From NCBI GenBank assembly GCA_008692225.1, contig VICG01000014.1, positions 1 to 64,000 on the forward strand: DNA of 64,000 nucleotides. The letters are read 5' to 3'. The notes below the pieces were generated by a model. That model searched no databases and was not told the DNA's origin. It saw nothing but the letters and a program-made list of their open reading frames with translations. A program made the translations under genes and the position numbers. Source of the stretch: Monilinia fructicola (lineage: Eukaryota; Ascomycota; Leotiomycetes; Helotiales; Sclerotiniaceae). This document shows, piece by piece, positions 1 through 64,000 of the stretch (positions are counted from its first letter, which is position 1; each line of letters starts with the position of its first letter).

Positions 1-93
1 CCTAACCCTAACCCTAACCCTAACCCTAACCCTAACCCTAACCCTAACCCTAACCCTAACCCTAACCCTAACCCTAACCCTAACCCTAACCCT
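1..93. repeat. Telomeric repeat (CCCTAA)n
   Basis: Uninterrupted CCCTAA hexamers run from the first base, the C-rich strand of the TTAGGG telomere used by filamentous ascomycetes. The orientation shows this is the left chromosome end, with genes lying to the right. Confidence 0.98.
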
Positions 94-120
94 AATCCTA
101 ATCCTAATCCTAATCCTAAT
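94..120. repeat. Variant telomeric repeat (CCTAAT)n
   Basis: At the proximal edge of the telomere the unit changes to CCTAAT, repeated about five times, before unique sequence starts. Every unit has the same C-to-T change, which fits either homogenised variant repeats or transitions in non-renewed telomeric DNA. Confidence 0.8.
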
Positions 121-270
121 CTTTTCCTAATCCCTATAGCGGTTACCCTAGTCGAAATGTATTTTCTTTTCCCAATCCTTGTAGCGGTTACTCTAGTCAA
201 AGGGTATTTTCTTTTCCCAATCCCTGTAGCGGTTACCCCTACGGGGTTAATACTTTCATTTTAAATATTA
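121..270. repeat. Telomere-adjacent ~46-bp tandem repeat, three units
   Basis: Three imperfect units carrying 'tagcggttac' and 'tattttcttttcc' begin near 132, 177 and 223. The same triad reappears, strongly AT-shifted, at about 4262-4400, again followed by 'gttaatactttcatttt'. A subtelomeric unit of about 4.1 kb was therefore duplicated. Confidence 0.7.
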
Positions 271-1048
271 TATTAATATTAATATTGAATAAATATTATT
301 AATATTAATTTAAATATTATTAATAAGTTTAATAATAATAAAGAAAATATTATTAATAACTTTAATTATAATAAATGGAATATTATTAATAATAATATAA
401 ATAATAAATAAAATAATGATTTTAATTAAAATAATATTAAAATAAATAATATTAATATTGAAATAAATAATATTAATATTTAAATAAATAATATTTAAAA
501 AATTAAAAATTAAAAAAAAAAAGAGGTATCTAAATTTAACCATTTAAAATATTTTATTAAGGTTAAATATTCTTTATTTTATTATTTATAATCGAATTTA
601 TATATATTAATATAAAATGAAACTTTTTCGTTTTTTATTAAAAGGTATTAAATCTAACAAATCAAAGGCTAATATATATACAGAGGATTATAAATCGTAT
701 TAATACGATTAGGATATCTTTATTTTTTATTAAGGTATTACCCTTTGAAAGTTTCATTTATATTTAATAGAATTAAATTAATAGAATTAGTATAAATGTA
801 TTTATAACAATTTATTATGTTTAAACAAATTAATTTATTTATTTTAAAATATATATTATACCTTTATAATAAATAATTTGAATTTTGAGATTTTAAAAAA
901 TATTATAAAGTCCCTTGTTTATTTTAATTTAATATTAGTATTTTTTAGATTTTTATAATATAAAATTAAATTAATATCAATATATAAAATATATTATTTA
1001 AAATGTAATATTTTTCGAAATACTATTATTCTATATTATTTTAATTAA

Positions 1049-1883
1049 ATCGTTTATTTTACTTTTTATTATTTTTTTTATTTAGCTAATATTTTATATT
1101 AAAAACGGCTATTTTGATATATTTATAATTTTATAAAAAATAAATATATATATTTTAAATTTTAAATAAAGCTTTTATATATAATTATTAATAAATTTTG
1201 AAAATCTTAAATTTTTGCAATTTTTTTATAAAAAGTAATAAAAGATTATAAAAAATCAAAATTTTCGGTTTTAGATTTATATGAAAATTATATACAAAAT
1301 TGAAATTTTGAAATAAATATTTATAATTTTTAAACAAAAATAATTAAAAATAATCTATAAATTTTTATAGAATTTATTAATTAATATATAATAAATAAAC
1401 TATTTAAAATATATATAATAATTTGAAATTTTTCAATAAATTAAAATTAAAAAATTCTTACCCAAAATTTTATTATTAAAATTTAAGAATCTATATTAAA
1501 CATTTATTATTAATAATAGTATATTATTAAAATAATATATTTAATTTAAATTAACTTTAAAATTCTTAAATTTTTTTTAGATTATTTTTAATTATTTTTA
1601 TTAAATAAATATAACTTTTTTTAAAGATTTTAATTTTGTATAAAATTTATATACAAATTGAAAATAAAAATTTTTATTTTTTATAATCTTTTATTACTTT
1701 TTATAAAAAAATCGCAAAAATTTAAAATTTTCAGAATTTATTAATAATTATATATAAAAGCTTTATTTAAAATTTAAAATATATATATTTATTTTTCGTA
1801 AAATTATAAATATATTAAAATAACCGTTTTTAGTATAAAATATTAACTAAATGAAAAAAGTGGTAAAAAGTAAAATAAGCGAT
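1049..1883. mobile_element. Foldback element with long inverted arms, flanked by TTAA
   Basis: The two halves are long inverted repeats. The segment reading in from 1049 (ATCGTTTATTTTACTTTT..) matches the reverse complement of the segment ending at 1883 (..AAAATAAGCGAT) with few mismatches for at least about 250 bp, with weaker pairing further inward. TTAA lies at 1045-1048 and 1884-1887. Sister copies of the host repeat near 3100 and 5160 lack the insert and read through as taattaatcat-like sequence, so this is a nested insertion. TTAA or TA is the likely target. The AT-rich interior has no reading frame, so it is non-autonomous. Confidence 0.7.
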
Positions 1884-4800
1884 TTAATCATTTTTATTTA
1901 TTTAATAATTCAAACTTATATAAATCCTTTAATATTCAAGATAATTTAAAATAAATTTTATATATAAATTATTTAAATAAATTTTTATAATATAAGAAAT
2001 TAAATTTTTAATTTATATAAAAATTTAAGCTAATTATAATAATAATAAATTCGAATTAAAATAAATATTTTGTTAAACTATCACCCTTTTATCAAAATGA
2101 TTTTACTTTATATACTATTAAAATATTAATATATTAAAATCTGTACAAATCCTTTAATTTTTAAAATAATTTAAAATAAATTGTATATATAAATAATTTA
2201 AATAAAGCTTTATAATATACAATTTTAAAATTTTAAATTATATTAATATTTAAGTGAATTATAATAATAATTAATTTGATTATTTTTCGCGGGCTATAAT
2301 CTTCCTTATCGAAATAAATCATTATTAATAATAATCCGCGAAAAAATTTATAAAATAATTATTAGATAATTTATAATAAATTTTATATATAAATTATTTA
2401 ATAAATCTTTATAATATGATATTTTAAATTTTTAATTTATATAAAGATTTAAGTTAATTATAATAATAATAAATTCAAATTAAAATAAATATTTTGTTAA
2501 ATTATTATTTTTTTATTGAAATAGCTTTATTTTATATATATTATTAAAATATTAATATATTAAAATCTATATAGATTCTTTAATTTTTAAAATAATTTTA
2601 AAAAATATTTATATATATAAATAATTCAAATAAAGTTTTATAATATATAATTTTTAAATTTTAAATTATATTAATATTTAAGCGAATTATAATAATAATT
2701 GATTTAATTATTTTTTTTATAAATTATCATTCCCCTTATCAAAATGTATTACTATTAATAATAGCCTACAAAAAAATTTATAAAATAATTATTAAAATAT
2801 TATTCCCTAAAAGTTCTATTTATATTTAATAAAATTAAACTAATAAAATCAATATAAATGTACCTACAATAATTTGTTATATTTGAATAAAATAGTTTAT
2901 TTATTTTGAAATATATATTATATTTTTATAATAAATAATTCAAATTTTAAAATTTTAAAAAATATTATAAGATCTTTTATTTATATTAATTTAAAATCAG
3001 CTTTTTTAAATTTTTATAATATAAAATTAAATTAATATTAATATATTAAAATATTATTTAAAATATATTATTTTTCGAAATATTATTATTTTATATTATT
3101 TTAACTAATTACTTTTTTATAATTAATAATTTAAACTAGTATAAATCCTTTAATTTTTGAGATAATTTAAAAGAAATTATATATATATAAAATTTTAATA
3201 AATTTTTATTATATAGTATTTCGAATTTTTAATTTATATAAAGATTTAAATTAATAAAAGTAAAAATAAATTTGAATGAAAATGAATATTTTGTTAAATT
3301 ATTATTTTTCTATCAAAATAGCTTTACTTTATATATTATTAAAATACTAATATATTAAAATTTGTATAGATTTTTTAATATTAAAGATAATTTAAAATAA
3401 ATTTTATATATAAAAAATTTAAATAAAGCTTTATAATATACAATTTTAAATTTTTAAATTATATTAATATTTAAGCAAATTATAATAATAATCAATTCGA
3501 TTATTTTTTGTAGATTATTATTTTCTTTATCAAAATAAACTATTATTAATAGTGACCCACGAAAAAATTTATAGAATAGTTATTAAATTTAAATTAATAA
3601 AAGTGAAAATAAATTCAAATGAAAATAAATATTTTATTAAATTATTATTCTCTTATCAAAATAGCTTTATTTTATATATCATCAAAATATTAATATATTA
3701 AAATTCGTATAGATTTTTTAATATTAAAAATAATTTAAAATAAATTTTATATATAAATAATTTAAATAAAGTTTTTATAATATATAATTTTAAATTTTTA
3801 AATTATATTAATATTTAAATGAATTATAATAGTAATTGATTTAACTATTTTTCGTGGGCTATTATCCTTTTTATCGAAATGGGCTATTATTAGTAATAGC
3901 CTATAAAAAAATTTATAGAATAATTATTAGATTTAAGCTAATAAAAGTAAAAATAAATTCAAATAAAAATGAATATTTTATTAAACTATTATTCCTTTAT
4001 TAAAATAGCTTTATTTTATATACCATCAAAATATTAATATATTAAAATTTGTATAAATCCTTTAATATTAAAGATAATTTAAAATAAATTTTATATATAA
4101 ATAATTTAAATAAAACTTTATAATATATAATTTTAAATTTTTAAATTATATTAATATTTAAGCAAATTATAATAATAATTGATTCAACTATTTTTTATAG
4201 ACTATTATCCTTTTTATTAAAATAAATCATTATTAATAGTAACTTACAAAAAAATCCATAAAATAGTTATTAAGTATAGCAATTACCCTTACAAAGAATA
4301 TTTTCTTTTTCAAATCCCTATAATGATTATCCCAATTGAGGGGCGTTTTCTTTTCTTAATCCCTATAACAGTTATTCTTATAAAGTTAATACTTTCATTT
4401 TAAATATTATATTAATATTCATAATTATAATAATAATAATAAATAATAATTGTAATAATAATTAAAAAAATATAATTAATAATTATAATAATTAAAATAA
4501 TATCAAAATAAAAAATATTAATATTTAAATAAATAATATTTAAATATAATATTTAAATAAATAATAAATAATATTTAAATAAATAATAAATAATATATTT
4601 AAATAAATAATAAATAATATTTAAATATTAAAAATTAAAAAAATAAAAGAGATATTTAAACATAATCACTTAAAATATAAAAATATTTCTTATTTTACCA
4701 TTTATAGTTGAACTTATATATATTAATGTAAAATAAAACTTTTTCATTTTTTATTAAAGAATATTAAATTTAACAAATTAAAGATCAATATATATATAAA

Positions 4801-7432
4801 GAATTACAAATTATATTAATATAATTAAAATACCCCTATCTTTTATTAAAGTATTATCCTCTAAAAGTTTCATTTATATTTAATAGAATTAAACTAATAA
4901 AATTAATATAAATGTACCCAAATAATTTATTATATTTGAATAAATTAGTTCACTTATTTTAAAATATATATTATACTTTTATAATAAATAATTCGAATTT
5001 TAAGATTTTAAAAAATATTATAAAACCCTCTATTTGTTTTAATTTAATATTAACTTTTTTTAAATTTTTATAATATAAAATTAAATTAATATTAATATAT
5101 AAAAAATATGATTTAAAATATAATATTTTTTAAAATATTACTACCTTATATCACTCTAATTAATCATTTTTATATACTTAATAATTCAAACCTATACAAA
5201 TCCTTTCATTTTCAAAATAATTTAAAATAAAATTTATATATGAATTATTTAAATAAATTTTTATAATATAAAATTTTAAATTTTTAATTTATATAAAGAT
5301 TTAAGCTAATTATAATAATAATAAATTCGAATTAAAATGAATATTTTGTTAAACTACCATCCCCCTATCGAAATGGCTTTACCCCATATACCATTAAAAT
5401 ACTAATATATTAAAATCTGTACAAATCCTTTAATTTTTGAGATAATTTAAAAAAAATTTTATATATAAATAATTTAAATAAAACTTTATAATATACGATT
5501 TAAAATTTTTAAATTATATTAATATTTAAGCGAATTATGATAATAGCTAATTCAACTATTTTTCGGCAGGTCACCATCCTCTCTTTAAAATAGGCCACCA
5601 CCGGTAGTAGTTTTATAGAATAATTATTAGGATTCCAAGTTTACTATATTATTTAAATAATTTATTAATTCCAATAAAATATACTTTAAATTATATATTC
5701 TAAATAAATTAATTAATTTTTATAAATTTTAAATTAAAATTTAATTAATAAAATTAAAATTTATATTAAATTTAATTAATATAAATATTTACTTTATTTT
5801 AATAATTTAATTTTTAAATTTTTTAAAATTTTAAATTAAAAAAAATTTATAATTAAATATTTAATTAAATAAAAAATTTAAATAATTAATATAAAATATT
5901 AATATATTATTAATAAATTAATTTAAATTTAAAATTTAAATTTATTTAAATATTTACTTTTTTAATTTTTATAATAAAAAATTAAATTAATATTAATATA
6001 TTAATAATAATATTTAAAATAACATATTTTTTAGAATCTTACTATCTTATATTACTTTAGCTAATAATTTTTATATAATTTATAATTTAAATTTATATAA
6101 ATCTATCAATATTCAAAATAATTTAAAATAAATTTTAGATATAAAAAACTTCAATAAATCTTTATAATATAATTCTTTAAATTTTTAATTTATATAAAAA
6201 ATTTAATCTAATTAAAATAATAACAAATTTGAATTAAAATAAATATTTTGTTAAACTATTACTCTTTTATTAAAATGGTTTTATTTTATATACTACTAAA
6301 ATATTAATATATTAAAATCTGTATAAATCCTTTCATATTTAAAATAAATTAAAATAAATTAAATAAAGCTTTATAATATACAATTTTAGATTTTTAATTT
6401 ATATAAATATTTAAGCAAATTATAATAATAACTGATTCAACTATTTTTTGCAGATTATTATCCCTTTTATTAAAATAAGTTATCATTAATAATAATCTAC
6501 GAAAAAATCTATAAAATAATTATTAAAATATTTTACCGAAATTAAATATTTCTTATTTTGTTATTTATAGCCAAATTTATATATATTAATATAAAATAAA
6601 ACTTTTTTGTTCTTAGTTAAAAAGTATTAAGTTTAACAAATTAAAAGTCAATATATATACAAAAGATTATAAATCATATTAATAATTTAATACAATTAAA
6701 ATACTTTTATTTTTTATTAAAATATTTTTTTAAGAGTTTTATTTATATTTATTAGAATTAAATTAATAAGATTAGTATAAATATATCTACAATAATTTAT
6801 TATATTTAAATAAAATAATTTATTTATTTTAAAATATATATTATACCTTTATAATAAATAATTTGAATTTTAAAATTTTTAAAAAATATTATAAAGTCTT
6901 TTATTCGTTTTAATTTAATATTAGCTTTTTTAGATTTTTAAAATATAAAATTAAGTTAATATTAATATATAAAAGATATTATTTAAAATATTATATTTTT
7001 TAAAATTCTATTACCTTATAATACTTTTATTTTAGTTAATCATTTTTATATAATTAATAATTCAAACTAATATAAATCCTTTAATTTTCAAGATGATTTA
7101 ATATAAATTTTATATATAAAAAATTTAAACAAATCTTTATTATATAGTATTTTAAATTTTAATTTATATCAAGATTTAAATTAATTAAAATGATAATAAA
7201 TTTGAATTTGAATAAATATTTTGTTAGGCCATCACACCCCTATCGAAATGGCTTTACCTCATATACCACTAAAAGAATAATATATTAAAATCCATACAAA
7301 TCCTTTAATTTTTAAGAAAATTTAAAAAGAATTTCATATATAAATAATTTAAATAAAGTTTTATAATATATGATTTTAAATTTTTAAATTATATTAATAT
7401 TTAAGCGAATTATAGTAGTGGCTAATTCAACT

Positions 7433-7499
7433 ATTTTTTCGCGGGCCATTACCTTTTCTATCGAAATAGGCCATCACCGGTGGTGGCCCGCGAAAAAAT
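7433..7499. repeat. Best-preserved GC-cored subtelomeric palindrome
   Basis: A perfect 16-bp inverted repeat (ATTTTTTCGCGGGCCA at 7433-7448, its complement at 7484-7499) surrounds a 35-bp spacer that holds a second imperfect palindrome (CCATCACCGGTGGTGG). The same structure recurs in AT-shifted form near 2283-2346, 2710, 3505, 3850, 4190, 5563 and 6443. Confidence 0.75.
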
Positions 7500-7820
7500 C
7501 TATAGAATAGTTATTAAGAATTCTCGTATACTGGGAGAATATAAGTAAATAAGCTGAACATCCAAAATTTTATAGTATTATCCAATCTTTTATGAATCTT
7601 TATAATAAATGATGAAAAGGACTGGAAAATATTGGCTAACTTGAGCTGTATATAACCATTCGCTTTGTTGATGATATAACTTCCATTATTAAATTCTATA
7701 TGAATCAAGTTAAACATTCCATATTGCTCAGCTCCTTTATGGGCACCCCGAGGATACGCCAGAAGCAACCACCAATGACCAAAACACAACTTATGCCAAA
7801 TACTATAGAAATCCATATCA

Positions 7821-9143
7821 TTATGTATACCATGAAGGAACCGGCATCGATAAATCCTTTTGATAATTTGGATCCACGGATTGAAAACCATAAGTCCCCG
7901 CCGGAGGTATAAGATATGGCTCCGGTTCAGGTCCAGGTTCAGGTTCACGGAATTGTTCTTGATACCCTCCTCCAAACAATGAATAATGTATATATTGTTG
8001 GCCATCCCATTGTACTGATGGAGATTCCCACTCTGGTTGATCATGTTCTACTTGAACAATGCTACGTGGTTGATGAGAATTATCCGACATTCCACCACTG
8101 GCTACCACTCCCTCAAATACTGTTGCTCTCTCATCCTGTAACTCTATTCTTCTCAATTCCAAGATTTTCTTCTCTTCCTTAACTTCCCCACGAAAATTTA
8201 TCAAACGTTCGCTGCTATACTTGATCTCTTGAATCAATCGTACCCGTGCTGCTACCACCTGCCGGTTTGCTTCCTCAATCGTGTCATTAAATTTAACGTC
8301 AGAGTGTCCATTATCGAATATGACATCAGAAATTAAGCTTCCTTGAGCAATGTTCATCGGGCCCAGGGTTTGAACCGCGGGTTGCATTTCTTGTGCTTGG
8401 GTAACTAACATCTCAACTCGAGAAGAAAGAGATTGAGCTTGTGCAAGTGAGGATCGTTCCGTCATATCAGCAAATCCCCCGCCAATTCCCCACGCATCCA
8501 TAGATGATGATCGTAACACATCATCCATCCTCCCGACACATTGATTCATGACCGTCAAAGCATTCTGCAAAATTGATAAAACGTTGGACTCAGTACTCAA
8601 TCGTAATTGTGCCTCGTCGAATGACTCCTTAGCGAGTGAAAGACGATGTTCTTTTGTGTCTTCAGTTGGGAAGTCAGGTGATGGTCCGGAAAATATAGAA
8701 TTATAAAGTTTATCGAGCTCAACTTGTGCAGCATTGTGTTCTTCCACCATAGGTCTCAACAATGAAGCTTTTGATTTAACATCTTCAAGGGTTTCATTTA
8801 AATGGTCCAAGTGACGTTTTGCCTCCAATTCATTTTGAATCGCATTCAACCATTCTCGATGCTCTTCCTCTTCCTTCTCAATGAATTTATGTTTTCTCCC
8901 ACTTAATTTGTAAACTAAACGTTTGATGGTAGATTCTTGATATTCTTCGTGTTCTTGATATTCTTTTGCACTTGCAGCAGCGAGAGCTTTTACACGTCGT
9001 TTTTGTTGGGTGACAATGTTCTCAATAGATGATTGGTATTGTTTGATTTGTGCGTATTCGGAGGGTGCATGATCTGTTCGTGACAGTATAGATAAGAGAC
9101 GTGCATTTTGAGTAGCTGAGGCTAAAATTTGATGAGTTGCCAT
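7821..9143 (-). CDS. Coiled-coil protein of unknown function (first telomere-proximal gene)
   Basis: Single-exon gene of 440 residues starting at the ATG at 9143. Residues about 25-190 are heptad-rich and strongly charged, with a Lys/Glu stretch around FIEKEEEEHREW, so a long coiled coil is likely. The middle is Ser/Gln-rich, and the tail contains a PEPGPEPEPY-type proline/glutamate tract. I see no signal peptide, membrane segment or catalytic motif. It resembles an uncharacterised filamentous-ascomycete family, and I assign no function. The stop codon lies about 310 bp from the repeat block, so the gene sits at the heterochromatin border. A second frame running to 7514 overlaps the 3' end and is not supported. 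Uninterrupted coding over 1.3 kb is the main evidence. Confidence 0.8.
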   Translation of the reverse strand: MATHQILASATQNARLLSILSRTDHAPSEYAQIKQYQSSIENIVTQQKRRVKALAAASAKEYQEHEEYQESTIKRLVYKLSGRKHKFIEKEEEEHREWLNAIQNELEAKRHLDHLNETLEDVKSKASLLRPMVEEHNAAQVELDKLYNSIFSGPSPDFPTEDTKEHRLSLAKESFDEAQLRLSTESNVLSILQNALTVMNQCVGRMDDVLRSSSMDAWGIGGGFADMTERSSLAQAQSLSSRVEMLVTQAQEMQPAVQTLGPMNIAQGSLISDVIFDNGHSDVKFNDTIEEANRQVVAARVRLIQEIKYSSERLINFRGEVKEEKKILELRRIELQDERATVFEGVVASGGMSDNSHQPRSIVQVEHDQPEWESPSVQWDGQQYIHYSLFGGGYQEQFREPEPGPEPEPYLIPPAGTYGFQSVDPNYQKDLSMPVPSWYT

Positions 9144-10066
9144 TGTACAACAGGGGCTATGATTCTATGGCTTCGGTTGGTATATCTTCAGATTAGAGAA
9201 GGTTTCGGGAAGGAGATCGAAGCTTTTCAATATGTGAAGATTCAAAAGAAATGGGAGAAATGACGCAAAGTTAATGAATGGATCGTAGTTCTAATTAGTA
9301 ACCTTACTCTGTAGATTATGTGTGTTGGTGTTGTACAGTATACGGAGTAATTTGTGTTGGGGCATACCCACTAGAACTAACTGGGAAGATATTGCTTAGC
9401 TGCAGATACAGCACAGCCTCATCATCTCTGCGCCTTGCACATACAGACTGTAGTTCTATCTGAATCATCAAGGAAACGAATGGAAAGAAGCGATGACAAG
9501 ACCGATATAATAGGTAAGGAGGTAGGGAGGTGCGGTTGGGTAAAATGAAATCTTTAGGTAAAAGGAATGGTAATTTTGAATCAGACTTGTACCTCTTGTC
9601 GCTCTCGTGAGTCTTCTCTTGGGTTGCTCTAATATGTATATGATCCCAACCTGGTAGATGAATGGCGCCTCTGACAGCACGGTGCTGTGAAATATCATGA
9701 TATATATATATGATATATTTGATGTGGATGATTGAGGTCATTTGCGAAAAGATACTAATGATCAAATGACGTTTTGTTGAATTTTGGACTGTCTATTAAC
9801 CTCAGATGCGCTACAAACAGAGAAGTTCGGATTTGATGTTGGTATTGATGTTGATGTTGATGTTGATGTTGATGTTGGTGTTGATATTGGTATCTGGTAT
9901 CTGGTATTTGGTATTTGGTATTCGGTATTGGGTAATGCTATTGCTATTGTGCTTACATAATCTAAATCCCACGAGCCAACGGGCACGGGCACCTCACCGT
10001 CACCCAGGGAACGGGCCATCATTTTTTCGGCTTATTCCTCAAAGTCCAACATCCTGATCACCAATA
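9144..10066. other. Intergenic, upstream of the coiled-coil gene; (GATGTT)n microsatellite
   Basis: No supported gene. A GATGTT-type microsatellite runs from about 9836 to 9890, followed by a degenerate GGTATCTGGTATTTGG-type tract to about 9935. Apparent reading frames here are simple-repeat artefacts. Confidence 0.6.
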
Positions 10067-10316
10067 CTTGGCGTTGTTTTGGGTCAATGCCGGGCTAAAA
10101 ATTAACTGAAAACGGAACTTATTTTAAAAAATTATAATAAATCAACATAGGCATTATAAATTATAAATAGAGATATACAGCATTATTAAGTTAAAAAATA
10201 AACGTTTAGTATATTTAAATTCTTGAAAATGGAAGTTTATAATATATAAAAAAGAATTTAAAAGATATACTATTTTGTAGATTTTTAGCCCGGCATTAAC
10301 CCAAAACAACGCCAAG
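10067..10316. mobile_element. 250-bp MITE with 36-bp TIRs and TA target duplication
   Basis: Terminal inverted repeats at 10067-10102 and 10281-10316 begin CTTGGCGTTGTTTTGGGT and match over 36 bp with one mismatch. TA flanks both ends (10065-10066 and 10317-10318), the target duplication of Tc1/mariner-class elements. The ~178-bp interior is AT-rich and non-coding. It must have been moved by a transposase elsewhere. Confidence 0.85.
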
Positions 10317-10318
10317 TA

Positions 10319-11580
10319 CTCAAGTACAGTACAAGTAGGTAAACCAAATACCCTGTCGTCTATTTAAGATCCTACATCAAGCGGAGGTCTTTGAGCCATA
10401 AAAATAAGATGATTAGTTAAGATACGAGATTCGGAATCCAGAGGTCTTTTCCCCATAGAACTATGCAGCTGAGTAGTTCCATTGCCTCCATGATGATATA
10501 TTGCAGCTTCCCAGGTTGCGGGGGACTGAATACTCTTCCAAAATCGGTATTAGACGGTTATTGGGCTGCATTGTAAGCATAGGCGGATGTAAGGTAACAA
10601 ATTGAAAAGCACCAGATAGACATTAGATATTTCGTTCTCGATATATATTGTTGCATGAGTATACCATGGTTCCCGGGTATGATATTGTCAACTAGCCTCT
10701 TATTTAATTCTATATAATATGAGTCCTGTCAGGTTTGTATGCCCATGTATCGTTCATTGTAACTCTCAAGATTGCTCTATCGATGATCAGCGACCATGCT
10801 ATTCCTCGTGATACTATGCATAAAGACATCAATACGTGCCCGTCTTGTCAATTTCGAAGTCCTCAAGAAGGATTCTCAAAGCCGCACAACGAGGTACAAT
10901 ATACCATACCAGGAGCACAGTTTGCTGGTGCTGGACGTATTTGATGGAATTGATCTCCCATCATTCAACTTCAGGATACATTCCATCAATAATTTTCTCT
11001 CCCTCAACTGGAGGATCCCAAAATTTTCAAAAAATTCCCATGCGAAGATTGGGATTGGCACTCATGACAAGTGTGGAATGCTATAGCCACAAATTGAATT
11101 CTGTTTGGCATTTGTTAAACAGCACATTCAGTTCCTGTTTGGTACCTCCAGATTGTGCCAGTGACTGCTGGTAGCCCGACTCCTTCTTGGAGTATTGAGT
11201 CTCAATTCAGGTATATGAAGGGCTTGAATGCGGAATATTGCCTTGAGAATATTCACATTATCTAATGCTCGGGTAGATATATCGCAGTGTTATATCCATA
11301 TCTACACCAGGCTCGACTACTTTTCCTGGGGATCGGGAAAGGTCTGTCGCATTAGCTTGGATTTTGGATGAATGGCAGAATGCTATTAGTCGCCATATTC
11401 TAATGACAGGTATTCTCAGGTTCAAACAAATTGTTAAGCTCGTGAAGACAGATCTGACGCAATTTCTTTCGATGCTGTAATTCCTGTACCACATATCCAA
11501 GAATCATCCGTAACCTTGTTGAGCGTTGGATCTTTATTAACAATGAACACAGTATCTTAGTAGCTACCTAGTACCTATAT
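10319..11580. other. Region without a supported gene
   Basis: Several short overlapping frames lie at 10735-11174 (plus) and 11258-11500 (minus). They share no recognisable motif and conflict with one another. The right part may hold decayed upstream exons of the adjoining amidohydrolase relic. Confidence 0.4.
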
Positions 11581-12010
11581 CCTTTCCGAGCTGGGCGCCG
11601 TGGGTACCGTTTTGCTTTCTAATCACGAGGGTTATTATCTATGGAACTCAAACTTCTGGACATTCTATGAGACTTTGGATGAACTCACAAATGAAAATCA
11701 TACCGTCTTCATACATCCCAGTACACTATACCTCCGCTATAACTGTGAACTGGTTGGATCCTAGTATGTTTCTCGTAGTCATTTCACCGCTCCCAAGGCC
11801 TACCTACGATCTTGCTAACTGAAACCTGATAACGATCTATCCCCCAGGTTTGTTGAGTTATACTTGGATATAGTTCGAACTATTATGGACATCTTTTTTC
11901 AGTTACTATACGAAATTACACCAAAATCCGTTCTCACATTTCTCATCTCGGTGTGGTGATTCGTTTCCCTCGATCATTGATCGTTTCTCATCGAGTACCA
12001 CAGGTAGAAA
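11581..12010 (+). pseudogene. Relic of an amidohydrolase (ACMSD / decarboxylase-like)
   Basis: Plus-strand translation from about 11587 gives GAVGTVLLSNHEGYYL, then FWTFYETLDELT and TVFIHPSTLYLRYNCEL. This matches the layout of Amidohydro_2 proteins (the 2-amino-3-carboxymuconate-semialdehyde / gamma-resorcylate decarboxylase group), where a G-x-x-G-.-.-L-.-N-H-.-G segment precedes the metal-binding IHP motif. After an intron-like gap the tail gives FVELYLDIVRTIMDIFF (about 11848-11900), and in another frame SHFSSRCGDSFPSIIDRFSS, resembling the conserved SH.GG.FP.I.DR block. Stops and frame changes separate the pieces and the N-terminal half cannot be followed. I read it as a dead copy. The family assignment is from motif memory only. 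Confidence 0.5.
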
Positions 12011-12556
12011 TAGAAACGAATTTTATAATTTGCTATATACGAGATTTTGGTTGTATATTTAAGTTGGCATGGACTGTTTTTTACTCGAATTTTCCAAAGA
12101 ACAATCTGATTTGTGTGTTATTAGTGTTGTGCCAACATATCCTCAAGTTCAAGTGTCACTTAAAGATAATGTACCTAAAATTTAACTTACTTTTGGAACC
12201 GTAAGTGATGAGTGCATGATTACTGAAGAGGGACTAAATGCAAAATAGGATTACCCACATGGATACAACTATGCTACTCCAGGGCTTCACTTGAAGCTAT
12301 TTTGAATGCGTCGTTCTTAGATTATGATGATATTGCTTGGCTTTTTGCGAATGATGAGAAAAGCATTTATCATATTTGACTACCGTTGACTACAGTTGAC
12401 TACCGTTGATTACCTTCTACTTTTGAAGTGATATCCATTTAAGCATAACTTATTATTATAGCCCATTCATTGAAAGGTAAAGGACGGTGGCTACTAGGTA
12501 TTCAGGTACCATACGGGTATACATCTTGAGGCCGTCTAGATAAACTATCATCTGGC
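12011..12556. other. Region without a supported gene
   Basis: An 83-residue frame (11953-12204) has no recognisable feature. A short direct repeat, 'gactaccgttgactacagt', lies near 12378-12405. Nothing else is supported. Confidence 0.4.
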
Positions 12557-14017
12557 CCACCAGTGGGTGCACGGACTCATAAAACGCGTATTTTTGAAAA
12601 TATATTTAATCCATTTCGATTCAAAATAACGACATATAATTTAATCTCAAAATGCCAGTCTCAATACGGGCAAATCCTCGTGAAAATACACCTCCCCGTA
12701 GAGGAACACACGGAGAATACGATACACCAAAAAAATCTGAATTTTTTTCGAATATTCGACGCATGCCGGCACAAAGAAACGCAAGGCCATATTGCAACGC
12801 GTATTGGCATCACCTCTTCGACAGCCTCACGATGGCTCAAAGAAAGAACTCAAATGGGCCGAAAAGCATATAGGCATACTCGGCAGTACTCTAAGAATCT
12901 AGGGGGGCCAATTGGAACGGATCCGGAAACTTGCAAAATGCTCGTTTCGCCCTCTCGAAACGACGTACGAGATCAGCCCTACGAGGTTATGATTGATCAC
13001 TACGAATTAGGTATCAAAAAGCGTTCTTTGCAAAAAAATCTCAAGAGATATACTAAAAAGGGTCGGCGCTACAAAGCTGCCTATTCAGAAAAGAATATAA
13101 GTGCTCCGAACCGGAGAAAACGCGTTGATTTTGGAGAGGAGCATGAAAACGACACCATCAACGAATTTTGGAGTTATATTATACATACAGACGAAGCATA
13201 TATGGATCCTGCATCTCAGAGGGTAGGGAAGATTCTGAGAGAGCAGGGCACTCGATATGAGCCCGAAAACATTGTGGAATACCCGGCGTTGGACGGTAAC
13301 AAAATCCATTGGTCGGCATGGGTTTTATACTATTTAAAAGCTAAGATGCTGTTATTCTACTACGACGAGGAGGAGCATACTGAAGGACCTGTATGCCCTT
13401 CATACCCTAGACGTCGTTCTACACGCGCGAAAGTGACGAAGAGTGGGCTCAACGGCTTATGGAATGGGAGGCATTAAAATCTCAAGTGTTGAAGGTTAAG
13501 CCGAAAGGGAACGCAATAACCCAAAAATATTACGTTGATAAGATTCTCCCACACTATATTAACGTTATTGAAGAGCTAAGAGCTACTGATCCTACTGTTG
13601 AATGGCTTTTAATGGAGGATGGCGATGGGAGTCATGAATTTCGAAAAATACGGGCTAGCTCAACAACTCAGGGACGCTCACAACATCAAAAACCTATCCC
13701 ACCCCCCTCAATCACTCGATCTCAATCCCATTGAGGCAGTTTGGAATATATTAAAGCAACGTACTCGAAAACGTAGGTGGAATTCGTTGAGCGAATTAAA
13801 GGAAGTTCTACAGGACGAATGGAGCAAGATAACGCAGGAGGAGATCCAAAAAAGGTATGACGAGTTGCCCGGCAAATGCAAGACTATAAAGGATACCAAT
13901 GGAGGACGTGTACGATCTCAATTGTGGTGATAGCTTCATTTTTAATAGAATTATATGCTATATTTTCGAATTTTTGTGAAACTGTCACGTTTTATGAGTC
14001 CGTGCACCCACTGGTGG
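12557..14017 (+). mobile_element. Tc1/mariner-family transposon copy with 30-bp TIRs
   Basis: A perfect inverted repeat beginning CCACCAGTGGGTGCACGGAC lies at 12557-12586 and in complement at 13988-14017. The 1.4-kb interior encodes a frameshifted DDE transposase. No clear TA target duplication is visible outside the repeats, so the exact ends may be a few bases off. Confidence 0.85.
12652..13930 (+). pseudogene. Tc1/mariner DDE transposase, frameshifted
   Basis: The likely start is the ATG at 12652. The coding frame changes near 12750, near 13390 and near 13640, so no single frame is intact. Segments in order: a basic N-terminus; a helix-turn-helix-like stretch (HIATRIGITSSTASRWL); the first catalytic Asp in WSYIIHTDEAYMD; an acidic linker (EEWAQRLMEWEALK); the second Asp in WLLMEDGDGSH; and the third acidic residue in QSLDLNPIEAVWNILKQR. 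The D-to-E spacing of about 37 residues is that of fungal Tc1-like elements. Element size and domain order agree with an inactivated autonomous copy. Confidence 0.85.
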
Positions 14018-14574
14018 CCTGATATTCTGTAGTTTCAACACTTAAATCCCCCCCCCAATATTCTTAACTCATGAATCATTCCTCAGCCCTTTCTGTCAGC
14101 CATCCTCTTCAATGCAACCCCGTAAATAATTAACGTTGCGATATGTTGGGATTTAAAAAAAAGTACAGATCGATTGTGTATTGAAGATATAAACCTTCGA
14201 ACAAAATGATACCCGATGAAGGCAAACGAACCCTCGAATAAAAGGGCGAATCCGCCCCTGAAATAGGAGCATTGAAAACAATCAATAACAACCCTTTTCG
14301 CTGGTCCCTGATGTTGTAGATCGTCTAACAGCGGTATCACATGAGAACTGTCTCTTTATCGATATCTATCAACAACATCTTCTTCCAACATCCACCAACA
14401 GTGGCACCTAGTAATAAGTAAAGATAGATGATTGCCGATTCTACACTTGTACATGTGCGGCGTAGATGAATGTATAATGATTCCCTCTATCAATCTCGCC
14501 TTGTCTCATAAAGTATAAGTACATATATCATGGAATAATGGAGCCGTGGAGTATGGAGTATGGCGTATGGAGTA
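14018..14574. other. Region without a supported gene
   Basis: Short spacer between two transposon remnants. An 85-residue minus-strand frame (14083-14340) shows no recognisable feature. Confidence 0.4.
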
Positions 14575-15610
14575 GAAGAATCCACGGGCCAACTGAACAC
14601 ACTGGCCAACTGAGCAGTCTAACCCAATTAGGTCACCGCTTTCAAGCTCCAACCTAAATTTCTACTGTTATTTTACTATTATATTCGTTATTAAATCGAA
14701 TTATAATAATTATACTTTTAAAATGATATTAAAAGATTCTAAATTATATAATTAAATTTATCATCTTTCGCAATTATATTATTTAGATTATATAAGAAAT
14801 TCTATTTTAAAATTAATTAATAATTCTTTTTTCAATATAAAAATAAAATATTACTTTATACTCTTTATATTTAATAAACGTTATAATTATTTAATTTGCT
14901 TGTATATTCTTTTTTTATATAATCTCCTTTTTATTTTATTTTTCGTTTTGAATAAATTTTTCAATGAATTATTAAATAAATTGTTAAATAAATCTTTAAT
15001 AAATCTTTAAATAAATCTTTAAATAAATCTTTAAATAAAATTTTAAATTTTATTAATTTAAGCTTATCATTAGTTTATTTATTGAATTAAATTATTATCA
15101 TTTTGTTAATAAATATATAAAAGTATTATCAAAAATCAAGTTTTGTTTAAGAAATTTAAATTTAATTTAATTTTTTAAAAAAAAATTAAATTATTATTAA
15201 TTAATAATTTTATTTTAATATAATAAAGCTTTATAAATATATTTATAAAAAAATAAAGTTTATACTTTTTAATTAATTAAAATAAAATTGAAATATTTAA
15301 GATAATATATTTTATTTTATATTTAATATTTATAAATTGATTAAATAAATCTATTAAGAAAGATTTACTAGTATAAAAACTATAAATATAAGATAATAAA
15401 ATAATAAAAAGAATTTAAATTATTTTTTAATAATTTTATTAATAAAATAGAATATATTATGTTAATTAATATTATGACAAATATATATACTATAATAATA
15501 AAGTATTAAAGTTAGACATACCCTTAAAAATGGAACATTGCCTGTACATCGCCTAAAAGGGCTTAGCGCGCTCAGTTGGCCAGTGTGTTCAGTTGGCCCG
15601 TGGATTCTTC
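14575..15610. mobile_element. 1.04-kb AT-rich degraded element, 41-bp TIRs, TA duplication
   Basis: The left end, 14575-14615 (GAAGAATCCACGGGCCAACT..), is matched exactly in complement by 15570-15610. TA flanks both sides (14573-14574 and 15611-15612). The TIR carries an internal direct repeat, GGCCAACTGA, twice. The interior is very AT-rich with no frame, consistent with a RIP-degraded or non-autonomous Tc1/mariner-class element. Confidence 0.85.
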
Positions 15611-15612
15611 TA

Positions 15613-16460
15613 TGGAGTAACCTTAATGGAGTAATGGAGTGACTGAGGAATAAAACAATCAAGTACTCGATGAAGATGGTAAGACTTATGGTAAGACTTA
15701 TGGTAAGACTTATGGTAAGACTTACAACAACAATCGAGTAGATTAGCTAGAAATCATGGATTCATGGTAGATTCGTCCACGTGATGAAGCCGTCTTCCGC
15801 TCTCCATTCTTTAAGGTTTCTTGAAACCTGCTGGACCCCCACGACTTCATCGGCTGCCTCGGGTTTTTCTCAAATGTATCCGGATTTCCATTGGTGGTGC
15901 AACATTCTTTAACCTTGACTTACTTGGATCTCACCACCCACCACTCACAACTCACAACTCACAACTTACAACTCAAACCTCAAAACTCAAAACTCACATC
16001 ATTACTAAGAAGATATATACAAGGTACATAATACATACCCGACATACATACCTAGTACAGCCATCCATGGATACATTCGACTCCCATTCTCATATCTGTT
16101 GCCACGGTTCAAAAAGATGATATGGAAGTGTCAAGTATAATGGGGACTCATTCTCTCTATATGTCTTCTCTTCTCTCCTCTTCTCTTCCCTTCTCTCCGC
16201 TTCAGTTCCTCAATTTTCTTATTTCCCAATACTCGTATTGACTCAGCTGGAGATCTTCAAGCCTCTTCTGTGGTCTTACTCTGTACATTGTTGATATTCA
16301 CTAGTGTCGTATCCGCAATCATATACGTGGACAATCCAGAGCTGAATTGGAATTTCTTTCCATCTGCAGATCGTTTTGAACATTGAAAAATCTCTGTCAG
16401 GTTCCGGTTACGACTGCACATCTTCTTCCCCCCCCAACGTCGTACAATTTGTCTCACGAA
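15613..16460. promoter_or_regulatory. Upstream region of the SDR gene; 12-bp tandem repeat and CT-rich tract
   Basis: A perfect 12-bp repeat (ATGGTAAGACTT, four units) lies at 15676-15723. Degenerate 'ctcacaactcacaa' repeats occur near 15945-15990. A pyrimidine-rich tract (TCTTCTCTTCTCTCCTCTTC) at about 16165-16205 is typical of fungal core promoters and precedes the ATG at 16461. Confidence 0.5.
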
Positions 16461-17551
16461 ATGGCCTCAGCTCGAAATAATGTCGTTGATGTCGTCCGAC
16501 AATCAGTTCCAGTCGATACTACGGCTCCTTACGATGCTGGTTGGGTAGCTGGAAAAACTATTCTTATAACAGGTGGGGCATCTGGATTTGGTGAAGGTTT
16601 CTTTAGAAAATGGGCAGAGAATGGAGCAAACGTAATAATAGGAGATGTCAACAATGCGAAAGGGAAAGCTTTGGTTGAGGAAGTACGTAACAGTACTGGG
16701 AATCCAAATCTCCATTATTTACATTGTGATGTTACAAATTGGCAATCACAAGTTGACTTCTTTCGTACAGCTGCAGAGCTAAGTCCTTCCAAGGGTATTG
16801 ATTCTGTGGTCGCAAATGCGGGGATTACAGAAGAAATCATGAGCTTTCAAGAACCTAAGAATCTAGATGCACCGGAGCCACCCAAACCCAATTTCAAAGC
16901 CTTTGAAGTTGATCTACTTGGAGTTCTGTATACCGCACATCTAGCTTTGTGGTATCTTCCTCGGAATCCTAGATCACAAAAGGCAAACCCATCCACAACA
17001 CCTAGTCCAAATACTCCCGATAGACATCTACTCTTGATTGGATCTGTGGCTTCTTTAGCTCCTATTCCTGGACAAACTCTATACGCAGTCTCAAAAACAT
17101 GGAGTTCTTGGCTTATTCCGCACATTGAGATCTACGAGCTTTACCAATGGTGTTCGAGTCAACATGCTTTGTCCCTATTTCATAGATACACCTTTGATCC
17201 CTACAGGAGGTAGATTAATATTGGCGGGCGGAGCAATGGGGGAAACCGGAAGATGTGGTAGATGCTGGTACGCGACTTGTGGCTGATACAAGAATAGTTG
17301 GTAGAGCTTTGGTCATTGGTCCAAAGGTTCGGGTTGATGAGGAATTGAATCTGCTTCCAGAGACATCCGAAGAAGGAAACTACAAAGCAGTATGGGAAGC
17401 ATATGCCGATGATCTGAATGAATTGGAGATATTTGGTTCGAGGTTTGTTAGGATGCTCAATACAGTTGAAACAGTTAGAGGTTGGGGAGGATGGACATTT
17501 GATATTCTAACAGCGCTGATGTATCCCATACGTTCAATATTTGGAAGGTGA
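16461..17551 (+). pseudogene. Short-chain dehydrogenase/reductase, two single-base frame disruptions
   Basis: From ATG 16461 the protein shows the SDR Rossmann signature TGGASGFGEGF (about residues 36-46), a GDV segment that would bind the cofactor ribose, the NAG motif (VVANAGI), a catalytic Ser in LLIGSVAS and the catalytic YAVSK. The frame breaks at an A5 run (17093-17097), resumes one base later through a conserved NMLCPYFIDTPL segment, and breaks again at a G5 run (17238-17242). It then continues to the TGA at 17549-17551. Removing one base at each run would give about 362 residues, a normal length for this fungal 15-hydroxyprostaglandin-dehydrogenase-like group. Substrate is unknown. 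Either a young pseudogene or an intact gene with two homopolymer errors. Confidence 0.75.
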
Positions 17552-18093
17552 TGATATGTTGGAAAGTTTATCACATTAGTTCTGCAATTTAAAGCTCGTA
17601 TGGAATTGACAACATTATTGCCGCCGGTAACTTGGTCCTTTTCCTCGAATATTCATGAATAGCCTCTCCTTTTAGTCAAAGGGTGCGCAAGCTGTATCAT
17701 CAATGTAGTTTATTGACAGTCGGAATTAGCAGAGTACACGGGAGACTCTTGTTTGTTCGTTGTTTGAAGACTTACATTTATGAGTTTCATTATCATTTGA
17801 TCACTCTTTCAAACCAAACCAAGGATTAGCCACTACTGCAGCTCGAACTATTGTAAACACGGTATCAATGACATTTTCAATCAGGATACTGTTGAAAATT
17901 GCACCGTCCATAGTCCCTATGATAAGTGGAAAGAACTCAAGTGTGGTTTCCTGTTCTATCGTCTCTGATGGCAACTTCCGAAGATGGATGCTCTCACTCA
18001 TACGATTTTCTCTGCTATTTATCCAGGTCTCAAATCGCAACAAAACTCGGTATGCAAGTCCTCAGAGTCATATCAACTTGTTCAAAGCTCAAC
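17552..18093. other. Intergenic between SDR and SGNH genes
   Basis: No supported gene. Short frames on both strands lack family features. It should hold the SDR terminator and the promoter of the next gene. Confidence 0.4.
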
Positions 18094-19463
18094 ATGTGGC
18101 AAAAAGAAGATCCATTCACAACACCTATCACTTCCCCCAACCTTCCATATAGATGGGCTCGACGCCATTCAAGATTCTCTGGATTTCGAATCACGCCTAC
18201 GAGAATTGGAATTTCACTCATCTTCTGTGGCTGCTTGTTCTTGTGTCATGGGTGGTGGATACCCAAGGTCTTAACTACACAGGTTAGCATTACTCGCTCT
18301 GCCGATTTCCAGAGAGAAACTGAACGATCATAGCCTCACCCAGGACCCCTCGATCAATGTACTGCTACCAAAGTACCTACAGGTCTTCGGCCTCCGGAAT
18401 CAGATTCATACAGATGTTTAGATTCAGTTGATACATTCGCAACATATAAATTCCGGAATACATGCAATATTTCTTCCTTGGATCTTCATGCCTCTTTCGG
18501 TCCCTTATGTTCAGATCGACAATCCATGCTTACAGCTATGGCGTCTGGTGGTCGAATCGGATTTGATGCACCATATATACCTCGTGGTTGTGACTTTCGT
18601 TGGTTTACATCGGAGGAGATCTGTGAGATCTTTGGGAGATTTGAAAAGGTAGTGATTATTGGGGATAGTATGTTGAGACATGTTTTAGGAAGTTTCAATA
18701 TATTTGTGAGAAAAAGATATCGGATATGGAGCTGTGACGGATTGGAATTTTAACATGCAAGAACGGTAAGATCATGTCTCCTGAGAGTCTTGAAATATTC
18801 AGGTGGTTCGAATATCCAGGTACTGATAAAATTCTAGGAAGGAATGCTTTTGTAATGAACAATTTGATGTTAAAGCTTGTTCGGTGCAAGGTATATATAA
18901 GACCTCAGATGTGGAAGCCCATGACCCAGGAAGCATATCTTGTTCTAATTCCATCAACGTTATGAGTGAGTACTACATCTTCTCGAAGGAATCTCCTACT
19001 AATTTCCATAATAGTGGAAGAAATGGTCTTCTATAATATACCCGAAGATGAAATTTCTCGTCTCCGAGCCGACCTCCTCGTCCATCGTACATCCAAGCCT
19101 GTAGCCATAGTTTTCGGCCATGGTCTCTGGTCCGATCTCGACCTCCCCAAAACCATTCAATGGCTTGACACTCTTATTACACTCATAAACTCTACAATTG
19201 GTCTTGAAAAGTGGAAAGGTCTTTTCGTGACTCCGAATGCAGCAGGTAAAGAAAAGGCAGATGAATGGATTGTAAGTCAGGGAAATAAAGCGTTGATGTT
19301 ATATGAAGAGGCAGTGGGAATTGAGGCCAGAAAGAGGGGATTAGAGCATTTAGGGACTTGGAATATGAGTATTCAAGCCAGGAAATATGATGGGGTACAT
19401 TTAGATTTGAGGGGGAACTTGGTCAAGGGGATGATGATAATTAATTGGTTGGCGATGTTGTAA
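18094..19463 (+). pseudogene. Membrane-anchored SGNH/GDSL esterase-like protein, stop and frameshift
   Basis: The best model starts at ATG 18094 with exons 18094-18765, 18838-18965 and 19015-19463 (introns of 72 and 49 bp). An N-terminal segment, IGISLIFCGCLFLCHGWW, is a type II membrane anchor. The luminal part holds IIGDSMLRH (block I, with the GDS serine), FGHGLWSD and the C-terminal DGVHLD (catalytic Asp-x-x-His). Conserved WIVSQGNK and HLGTWNMS segments fit a fungal family related to PC-esterase/SGNH enzymes of the secretory pathway. A TAG at 18331-18333 interrupts the stem, and one extra A in the A5 run at 18711-18715 shifts the frame after FNIFVRK. Correcting both gives about 415 residues. 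It may be acylesterase-like, but the substrate cannot be told. Confidence 0.7.
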
Positions 19464-20381
19464 GTTTGGGAGAGCGAAGAACTCAAAATTACTAGTGAGA
19501 TTCCCAGAAGATGGGGGATCAGATATTTTTCTTTTTTCATCTCCATACTGGTAAAATCATAAACCTTTGTCATAATATCCTAGCTGTCATTGAGACATAT
19601 TCATCCCTTACTTCAGACCTATGGTGGCCAGTTCACTTTACCGAGGTCATTACTGTACGACGTGGACAGACTCCTAGGTAGTTCTATCTTCGTTCACGTA
19701 TTCATGGAATTTGATCAATTTGATTATCAAATATGAATTGGAATTTGGAACAAATCAATTTTTAGGTGATTGATACATTTATTTGGGCATATTCATTTGA
19801 CCTGGGTGTGCAATTTCCAAGGTTCTTTCGGTCGTATCTATTTCCTTCCTTGTTGTTCGTTTTAGTTGTCCCCTCTTTCCTCCGGATCCCTCCCTTGTTT
19901 CTCTTTTGCTTACTTTCTCTATCTTTCCCCCTTCTTTCGCGAGATAAAAATTGGTTCTACGTATGTGTGTCACGCTGGTATTTGATATTCTATCAATCTA
20001 CGAACTATTGTTCGCAACCTTGGAAGTCATAAGTCACCAATACTTGTAAAGCCTTTGATAGGTCCGGACTTGAGACATGACAGAATTAGAGATTGAAACA
20101 TTTACTCGAATACAATAGTTTTAATATAGTCTGTGCGTTGCGTGTCTTCCTTTTGTCTTCCTTTTGAATCGACTTGAGCGCGTGAGTGAGGATTGATCAT
20201 GAGTGAAGGGAGGGAGGGGCAAGGGGGAGGGGGAGGGAGGGGTACCCAGGAGCTATGGACCTTGATTCTTTTGTCATTCTCTCATCTCAACTTCTATTAT
20301 CTGTTTTTTTGACCTCAACCTTCTTACAGTCTTCCTCTTCAATTATTGAATCCTCACTACCAGTTTAACTTTAACATCATA
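19464..20381. promoter_or_regulatory. Intergenic; G-rich tract upstream of the first BTB gene
   Basis: No supported gene. A tract of repeated GGGAGG/GGGGG blocks at about 20206-20252 could form a G-quadruplex. It lies about 130 bp upstream of ATG 20382, in the expected promoter. Confidence 0.45.
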
Positions 20382-21972
20382 ATGGCATACCAAAATGCAA
20401 AAGATGATTGGCCATTGGATGAAAAGTAAGTACTTCCATCCAGAGAAATTCCCCAATTTCTCATCTCATCATTTCTAGGGCTTTGGGAACCGAGTTTGTC
20501 ACGGTCCAAGTTGGAAAACAAAAGAAAGAAGTTGCGTTTCATAAGAAACTTCTCTCCAGTCGTTCCACAGCCTTTGAAAATCATATGAAAGTACTCAAGG
20601 AGAAAGGAAAATATCAATTTCACTGTGAACCAAGATTCGAAAATGCATTCTCTATCCTCGTCACTTATCTGTATAAAGGATATGTACCAGCGTGTCCAAT
20701 CGAAGATGGACCTGAGTCTAGTTCTTACGGTCGACAAATGCGAGAATTTGTATTATTTGGCCGAACGTTTCGAGATTGTCGATTTAATGGATAAAACTAT
20801 GGATGCGATTCAGGCTCACGATTGTCGATTTGACCGAGATATCTATAAGCACATGACGGAAGTCTACAAGAATACTACGAGGAAGAGCTCTTTACGATTC
20901 TACTGTGCTTTGAGCGCCGCATGGTATTTAAGTCGCCCATGCTCTCCCAGTAGTCAGAAATTGAAACGTCTTGAGGGTTTCAAAGATAAAGCGGACATTC
21001 TTTATGATGTTATGAAGAATCAATTGAGATATGAATCGAACATCTCGAATGCGAAGAGCGATTACCGAATTCCTTCCAGTGAAAGTGGACTTGGCCCTTG
21101 TGCTTTTCATGCACATTCGATGGGTGAGATATGTCAGCGCTTGGCTTTACTTGAACCTTCTGGGTCGTCGCAGGACTATAAACACCATGAGAAAGCACAT
21201 ACAGCCGGCATCAAACAGAATCGGAACAACAGAGTAGGGAATGAGATCGAAGAGTCTGTGCAAGGAAGTGTCAGTGTTAGTAGAAGTCCAGAAGTAGTGG
21301 ATGATGTGAATGACGAAGACGACCTTCTACTCTTGACACAAGAGACAGCTCGGAAAATGACCACCACGACCAACAAAAGAAAGATTAAGAGAGAGGATGA
21401 CGAAGAAGAGAATGATTTGGATCAACTTTCAAGCACAATTATTGTGGATACAAGACCAAAGGACGGAAGCCCAATACTTGGAAGTAAAGAAGATAACACT
21501 TCAGTTACCGGGAAACGACCTCTTGAGACCAACGGTGAAGATGGTTCGAGTAGGAAACGACCATTCGTCATAATTGGTGCAGATGCTTCACGAGATAGCA
21601 GATCTGAGCCTACAGGTTTCACTCGAGATACACTGCAATTAGGAATTCGTGATGCACTCGGGATTCGCAACAATCTCAACGAAGAGCCTTCCACCAATAT
21701 CAAGCCAAGGACTCCAATTCTTTTCAATCACTCGAATGGTCAAATCACTACCGCACGAAGTGAATCGAATCATCCTACGTCTGGCTCTGTAATGTCTAAC
21801 TATGGCCTTGGTGTTGATAGATCTAAGGTTAGTTACTTCTTTCATATTTTGAAAGTCACACCTTACTTCTCCCCAGAATCTCTTGCATTCCTAAGAAACT
21901 TATGACTTCAACAGATTTTACCTGGGCTGCGATGATGGGGAATGCAAGATACCACATGCATGTCATATGTAA
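20382..21972 (+). CDS. BTB-domain protein, paralogue 1 (apparent frameshift, 3' end uncertain)
   Basis: Exon 1 is 20382-20425 (MAYQNAKDDWPLDE), followed by a 53-bp intron to 20478. The next exon opens with a BTB/POZ-like fold (GTEFVTVQVGKQ, FHKKLLSSRSTAFENHM) and continues through YYLAERFEIVDLMDKTMD. An extra T in the TTT at 20747-20749 puts the halves of this domain in different frames. Behind it lies a conserved Cys/His block (GPCAFHAHSMGEICQRL), also found in the downstream paralogue, then a long acidic Ser/Thr-rich region. After an intron starting at 21828, a last exon from about 21915 may read FYLGCDDGECKIPHACHM, matching the H-x-C-x-x-C knuckles of the neighbour, but its frame does not join cleanly. 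A possible further exon runs into the (DKC)n repeat at 22073. Likely a nuclear adaptor; this is inference. Confidence 0.65.
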
Positions 21973-22072
21973 GGTTATATTATAGTCATTCGAATTCATT
22001 CTGCTTTATCATATTAAACTAGCCAATATATAGGAATACAATGAAGCCAAATGTCTCACAGATAAATATAAC

Positions 22073-22189
22073 AAATGTGATAAATGTGATAAATGTGATA
22101 AATGTGATAAATGTGATAAATGTGATAAATGTGATAAATGTGATAAATGTGATAAATGTGATAAATGTGATAAATGTGATAAATGTGAT
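22073..22189. repeat. 9-bp minisatellite, 13 perfect units (AAATGTGAT)
   Basis: Thirteen uninterrupted 9-bp units follow the first BTB gene. On the plus strand one frame encodes repeated Lys-Cys-Asp. An acceptor-like AG at 22032-22033 opens that frame with an EYNEAKCLTDKYNKC-type segment resembling the Cys/His knuckle of the downstream paralogue. Confidence 0.9.
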
Positions 22190-22565
22190 AGATATGATAG
22201 ATATATATATATAATCTAAGATGCGTAATGAGATGTGTAACATTTTAAGCGAGACAAGAGAAAGAAAGAAATATATAATAGAACTCATAATTGTCACATG
22301 TTTTCGAGACATTGGTCTGTGCAAAGTCGCGTCTCCCTCGATAGGCTTCGAGTTTCTTCCCCTCAATTTCACCCTTTGAACCTTTGGACTTTGGACTTCG
22401 ACCTTCAACCTTCGACGTCCAACTCTCATCAGCCTTGCGCTATCGCTATACAAATCTATCGGAGTCTTCAATTCTAATATCCTCTTTTTAGATATACTGT
22501 TTCAACGTTTACAACATCTCCCATCTTGGTAGTTGGTGGGAAATCCATCTCATTATTCCTCAACC

Positions 22566-25292
22566 ATGTCTTCCAGTGAGGCAATCGACAGGAATGAATG
22601 GCCCATTACTCCAGAGTAAAGGCTTGACTATCTCATGATAACCAATTACCTACTGACATTTAACAGTATCTTGGGCATCGAAACTGCGACAATTTGCAAC
22701 AATGCATGCAAAGAACAAGAAATCACCTTTCACACTAAACCCTTAACACGACTTTCTCCCAGATTTGCTCAATTCTGTCGCAGGAAGAAGCAGCCTGATG
22801 GCCGATTCACTCTCATATGCGCTGAGAATAAATATGATGCCTTTGCTTGTATTGCTCTTTATGCATATCATGGAAAGGTACCGACTCCACCGAAGGACAT
22901 GGATTCAATTTATACTCAACGATTGAGATGGATTTATTATGTCGCCGAGGAATTTGCACTCAATGACTTGATGAATAAGACAATTGATGCTCTCCGAGTT
23001 TATGATCTAAAGTACAAACAAGAGATTCATGCTCATGCCGAAGAAATATATCAAAATACATCCAAGGGAAGTTTATTGCGATGGTACTCAGCAGCATCAG
23101 CAGCCTGGTCTTGGGGTCGAGAAACCGGACCGGCAACCTCGTCACAGAGGGATAATCGTAAGAAGTTTATTTCTTCTGGTAGAGGCAACCCGGATATATT
23201 TGCGGATTTTCATTTGGTTGATCTCTTCCATAGAGATCATATTAGAGGATTTGATACGGACTGGCGAGATGTCCATGATTCTGGGTTGCCAATTTGCGCA
23301 TTTCATTGTCATGCACCTGGAGAGACTTGTCATCGTACGGGCATTACTGAGCCAGCGGAAGTTCCAGAGCATATATCAAAGACTTTTGATAGCTTTGAAG
23401 ATTCTGTGTTACTGAATCGATCACAAATTATTGATGCTCCTTCAGATCAGGAAATGTGTTCAAACACACAACAGAGCACCCCACCGAGCTCGCCTGGAAC
23501 AAATAAACATCAGAAGGAAAATCTGAACGTACCACCCACAGATGCAGGAAGCAATGCTCTTTTGTTGGTTGCTGGGAATGAACCAACCAGTCCAAGTGTA
23601 GCCCAACCAGATGGAGCAGTGAATGTTGACCCAGAGACAAGAATACACCAAGCAAGTACAGCGTCAATTTCAATGACAAGAGAAAGAGAACAAGCTACAA
23701 AGGTATCTCCGGCAACTCCTCTAGCGCCAATCAGAAACCCACCATCAACCAGGGTTATTCCTCCAGAGAATGGGAAGATTAATCGGTCGCACAAAGATTA
23801 CTCTGAAATTTTCAAAAATGAAGCGTCCACTGAAGATCTTTACGGCGCTTCCGACGTCGAGATGGATCGTGAAAATTCACGCGCACTCATGAAACCAACA
23901 AAGCAAGTGGTAGGCTCTGCTACATATGATGAGCAATTGGCAAATGCTTGGGGAGTGCCATTGTCATCATTGCCTCCAAAAAAGACTCGAATTGTGCCCG
24001 GGACAGTCGCTGCGGTTGTTAAACCTGGAGATCATAAAAACTCCAGAGTCAAACGTGCTGTTCCAGATCTTCATCAGAGTCCCACAGATAATGACAACAG
24101 AGATGAGAATGAACATCTAAAGGCAGGCATGAAAAGAAAAGCAATTGCTAGTGAACAAGAAATAAACCCAGGCCCCCACTCCGCTGTTACCAAGAAGTCA
24201 AAGGCCATGCATGTTGGAATGCAGGCGACCACAAAATCCCCCGAATCACACAAAATGGCTGGAAAAAGACAGTCCGAAATTCAAGACTCTGAAACCGAGT
24301 CATCATCAGAAGAAGATACTTCAGGCCATAGCTCAAGTGAGGAAGATGATGACGAAGATGAAGATGAGGATGAGGGCGATGAAATAAATGATGATTATAC
24401 ATCCGATGAAGAAAGTTCTTATGAAGACGAAGAATCCATGTCTCAAGCTAGATTGCATCACCATCATGATTCTAGCGATAACGAAGTTGACGAACAAGAA
24501 CTAGAACAACCTTTCATTGATTCCGGTATTCATTCGCATACATCTTCAAAGGCCACCTCTACATCAATTCTCATTCATTCTCGGCCCTCATTCAAGTATC
24601 AGGGTCCTTCCAACACTCGAACTAGAGCTGGAATCGCACCTCTGAGGCCAGGGTACTGCCTAATTTACAACTACAAAGGACGTTGCAATAAAGTATGTGG
24701 GCTTCAACACTTGTGTTTGAAATGCGATCTTCAACATTCCTCTCTCCATCACGATAAATACCAGCCGAATTTCCGAGCTGTGAATCCTGATTCATCGATT
24801 GAGACTTGTCCGGACTGGAATGCAGGTAGATGTGCGGTCCGAGTCACAAACTGTACTCTACGACACATTTGCTCCATATGTAAAGGTGGCCATCGAGGCA
24901 TTTATCACGAACACGAAGGTGGATTTCTCAAGAATGAAAATTCACGCGCTGATCGTACAGCAATGGAGTCTAATCAATTTCGTCGAGAAGGTCGTCTCGA
25001 TCATCATTCTCAAGCCAATTCTCCCCACATCCCAGCTACCAGGGCAGAAAATTGGTCTGCGCCCTTTCATTCGCCATCTCGTCAGGAGCCATTGACTCAA
25101 AAAGAGGAGACTTTTGGTAAAGATCCCAGATTACAGTTGCTGTTTGCTTCCTGTCAGATGTGGCAACGGGGAACTTGTATTAGGAAGAGGACGAGATGTC
25201 AATTGGCGCATATCTGTGAACGGTGTGGACAACTAACTCATAGAACGGCTAAACATGATACATATATGAGCAAGACGGCTCCTCGAGCTTAG
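22566..25292 (+). CDS. BTB-domain protein with C-terminal Cys/His zinc-binding repeats, paralogue 2
   Basis: ATG 22566, exon 1 to 22615, a 51-bp intron (22616-22666, branch tactgac), then one long exon to the TAG at 25290. The product is 891 residues and intact. Residues about 17-110 match the BTB-like part of the gene upstream (FHTKPLTRLSPRFAQF, YYVAEEFALNDLMNKTID), and the CAFHCHAPGETCHR block follows near 230. The middle is disordered, with an acidic tract (about 560-605). The C-terminus carries three related Cys/His modules starting near residues 681 (CLIYNYKGRC..HLCLKC), 731 (CPDWNAGRC..HICSIC) and 847 (CQMWQRGTC..HICERC). Each is a CCCH-like finger followed by H-x-C-x-x-C and further histidines. 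RNA or DNA binding is plausible but not shown. The two genes are a tandem duplication. Confidence 0.85.
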
Positions 25293-25896
25293 GAGGTCTT
25301 GGTGGAACCTACTTATATTGTTAACATGCTTATCGATCCAAACTTGCGTTGAATGTATTCGGAGGTGCGCTTTTAAGTTTTGTTCTCTCTTATTCCTTTC
25401 TATTTCCTTTTATTGTAAATTTTTTCCCTGCCATGATTTCATTCGGTGAAGAAGTAAGAGGAAGATAGGGTTACATAGCCTTACATCATGATAAAAAGTT
25501 TTGCATCGATCTTGATTCGCGATTCTGACACCCTTCGTCATTTGTTTGTTCCTCATTCTGCATGGCACAAACTCCTCTCATGGCATAAAATATACACATT
25601 AGAACTCATCAACCTCAACTACAAGAGTAAGAAAGTATAATGGTTGGCATGGTAACCTGCTGGTTTCTAGAAGTTAATGTCAGGTTCTATGCGCGTGTTC
25701 CAATTGTCTTACCCTCAGGCCCCCTCACCGTTGAGTTCCTGCCCCTCCACCCCACTCATCACACGAAAAAGAAAAGATATTTATTTACCCTTCACTCAAT
25801 AACCTTCCAGCTTCACACCACCTCAATCAAGATCATCACGGTGGACCTCCTAGGGGAGAAAAAGGAACCACCAGAACAAAAAAGACACAAAATAAT
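25293..25896. other. Intergenic between BTB gene 2 and tRNA-Ala
   Basis: No supported protein gene. A frame at 25640-26038 overlaps the tRNA on the other strand and is rejected. A T-rich segment near 25380-25425 is the probable 3' end of the BTB transcript. Confidence 0.4.
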
Positions 25897-26003
25897 TGGA
25901 GCGGCAGGGAGTCGAACCCTGGACTTCATCGAGCTTTCTCAACAGATCTCTTCCAAGAAGTTGATGTTGCAAACGAGGCACTCTACCACTGAGTTACAGC
26001 CCC
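25897..26003 (-). tRNA. tRNA-Ala (anticodon UGC) with 35-nt intron
   Basis: On the minus strand, 5' GGGGCTG at 26003-25997 pairs with CCGCTCC (25898-25904), followed by discriminator A (25897). The stem contains the G3:U70 wobble that is the alanine identity element. The D arm (ACTC..GAGT), a T arm CAGGG/TTCGACT/CCCTG and the anticodon loop TTTGCA|T are present. A 35-nt intron (25933-25967) interrupts the loop after position 37, the canonical eukaryotic site. Mismatches at 6:67 (U-C) and 28:42 (C-U) are slightly unusual. Internal A and B boxes would serve as the Pol III promoter. Confidence 0.85.
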
Positions 26004-26667
26004 TATGTTTTTTGTTGGAGAGTTGGGGGCGTGAATGAGTATAAGTTCTATAGATGGTGGGGTGGGGGTTTTGGGGAGGTTGTTGGGATGAGTCCACGTG
26101 GGATGAGAGATGAGAGATGGGAGATGGGGGTTGGTGGCTTTCTTTTATTGTAGGGAGTAAATAAGTATATAGATAAATGGGTGATAGTAGACGGAGAACA
26201 CATCTAAAGGTCTATATCTCCCAGTTGGTTTATCCATTATAGCCGATGGGTAGCTAGATATCATGATTGAAGGTGCCGAAGTCATTTATGGAGTTGGAGT
26301 TGGAGTTGGAGTTGGAGTTGGAGTTGGAGTTTTGATATCGAACCTACTCGAGTGAAGACTACCCAGTACTTGAGTGTTGATCGTTCCTCCCAATTGAAAA
26401 TACCGCAGAGTGATATCCACCATGTAAGTCATATATTTGAGGTTGGGAAGAACTGATACTTCCAGCTTCCTTGAATGTTATATATACGGAGTAATTATAC
26501 TTTACCTAGTACAGAGTACATCAGGGTCATTTGTAATCCTGTTCCTTAATATTAAGGCTTCCATAAATTTTCAAGTCACCCAGAGCAATCCATACTGTCT
26601 ATATACTTTCCGAGTCTTCAACGTCAACTCTAAGATCACTTATTGTTGAACTGCCACAATCCTCAAA
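26004..26667. repeat. Intergenic with (GAGTTG)7 microsatellite
   Basis: Seven perfect hexamers occupy 26291-26332. The rest is the presumed promoter of the uS14m gene, and no other gene is supported. Confidence 0.7.
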
Positions 26668-27253
26668 ATGTCTATGTTTCGAGCTAAGAAGCTTGACTTG
26701 GGATGCTTTATAAATATCAAAGTTATTCGCGACCATACCAAACGGCAAGTGTTTGCTGAGCATGAGACTGAAAGGTATATATACTTCTCTTCCAATTTTG
26801 CCCTTCTCAATACCTCTCTTGGGCCTCCAGAGTATTGTTCGCCGTACCAACCACATGAAGTCGTATTTCGAATATTCATCGCCCAATACTATAATACAAT
26901 GGCTGACAACCATCTTTCGCACAAATAGACAAGCCCTTCGCTATATAATTCGCAACCTCTCACTCCCCGCTCGTACTCGCGCGCAAGCACAATTGGAATT
27001 AACACAAATGCATTGTTATACAAGACCAACCCAGATCAGGAATAGATGTATTTTGGGGGGCAAAGGAAGGGGTATCTTGAGAGATTTCAAGATGTCGAGG
27101 GTATGTGCTCTTCATATGGCTCAATGCTATCGCATGAAAGAATGGAGGAAGGATGTGAGCACCATGCTGATCATATACCTACTACGACAGTATAACTTCA
27201 GAATGAATGCGCTATCTGGTGATTTGCCCGGTGTGAAGAAGGCCAGTTGGTAA
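26668..27253 (+). CDS. MRP2: Mitochondrial small-subunit ribosomal protein uS14m (MRP2)
   Basis: Three exons: 26668-26774, 26929-27100 and 27191-27253, giving 113 residues, the usual length. It begins MSMFRAKKLDLGCFIN and contains IRDHTKRQVF, the family block MHCYTRPTQIRNRC followed by GGKGRGI, and ends with LPGVKKASW. These are hallmarks of the S14/MRP2 family, which binds 15S rRNA in the head of the mitoribosomal small subunit. The 154-bp first intron has a GCTGAC branch region and ends AAATAG. The 90-bp second intron (gtatgt..cgacag) is a multiple of three without a stop, so an intron-blind reading would translate it. No cleavable presequence is obvious, as usual for this protein. Confidence 0.93.
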
Positions 27254-28276
27254 AGAGTGGATGTTATGGTTGAATGAGGGACGAAGTTGAGATCCATAAA
27301 CCTGCGATCAAACGTCGAAGAATCTGAAAACTGCGAGCCCAATCACGAATGTACGAATGTAGAGAGACCGAGACGTTGACGTGTAAGATATACAAGTGGC
27401 GTGGGGATGAAGTCGCTCTGTGTCGAGTTTGCTATGTGCTTCAGATACATATACAAGCTGCCGGGGGTGCAGAAATGATGAGGGTCATAATTGCTTCAAC
27501 TGTTCCTTCTGGAAGTCATTAGGATATGAATTCCTGCGCATCTCTGAATAGAGTTCTGTTGACCCAAAATGATACCAGAGAGATTCCCCTTAACCAGGTT
27601 GTAGGTAATTCGAATCTCAACCCGCAGGATAAAAGATGCAAGATTTATTACCAGGGACAGCTGCAAACACTGAAGTTCAGTAAGATTGATATTGATATTG
27701 ACATTGGTATTGACATTGGTATTGGTATTCATAATTTCTTCGGGTGTCTTTTTATATTTTTATTTTATTACTGTCGATTGGCCCTCTTGATGTATGTTTT
27801 GTCCCCAGTACTTTAGAACTGCAGTTTCCCGAAATAATATAGTATTTATTTATTTTTCTAGCCTTGCAGAAAACTTCCCCATCCTTTCCTTTCCTCTTCT
27901 ACTACAAACACATACACAAACACAAACAAACACAAACGCAAACAAATCATCATCCATGGATCGTCATGATTGTATAAAAATTAGAAGACAATTCAAAGTT
28001 GAATTCTCTCCTCCAGCTTCTTGAAGATCATCGGCTGGTGATACACAAATTCACTTCTTACACCCTATTTTCTATCTTCAGTATTGATTTACTTGTCTGA
28101 ACCCCTCCATACCCCTCTTCTCCTGATTCTTATCATCTCTTTGACTTCTTGACCTCTTCTCGATCTCTTCTTGACCTCTTGACTTTTACTCAAACTATTC
28201 CCTCAGCTAAACTCAAACTCAACTTATATCAACTTCCAACTCAACTCAATTCAAGTATTCTGCAACATATATCAAC
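27254..28276. other. Intergenic; ATT/GAC microsatellite and promoter of the Arb2-domain gene
   Basis: A 'attgatattgacattggtat'-type tract lies at about 27685-27730. A short CA-rich tract (acaaacacaaac) occurs near 27905-27945, and pyrimidine-rich DNA at 28070-28200 precedes ATG 28277. No supported gene. Confidence 0.5.
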
Positions 28277-29652
28277 ATGTTTCGTCGACTTCCCTCGGGT
28301 CTTCCAAAAGATCCCAAATTTGAACCTACTCTACATGGGCTTGGGTAGGTATTCAATTCTCATGTTAATATCTATATATTTGTGTTTGAGTTTGACATGA
28401 AATCTAATTTATAATCAGATATTTCATAAATGAAAAAGATGAAATCCGTTCAATTGAGAATCCAAAAGCATACTTCAAATTCTTCCTCACCAAAAATGAT
28501 CGTTACAACCAACTTCAACGTGAAGCTATGAATCGTTTGTTTTCTCTTCCCACCTACTTTATCTCAAATAAACTAACAGAAAATTCAGATGCTATTCGCG
28601 ATATAGTAATGGAACGACTTCTCAACCTTGGCCTCAAAAAAATCCTCCTTCCTCTCAATGTACCCGAAACTTCTCCACACGTCCATATTCTAGCATCCTC
28701 CAATCTTTCCACTGCTTCTCGAGTTATTGTTCTATTCTACGAACCGAAAGACGATATCGGAGTATTTGCTCATCGCATGCTAGGCGGGGCAGGTGGAATT
28801 AATAATGGATCAGCTGTCAATATGATCAAGTATATTCAGGATAGAGGAGCATGTTCAAGTGAATCTGAGCCTCCGGCCATCATCCTCGCCAATATGGGAC
28901 AACTCTTTTGGTATCGTCGGGGTCGAAGACCCGTCACCTTGATGACTTGGTCCGCGTTGCCTCAAAGTAGTTGTGTCGAGAAAATCACTCGCCTTGATCC
29001 CATCAAAAACACTATTCCTGGAAATCGTGACACTGATGAACATGTTGATTATATTTTCAACCATGTAATTGAAGAATTTATGCCAAAGACAGCCAAGATA
29101 GATGTAATTGGTGTCTCTGAAGGTGCTATGGGAGTATCTCGATTTTTGGATAATCGAGAAAATTGGACAAAATGGGGATCTCGCATGCAAGCTTTCGCAG
29201 CTGTAGCTACATGGTGGCATTCTATTGATTGCAAAAATCCTCTCTTCCTTGAATGGTTACAAGCTCGCGGTCGTGTCTACTCAACCTCACCCGAACCAGC
29301 GGGTACCTACCTGGTTGGACCTGAAGGTAGTCGACACATCGCAGCATTTGGATCTCCGGTTTTCAGTTTAGGTGAGCCTTATTATACTGAATGCCTACTA
29401 CCCAAAGGTTATCACACAGTGATTGACTACTTTCATGAGGTGGCGGATTGGGATAATCAAGGTGGAGACTATGTAAATCCAACCTTTGTGAGAATTGATG
29501 ATGACGATGATGAGGATTATGAGGAAATGGGATTTGGGGATGAGGGATTCGGTGATGAAGATAGGGAGGATGGAGTTGAACTGAAGATTGAAAGTGGGGA
29601 CGGTGGTGATAATGGAGTGAAGGATAGTGATACCCAAACAAGTGCCGCTTGA
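28277..29652 (+). CDS. Arb2-domain protein
   Basis: Exons 28277-28344, 28419-28534 and 28589-29652 give 415 residues. The start MFRRLPSGLPKDPKF, then YFINEKDEIRSIENPKAYF and NDRYNQLQREAMN-HAIRDIVMERL, is characteristic of fungal Arb2-domain proteins. The fold is alpha/beta-hydrolase-like, and a GVSEGAMG segment (nucleophile-elbow-like) is seen. In fission yeast Arb2 is part of the ARC complex that assists Argonaute loading and heterochromatin silencing. Whether this paralogue does so is unknown. The second intron (28535-28588, 54 bp, ctaac branch) is in frame and easily missed; removing it restores the conserved N-H-A-I-R-D junction. The C-terminus is acidic and disordered. Confidence 0.85.
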
Positions 29653-30171
29653 GAAGGAATATCCATTGCAGAGTGGGTTTCAATGGAATAGTATGGCATA
29701 CGGGATTTGTGTGGTATGAATGCAAACGGATATCATGGCATTATACCAGGAGTCTGATGAGCAATTGATTTTGAGGGAATGGGCTACGTGATGTGGTTTC
29801 AGGTAATTAGGATGAAGGGGTTCGTTCGTTCCCTTGTGGGGGAGACATGCCAGTTTGTGATTCAAAATGCAGCGACTTCCTTATTAAAGATATTGATGAT
29901 CAATAAAAGCGATAAAAGTTCTTCCCAAATCATTCCATCCAGTTATGAATTTCGATTTCTCTCAAATAATAAGTATTGTATTGCATAATCTTGTTGCTTG
30001 ATATAATCATATTTTGACAGCCTTCAAATCGGCTGGAAAAACTTGCGACCGAAGCCTAAAAGTTAACCTTAAATTGAACATTTCCAAATCTTTGGAAAGA
30101 TACTATAAGGTTAAGCTCGAGGTCCATAAACCATAAATCAACAACCCTTTTCTCTTCTTTTTCATATTAAT
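29653..30171. other. Intergenic
   Basis: No supported gene. Contains the 3' end of the Arb2-domain transcript and the promoter of the next gene. Confidence 0.4.
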
Positions 30172-31914
30172 ATGCGTCCACGTCTTCTAATACGAAGAAT
30201 ACCTTCCTTCCGACCTTTTCGCCCGCCCAATTCACCATCCCCAAGGTTCTTTACACAAAGCCTCATCCCGCGGTTCTCCCAATCTCTCACCCATACTACC
30301 TTTCGTCGCGCAACCCCTCGTCCTCAATTCCCCTACCTCTCCTCAACTCACCGCAAGCCTCCAGTCGCTCGATACATTTCGACCGAAACCAAGAAATGGC
30401 TCAAATCTGAATTCATAAAGGCTGGAAAATATATTGTTTTTATTTATGTTGGTGTCAATTTGTTCTTATTCGTGGCATGGGGAATTCATCAAGAATGGCT
30501 CAATCATCAATTTCCTAGTCCAGGAGAATGGAGATGGAGGACGAGAGTTATTTATAGGATGACTATGGATAATGAGGAAGGGGAAGAAGGTTTAGAAAGA
30601 TTGATTCCTGTCAACTGGCAGAATTTAGGAATCGGATATCGAGAGCTTTTGGAACGGTTGGAGGACCCGAACCTTGATGGAAAGGATATAGAAGAACAGG
30701 ATGAAGGAGGGATTTTGGTTGCTGGGATAGGCAAAGCTGGTTATGATATTACCAAAAAGTCAGAGGAATGGAGAAGAGGATACTATGGGGTATTGATGGG
30801 AGCAGCCAACACAGCAGAACATCTCGATGATTGGGTTAACGATAAAACAAGAGATATATGGTTTCCCAAAAATCAAATGCGCGGTCCATCGAATCCAAAG
30901 CCTAAACCAATCAAAGTTGGATCACCTCCACCACCGAAAGAGGAAAATTGTGAAAAGGCATACGATCCACCTGAAAAATTCTATATGCGCATTCTTACAA
31001 CGAAAGGGTTTACGGAAAAGCAAAGGGTAGATGCAGCTTTGGCATATGCTGCTTGGTTGGATTTTAAGAAAGCTCCAGAGGCGGCTATGGAAATGTACAA
31101 ATGGGCCATTGATATATCGACCGCTTCTGACTCTCCATCTTCATTAATCGATCCTAATACCCATACACTAAATATCAACGCAGGCCCACCATCTGAAAAT
31201 TTGTTGAATACAAGCACAGCACTAGCAATACACCACGCGACGAATTCCGAAATATCGAAGTCTCTTCCCATATTTCTCTCGATTCTCCGAGCGAGGAAGA
31301 ATCTTCCAGCTCCTAAAGAATCCATGGTTGATACTCTCATTACAGAGGAGGAAGCACCAATGTGGAAAACTTTATGGAAGTTTCTAAAAGATACCCTATC
31401 ACCACCTGCTTATCCTCCCGCCCCATCCGATGGAACATCTTCGCCTTTCCGTGATTCTAAAGAACTTTGCGAAGAAGCGGTTCTTATGACATATATTGGA
31501 GAAATTCTTTACACCTCTAATGCCGGCTTAAAAAGTAAGGAAGACGGCCTAGCATGGACAAGAGAAGCAGTTGATATATCAGAGGTAGAGTTAAGGAAGA
31601 AGAGAGGATTGGACAAGGAATCCAAGAAGGTCTGCAAGTCATGCCTAGAAGTTGGATTGGGAAATTGGCAGAAGATGGTTGGAAATTTAGCGGAGGAAGA
31701 GAGACTAAAGAAGAGCAATGGAGAGGGTCCTAAGGGTGGATGGTTAAGATTTGGAACAAAGATAGAAACAACTGGACGATGGGAGGCTGAGGAGAGTGTA
31801 GTAAGTGATAGGATAAGAAGGGCAAAAAATGTATTGCCCGAAAGGAGAATTGGAGAAGTGGAGGACCGGAGACCACCACCACCTAATATGGGAGGTAAAA
31901 CAGTTTCCACATGA
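30172..31914 (+). CDS. Mitochondrial inner-membrane TPR-like protein (Mgr3-like candidate)
   Basis: Intron-less gene of 580 residues from ATG 30172. The first 80 residues are Arg-rich and almost free of acids, a mitochondrial presequence. Residues 87-105 (KYIVFIYVGVNLFLFVAWG) are a single transmembrane helix. The rest is a helical soluble domain with TPR-like helices (KQRVDAALAYAAWLDFKKAPEAAMEMYKWAI) repeated loosely towards the C-terminus. Domain order resembles yeast Mgr3, an adaptor of the Yme1 i-AAA protease facing the intermembrane space, but residue-level homology cannot be confirmed here. A different conserved fungal inner-membrane protein is the alternative. Confidence 0.7.
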   Translation: MRPRLLIRRIPSFRPFRPPNSPSPRFFTQSLIPRFSQSLTHTTFRRATPRPQFPYLSSTHRKPPVARYISTETKKWLKSEFIKAGKYIVFIYVGVNLFLFVAWGIHQEWLNHQFPSPGEWRWRTRVIYRMTMDNEEGEEGLERLIPVNWQNLGIGYRELLERLEDPNLDGKDIEEQDEGGILVAGIGKAGYDITKKSEEWRRGYYGVLMGAANTAEHLDDWVNDKTRDIWFPKNQMRGPSNPKPKPIKVGSPPPPKEENCEKAYDPPEKFYMRILTTKGFTEKQRVDAALAYAAWLDFKKAPEAAMEMYKWAIDISTASDSPSSLIDPNTHTLNINAGPPSENLLNTSTALAIHHATNSEISKSLPIFLSILRARKNLPAPKESMVDTLITEEEAPMWKTLWKFLKDTLSPPAYPPAPSDGTSSPFRDSKELCEEAVLMTYIGEILYTSNAGLKSKEDGLAWTREAVDISEVELRKKRGLDKESKKVCKSCLEVGLGNWQKMVGNLAEEERLKKSNGEGPKGGWLRFGTKIETTGRWEAEESVVSDRIRRAKNVLPERRIGEVEDRRPPPPNMGGKTVST

Positions 31915-32343
31915 TGTGAAATCGAATCATCTTTTGTCTATCCCGTTTCACGTTTTTCTCTTTTTTTTTATGGCCTGAGAGTACCTTTATTGTTCCAATG
32001 TGGCTAGTGCTTCAGTCTCATAGGCAAGGCTCGGCAATCATCCAATCACTTCCAGAATTCAATATACGGAGAAACCGAGTGTCTAAAAGATTCTTTGTTC
32101 CAATTGATACATGAAGTGGGTGAACAAATAACTCCAAAGACATGTAACAATCCCTTGTTGATTTAGATCAACAATTTCTTTCAGCCTGTGGCCCTCTTGC
32201 ACAATTGTTAAACCAAGATGTCCATAGAAGTCTGGAGAAACGAAGAAAAATCTTATTTATTGCTCCTCGTCGTCAAAACTATGATAATCGATCCATATGT
32301 AAAGAGACTATTGCCTGGCTATTGATATAGTAATACCACAATT
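31915..32343. other. Intergenic
   Basis: No supported gene. A T-rich stretch at 31953-31970 may mark the upstream transcript end. Confidence 0.4.
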
Positions 32344-33624
32344 ATGCTAAACTTTGAGCTCAGGGAGGTTGCATGGGATGAGTGCCTTGGGTTTGGAATT
32401 GAATTCCAATTCGCCCTCGCGACTCTACCATTAGGGACCGAAGATCCAGAACCAGAACAAGGTCGTCAAATATATTCGATAGATGTGCCTCTTGACTCCC
32501 CGGAAACTGACCCTAGCACCCTCGCAGATATTGATCGTGAACTTAATGTTCAATTGCACATCGTGAATGCACTAAAACCCAAGGGATTTCGAGTTGCGTC
32601 TCAGATTCAATTGGAAAGAGATCGTAAAGCTTGGGAGAATGGCGATTTGGATACAGAACCGGAACCAATCGACATACTATGGATAGTCAAACATGATGAC
32701 ACGATTCAATTCCCGACCGCTCAAGTTGATACTTACAATTGGTACAAGGTTGAAATATGTACACCAGCACTCACGTTTAGCCCATGGAGTCTTCGTCATG
32801 TCTGGCAGTTCCTCCGCATTATCACAAGAAGATACCGATTAAATTGCAATCAATCTTGTGGTTTACATATTCATGTTTCAACCGCGAAAAAAGAATTCAC
32901 TCTTGATATCTTGAAGAATCTGATGAGTCTGATATTCACGTTCAAACGACAACTTGAGCAATGTCATCCATCATATCGAATTCAAAACAATTCTTTCACC
33001 TTTCCTCTCCGCGATCATGCGAACATTAATCGGAATTATGAACCAGGGATGAATTCCAGCTGCAGTGATCGAGATTGGAAAGAGAAATGGATGCTCGATA
33101 GACACCAACAAGGACTTCCCCGAAAATTACCTCCCGCACGCTCGGAAAGAGATTCCTTAGCTGCGATATTCAGTGCTACGTCAGAGGCGGAACTCGTCAA
33201 GATGTTCAAGTCGGATGAAGATTTCAGACTTGGGTACAACATTTTATTCGTCAATGAACCTTATCCCGACCCCTTCAAACGCACAATCGAGTTTCGACAA
33301 CATCGTTCGACTACGAGACCGGAGATCATCGAGCGTTGGCTTAATATATGTTGTCGGTTGGTCGATGTTGCTCGGCAGACAGCGGGCGCGTCGGATGAAG
33401 AGAAGGGGGTCTTTCGCAGGTTTTTGTTGGATCATATAGGGGATTCTGTGGACGAGTTCGGTTTGGTCATGTTGTTGGTTGATCTGGGGTTGATGAAAGA
33501 GGTGGAATATTATAGTATGGAGATGGCGAATAGGCCAGATGTGAGACCGCCGAGGAGGAGTATGCAGAGCTTAGATTCTCGAAGTATGGAGATGGCGAAC
33601 AGGCCGGATGTGAGACCATCGTGA
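32344..33624 (+). CDS. Putative amidoligase (amidoligase_2 family)
   Basis: Single-exon, 426 residues from ATG 32344. Motifs of the ATP-grasp-related glutamine-synthetase-like amidoligase family appear in order: FGIEFQF (about 18-24), WYKVEICTPAL (about 138-148), CGLHIHVS (about 176-183) and RTIEFRQH (about 313-320). The paired E..E and H.H residues would bind metal and ATP. Members are thought to form amide or peptide bonds on small molecules or proteins; the substrate is unknown. Residues from about 391 are a 23-residue repeat (SMEMANRPDVRP..), of which one full unit and part of a second are translated. The CDS stops inside unit 2 of a 69-bp minisatellite, and further units lie beyond the stop. 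Confidence 0.85.
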   Translation: MLNFELREVAWDECLGFGIEFQFALATLPLGTEDPEPEQGRQIYSIDVPLDSPETDPSTLADIDRELNVQLHIVNALKPKGFRVASQIQLERDRKAWENGDLDTEPEPIDILWIVKHDDTIQFPTAQVDTYNWYKVEICTPALTFSPWSLRHVWQFLRIITRRYRLNCNQSCGLHIHVSTAKKEFTLDILKNLMSLIFTFKRQLEQCHPSYRIQNNSFTFPLRDHANINRNYEPGMNSSCSDRDWKEKWMLDRHQQGLPRKLPPARSERDSLAAIFSATSEAELVKMFKSDEDFRLGYNILFVNEPYPDPFKRTIEFRQHRSTTRPEIIERWLNICCRLVDVARQTAGASDEEKGVFRRFLLDHIGDSVDEFGLVMLLVDLGLMKEVEYYSMEMANRPDVRPPRRSMQSLDSRSMEMANRPDVRPS

Positions 33625-33795
33625 AGGAGTGTGCAAAGCTTGGATTCTTGAAGTATGGAGACGGTGAATAGGTCGGATGTAAGATCACCGAAGAAGAGTA
33701 TGCAGAGCCTAGATTCTTGAAGTATGGATATAGCGAACAGGCCGGATATAGGACTACCGAGGATGAGCATGCAGGGCTCAGACTCTTCATTCTTG
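33514..33795. repeat. 69-bp minisatellite, four units, spanning the amidoligase stop codon
   Basis: Units start at 33514, 33583, 33652 and 33721 with AGTATGGAGATGGCGAA-type sequence. Unit 1 is open. Units 2-4 end in TTCTTGA where unit 1 has TTCTCGA, and unit 2 carries the stop used (ATCGTGA). Units 3-4 are progressively diverged. Confidence 0.9.
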
Positions 33796-35002
33796 AAGCT
33801 ACTGTAGGATTGAGAAATCACAATTGTGATTCTATTTGTTTATATTGGCTAGAATGCTAAATTGGGTTGTGTAAATTGGAATGATTTGTGTCTTGGATCG
33901 ATGGAGAAAGGCTGATTGTCGGTAATCTAGGGAAGCTTAAGTTGACTTTCTGTAAAGGAACTTGAGCTGACTATCGCCTAATATCACGTGGGGGTGGATA
34001 TTTCCTATAATAGTATCTTTGAAGATATATTATCATTATACGAAGTATTCCCAGTACTTGCTTTTGGTATCTCAACGCTCGCTATTTTACCTTACCCACC
34101 TCCTTTTCTCCGACCCCTAAGTGATGATCAACTGGAGAGAAACGTCTATATGAACTCAGTGCAATCCAGGTGTTGACATAAAAATTTTAACTAACAAACA
34201 TGAATTTATAATACACTCGAAACTTGGATTGATGCTTGATTCGCGTCCCTAGTTGACAGTAGCAATGATTTTCATGACTGGAGTTTCATTGGATGATAGA
34301 TGTATGAATGATGGCTTTTCTGGATCCATGTATGGGTATCGGCACATCAGAGATACTTTTTCGGCAGTTTGAAAGATTCTCTCCAAAGGTTGATTCGAGG
34401 ATGTCACCGTCGCCGTCCCTGCCGATGTGTCCATGCTGATGTGTCCCTGTCGCTGCGTCCCTGTTAAGATCACTGCCAAAATCATTGCTACTGCACCGCA
34501 CTGTAATTTACCCCCCTTGGAAACTTTGTGATAAAACGAGATTATGATTTACGTGGGGCTGTTGAGGCAATAGTTTCGATTACATATACCTATTTGAGGT
34601 TATCTTTGATCTCTAGTCAGCCAGGAATAGACACTAAACGGCAGTCCCAAAACATCCCTACTAGCCATATCGGACATTTCAGCCTGTTCTGCACTTGATA
34701 CAACTTGCAACATTTCTTGATATATATGAGCTGGTGCTGTGATGGTATTGAATGCAAGCAACCTGCCAGCCAACCTACTTACTCATCTACCTGCCTACTT
34801 GGTTACTTAGTTACTTGGTTACTTACTTACCTACAGCGTACTCACCTCCTTGCCTCCTTGCCTGCTTACCTGCTTACCTCCCTCCTTTCCTACCCAGCTG
34901 CCCGCCTACCCACCCACTTCCTTTCTAATCTGTTCTTTTTGTCTCTTGGAATCATTACAATAATTCTTTATGATTAAAAGCTCCAACTCCGCCCAGTGAA
35001 TC
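33796..35002. other. Intergenic with low-complexity TACTT/CTACC tract
   Basis: No supported gene. A loosely repeated CTACTTACT/CCTGCTTACC tract spans about 34770-34920. Short frames at 33988-34176, 34249-34501 and 34705-34977 are unsupported. Confidence 0.5.
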
Positions 35003-37183
35003 ATGGTTGAACATTGTGCGCCAAAGAGAGTTCGCGTAGAACCAGTAAATAATGCGGCATCGGAAAATAGGTAAGATTGTGCCGAAGCCCCTTCATCCTT
35101 CTTCAGCCCCAATCCTTCCAAATCTCATCGTCTCCTCGTCCTCCAACCTACAATATCCTCAATATGCTCCTCATACCCTCCACATTGCTATTATGACTTG
35201 CCAGGAATCAACTAACAACGCATTGGAAATAGAAAATTACGAAATCGACTCTCCCAGAAAGCATTTCGAGCTCGCCAATCATTGTATATCAAGGATCTTG
35301 AGAAAAAGCTGGAATGGGCTTCAAAACCAGAATCAGATCAAAATGCCAAACTGGAAGAGACAAACAAGACACTCCGTGGTCAATTACTTGATTGCCATAA
35401 GAAATTGGAGAGCTTTCAGGTGACATTAAAAGCACTCGCAGATTCTGTCGCATATGCATTGGGTATTGATGTAGGTTCATCTCAAATGGTCAACGATTCA
35501 ATTCTTCCCAACATCCCAACATCCCACTTTCAATATATGCATACGAACACTACCCAGCTTGAGTTCGATCAAGGGCCGGGAGCGGGATAAACTCTCGGGA
35601 TGGGTCGTTTACCACCTTGCAGTCAATCACTCGGATTGAAATTTTCATCTGGACTGGCATACAATCACTTGAATCTAGTCGACCGCCGGTTGTTGGATGT
35701 TGATCGGGAATTGTGAAATAACAAAATTAACTAACACTTCCTTCAGCAGAAATCCGCCCCGGATCATGAGCCTATCTCTCATATTGATAGTGATGATGCC
35801 GACTCTGAAGCAGCGCCTGTCCAGAGCGATGGACAAAGTGAATGGACTTCTGAGAATGAACCATCATTGAATTCGGCCTTTTATGATTTCTCCAGCATGC
35901 CTGCCACGAATGATTCTTTGCAATCACAGGTTCTTGTTCTCTCTCCGAAACATCGATCATCTCAACCAATCCTCCATGAAAAAGGTCATGTCGAAAACGG
36001 AACCATCGTCACGTCTAGTATACCACGATTATCTTCAAATGGTTTGCCTCACCTTACAGCACGTGAAAATTTCGATCCAATCAACCTGTCGATTTCCACG
36101 TCATTTGAACATATGATGGGACCGACACAATATAATAGTTATCTTGGGAATCCTTCCTTGATACCCCAAGAGCAAAATTTACAGGTTAACCACACAAATT
36201 CTCCATTTTCGGATCATATTACAGTTTTTCAAAACATTTTGAGGCAAAAGTTGAGCAAATCATCAGCACTGAATCGAAGCAATGAAAGGTGCGCTCCTCT
36301 CTCACTTCAGGGTTTTGGTTTGGCACGTCCTGAGCTTATCATTGGTAGTCTTCTGAGCTCAGCATATTTCATGCTATCTACATTTATTTGTGCATCGTGG
36401 CCTGCATCGACAACTTGGCATTGTGCCACTAAATGTCACATACCTCTGACCAAGATCGTCGCATATCATGTCAATCCAACTGCTGCCACGTATGCTGAAC
36501 TTACCGGAAATGGGGCATGGGTACCAACCAAGCTCCAGATGTCAATTCCCCATCCAGCCATCATCGATTGGGTACCATCCCCATCGTTACGAGATAAGCT
36601 CATACTTTGTCATTCAGCCAACCCATGCCTGGATCAGATTATTTGCGATATCGGAAGTAGTTACGTAGTGGAAGCAGATGTCTCCCAACTTGTTATGGGA
36701 GTCGGCTCTGCAAAGGGGTATATAGGTGTTTGGGATTTAGTTCAATCTATTTCTCCAGAGGCAACGAAAGAATCATCTGCATTTTCCAATGGCCCTAACA
36801 TGTCGTGGGATGAGCTTTGTCGAGCTAGCTTTGAGCTTAATAAGCAAATGCGAGAACGAAGGATTCTGCGCGGTATAAACTTGGAGACCCATCTTGCAAA
36901 GTTGCCAGCACCGAGTGTCGCCGCTCTCTTCAATTCAAGCCAGTTGGCGCTTTCAGCATTTGTAGCTCTGGGGATGGACCAAGGTGTGGTACAATACAAG
37001 CTAGATCCCGTGTTTTTTGAAAGGCATCCAGAACTTTATGATACTAACTCAGGGATGGTTGCAACTGGTGCACATCTAAGACCACCAGAAAGGTGTCCAA
37101 TGATACCACCCAGGCCGTTAGATGAGGGGGTTTTGAATAGCTATAAAAGTCTAGCTGCATGGGCGTTGGATGGAGGAACCTGA
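35003..37183 (+). CDS. bZIP transcription factor with C-terminal DUF3425 domain
   Basis: Exon 1 (35003-35070, MVEHCAPKRVRVEP..) joins across a 162-bp intron to 35233. The joint restores a basic region, NRKLRNRLSQKAFRARQS, with the N-x7-R bZIP signature, followed by heptad leucines (LYIKDLEKKLEWASK..LEETNKTL..LLDCHKKL). The terminal exon (from about 35746 to 37183) carries a Ser/Pro-rich linker and then the DUF3425 domain, with ASWPASTTWHCATKCHIPLTK and PHPAIIDWVPSPSLRDKLI as family hallmarks. The junction between the leucine zipper exon and the DUF3425 exon is unresolved: the first frame stops at 35590 and no good donor is obvious, so an unusual intron or one more indel is possible. Such fungal regulators often control stress or secondary metabolism. 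The target is unknown. Confidence 0.85.
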
Positions 37184-38520
37184 AGGTGATACTGGGTTTA
37201 GCGAAAGGGGGTATAAGGATAATGTTTTTAGAACGATGTTCACAATGTGCATTATGCATCTGTTTTGGCGAAAGACAATAGAGAATAAGTGCCACCCCTT
37301 CTTGGCTTCAGACCATTCAAATATGCTTGTACATCTACATTTTTTGAGATGGATATGCCATACCCGAAAAAGTACTTCTAGTGAAGGCGAGATGTGATTA
37401 ATCAAGAGATGAAATCCTTGACAGTGTATGTATCTTCGGTAGTAGTACAGTAAATTCTTTTATCCGATCCATTCACGCAATGAGCTTCATGCTGACTATT
37501 GCGCATAGTTTTCGGTGAATGAGTACACCGTTTCGGCTTGGCACGTAATTAGAAATTTCAATCATTTCAATTGATGATTGAGAACGAGCTTGAGGGGCAA
37601 CTTTGGCTCCATGTTCATGCGAAGTTCTGTTCAGTACTGTATATTTCGGTTTAGAAACCATGTTAAAAGTTAAAAAGTTACGATTGGATACCAATAGCAT
37701 ACGGAAAGCCTGGATGTACCTCCGTGGGTAGACCCATAACTCTAATGATGACCAAGTGGAGAAAATATGCGGAAGAGTTCATCCTCCATCCTTCTTTCGT
37801 CAAATGTGGACCTAATTTCCGCCCAATACCTTTGAAGTATCGGTGATCTGATTTTAAGTTTGGGATAAAGTCCACAAGCTTGTTTTGGCTGCGTTGCACA
37901 ATCACCAGGTCAATTTCCACGAAAAAGGTCAATGTTTTCACCAGCCGTCTTGCCACCTTCTAGAAATTTCGTCATACCATTGTTGTAATGCTGGCGTTGT
38001 GATTCCCTGATCTTTACATTTTGCTTGCATTTAGGGGCAACCTAGCCAGCATTTGCTCAGTTTAGCTCATTGGGGCTGAATCCAACCACGTTGAGGATCG
38101 ACGGCTATCTATATGATAGGCTCCTCGGCTATATCAGTCTAGGATTGTAGGTCGTCAAACCAGCTTAGATGGTCGTTCATACTTTCAGCCTTGATGTTTC
38201 ATCATTTGGCATATGTACGGAGCATGTCGCTCCCTTCACATACTTTCGGGTACTCCCTCAGGATGGAAAATCCGATTTAAAATGCGGGGCTTTAGCGACA
38301 TAGTTAGAGGGGCTGCATATATCCTTGTATTTTCCGCATTTCGACCGCTACATAGCCCCTCACAGTTCATACTGTAAGCATTGTGTGCTGTTTGACGAAC
38401 AATATTTCAACGCGTCGCTTCGGTTAGAGGGGCAGCTAAATCTCCTTGATAGCTCTTAACTTTTTTTTCCCCATGCATCACATACTTCTATATATTACTC
38501 TTCTTCAACAACAATATCAA
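37184..38520. other. Intergenic; promoter-like DNA near the right end
   Basis: No supported gene. A 92-residue minus-strand frame (37678-37956) has no recognisable motif. At 38280-38510 the DNA is promoter-like: three copies of a 'aggggc'-type motif near 38315, 38352 and 38430, then a CTATATATTACTC TATA-like box at 38488 before ATG 38522. Confidence 0.4.
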
Positions 38521-38521
38521 C

Positions 38522-39791
38522 ATGGTGCATCCGCAGCAACCGCTGATCTAACTTCTCGCTCATGCCGCAAAAGTGGACCAAAATACCGATCTAATGTGGA
38601 TAGTTCCCAAGCTTGATACTACCGTGAACTCTATTATCAAAGAAGAACTACCTCTCATAAGTGCTCTTTAGGTCTCGTGGTTCTTGGCATCAATCCATCA
38701 AAACCAAACATCATCATTGACGCCCATGGAGAGACACCCAAATCATTGGGCAGCATAGACCAGAAAGAAGACTGTAGAGTCAATAGCAAATCTGTTTGTA
38801 TCATCGACTTTTACATATGCAAATTTGATCCGAACTAAGGACTTTTCAGAGATTCTCTTTTTCATGAATTATTCTTACCTTAAGGTGATATTAAAATGGC
38901 GGTCAAATTTACCGAATGGTTAATACACAATCCCCATCTCCACTTACGAAGTTTACGGGAACCGAAAGATCATCTCAACTAAGTGAGGATCTCGAATAGG
39001 TGAAGACTGGTATGCGAGCATCTGGGTACGGACTTGTCAAGAATCCACTTTCATTTGAAGAAACTCCAAAACACAAAACGTGCTACCGAGCTTCAAGCAA
39101 CACGAGAGAGTAAAGTCGGATTTGTCGTCAGTAACGGAGGTCCTAGTTTTTCCAATCAATGTATCATACTTTGGTCAATGAAGGTCAGGAGTTTCTGAAC
39201 ATATTAAAACATTCATTGATCAATTAGGTTGTGCTGAAGTTCCTGGAGAACAAGATTCAATCTATAGCTATGCGGCGAATGTTGCTTGACCAGGCAATTT
39301 GCCCATTCAATTACACAATGATCAAAGTGGTATCCAACCCTCATTGATAAATATGAATTTTGGGTTACCCGTCAAGAACCGAAAGCTCTTACCGTGCATC
39401 ATGGAGGCACACGGATTTATCTAGGCTATCGATCGTCTTGGCGACGTTGCCTCAGAAGAATCATTGAATTCGGAATGATCTCTTGTGGCGTAAGGACTAG
39501 CAGGAACGGCGTTTGTTTTGAGTCTACTGATCTAGGTTATAGCACCCGACGCTTTTGAACGCCGATGGCGAGAGACCGGCTCTTTTAATCTTCTTCTTGA
39601 GATCATTTGTGGGGCAGATGGATAACAATTTCTCATCTTTGAGGCTGGATGTTGAAGCAGGATCAAATAAGGGGGTCAAGGCGTTTTTGGGTTTGGGGAT
39701 TACAGGGGCCTTGGGTGGTTTGCAAGATGAGGTTCATGAGGGGATATTTTTGGTTAGAGAATACCGTGGGGTCTTTTGGGGTGAGACATAA
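38522..39791 (+). pseudogene. Decayed gene of unknown family
   Basis: An ATG follows a promoter-like upstream region, but the frame stops within ten codons and then alternates between all three frames. Protein-like fragments include TDLMWIVPKLDTTVNSIIKE, MAVKFTEWLIHNPHLH, SKVGFVVSNGGPSFSNQC and KYEFWVTRQEPKALTVHHGG. They read in order on the plus strand, so one ancestral gene with many stops and indels is likely. I do not recognise the family. Confidence 0.4.
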
Positions 39792-41398
39792 AGTATTTAC
39801 AGTATAGATATATTCGGTTGGCGGGTAGAGGTGAGATTTCATATTTTGCATCGAAGTAGTTTTTCATATTACCTTTATTTGTTCTTGCTGGCATTAACTT
39901 GGTTGGTTAAAGTGTAAGTACTTAAGTCTTGTGTTGTTATAACTATCTTTGTTATCCTCTATGTAATCTATGGAATGGAGGATGACTTTATAGACGTTCT
40001 CGAGATGCTTGTACGCCTAATACGTTTAGTGGTATTATTCGTACAGCAGCGCAGATATCACATGATCCATTTCCCGACAGTTCTCGGGGGGGGGGAAGGG
40101 GGGGGAGTTGAATTTCTTATCAATTAGATGGTCATGGAGATTGATCAGGTTTACGGGATTAGTTTTTAAGCTGCAAATAATTCAAATGACAACCTAATAA
40201 AAGGCTAGTAGCCTTTCCATCTTAGAAATCAAACTATCTCAGGGACAAAAACATCATCTTGAAGTAGACTTGCTAGGTAATCATGAATATAACAAGTTTT
40301 ATACAAGCCAGCTCTCTTCTTCAAAGTGTTCTCTTTAGTTGGAAATTGTTGAGATAGATAGCTGGATAAAAGTCTCTACTGATTGTGAGCCTTCGTCCTT
40401 TTAGATTACATCGTCTACTCACTTTCATGATGATACTTCCAGAAATAATATATCTTCCGGAATGGATATCATTTATACATCTTTCTGGTGAGAGATGGTA
40501 TAGTCTCTTTATACTGTAAAACTTTTTCCAGTGCAGGTGGTTTTTAATGTTAAGGGGGGCGGAATTGAGGAGAGAAAGGCTACGATAGGAGCAGGTGAAT
40601 GATGGATGTCATCGTGGTAAAATTTGACCCTCGGTTTAGTTTAAACCGAGATCAGTTTTTTGGTATTGGGAAATTCAGTAATGTCCACGTCTAGAATATA
40701 CAATTACCAAGGTTACCTGTGTTTTGAGATTAGTTGTATCTAGGTTGAATCTCTGGATGCATAGTTGCGGCAAGATTAGTAATTTGCAATTCATTCTGTT
40801 GTTTGATTGCTTTCGACTCATTCAATTTACTATTCGTTATTGGGTAATGAGCTTCTGGGTCATTTGGAATAATTGTAAATCAGTCAGTTTGGTAGGAAAT
40901 TACATGTATGGTTGGTATGGTATTACTTGGGGTGAATCAACTGGCTTAGCATCAGTTCCTTATTGATGTAAATAGGCTTAATGAAATAATGTGTTGAGTA
41001 GTAACACAAAGTTTCAAAGAGCACCTGGGCAATCTATGAGTTACAAAAGTAAATGCGCTAGTACGGGATTGAAATAGCCCTAGCCTCCATGGATCATGAG
41101 GTCATTCACATATTTTGCCTGAGTGTTTAAATTATGGCGCCGAGCATTTTGGATCTTGAGATAGATATTCGAACAGTTAATTGCAATTCAATATCATGGA
41201 TGGGTTATCTCATATAAACACAGCCTACTATCTTAAATGAGGGCTGCGTTTAGAATGAGCTACTATACTCCTCCTCTGGTTCCTGTGCTTATATACCTTG
41301 CCTTTTCTTCGAATCCTCCACCATATCCCCAAGTTAACTTACAATACTCTCAACAACCTATCCATCACAAAAAAGCACCAAACTCACAAGCATCAACC
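39792..41398. other. Intergenic with poly-G tract
   Basis: No supported gene. A run of G residues interrupted by AA (40086-40107) is notable. An 80-residue frame at 40724-40966 is unsupported. The right end is the promoter of the next gene. Confidence 0.45.
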
Positions 41399-42342
41399 AT
41401 GGTTCTCCTTACCTCCATCCTTCTCCCCCTCTACATGTACCCCAAGCCCGGCTACTGGAACTGGGTCACCAAAGCCATCACCGCCTACCCCTCCGTCAAC
41501 TTCAACATCATCATCAATCCACAATCCGGCCCCGGTCCCATCAACACCTTCCCAGACTCTGACTACATCACCGCCATCGCTGCCTTGAATGCATTCGACA
41601 ATACGAATCTACTCGGTTACGTCGATACCAGCTACATGCATCGGGAAACAAGCGATGTAGTAGCGGATGTTGTTACGTGTAATTATTCTACCTCTCTACA
41701 GACCATACAATCAAATCTCAATACCCACTCAAATAGACCCCCTCTTCCCCCCCCCCCCTCCCCTCCCCTCCCCCTTCTCCACCACCCAACATCATAACTA
41801 ATTTCCCTTCCCTCGCTAAAATAGACGATAACTGGGCAACCCACACCCCCGAAAAATCCCAAATCACAGGCATCTTCTTCGACGACTGCGTCTCGAACTG
41901 GAACACCACAACCTCCGTCTGGATGTCCAACATCGCCACACAAACCCACGCGCGCAACCTCTCGGTAACCCTGAACCCGGGTGTTGTTGCCGATCCCGCT
42001 TTCTTCAATATTGCGGATGGAGTTTTGATGTTGGAGGATCATTATAATGCGTCGAAGGCGCTAGCGAGCGTCAACGCGGGTAGGTTTTCGTTATTTGTTT
42101 GTTTGTATTTTTGTTTGGTGGATAGTCGGCTAATCTAATGTTATTACATAGTTCCTGCAAATGAGCGCGCTAAATCCTCGGTTATTTTCCATGAATTTTC
42201 GGGCACGGCGGGCGAGCAGGAAGGTTTGGTAAAGGGGATTGTGGGTGCGGGGATTGGATCGCTTTATGTTACTACAGCGGGGTATGCTACTGAGAGTGCG
42301 CTTTGGATGCAGTTTGTTGCGGCGGTTGATGGCTGTCTTTGA
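41399..42342 (+). CDS. Spherulation-specific family 4 protein
   Basis: Exons 41399-41678, 41825-42079 and 42152-42342 give 241 residues. Diagnostic features are the TIM-barrel start LLPLYMYPKPGYWNWV, the NFNIIINPQSGPG strand, LLGYVDTSYMHR, GIFFDDCVSNW and TLNPGVVADPAFF, all typical of PF12138. The family was named from a Physarum spherulation transcript, and members are proposed to be polysaccharide hydrolases. There is no signal peptide in this model, so it may be cytosolic or have an unannotated upstream exon. Splicing exon 1 to 2 restores VVTYDNW, which fixes the donor at 41679. The 146-bp first intron contains a long C-rich tract. Confidence 0.88.
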
Positions 42343-44220
42343 GGTTTGGGGGTGGGCTATGAGTTTTGGGTGGAGTGGGAGTGGGGAGGATAAGAAAAAA
42401 TGCTATTGATGTCTTCTGGATGAGGGAATGATATTTGAGCGTCTCACAGCCATGTACTAATAGATCATGGAATCAAGAGAGATTTGCTATTATTGGAACT
42501 TTTGGACTCGTGATATGATGTGAATGCTGGGACGTGAATCTTATAAGTGGTGATTAGTAATTATTTTCCTGCTTGTTAACTATTGTTCTGTAGCCTTATC
42601 TGCTGTCTATTACCTGCCGTCTAAGGTTCATCTAGGTGATGATCAATAGTTCATTTAACTATAACTGTAGCACAGAACCACCATCCTCGACTCCATATTC
42701 ACATGTCGAGACTGCATGTTAAGAATCAAGAATCAAGAATCAAAATCAAAACACTAACATGGGCAATCTTGTTGATATTTCCAAGATTCCATTTATTCAG
42801 CGGTCGAGATGAGATCAAACAATGAATTGGATAAACGCAATGATGAAATAAATCTTCCCTTATACTTCTTGTATATACTTCGATGTTGAGATATTGAGAT
42901 TAGACAGCGAGTAAGGTTAGGTTTCAGGTAGAGGCTAGGGGTGATAGTTAGGTAATTCAGTAAGTTTGTAGCGGACCAGTAGGTATAGATTAGTATGAGT
43001 ATAATGGGTATGGTATGAGTATATAGTATTATGTATATGAATGATATATAAGGTTGAGATGGGTAGATGTCGTAACTTGATTTATTACTTGTTCAAAGAT
43101 AGGTAGTTGAGAGGAAGAAGAAGAAAAGGAGAGGAAACGAAACGGAGGATTGAGTTGATATGGATAAACGGGTATGTAGATAGATATGAACGTAAATATA
43201 TTGTAATAAAAGATATTTTTGTTCAACATTTGGGTTGTATTTAACCTTGTAGAATCCATGGATAGTATAAAAATACATAGAGAGAGGCATTTATTCATAT
43301 CCAGATTTATTTATATCCACATCTATATTTCAAATCAACCTATCCTCACCGTATCACACAAAAAACAAAAGCAACTGTTGGAGGCCAAAATACTCAAGTA
43401 GACAACAGGAAGTATTCAATATATATCAAGATATTTTAGAAGATAAATATATCCTTGAATGATATTAGATCTATTCTAAGTGATTACCAGCTAGCCTGCT
43501 AATAGCCCGTTTTACTATCTACTTCTTTCTACCTACTATTTAGTACTTGCTATCTAATATGACCCATCGCATTCTATACCATGCCATGACATCATATGCC
43601 ATCCTATTCAATGCTTCCCTCTCTTCCTAACCTGGAAGCCCCTTTCTTTCCATTTCCTATCCACCCATTCCATCCCAATATCCCTATGCAATCCCATGCC
43701 CCACCCCCAACCCTCCAAAAAGATATCCATCTCCCCATCCAAACCACAAAACAGTATAAATATCCAAGGAAATATAATTCTGTTCATTCCAGTGCAGTCC
43801 TATACCACTCCATCCCATGCTTTCCCATCCCATACCTTACCATCTAAGCCCTCACCATTTTCATCCCCATCCTCATATAGGTTCAACCAGATACGCTAAG
43901 AAATGCAAATGCGAATGCAAACGGGAATCCCATTCCCTCCGTTTAATCCCCAAACTCCTGGCTAGAATGATGATATAAGAAAAGAATAAAAGAATGAATA
44001 TCCTCCCATTTCCCATCCCATCCTATCCCTTCGCTGCGTTGTTTTTTTGAACTCCATTCCGTGCCGTCCGAGTAGATATTAATTCCAATATCGATACCAA
44101 TACAAAAGAAAAGACGAGATAAGTGATTGTGTAAAAGGGGAAAAAAGAACAAAAAGGAAAATGATAATGATAAAAAATAATAATAAAAAGAAAAGGAAAT
44201 ATTTGTAAAGAGTGACAAGA
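42343..44220. other. Intergenic, AT-rich with simple repeats
   Basis: No supported gene. Short repeats include 'agaatcaagaatcaagaatc' near 42720. All frames here (for example 43029-43298 minus and 43596-43847 plus) are low-complexity. Confidence 0.5.
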
Positions 44221-46353
44221 TCAAATGCCCTCACACCCCCTGACAACCTCTACCAAACTCCTCAAAACCCATCCCTCCACTTCCGTCTTCCCATTCTGAG
44301 CATCAACTCTTCCCTCCATCCCCCTCAATATCTTTCCAATACAACTCCTGAGATTTAATTCAATTTTTTTAGTTTGGGTTGCGACTCCCAAGTTTCGACG
44401 GAAGGAGGTCGAGGAGGAGAGTCCAAGAGTTGAAGCGGCTTTGGCGGGGATTCCTACGATTGATGTGTTGTGGTAAGAGGAGAAGGATTGGGGGTAAGAG
44501 TGTTGTTTTCTGAGGGGATAGGGGTGTGATGATGTGGAATAATTCGTGTGGGGGCGGGAACGGGATGGGAGGGGGGCGGAGTGGATATCGAGTCGGCGGT
44601 GTTGGTGGTGGGCAGGGATAGAATGAAGATATATGAGAGAATGTGGCCGTAGAGAGCTGAACGAAGGAAATCAGAAGAGATTGGGAAGATGGTGTGGAGT
44701 GGTTGGAGGTTTGCGGCTGCGAGTTGAGAGGCAAAGGTTGGGAGGATGGAGGATTTGGTTTGTTTTTGGTGAAGGGGTTGAAGAGATGGAGAAATCAACA
44801 CTGGATGGTGGCGTTGATGGTGGTGTGGTTGGGATTCGAGATGTGAATGATTGGGAGTCTGAGGTTGGTGAAAGACAGATGGTTTGAGGTCGATTGCGAT
44901 GACTGAGATATTTGGGTCGATTTTGATTGAAGGTTTTAGGTAAAGTAGGTGATGCTAATTTTTGAGGTGATTTTTGGGCAGCACTCAGTCGCGAAGTAGC
45001 TTTTAAGTGTGAACGAATGGATGATATACATGGAGCATCAGCTAATAACATTTTGGTGGGAAAGTTCGAAGTGCAGTCTTCAATTGCAGCTACGATATCA
45101 AGAATCGTATCAGGAGAAGCTGGTGTTGGTGAAAGATCTATTGGTGAAAGAAGGCCGTGTTGATTGCGGGCAAGGTTGCTTGATGCTGGTTCTTCGGGTG
45201 AAGTTGGCGGACTTGACATAGCAAGGTCATTGATAGGTGATCGTGAAGTTAGCTTTCGAAGAGCAGATGAGTCGGAATGCTTTAAATTGGCATTTGTTTT
45301 TGGTTGTGGTGGTGGAATGGTAATAGATAGTCTCGGAGTAGACAGTCTTGGGGAGTGTTTATGATTTACTTGAACCACATGTGCTTTGGCCGGTGCCAGA
45401 GCTGTTGCGCAGGCCTAGATTATTGTTAGTGATTTATTTATCAAATTGAAGGGACAACATACGAAAAAGTCATCAGAGTCATCATCATCAGAACCCTCAC
45501 ACATACTGCTTGCACTATCGCTGAGCCATTCTTCGATATTCATCGAGGAGGATCTGGAGTTAACTCGTTGTATGTTTGGTCTACCAAACCATGAAGATTC
45601 AGAATCCTGACTTGGTTCACCCAAACATTTAAAGGAAAACTCTGAATCTGTTTGATATCTTCTTTTCGATGAAATAGGTGAGGATGCTACACTTGGTGTA
45701 TGGCGATCCGAATAATCTGAACTGTATCCTTTACTTGAAGTTGCATCACTGAAACTTTCGTACTCATCAATGATACAAGATGTAGTACATCCAGCTTCAT
45801 TAAAGCATTTCGGACATTTATCTTGATATAAAGAACCTCCAAGTAGAAGTGATCCAGATTTCGAAAAGATAGGTGTATCACGATATCTTGCTGGTCTTAC
45901 AGATTTCCGTGAGGGGCTTGCCAATCTGTTCTCCTCTCCATCTCCTGGGTTTGATAAACCTCCTACACGCCCTAATTGACCAAAAGTTGTTCTCTTGACT
46001 GATACTGATGTTGACCGTGAATCGAAATCTGGTGTTTGAGGCGAGGAAAGTTTGAGAGGTAAAAGTTGTTTCATCCCGGAGACTGATCTTTTTGATGAAT
46101 TCGAAGATGTAGGTCTCATAAGACCAAGCTTTGAGCTTTCTTGCGTATACATATTGGATTGCATACTCGGTAGTGAAGCTCTCATTAAAACTGTTCTTGA
46201 TTCCGTACATTCTTTGTCATGGGAAACAAAGGGTGGGTCAGAGGGAACATGATATGTCCTGCGCGGCGTATGTACTTTCGAGGAATTGAAAGAAGGATTA
46301 TGATGGATAAGAGGATGTCTTTGATTAACTTCTTGTGTGATTGATGAACCCAT
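44221..46353 (-). CDS. Ser/Pro-rich protein of unknown function (apparent frame changes)
   Basis: ATG 46353 (MGSSITQEVNQRH; an in-frame ATG at 46395 is possible). Exon 1 runs to 45463 and includes a small Cys motif (KCPKCFNEAGCTTSC) and an acidic patch. A 48-bp intron (45415-45462, gtatgt..ctaac..ctag) leads into ACATALAPAKAHVVQVNHKH. Exon 2 is Ser/Pro-rich. Near 44755 the plausible frame moves by one base to FASQLAAANLQPLHTIF and SALYGHILSYIFILSLP. Near 44600 it returns to the original frame and continues to a well-formed C-terminus (SIVGIPAKAASTLGL, RGMEGRVDAQNGKTEVEGWV), ending at 44221. Mostly disordered with a conserved helical tail. Function unknown. Confidence 0.6.
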
Positions 46354-48270
46354 GATGTTGTCTTTAAGGAAAGATCTGATTGGGATGTGTGTCACTAAAC
46401 AATCGAATTGTCTAAGAACGGCGTGTGAAGTAAAGATTTAAAGTTATAAGGAAAACGATATCATATTATAGCACTTGCTAGTTCGATGTCGGTCGATGAA
46501 GGAAGTGTTTATACGATCTTTCATACCCGGGAAAGAAACAAAGGTTGCTGCTGAGACCTTATGACACCCCTTGATCACCCGTAGCAGGGGGAAAAGAAGT
46601 TGATGGTTTATTCCATTGTCCCTGGTAGATGATTTGACATGCCGTGGACTGTGCAACCAAACTGGAGCCCGATCATAAGGTAAAGCATGGCAAAAGCAAA
46701 GATAACACTGTAAATCCATGCATGATGGCTTAGAGACCAGAAGAGCCACAACATCTAAATTGAAGTCTGTGTAAACCCGATCTGATCCACTGGGGTAAAA
46801 GTGGAATGGAATACATAGACGACCCGGCGATGAGTTTCTGGGCGTCATTTTTTGAACCAGGGGAAAATGCAAGAGGTGTTGATGTTGTTATGATGCTGCT
46901 TGTGATCATCTTACAGAGTTTTGGGAGAGACCCGGTAGTTGAGACACAAATAGCTAGAGACGATTTAGGCAGAATATACCGAAGTATCGCTTTTAGTAGA
47001 GCAAAAAGTTGGATACGTTGGTGTCTAATTTTGGCTTACTTGGGGATATGTGCCTGTAGATCAATCAATAAGGTTACCGACTGTACATCTCTTGCATAAA
47101 GTACCTGAGTATAAGGCACGTTGATAGGTAGGACATAATTCCGATTGGTTAGATGAAGACGAATAGGAGATTGAAAGGATGGAGAGGATATATTATGTTG
47201 AAGGGGGTGGTATGTGGTGCCATGTGGTTTTTGATTTGTTTTTCTCCATTTTCCCTTTCTTTGATTGGGAACGGAACATGGTGGTGGGCCATGAAGCTGG
47301 GGGTGAGACCTTCATGATCGCGATGTATATGTGAGACTCTGGCCTCTCCTCTCATTCTCCTCTCATGATGATGATTGATAATTACTCCGTAACCCGTAAC
47401 CTACTTGGACCCGCAACGTACCCCGGATGTAAATGAGTGGAAAATCTGATCTGATCTATGACTGGATCATTTTTGTTGAAATGGAGCAATAGTAAAAGAA
47501 GGAATTGAGAAGAAAAGAGTGGAGATTTGTCCAAATGGATCTTCCCAAGTTTCCAGCTATCCAGCTATCCAGCTACCCAGCTACCTACAGCACCATGTGT
47601 AACGAATATGCAGCCACTACTCCAGCCAACATGGGTTAACATGATCAATATCCTCTCAGCCTCACCAGTTCATCCATTCAAAGCCTATTTCCTGTAATGA
47701 GTTCATCCACTTTTGCATCCACTGCATAGATCAACAAAAGCCCTGTTATTTACGTGGGTTTTTACTTTACTGGACAGAGTAAAGCCCTTGTCCAGCATTG
47801 ATAGCCCTGTCATGCCCTGTATATATAGCCATGGATCCATGTAGACAGAGTCGAATATTCAATGTTAGAGCCCGAAAGCCAGCCGGAAGATTAAATGGAC
47901 CCCGACCTCAAGGGTATTGATTGAAGATTCTAATAATATCAGATGTAAAAATAACGGAGGACTCGGAAACAATACACACATTCGCTTCTCTTTGCCCTAT
48001 TAAATCAAATGTGTCATCATATAAGATTTGAGTCGAGTGTGAGAAGATTGAAAGGGTTGAGAGAGTGTAAGAGTGTTGTACGAAAGCGAGAAAGAAGTAC
48101 TCTGTAGAGAGTACTCGAGCAAAGGAATGAAGGATGAATCTAGACAGTAAGTAAAATGATGAGAAACCCTTGAGAGGGGTAATTATTGAAAAAGATTTAT
48201 TTATTCCTCTTACTGCATTTAGTTTATTGGTGGGTTGTATAGTTCGAATAAATGACCAATAAAATGATCG
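46354..48270. other. Intergenic left of the large transposon
   Basis: No supported gene. A 97-residue frame (46806-47099) lacks recognisable features. A CCAGCTAT/CCAGCTAC tandem tract lies at about 47553-47590. Confidence 0.4.
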
Positions 48271-48278
48271 ATTGATTT
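48271..48278. repeat. Candidate 8-bp target site duplication (left), ATTGATTT
   Basis: The same octamer occurs at 57162-57169, just outside the right TIR. An 8-bp duplication suits Mutator-like elements (8-11 bp). Because the motif is AT-rich, chance cannot be excluded. Confidence 0.55.
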
Positions 48279-48286
48279 GAGTCGAC

Positions 48287-48313
48287 AGGTCGGATGGACG
48301 TCCATCTGAGCTC
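48287..48313. repeat. Left TIR of the 8.9-kb element
   Basis: 27 bp matching 57127-57153 exactly in complement. It contains a self-palindrome, GATGGACGTCCATC (48293-48306), so each end is itself dyad-symmetric, a likely transposase binding site. Confidence 0.9.
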
Positions 48314-48887
48314 CCGTGTACTCGGAAAAACGTCGGGTGGACTAGTGGGGCGCGGCTGACCTTTTGCGAAATGGGTCCGCAACCTCTTCATAATTTATGC
48401 AGAACGTCCGATCGTCGATCTCATTGAACAGTAGATTTGCGTGATTGAATTGATCGTACCTCTTCAATTGATTCTAATCATAGCCGTATGGAAACGTTTA
48501 ATAAACGTTTAATAAAACGTTTTCAAAACGTTTCCAAAACGTTTATGCCCACCTAATTCTCAAATGTTATATGTCATCTATAAAGCAAAAAAGAGATTCG
48601 AGAATTAATTAATATTGCAAGCAACCTCAATTGAATCATTTATCTACCTTGATAATTAACGTTGTATCAATTCGAGTATTGCTTTTTTTCGTTTATATTA
48701 TCTGATATTTCCCACCGAATTTTTATTCCAACTACAACTACTCTCGCTTACAACTTTTTTTCGATCTCCCCATCAGTGCTCTATCAATTCATTTAGAAAT
48801 CACTTACTAAACGTTTTCAAAACGTTTAGAAAACGTTTACAAATCGATTTAAATTCTCACTTATAGATACTTGATTTTTTTTTCGAT

Positions 48888-50218
48888 ATGGCATCTGGAC
48901 CTAATGCAACTGTGAATACTCTTGTTTATTCAACGAAGGATCAACAAGCAGACGCATATCTTCGTAGTAACCCTCGTCCCTCTGGATGTTCTTTGTGGAA
49001 GTGTGATGAAGTAAGTGTTATTCAATCTCAAAACGTTTAATAAACGTTTATTAAACGTTTTCAAATCGCTTTTTGTAGTATATTTATTAACATTTATTAA
49101 TTATCTTAGAATGATGTTTATCAAGTGCCTGCGGGAGAAATATTTTGTCGTGCACCTTGGGGTCCACGCAATGAAATTTGTCCAAAACTCGTATGTTATC
49201 ATTGAATATAAACGTTTTCTAAACGTTTTCTAAACGTTTTCAAATCATTTAGATCAAATACAATGCTACCAACAATCTTCGTCTTCATTTGAAGCAAAAA
49301 CATTCGGATCTTTCGTTTGATAAGGGGAAAAAGGGTAGTACGAGAATGGTCAGTACTCATTATTAAATAATTTTTAAATAACTTTAGTATTGTTCTTTCT
49401 ATTCGTTTTGAAAACGTTTTCTAATCGTTTTTAAAACGTTTGCAGGAAGATCAAGCAGTCGCTCGGGAAGCATTCGCCCAATGCTATCGTGCTCACCTTG
49501 AGTACGAGAAGTCAATTGGTGAAGTAAGACAAGAAACTGATGATAGATTGATCTCTCAAAACGTACGTGATCTCACTATTATTTTTCAACCTTTTTGAAA
49601 GCATTTTATATAAACGTTTTCTAATCATTTTTTAAACGTTTTCTAATCATTTTATAATCATTTTGAAAACGTTTTCTAAACGTTTAGAAAACGTTTTCAC
49701 TTTCCAACATTTATTAATTTTATATGCAGAGTCATTTCTCTCCATCAAAGAAATTGCGAAAGAGAAAACGTGATGAACGCAATCACGAGCAAGCACGCGT
49801 TCGAGAGGAAGCAGAGCAAATTGCATCTGCTGGACCTTCTCGTGTGGTGAAAGATTGCCCTGTACGCAAGTATAAGGGAGCTATGAGAGTAAGTTTAAAC
49901 GTTTTCAAAATGGTTAGAAAACGTTTAGAAAAACGTTTATTAAACGTTTTCGAGATAAGTTAACTAACGTTTGCTAATTGTTTATCAATTGTTTAGCCCA
50001 ACGTAACGCGAATGCGAGCTGGCTGTGGGTTTAAACCCAATCAAAAATGTGATCATTGTGTTGCTGCTTCGCGTGATCGTTGTCCTGATGTTAGTGCACA
50101 GGATTGGACTAACAATGGAGGTTGTATAATTCTTTTGAATTATAGGAAACCTTCAAATAGAGTCGACGATGTTGAAGATGAAGATGAAAACGATGATGAA
50201 GAGGGTAGTGTTGAATGA
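48888..50218 (+). CDS. Transposon-encoded zinc-finger protein A
   Basis: Six exons: 48888-49010, 49110-49190, 49253-49348, 49446-49562, 49730-49888 and 49997-50218. They give 265 residues with no disruption, and all five introns are phase 0. The N-terminal half reads CSLWKC, then CRAPWG, C..KL and NNLRLHLKQKH, a Cys/His finger similar in spacing to BED or C2H2 fingers. A basic segment follows (KKLRKRKRDERNHEQARVRE), then a C-terminal Cys cluster (CGFKPNQKCDHCVAASRDRC) and an acidic tail. The basic stretch and two metal sites suggest a nuclear DNA-binding protein. It is paralogous to the next gene. Every intron carries two to five AAACGTTT copies. I propose it binds this motif; this is inference. 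Confidence 0.8.
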
Positions 50219-50924
50219 GTTAGATTGGGATTTTTCTTTATATTTGGGAAATATTCTTTTTGTTACTTCGAAATATTTTCAACTTGAATCCGAAATGTTT
50301 TTTAAACGTTTTCTAATCATTTTATAAACGTTTTCAAAACGTTTAGAAAACGTTTACACAAGCAATTTTTTCATATTAACGACCTTTACGAATTCTTCAA
50401 CTAGGTAGCATAATAATAAAAAAATATATGGTATTGAAAGAATTTTATTTAATAGTCATTTTGGTATGTATACAAATAAAGATCTCAGGTTAAATTCACC
50501 AATCTTATTATAAAGAAGTATTAAAAAATATTAATCAAACACTTATAAAATATCAAAACAATACTTATAGAGTACTATATAAACACTTATATAGCACCAT
50601 ACAAACACTAGAAATCATCGATCATAATATAAAAAAAAAGACAAACAATATACCTACAAATTATTTAAAAAACGTTCTCTAATCATTTTCTAAACATTTC
50701 ATAAACGTTTTCGAATCGTTTAATAAACGTTTTCTAAATGTTTTCTTTCTACATATCTCCTCAATCTCCATTGTTTAATTTACATTCTTCGGTCATGGAT
50801 ATACGTTTATCCTTTCGCTAAGATATCCACTTTATTTTTGTATTAAAACTATAGTATTTCCACATCGTGAATCGTTCATTCTCTCTTCTAACTTTACTTT
50901 CAATCGTTTAAATCAAAATACATT
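50219..50924. promoter_or_regulatory. Intergenic between zinc-finger genes A and B, with AAACGTTT copies
   Basis: AAACGTTT clusters at 50300-50355 and 50700-50730 flank an AT-rich core. This is the expected terminator of A and promoter of B. Variants AAACATTT and AAATGTTT occur near 50693 and 50737. Confidence 0.6.
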
Positions 50925-52904
50925 ATGTCTACTACTTACCCTTCGTCTTTTTCTCAACGACCAAATCATTGTCCTCCATATGAAGAGATCAAATGCAATG
51001 TAATGTTACCCTATTCTAAATCAATTCATTATTAATATATTTATAGGATTCGCAATGTACCAATAAATCAAAATGTGTTAAAATCTACCCTGGGGAAAGG
51101 TTTTGTCGAGTTCAAATTGATGAAGATGGAGAATTGTGCACTACAAATGTATGTAACTCAATTCATTTCGAATTCATTTTCTAAACGTTTTTCAATCGTT
51201 TTCTAATCGTTTTCAAAACATTTCCAAATCGTTTTTGATTCGTTCTATAGCTAATTCTTGATCAGCATCAATATAAACAAACTAATGCTTTACTTCTACA
51301 TTTGCGTAAAGTTCATAAAGAGGAAGTTCACTTTCATTCCGTTCAAGGTGTACCAAATACGGTATGTTGATTATTGATAAATAATTATAATCAACCTTTT
51401 TTTAATTTTATTCTTAATAGGCAATGAAAAATGCAGCATATAAGCATTTCAAAGCTGTATATGCTTATATTCAACAAAACACCAAAGAGAAAAGATAAAA
51501 ATATTGAAACTAATGATTCAATCAACGAATCGTCGAAGGTATCTATTAAAAAACAATCCGAAAATGTTTTCAAAACGATTAGAAAACGTTTTCAAAACGA
51601 TTAGAAAACGTTTTCAAAACGATTAGAAAACGTTTTCGAATCATTTTTCATACATTTTCTGATATCATTAAAATAGAATTCTCTACACTCAAAAAGCTCG
51701 AAGAGGAAACCTCCTACTCGACGTAAATTGAATAAAAGTCGACAACAACAACGCGCTGAATCTCCAATACTTTCTAGTGGAGATCAAACTCAAGAATCAG
51801 GACCACCAGAACCAGAGATTCCTGCATCCCCTCAAGATAACATTCCAATCCCCTCAGAAATCGATTCGGAATCGACTTCAAAACGTTCTGAAAACGTTTT
51901 GACATCACAGCCTACGGACCCTTCAACTACTACTACTTCCTCTACATTAACACCACATTCAACAACACAACTACCTCAATCTGCTCCGAATCCTACTAGC
52001 AAAACGTTAGAAAAGCGAAAAAATGATTCCTCTGAAGAGAATAGTACTAATAATCATGAAATAACAACTACTGAAAGTTCTATTCTAGTAAGAATTCTAT
52101 TCAAAACCTTTTGAAAACGTTTAAAAACGTTTAAAAAACGTTTTAAGAAAACGTTTAAAGAAACGTTTAAAAAAGGTTTATGCTAACTTATACAAAAAAG
52201 AAAAAACAACGAATCAATCCATCTACACAAAAATTTATTGATATTTGTAATGATATCGATAGTGCACATCCTCCCACTCCTCCTAAACTTACTGTAAGAT
52301 TGTTCCGTTTATTTTTCCCTCAGTTTGCTCGATGAAAGAATTCATTCTAATACGTTTCTTTATTATTATTAGCCAAATACTAGGCCTCGATTAGATACAA
52401 AGATGAGATGGAATGCAATTGGTGGACCATTCGATCTACCATATTATAATCATTTGCCCAACGTTACTGAAATGTTAAAAATGCTTAAAAGGAGCTCGAA
52501 ATGTTGTATGAATTGTTCATCAAGACCATCAGGATGCAATCTTAAATATAAATCAGGGAAAAGCTGGAAGGTTTGCAAAAGTAAGTTGATATCTACTCAA
52601 ATTGAAAACGTTTTGAAAGCATTTTCAAAACGTTTACTAAATGTTTTCAATAGAATGTCCATGTCCTAATTGGCATGCACCATATTTCGTATCTGATGCA
52701 TGCGATGATATTAGAATGTTTAAACAGCCTGTTGATGAGAATGGGAATATGATTCGATTTCATAAAACGAATAATACTGATACTGATGTTGATTCTGATG
52801 CTGGTAGTGGTAGTGGTAATGTTAGTGTTATTAGTATTAGTGGTAGTGGTAGTGGTAGTAGTAGTGTTAACACTACTAGTAGTGTAGGTGATAGTGATAA
52901 TTAA
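50925..52904 (+). CDS. Transposon-encoded zinc-finger protein B (one apparent +1 frameshift)
   Basis: Eight exons: 50925-50999, 51047-51148, 51251-51361, 51421-51538, 51677-52087, 52201-52293, 52373-52580 and 52654-52904. Exon 4 is 118 nt between phase-0 boundaries, so it carries one extra base, probably in the A4 run at 51476-51479. Without it the product is about 455 residues. Architecture mirrors protein A: an N-terminal Cys/His finger (CNDSQCTNKSKC..RFCRVQ..LLLHLRKVHKEE), a Lys/Arg-rich stretch, a long Ser/Thr/Pro linker, and a C-terminal Cys cluster (CCMNCSSRPSGC..CKKCPCPNWH) with a Gly/Ser/Thr tail. The first six introns are phase 0 and the last is phase 1. Likely a nuclear DNA-binding partner of the element. 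Confidence 0.7.
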
Positions 52905-53121
52905 ATAATTGATATTATTATTTTCAATCATTTATATATTGATCGTTATGTTCTAATATTATATCAATCACTTTTGTAGAATTTAGGTTGAAAAATAGAT
53001 CGCATTGCTATTCGAAATTGCTTTCTAAACGTTTAGAAAACGATTCGAAAACGTTTGATAAATGAATTGCTCTTAAAATAAAATAAACTACTAGGAATTT
53101 ATCATTGCTTTTGAAGTGATA

Positions 53122-56100
53122 TTATGTACATTGTAGTTCCCTGATTTCTCGATCCCTTCGTGCTATTTCTATTTGTCTTTCTTTGAGTTCCAATTCCTTA
53201 TTTGCAAGTTGTATTCTTAAATCAGCTTGTCTGACTGATTCTTCCAATGTAGCAGTTATATTGCTTTGTTGTTGTTGTATTGGAACAGATTGCTGTCTAC
53301 GTGATCTTCTTATTCTAGGTGGTCGGCCGCTACTACTATGATTATAATCAGAATTAGATAATTGAGAAGATTGATGATGAATCTGTTGCTCTTCAGGAAT
53401 ATCGTCAGATAACAACAGATTGTTTTCTTGTGCAAATTGTTGATTCTTCTTTTGTTTTAATACTAAATGAATTATTAGCGAATGGAATTAAATCATTTAG
53501 AAAACGTTTAGAAAACGTTTAGAAAACGTTTTCTAAACGTTTATTAAACGTTTATCATTAGATTAAAATACTCACAACTTCTTTTTCGCCTTTCATTTAT
53601 TCGATCATACACAGAACGACCTCGCCATGAGTTTGTAACCCCTAATATTGCATTATCTCGACCACCAAAATTGATTCGAAGATCATGCTTTCGCCCTCTA
53701 GTAAATAATTGTTAGATTGATAGTAAAACGTTTAGAAAACGTTTTTGAAAACGTTTAAAAAACACTTACTTTTCGATCGAAATAGCTAATGATAACGCTT
53801 TGCCATAACGATTAGTTTGAGCTCCGCTTGCCTCTACTGCATTTGTATTTCGAATGCAATTTCGAAATGTTGCTTTATCCCCTAAAAAGAATTGCTCGTT
53901 TAAACCCGAAATAATCCAATCCCATTCTTTATGAGTGCACCATCCCATCATATCTGGACTTAAAAATAAAACTGTTAATAAACGTTTTCTAAACGTTTTC
54001 TAAACGTTTAAAGATAGAGACGTGAAAACCTACTAATCCTGTCGAACACATTCTAATAATGCATAGCAATCGTTTTTTGATTTTGCAATACTTATATCTT
54101 TTAGAAGACCTGCATAACCATCATTTGCAATGATACTATTATCAATTCCTCTTTGATAATGTACCAAGCAATAAATCATAGTAGATTGAATGTGAAATTG
54201 CCATGGACGATGCTGTGGATCAATATCACTTAAGAAACAACCCCAACCTAAATCATTATTGATATATTAGTTAAAAATTCGTTGAATATTGATTAAACGT
54301 TTTCTAAACGTTTAAAAAACGTTTTCTAAACGTTTAGAAAATGAAATTTGCTTACCATTTGCTTGTTTTGCACACATATCCACCACAATTGCTTTAATTC
54401 CATTCCCATGAATATGATGAAAGTGAAGAGGTGGTTGATCAGCATTTTCCAATGCTTCATTAATACATCGATACCAATTTTTGAAAAGTTGGTAGAAACC
54501 CTCAGCAGTTTCAACGTCGGTATATACCCGTGAAAGCTGAGTTACTATAAAATGGTTAATATATAATCAAAAAACATTTATAAAGTATTTTCGAAGTGAA
54601 TATACTACATACATTGATCAATGTTTTCTTGCTCTATATATTGAGCAAAAATGACTTCACGCCATTTGCCAGCTGTACGTTTATAACTGGTATCTATTTG
54701 AAAAGTATCGAGATTTTTCAAATATAATGCTTGATCCAAATAAAAACAATGAATTTCTCGACGATCACCATAATTATACATTCGTCGAATGTATTGTTGT
54801 GTTCCGAATTTATTGTAATGATTAGCTCTATAATCATACCATACACCTAATAATATTAGTTAATAGATTTGAAAACGTTTAGAAAACGTTTAGAAAACGT
54901 TTATTAAACGTTTTGAATATATTACTTACCAGCCCATTCAACACCGTAAGGATACCTATCAATCTGTTCCAGCATTGCGATTGCTTGAATTTTTGATTTG
55001 TTATTCCATGCAGGATGTGCATTCATTAACTGCTCGATATTCAACTCTTGACAGAGTCGATTCATTCCTTCACTTGCAATGATATCACCTACAAATTGCA
55101 TTAATTTTTCGTTTTTCTTGTTAAATAAATATAAAATATAAATTACTTACAATACCCACGTCCAAAGTTGATAAAGTTTTTAACTCGATCAACAATTAAT
55201 TCAGTTAATAAAGCAGGACTTCGGGATGGTGGTGGAGGCACATGTGTATGTTCACCGTGAGAAGTGATCAGAATATAAGGGTGGTCTTGAAGATCGATTG
55301 GAACAAATGATATTGAATGTTACATCGCATTCAATACGTTGCAATGGTTGATTTCCATCATGATGAGGAACACCTAAAAAACTATTAATAAATAAGATAC
55401 AAAAACGAGTTGAAAACGATGTGAAAACGATTTAAAAACGTTTTGAAAACGTTTTCAATATAAGTTAAAAAATGAGTTAAAAATGAGTTAAAAATGAGTT
55501 AAGTAGAAGTTGAAGACGTACCACAATCACTTCGACGTGTTTGAGTACCAAATACTTGAAAGCATTCAGATGGTTGATTAGGGTGAAATCCGTAAGTTAA
55601 TAAATCCATCATATATTCCCAATTGATTGGTCTTGTTGGATTGATAGTATGATAATAATGTTGAAAGAATTCATTATTATTAGTTATTTTATTGCAGCAT
55701 ATATAATAACGTGCATCACCATTGAAGTTCTAATCAAAAATCAGCTTCAACACACTTCGAAAACGTTTTTAAAACGTTTAGAATGTGATTAAACTTACTG
55801 TAGTATTGAAATGTCGAACTTCTGGTACTCCATCGCATAGTATTGTCTCCCCAGTATTAGGATCAATTTTGTAGAATCCACAGCCATACTTTTCAAAATG
55901 CTTTTTAACTGTATGATAAGTTCTAAAGAGGATGAGTTAGAAAATAGTAATAAAAAACGTATTCTAAACGTTTTCGAAATATTTTCAAAACGTTTTCATA
56001 ATGATACATACGTTAATGTTTCTTTTTGTCCCAAACCAGCATTATATTCCTCAGCAAAAACACGTTGACTAGAATGTGTTCGAATCCGTTTGTCTTCCCA

Positions 56101-56805
56101 ATCGCTTGATGTCCAACTAGTATGCGAACTAGAAATATAATTTGATGCATGAAGACATGCATTTATTCCGCTGCATTTTTTGATTGTACGTTTAACCTGA
56201 ATACCTCCCATCCAATGTGAAATGGTAGTTTTCCTGTGAAGTGATCGATTTGTATGTGTTGAATATTGAATCTAATTATAATTTATTAACAAAATGCTTT
56301 AAAAATGCTTTTAAAAATGCTTTCGAAACGTTTTCTAAATGGTTTCTAAACGTTTTGAAAACATTTAGGATATACATACCTTTGAACATACTTTATCTGC
56401 TTGCTCAGGTGTCAATTCATGTACATTGATTAAATTGCCAATTCCTCGTTCTGAAGTAGGGGGATATAATGGGCAATCAATCACATAATTGATTTGTTCA
56501 ACACTTAATGGTTCTTGTGCTCTATCTGAAAGTAGAAATATTGGATTCTCTTGAAGATTATCTATTGCTTCCTATTTATAAACGATTAGAAAACGTTTTA
56601 GAAACGAGTTAAAAATGTGTTCAAATAATCTTACTTGAATATTTTCATCCAAAGGATATAATTCTGGTAGTTCATCCTCAACAATTCTTCTTCCAACTAA
56701 TTCGGTATCCCAATTAGAATATAAATGTTCTCCTTCTGGTAGGGTGATACCTAATTCGTGTATTGTAGCAAGACAAGAACGACGTAACCAAGTGATAGGA
56801 TGCAT
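53122..56805 (-). CDS. MULE-like DDE transposase (13 exons, one apparent +1 frameshift)
   Basis: ATG 56805, with exons (descending) 56805-56635, 56571-56380, 56271-56012, 55922-55799, 55729-55522, 55373-55151, 55088-54930, 54846-54613, 54544-54356, 54247-54034, 53958-53770, 53697-53576 and 53462-53122. Exon 6 has one extra base near 55310, splitting DVTFNI from ILITSHGEHTHVPPPP. Corrected, it is about 874 residues. Catalytic candidates are D497 (DTFQIDTSYKR), D579 (AIVVDMCAKQ) and E700 (NTNAVEASGAQTNRYGKALS), with a C-x-x-H motif (IYCLVHYQRG) between the last two, as in Mutator-like transposases. The C-terminus ends in a Gln-rich region and a coiled coil (ELKERQIEIARRDREIREL). It is convergent with zinc-finger genes A and B. 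Most of the 12 introns contain AAACGTTT, and the 68-bp one at 54545-54612 does not. Confidence 0.8.
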
Positions 56806-57126
56806 TTTGAAAAGAGAACAATAAATGAAAGAAAGAAAGGAAAAATCTATAAATGAAAGGAATAAGAATCATTATTTAAACGTTTTCGAAATGTTTTCTA
56901 AACGTTTGATAAACGTGTTAAAAAAGATAAATAAATACGGTGGTTGGGAGTGGATCAATTGTATAATAATGCTATCTAAATGTTTTCTAAACGTTTTCGA
57001 AACGTTTAGAACTACGATGTGGATCCATATTGCACAAAGTTATGAATTCGGCAAAAGGTCGGGTGGACCTGCGCGACGTTTTGCGGTTGACCTTTTTTTT
57101 TTAAGTGATGCCCCACAGGTCCATAT
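56806..57126. promoter_or_regulatory. Transposase promoter and right subterminal region
   Basis: AAACGTTT copies at about 56878-56915 and 56985-57010 lie upstream of the transposase ATG. Inside the right TIR, 57058-57095 repeats the GTCGGGTGGAC..GGTTGACC subterminal block seen in the left end at 48333-48363. Confidence 0.6.
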
Positions 57127-57153
57127 GAGCTCAGATGGACGTCCATCCGACCT
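57127..57153. repeat. Right TIR of the 8.9-kb element
   Basis: Perfect complement of 48287-48313, including the GATGGACGTCCATC palindrome. Confidence 0.9.
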
Positions 57154-57161
57154 ACATACCT

Positions 57162-57169
57162 ATTGATTT
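57162..57169. repeat. Candidate target site duplication (right), ATTGATTT
   Basis: Matches 48271-48278 and fixes the probable element length at 8,883 bp. Confidence 0.55.
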
Positions 57170-59815
57170 CACCATGTACTGTACTCACTTACTGTACGGA
57201 ATAATAATATGAATTTAGACGATGGGGATGAAGGGGGTAGTTGAAATAACATGTGAATGTGAATAGATGCATGAATATCCATAGGTATATGAATGAATGT
57301 ACTCGGTAAGTATATTTGTATAAACGTATATGGATATGTACACTGTATAGGTAAATATATCAATGAAGGAATGAGTGATTATATATGATTATATATGATT
57401 ATATATATGATTTTTATATGGTTATCCGCATAAACATAGAGTATAAATGAATAAATAGATACATGTAAACGAATCCATTAGTCATCCCCCTTTACATCGA
57501 TATTATAGCCCTAAAAGAAAGAGCTAGAACGATGAGAATTGAAGTGAAAGTTACAGGAACTGACTAATGTACAAGAAATACGTTATTCTGATCAAAGCTT
57601 TCATCGTTATAACTATACTGATTAGATGATAGTTGAGTGGGCATCCACTTCCCAGGAATCAAGATATCCATGGATAACTTCACTAATGGATCGCGCATAG
57701 AATAAGTAAATAAAATATAGATGTTTATGAGTATAGTATCTAATTACTAATTAGTCTGTAAAATATGTAACAGTTCATTCATTCATCAACCGGCAATTGA
57801 TCGCTACTATAAAATAAACTTGAAATCGACTTTAAATTAACTGTAAGTTGACTTCGAATACAACTCTAAATAGAACCTAAATTACAACCTAAAGATGATT
57901 TACATTTGTACTACTCGAGTAGATACTATATAATCTTATTATATACTAGATACTGTATAAGATATACTATATAAGATATACTATATATATACGATATACG
58001 AAACATTTAGTATCGTAATCTTAGTATAGATAAGTATAATTCGAAACATATCATGAGGTTCTAGTTTGTAGATATCCAGGTAAAACCCGGTATTATTTTG
58101 ATTCAAAAGAAAAAGGAAGAGAGTTAAAACATTTAGTATCTATGTAGTATCGTATCTATGTACCTAAGTAGTATCTACGGAGTATGTTGTATCCATCTAA
58201 TTAGTATCTAATTAGTTCTAGTTAACATCATCTAATATAAGTATTTGGAATATCTAAAAGCAAACACGTCTAAGCTTTTATATCGGATACCAAAGTAATT
58301 AACATACAGAATTACATACTTATGTATAATACCTAGGAACCTGTCTGCTTTCCTAATTCTTTAGGGCTATTCTAGTAATGTCTATACGGAGTATATACTT
58401 AATTACTACTTACTACTTACTACTTACTACTTACTACTAACTACTTACTACTTACTACTTACTTACTACTTACTACTTACTACTTACTACTTACTACTTA
58501 CTACTTACTACTTACTACTTACTACTTACTACTTACTACTTTACTACTTTACTACTACTTACTATTTACTACTTACTACTTACTACTTACTACTGTAGTA
58601 CAATGATACAACGATGTCATCGTGATCAGATCCAATCAAATCTACGATATATGCGAATTTAGCGAATAACGCGAAAGAAATAGCAACGGATCATTTTGCT
58701 TTTATTGCTTCATCTTTACGGATTCCTCTTTACTTCACACGCTGATATGGAATTTAAGAGGATCCATAGATCGACATTCTTTGATTTTCTCCTAAAGTTA
58801 GTAGATTATTCATCAATTGCATTCAAGTTCAAGGGATGGATGAATATTCGAAATTGATGATGGAGGATTGGAGGATGGGAGAATTGGATGATTGAATGAT
58901 TGGATGGATGATTGGTAATTCATATGGTTACTCCAATGAAATCTCAATATACAATGATAATTTATTGATTTCTTTTATTCCATCCAATCAAATCACGACA
59001 TAATGGGATACAACCTAATGCAATCTAATCTAATCTCATCCAATCGAATTGAATCTACAATTGCATTGATTATATGGTACGGAGTACAGAGTATCCATAG
59101 ATGTTTTCTGTTTTCTGTTTTCTGTTTTCATTTTCCTTTTTTGAGGATCCATTGAGAGAACTGGAAGCTGGAGGTTTTTACATCTTGTAGCCTTTTTCAA
59201 TCTTCTACTCGAATACATCTTTCAGCCTTGCAGCCTTGCAGCCTTTAACCTTTCAGCCTTCTATATCCTTCAGCCTTCCACATCCTCCAGCCTTTTAAAC
59301 CATCTTCAGCCTTCTACATCTTCCAATCCTTTCAGCCTTCTACATCCCACAGCCTTTTATATCTCTTCATTCTGATTGGTTGATTGTAGCCTTACTTTCC
59401 CCTCTTTAGAAAACTGTCTGTTACTCAAAAAATAATAATATTTTCTCTCATATGCGTATCATTTTCATTTTCACGCACATTTCTACTTGAGTACTCACGT
59501 TCCCATTTCAGGATCAACAACCAGAAACAAAAAAATACAACTCAACACAAAATCCATCAAAAACCGTTCAAAACCCCTCGTTCCTGTCGTCGTCGTCGTC
59601 GTCGTCGTCGTCACTGATCTACGACCGACCGACTGACTATACATCTGCGCACATTCAATTGACTATACCAAAGTCATCTGTATCGCGGTTGATCCACGAA
59701 GAGATTAAAACTTTAACCGCCTATACTCAAAGCTGTCCAAGAAAAAAAGTCACAAATCCTATCAACTATACCAATCTCGTCCAAGAAAGACATCAAAGAG
59801 AGCCTTGGAGCAGTG

Positions 59816-59852
<37 letters not shown>

Positions 59853-60297
59853 GAACTAAGACATCGATCTAAAAATCAATATCACAAAAGAGGCGTCGTT
59901 GAAGGATTTGACAGGTCAACCAACCAATATATTTGAATCTGAGTCTGAATCTGAATCCGAATCTTTCTTTTTCTTTCTTTTCTTGCTTTATCTTTCAAAA
60001 CAACAATACCCGGACCCGGACCCCTAAAGAAATTCCAAATCATAAAATTTACCGGTGTCTACGCCGACTCTACGGTCTACCCCAAAGAGAATTGAAAGAG
60101 AAAATCAATTCCTAATCAAGTCAAACAAATCAAACAAATCAATTCAATCAAGTTAATCAATTCAATAAATCAACCGATCAATCAATCAATCAATCAATCA
60201 ACCAATCGATCATATTGTCCGTCAGTCAATTCGCAGTCAATTCGCAGTTCATAACTTACAATTCACAACTCACAACTCACACAACTCACAATCAATC
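57170..60297. other. Gene-free AT-rich spacer with microsatellites; IPI3 upstream region
   Basis: No supported gene over 3.1 kb. Features: GATTATATAT repeats near 57375-57412; a long TACTTACTAC microsatellite at about 58403-58595; TTTTCTG repeats at 59104-59130; CAGCCTT-type repeats at 59222-59350; (CGT)n at 59586-59612; (GA)n at 59815-59850; (AATC)n near 60170-60200. The last 700 bp are the promoter and leader of IPI3. Confidence 0.6.
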
Positions 60298-61794
60298 ATG
60301 TTATCAGAACAATTCATCACATCCATTCGAGCTCAACCAAGAACGGCGAATACTGCAATTGCGAAAGATGTTGGAATTTATCTTCACACATTACACCCTT
60401 CTCCTAAAATCGAATCAAATTTTAAGAAGAGTTCCACTTCAGTAAATTCTCTCGCAGCAAATGCGACTCATGTCTTCGCGGCTCAAGCAGATAAAGCGAT
60501 TGTTCATGTTTACTCAAGAGAACGTGGAAATCAAGAAGCCTTAATTTCCTTTCCCGAGAGGTTACATTCCTTGACTTTGGTCGGCGATGGACTTTTAGTC
60601 TTGGGTACAATCGAAGGGCGGGTCATACTATGGGAGGTAAGAAAGTTCCCCCAGTTTGTTTGAAAAGTGATAGCTTACTTGCTTGCTTGTCGTCTTGTGC
60701 CGCTCTCTCAGACGGTGGGTATGGGGATCTTTGGGGTTTTTTTTATACTAATTCTTTTCGGGGTCTAGGTTCGTACCGGCAGACAAGTGTCAACATCAGC
60801 CGCACATTTACAACCCGTTTCATGTATCGCGGCAACTTCAACTCATCTTATTACTGGCTCCGAAGATTCAAATCTGCACGTTTGGTCCATTCCACAACTT
60901 CTATCATTGCATACGAACACCAATGAACCACATGAACCAATTCGAACCCTGTCAAATCATCGAGCCGCCATCACTTCTCTTGTCATGGGTCATAGTTCCA
61001 GTACATCAAATATTTGCATATCTGCAAGTAGGGATAATTCCATTATTGTTTGGAATTATCATACAGGCGATCTATTACGAACTTTCTTACTTCCCGCAAC
61101 ACCATTATGCATGGCTTTAGATCCATGTGATAGGGCTATATATGCTGGGTTCGAAGATGGTTCGTTACAAATGATTGAACTTATTCATTCCAACTCAGCA
61201 ATAAACCCATTGTATGATACCAATCTACAGAATACCCCAGTACAGGTTACCTCACCTCCTTGGTCCCCGCCAACGGAAATTGGTGCGGTACATTGTTTAG
61301 GCTTGAGTTATGATGGAACAAGTTTGTTTTCGGGACATGCTTCTGGAAAGATATCACATTGGGATACTGGAAGACGTGCTTTCTTGGTAGAACTTGCAGA
61401 TTTGAATGCTCCAGTAACAAACCTTGTCATGCAATCACCATTTCCGAAGACGCCGAGAACCAAATCAATAAATGTCGTCAAGCCTAAATTGGCCGAGGGT
61501 AATTATACATTCATAGCTCAATTGAATGGTGCCAAGGGTTCATCAACTTTTGAACAAGCTTTGGAGTATCAAGGATTCCCAAAGGGTATGCTAGAGAAAG
61601 CATTACTAGATCTTGCTGGACACAACCCAACCGCTAAATTTTCATCAATACCCTCATCTTCATCTTCATCCTCCAGCGAGGAAGAAAAATTACGAAAGGA
61701 AAATGCGGAATTATGGAAGGTTGTTAATGAGCAACGTGCTTTACAGAAGAAAACTTATGAAAAATATTCTCAGTTAAAAACTGGTGATGTTTGA
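60298..61794 (+). CDS. IPI3: Pre-rRNA-processing WD40 protein Ipi3
   Basis: Exon 1 60298-60636 and exon 2 60769-61794 (132-bp phase-0 intron, atactaat branch) give 454 residues. It starts MLSEQFITSI and contains WD40 repeats, with recognisable blades at GRVILWEVRTGRQ, ITGSEDSNLHVWSI, ISASRDNSIIVWNYHTGDLLRTF, IYAGFEDGSLQMI and FSGHASGKISHWDTG. The C-terminal VNEQRALQKKTYEKYSQL coiled coil is typical of Ipi3. With Rix1 and Ipi1 this protein forms the Rix1 complex acting on ITS2 processing and 60S maturation, and it also has a role in replication licensing in yeast. Length agrees with the family. The gene is intact, marking a return to core chromosome. Confidence 0.9.
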
Positions 61795-64000
61795 AATATG
61801 AATCTCATTCGTTTCAAAGTTCATTGGTGGTACTGGTTCAGTCCGTGTTGCTACAAGCTTTGAGTACCAGTTGACCTCGCACTCAACCACGTCAGCTTCT
61901 TATTGGTACACAGAATAGCCGGTGTATGAAGACTCCACCTTCAACATCCATCCATTGAATCTCCTGTACTTACCAATTCACAAACTCTACTTTTGGCCAT
62001 CATCAGATCCGTGCGAGTCAATGGTTGAAGCTTAGCTAGATAGACAATTTATAAGCTTCTGTCAAAGCCTTTAGCTTTTAGATCTCGGGTGGTGGGTTGC
62101 ACATCTAAGGCGTGGCCTTTACAATGATTGTGCAAACTTACTACGTATAGAGTTTGGGATAGGGCAAAGAGTCAACCCAGGCAATCGTAAAACCCTGGAA
62201 TTCGAAGCTTTTATTTGGCTTTTTCCCTGGTCATTGTCCTGGGGTCGTCTGTTCAAAACTTGAAATCCTTGGCCATGTCAAATTTTCATCTTTGTATCCG
62301 TGCAAGCCGTGTAAGATGAATATGGCTTGAAGAATACAAGAACCTCTATAATTGCTTAGTTTGTATCTATAAAAGGCAAAATGTACTTTCATCTTGTAAA
62401 ACTCCTTCACATAGTTTCAGCATAAGAATTATAGCCAATTCAAACACTACGTTCAAGTTAATTTCAAAGGATGAATGTGCAACACTTATAAATGATCTCC
62501 CTCTAATTTTTTCTGTCGAATGCTCTGTAGTATCTCTAGCATGTAGAAATGAAGATTCCAAATATTCTCCAATTCTTCATTAATTGCCCTGATGGTAATA
62601 ATATCAGCATCAGCATCAACATCAACATCATTAACCCATCTAATCCATACCCATAAACGAAAATCTCAAATCCTCTCCTTCAACAAGATACCCACGACTG
62701 TGATAATCTCCTCTTGTTTTGTTCCTGCGGCAATCTCCTTTTCCCTTTCCTCTTTCTTCTAGGTAAGAATTGCTGGGTGTTACTTGATACTTGAGATGAT
62801 GTTTTTGTTGAGTGGATAAACTTAATGATTAATTGTCGGGGTATGGAAAGAAGAAAGATTACTGCTGCTGGGGTTTTGATAGGTTGACTGATGTTGTTGA
62901 TGTTGGTGATATATCAGAAGTAGAGTTTTATGGAACTGGTGTGATGTTTATGTTGGTGTTGGTGTTTTGTTGAAGATAGCTATTTCAAACGCTTAAAGAA
63001 TAACGATTGAATGCTGCAGGAGGTTTACTGTTATTATCAATAATCACCACTTCAACGCATAATTCCTTACTGTTAAGGCGTGATGGCATAATTATCGTTG
63101 CACTGCTATGCTTCCTACCACCGTTACATGCATAATCAAGAAAATCAAAATATCTAAAGAATCATCTAATTACAGAATACATAAGTATTTACATAACCAC
63201 AGAATGGTATCTAAACAGGAAGTAGCAGGTACGTAGCAAGAGTATAGGTTTTTCATGCAGATGGTGAATGGTTATCTTATACTCCTCCGGGGGAACAATC
63301 GTCTAATCAGTCTTTTAGGAACGGGGATCACGCCAAGTAAGAATTGACAGTCTTCGACAGCTCTACTAAAGACCGGATAACCTTAAGAATATTTGTCAAA
63401 TCGTACTAGCTCGTGAGTTTGGTAATGCCGTACAGTAATATCCCGCCAATTTTAATTCTCAAGTCAATGAATACAAGCCCCGCGGTCTCCCACATCTATT
63501 TCTCCACACGAACAATATATAAGAGCCACTTCGTCCCTTCTTCATCCGGGATTCGCTAAATATGTACCATCAAGACAACGAACAAGACGCAAGGGATGAG
63601 TTCTCGCTTAAGCTGTGCATCTTCTTTCTGTTCTCTATAAGGTTATCGAAGGCCCTAATTCATGTTTGGATGGCTGGGGAGTTTGACGACGAATCTTGTT
63701 GAAGATTTTGAGTTTTGTTGTTGATTCGAGGACCTTGATTATTATTGTTGTTGATTATTTGAAGGGTGGATTTGGCTGAGACTTTTGTTTGGCGTGAATG
63801 ATTAATAGGGGTGTGATATCTATGTATGAATAACGTATATGGATAGTTCCATTCACTCAACTGTTCTCATCTCCATTGAAATAAGATTCCTTCTTACATT
63901 CAACGCTGAGACCTAAATAATGTTGAATGTTTCCTTCAATGCAGAAAGTGTTTGGCTCACATACAGAAGTAGAAGGCTGTTAGTTCCCATGACTTGATTC
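61795..64000. other. Intergenic to window end
   Basis: No supported gene. A short 'atcagcatcaacatcaacat' tract lies at about 62606-62632. Frames at 62367-62561 and 63660-63860 (minus) are unsupported. Confidence 0.45.

Follow-up and report, generated by a model that had tools for sequence, protein, structure and literature searches.

An intron-rich transposon of Monilinia fructicola carries helically phased arrays of an 8-bp palindrome, a candidate self-recognition system

Transposon-encoded proteins that act on many short subterminal motifs are known from Spm/En (TnpA) and Ac (the transposase), and TnpA has also been linked to demethylation of the Spm/En promoter. In the VANDAL elements of Arabidopsis, Mutator-superfamily transposons whose terminal inverted repeats are missing or short and degenerate (PMC6446971), the VANC21 motif YAGTATTAY is repeated in introns, intergenic DNA and terminal non-coding DNA, and coding-region probes without the motif are poorly bound by VANC (PMC5735166, PMC10398659). 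The VANC anti-silencing proteins contain DUF1985/DUF287 regions (PMC5735166). Mutator-like elements make target duplications of 8–10 bp, and one of them, Muta1 of Aedes aegypti, has 8–9 bp duplications, a subterminal 12-bp tandem repeat of nine units separated by 3–4 bp, and non-autonomous derivatives that vary in repeat number (PMC5225508). Fungal DNA transposons have been described that carry TET/JBP dioxygenase genes as accessory genes with a proposed anti-silencing role (PMC12730594). Here, we describe a motif-rich transposon of about 8.9 kb at positions 48279–57161 of a window of 64,000 nucleotides (the whole stretch of M. fructicola DNA analyzed). No prior description of this element or its motif in fungi was found in the open-licence PMC literature.

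Both predicted ends, 48279 and 57161, are exact to the base and are flanked by an 8-bp duplication, ATTGATTT (Table 1). The terminal repeats are short, and the inner 27 bp of the left one (48287–48313) are identical to the right end. The genome holds ten full-length copies, this one included, all near-identical to, or point-mutated versions of, one element. Perfect 8-bp target duplications surround eight of the ten (W, C3, C5a, C7, C11, C6, C4 and C16) and six of eight non-autonomous copies.

Table 1 Features of the element, in window coordinates
Feature	Position	Strand	Remark
Target-site duplication, left	48271..48278		8 bp, ATTGATTT
Left terminal inverted repeat	48279..48313	+	palindrome GATGGACGTCCATC within
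Left subterminal AAACGTTT array	48492..48544		5 motifs
Array 5' of gene A	48809..48838		3 motifs
Gene A	48888..50218	+	6 exons, 265-aa Cys/His-rich protein; frame open in window copy
Gene A exons	48888-49010, 49110-49190, 49253-49348, 49446-49562, 49730-49888, 49997-50218	+	
A intron 1 array	49031..49060		3 motifs
A intron 2 array	49210..49239		3 motifs
A intron 3 array	49412..49441		2 motifs
A intron 4 array	49612..49696		5 motifs
A intron 5 array	49897..49949		4 motifs
A–B intergenic array	50304..50355		4 motifs
A–B intergenic array	50703..50732		2 motifs
Gene B	50925..52904	+	8-exon model, A paralogue; intron 5 3' border uncertain
B intron 2	51183..51190		single motif, degenerate units in register
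B intron 4 array	51584..51635		3 motifs at 22 bp, degenerate units between
Sole exonic motif, gene B	51892..51899		
B intron 5 array	52115..52168		5 motifs
B intron 7 array	52606..52635		2 motifs
B–T intergenic array	53027..53056		2 motifs
Gene T	53122..56805	-	13-exon model, ~874 aa, presumed DDE transposase
T intron array	53502..53553		5 motifs
T intron array	53726..53756		3 motifs
T intron array	53980..54009		3 motifs
T intron array	54295..54335		4 motifs
T intron array	54873..54913		4 motifs
T intron array	55436..55454		2 motifs
T intron array	55761..55779		2 motifs
T intron array	55966..55995		2 motifs
T intron array	56326..56355		2 motifs
T intron	56591..56598		single motif
Array upstream of T	56878..56907		2 motifs
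Right subterminal array	56989..57007		2 motifs
Right terminal inverted repeat	57127..57161	-	
Target-site duplication, right	57162..57169		8 bp, ATTGATTT

The window contains 79 copies of AAACGTTT, of which 77 lie between 48492 and 57007, close to the approximately 75 counted by hand in the original prediction. In 100 dinucleotide-shuffled versions of the window, the motif occurs 1.79 times on average and at most 6 times, and none reaches 79. For the non-coding DNA of the element, an order-2 model with the motifs masked expects about 0.5, and 6.7 even when the motifs themselves train the model. By the gene models 56 of the 77 motifs are intronic, 20 are intergenic and one (51892) is exonic, so the described concentration in introns and intergenic DNA holds for 76 of 77. 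Densities are 25.5 per kb in introns, 10.6 in intergenic DNA and 0.21 in exons; with one mismatch allowed, they are 25.9 per kb in non-coding and 1.0 per kb in exonic DNA. The motifs fall into 27 separate blocks, with units that are degenerate rather than identical. Of the 24 modelled introns, 19 contain arrays and five are motif-free; array-bearing introns occur in each of the three genes and on either strand. Sequences flanking different arrays share matches of only 10–13 bp, and hence the arrays do not seem to derive from one another by duplication together with their flanks. Outside the element, the window has motifs at 8917 and 10200, and not just the one first noticed. The feature near 10200 has different terminal repeats and is unrelated. 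The motif is absent from the stretch of 9–18% GC at window positions 1–7000, which is barely informative because base composition predicts well below one copy there.

Across the genome, AAACGTTT occurs 2050 times, compared with 1506 for the reversed palindrome. Of these, 706 fall within the ten full-length copies, which together account for about 0.2% of the genome, and 1,344 lie outside them (non-autonomous members counted in); the equal density in unrelated AT-rich DNA that would speak against a special role is thus not observed. Relatives that have the genes but no arrays, which would likewise speak against it, are not seen among the full-length copies, each with 49–78 motifs; as these are copies of one element and not independent relatives, the test is a weak one.

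Motifs in the element are mostly 11 or 22 bp apart, which places them on one face of the helix. Among 50 consecutive gaps of less than 60 bp, 31 measure 11 bp and 12 measure 22 bp. Of the 154 sites located 11 bp to either side of a perfect copy, 113 (73%) fit the motif with two or fewer mismatches, whereas the same criterion gives 6% at a distance of 12 bp and 0–3% at 8, 9, 10, 13 and 14 bp. The 8-bp core, CpG included, is repeated with a variable 3-bp spacer (seven strand-merged spacers in 31 pairs). Genome-wide there are 481 pairs of AAACGTTT at a spacing of 11, 357 at 22 and none at the off-register control spacing of 16 (8 unspecified bases between motifs); the reversed motif gives 0, 0 and 1 pairs, respectively. 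Arrays in the 11-bp register are almost absent from the genome outside the family. The pattern AAACGTTT-TGA/TCA-AAACGTTT is found at 86 places; a family left end precedes 85 of them within the assumed element length, as it does for all 50 places among the matches listed (up to C3) when any spacer is allowed. Among the matches listed, an exact motif pair is missing from 7 of the 44 left ends that are perfect and from 16 of the 20 that are imperfect; with a relaxed array pattern, 7 of 17 left ends from C1 to C3:1334653 lack an array, two of these ends being perfect.

Of the 64 family ends, 18 were read. The eight non-autonomous elements read carry 5–12 motifs each, a presence that reflects ascertainment because seven of the eight were picked up via motif pairs. 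In all eight, the arrays lie 168–180 bp from the left end and 160–202 bp from the right end. CpG accounts for 86 of 959 dinucleotides inside these arrays and 8 of 4342 outside them. The original prediction was silent on both the 11-bp register and the arrays of these relatives.

M. fructicola has homologues of RID and DIM-2 (PMC8959702), and three of the ten full-length copies are mutated by RIP. One of them, C16, has 1452 C-to-T/G-to-A changes and zero other substitutions; another, C8, has 1226 and 3 others. Matches to T at approximately 50–70% identity in C8 and C16 were at one point considered as deep conservation, but their DNA shows RIP, and hence they are not independent evidence of divergent motif-bearing families. 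CpGs inside motifs are mutated less often than other CpGs, both in C8 (32 of 154 versus 200 of 464; Fisher p 5e-7) and in C16 (36 of 154 versus 234 of 464; Fisher p 2e-9). Shielding of the motif was rejected as the cause, given that the difference is gone once the 5' context is matched: AAACG outside motifs is equally spared (C8, 10 of 39, p 0.52; C16, 9 of 39, p 1.0), and the lower rate is therefore put down to an effect of sequence context on RIP. A 3'-matched control gives 11 of 39 (p 0.39) in C8 and 17 of 39 (p 0.016) in C16, and the latter difference is not counted as protection. In the non-coding DNA of the three mutated copies, CpA mutation is not lower near arrays than far from them.

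Annotated protein P0002 matches the model of gene A except for one shorter exon end. The frame of B is interrupted in the window copy and open in copy C5b, and that of T is interrupted in the window copy, with an uncertain 3' border of intron 53958–54033. A and B are both Cys/His-rich and share 26% identity over 160 residues (BLASTP E 1e-6), which bears out the predicted pair of paralogous accessory proteins. Their description as zinc-finger proteins rests on Cys/His spacing; Pfam zf-BED gives a sub-threshold E of 0.12 for A and no match for B. T had been called a MULE-like transposase, which the profile does not support: PF10551 has no match at E up to 10 in T (two pieces) or, searched exon by exon, in the M. 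fructicola genome. By eye, IDTSYKR, TDVETAEGF, IVVDMC and CLVH in T may follow the order of the DDE catalytic triad with C-x2-H of MULE transposases, and T may resemble a transposase-like family of mushroom-forming fungi. Neither Pfam (A, B and T in five pieces) nor NCBIfam (P0001–P0003) gave a hit above cut-off, and the same was true when P0001, which is part of T, was searched against PDB sequences. A DH_ALS2 hit in T (25.5 bits, below the cut-off of 31.2; E 1.8e-5) was judged spurious. Single-sequence AlphaFold2 models have a mean pLDDT of 40 for P0001 and 42 for P0002. No relatives of T or A were found outside M. fructicola in a search whose scope did not extend to the genome assemblies of other Sclerotiniaceae and Leotiomycetes (M. 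laxa, M. fructigena, Botrytis, Sclerotinia).

In layout, VANDAL/VANC is the closest analogue. As in VANDAL21 and VANDAL6, an accessory gene lies beside the transposase and a motif is repeated in the element's own non-coding DNA while avoiding coding DNA, in tandem repeats that are family-specific and turn over rapidly (PMC5735166, PMC10398659). Membership fails, given the 27-bp identical inner terminal repeats, the missing MULE profile match, and the absence of DUF1985/DUF287 from A and B (two pieces) against Pfam-A at E up to 10. The predicted VANDAL-like character is supported as far as layout goes, but not as membership. The M. fructicola element further differs in its fungal host, palindromic 8-bp core, 11-bp helical register, Cys/His-rich paralogous accessory proteins, short terminal inverted repeats and transposase without detectable Mutator match. 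With Spm/En and Ac it shares many short motifs and an element-encoded binder, here putative, but their sites are subterminal and not in most introns. The 8-bp target duplication is a Mutator-like trait. Muta1 has in common with the element a palindromic terminal motif, 8–9 bp duplications, spaced subterminal repeats at fixed places and variable non-autonomous copies, but its repeats belong to the terminal repeats, whereas the arrays described here fill the interior and introns (PMC5225508). TET/JBP transposons are likewise fungal DNA transposons with an accessory gene proposed to act against silencing, but they rely on enzymatic base modification, and self-recognition motif arrays are unmentioned in the accessible part of the source (PMC12730594).

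We propose, with a probability of roughly one half, that the arrays form a self-recognition array bound by an element-encoded protein, most likely A and/or B. In favour are the motif enrichment, the register, the confinement to non-coding DNA, the near-restriction to the family and the paralogy of A and B. Against it count the three RIP-mutated copies, in which the array gives no visible protection, the family left ends that lack arrays, the sub-threshold or missing zinc-finger profile matches of A and B, and the failure to find relatives of T or A outside M. fructicola. Such a protein would bind AAACGTTT cooperatively on one helix face, with units 11 or 22 bp apart, and the perfect palindrome makes a dimeric binder probable. 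With arrays in every gene, in the majority of introns and in the subterminal DNA of both ends, the binder could coat and mark family copies. By analogy with VANC on VANDAL, activation or anti-silencing would be the likely outcome, with element genes that stay transcribed or copies that avoid silent chromatin, and the subterminal arrays may also aid transposition. A more tentative extension is an independently evolved VANC-like anti-silencing system, in which dimeric zinc-finger paralogues coat the family and avoid DIM-2/H3K9 silencing, and non-autonomous copies parasitize it, having retained little beyond their ends and arrays. This would be the first fungal and first non-plant case within the literature searched.

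The main rival is that the arrays are Muta1-like, subterminal-type sites bound by the transposase or a cofactor to assemble the transposition complex, their spread into introns being a by-product of repeat expansion or a benefit of many sites. The fixed subterminal distances in all eight non-autonomous elements read and the spaced subterminal tandem repeats of Muta1 (PMC5225508) speak for it. However, most arrays are in the interior of the element, in 19 introns and in intergenic DNA remote from the ends, end synapsis needs no interior sites, and two additional DNA-binding-like genes are left unexplained, which makes this reading possible but doubtful. A host transcription or chromatin factor that reads AAACGTTT and is recruited for element expression could exist, given the 1,344 motifs outside full-length copies, but is unlikely: the genome-wide counts show no sign of enrichment outside the family, 11-bp-register pairs are almost all family-assigned (one of 86 places is not), and as a word the motif appears in the accessible open-licence PMC literature for a bacterial regulator only.

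It is improbable that no protein is involved, with the arrays being passive, slippage-expanded tandem repeats or AT-rich, helically phased DNA that acts by bending or by excluding nucleosomes. Tandem arrays do vary in unit number and phased A/T-tracts can bend DNA, but a constant CpG core beside a variable spacer, degenerate units in separate blocks, and CpG cores that persist in otherwise near-CpG-free non-autonomous interiors argue against this, and exon avoidance is unexpected under pure slippage. An intronic splice element, suggested by the intronic majority of the motifs, was rejected as largely refuted and very improbable: the motif is palindromic, is not confined to introns but occurs also between genes and in elements that lack room for the genes, lies anywhere from 4 to 62 nt from the 3' splice site and is missing from five introns, and a distinct branch-like site is present at 13–29 nt in 22 of the 24 introns.

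If the self-recognition reading is true, sequence-specific recognition of a transposon by its own proteins is a repeatable solution and not a plant speciality, reached with another protein type and another transposase. The system would be simple, with one 8-bp site, one register and two candidate readers; the short non-autonomous copies would be natural minimal targets, and the array would offer a compact family-specific DNA-binding platform for fungal chromatin work. Even if the arrays serve transposition only, no fungal transposon with operator-like arrays in the majority of its introns has been described within the literature searched.

Four intron positions agree between A and B within one residue, and the motif counts of the matching introns differ (3/0, 3/1, 2/0 and 5/3). 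With motifs masked, the matching introns align somewhat better than shuffles in four of four cases, which shared splice signals or degenerate units could explain.

The palindrome AAACGTTT forms phased arrays in the non-coding DNA of a Monilinia fructicola transposon; such arrays are nearly confined to one transposon family and also occur in its derivatives without genes. Two of the element's three genes, A and B, encode paralogous Cys/His-rich proteins and lie on the plus strand; the third, T, is a presumed transposase gene on the minus strand. Together they have 24 modelled introns. The inner 27 bp of the element's terminal inverted repeats are identical. The element holds 77 copies of AAACGTTT in 27 separate blocks (56 copies are intronic, 20 intergenic and 1 exonic), compared with 2 in the remaining 55 kb of the window. 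Non-coding DNA makes up 4,088 bp of the element; an order-2 model with motifs masked predicts about 0.5 copies there, or 6.7 if motifs are included in model training. The motif occurs in 19 of the 24 introns (5/5 in A, 4/7 in B and 10/12 in T), which measure 62-167 bp against 47-79 bp for the five without it (p 0.006). The short inverted-repeat element near the contig start has different ends and does not belong to the family, and its single motif is compatible with chance.

Features of the window by position
Feature	Position	Length	Remarks
Low-GC stretch at contig start	1-7000		GC about 9-18%; probably RIP-exhausted or subtelomeric DNA
Short inverted-repeat element	about 10050-10350		ends like TTGGCGTTGTTTTGGG; one AAACGTTT
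Transposon	48279-57161	8883 bp	8-bp target duplication ATTGATTT
T intron without 3' AG as drawn	53958-54033
Short-period tandem repeat right of the transposon	58372-58630		TACTTACTAC-like
Short-period tandem repeat right of the transposon	59249-59363		CCTTTCAGCC-like

The arrays keep a register that was absent from the original prediction. Consecutive motifs in the element stand <60 bp apart in 50 cases: 31 times at 11 bp, 12 times at 22 bp and seven times at other distances, namely 10, 12 (four times), 13 and 33 bp. Degenerate units fill in this register: no more than two mismatches are seen in 113 of the 154 sites located 11 bp to either side of an exact motif and in 45% of those at 22 bp, compared with 0-8% at off-register offsets (8-10, 12-14, 20, 21, 23 and 24 bp). 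Genome-wide, 481 pairs are spaced at 11 bp and 357 at 22 bp, with none of the reversed pattern at either distance; at a spacing of 16 bp there are no pairs (reversed pattern, one). The 3-bp spacer is variable, frequently NGA or TCN (21 of 31 in the window copy). A turn of B-DNA takes about 10.5 bp, so successive sites face roughly the same side of the helix, and the natural reading is that the palindrome would be bound by a dimeric protein, with neighbouring dimers predicted to bind cooperatively.

We searched the genome (44.03 Mb in 20 contigs, the window being the start of contig C14) and found ten full-length copies, which hold 706 of all 2050 AAACGTTT occurrences in about 0.2% of the genome length; the reversed palindrome TTTGCAAA, used as a control, occurs 1506 times in the genome. 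The left-end pattern of the family, with up to 3 mismatches, matches 64 places, and 18 of these ends were read (10 full-length and 8 non-autonomous). With an assumed element length of 9 kb for full copies and 2.5 kb otherwise, 85 of 86 places with AAACGTTT-TGA/TCA-AAACGTTT genome-wide lie downstream of a family left end, as do all 50 places with any spacer among the matches listed. An exact pair accompanies at least 41 of the 64 left ends (at least 37 of 44 perfect and at least 4 of 20 imperfect ends), a lower bound because only exact pairs among the matches listed were counted; copy C16 was scored as lacking one, yet has 49 motifs. A relaxed three-unit pattern allowing RIP changes, listed in full for contigs C1, C2 and C3 up to 1334653, placed arrays at 10 of 17 left ends, including two imperfect ends with mutated arrays. 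No array matched this pattern at the other 7, of which two are perfect. These two (C2 1455208 and 1455325) are on the same strand, 117 bp apart, and are possibly solo or nested ends.

Eight non-autonomous elements were read, seven from the first motif-search listing (L035-L041) and one beside full-length copy C11. They are 765-1153 bp long, with family termini and AT-rich interiors, and BLAST of the full element against the seven listed loci gave a single match of >150 bp, which covers 193 bp where one of these loci ends on the right. Each has two or three arrays with 5-12 motifs overall, which begin 168-180 bp in from the left end and stop 160-202 bp short of the right. CpG dinucleotides number 86/959 inside the arrays and 8/4342 outside. 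The presence of motifs in seven of the eight loci is a matter of ascertainment; this does not apply to their fixed subterminal position or to the near-complete lack of CpG in the rest of the interior. The eighth element (C11 101274-102150) stands head to head with its full-length neighbour, with about 90 bp between the two left ends, and the two have separate target duplications.

Proteins A and B, of 265 and about 456 aa, are paralogous, sharing 26% identity across 160 residues (BLASTP E 1e-6). Each combines a Cys/Cys...His/His pattern with a further Cys-rich stretch, but the only Pfam match is zf-BED for A, below the cut-off (E 0.12). Four intron positions match between A and B to within one residue, and the matching introns carry unequal motif numbers (3/0, 3/1, 2/0 and 5/3), so the introns probably predate the present arrays. 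T contains IDTSYKR, TDVETAEGF, IVVDMC and CLVH in an order that by eye resembles that of Mutator-like DDE enzymes, yet PF10551 had no match in T or elsewhere in the genome at E up to 10. Among 5.8 billion proteins, all hits came from M. fructicola, both for T (the same single hit twice, from 1855 and 94 candidates) and for A (4 hits of 220 candidates), in a search that requires shared 5-residue words and may therefore miss distant relatives.

The gene models are partly backed by annotated M. fructicola proteins: P0002 corresponds to A except for one shortened exon end, exons of A and B are combined, skipped or fused in P0003-P0005, and P0001, from another M. fructicola annotation, matches T at 100% over its C-terminal part and is open there. 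Two of the 24 introns (the fifth of B and the one of T given in the table) lack a 3' AG as drawn, and these borders may be off by a few bases. Across nine translated copies, A is open in the window copy and C3 and B in C5b, and the drawn model leaves no copy with T open throughout; the frames of B and T are interrupted in the window copy. Seven of the ten full-length copies are 99.9% identical by substitution and differ from their own majority by 0-6 substitutions and 13-104 inserted or deleted bases each, 182 of 312 such bases adjoining the same base. Numerous single-base indels and very rare substitutions are seen in the window copy, C3, C5a, C5b, C6, C7 and C11. In a PacBio-Illumina assembly (PMC6795239), this indel pattern suggests residual assembly errors that disrupt automatic annotation, and we therefore stop short of calling the genes dead.

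A dedicated protein would likely bind the AAACGTTT array, and A and/or B are plausible candidates because their genes are the additional ones in the element and they resemble DNA-binding proteins. In the Arabidopsis VANDAL elements, which likewise have motif arrays in their own non-coding DNA, VANC21 binds the motif YAGTATTAY, which lies in introns as well as in intergenic and terminal DNA (PMC5735166, in part). By analogy, binding could plausibly activate the fungal element or counter its silencing. The layout is already known from VANDALs; the membership tests made set the element apart from them, and the literature searched gave no earlier example for its organism, site design or type of protein. 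Excerpts of PMC8959702 report RID and DIM-2 homologues and RIP in M. fructicola, so there is something for the element to evade; no visible evasion of RIP through the arrays was seen in its copies.

The arrays could instead be transposition sites, a use for which the mosquito element Muta1 offers a precedent in subterminal arrays (PMC5225508, in part); under the self-recognition reading, too, the subterminal arrays may serve transposition. Transposition sites would account for the non-autonomous elements equally well, but for the intronic arrays less well than self-recognition does. We give self-recognition by an element-encoded protein, the core of the original prediction, a probability of about 0.5 and consider its anti-silencing form less likely than not, because no independent relatives were found, T matches no MULE profile, some family ends show no array, the short copies carry an ascertainment bias, there is no sign of RIP shielding and the transposition reading fits.

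RIP mutation is mild in copy C4 and heavy in C8 and C16; the substitutions in C16 consist entirely of C-to-T (731) and G-to-A (721) changes. The light RIP of C4 is strand-biased (84 C-to-T versus 204 G-to-A in window orientation) and regional, with 34-42% of CpA mutated in three neighbouring 500-bp blocks and 0-21% in the other 15. In C8 and C16, RIP mutates CpG after AAA less, a sequence-context preference that would seem worth measuring across the Monilinia genome.
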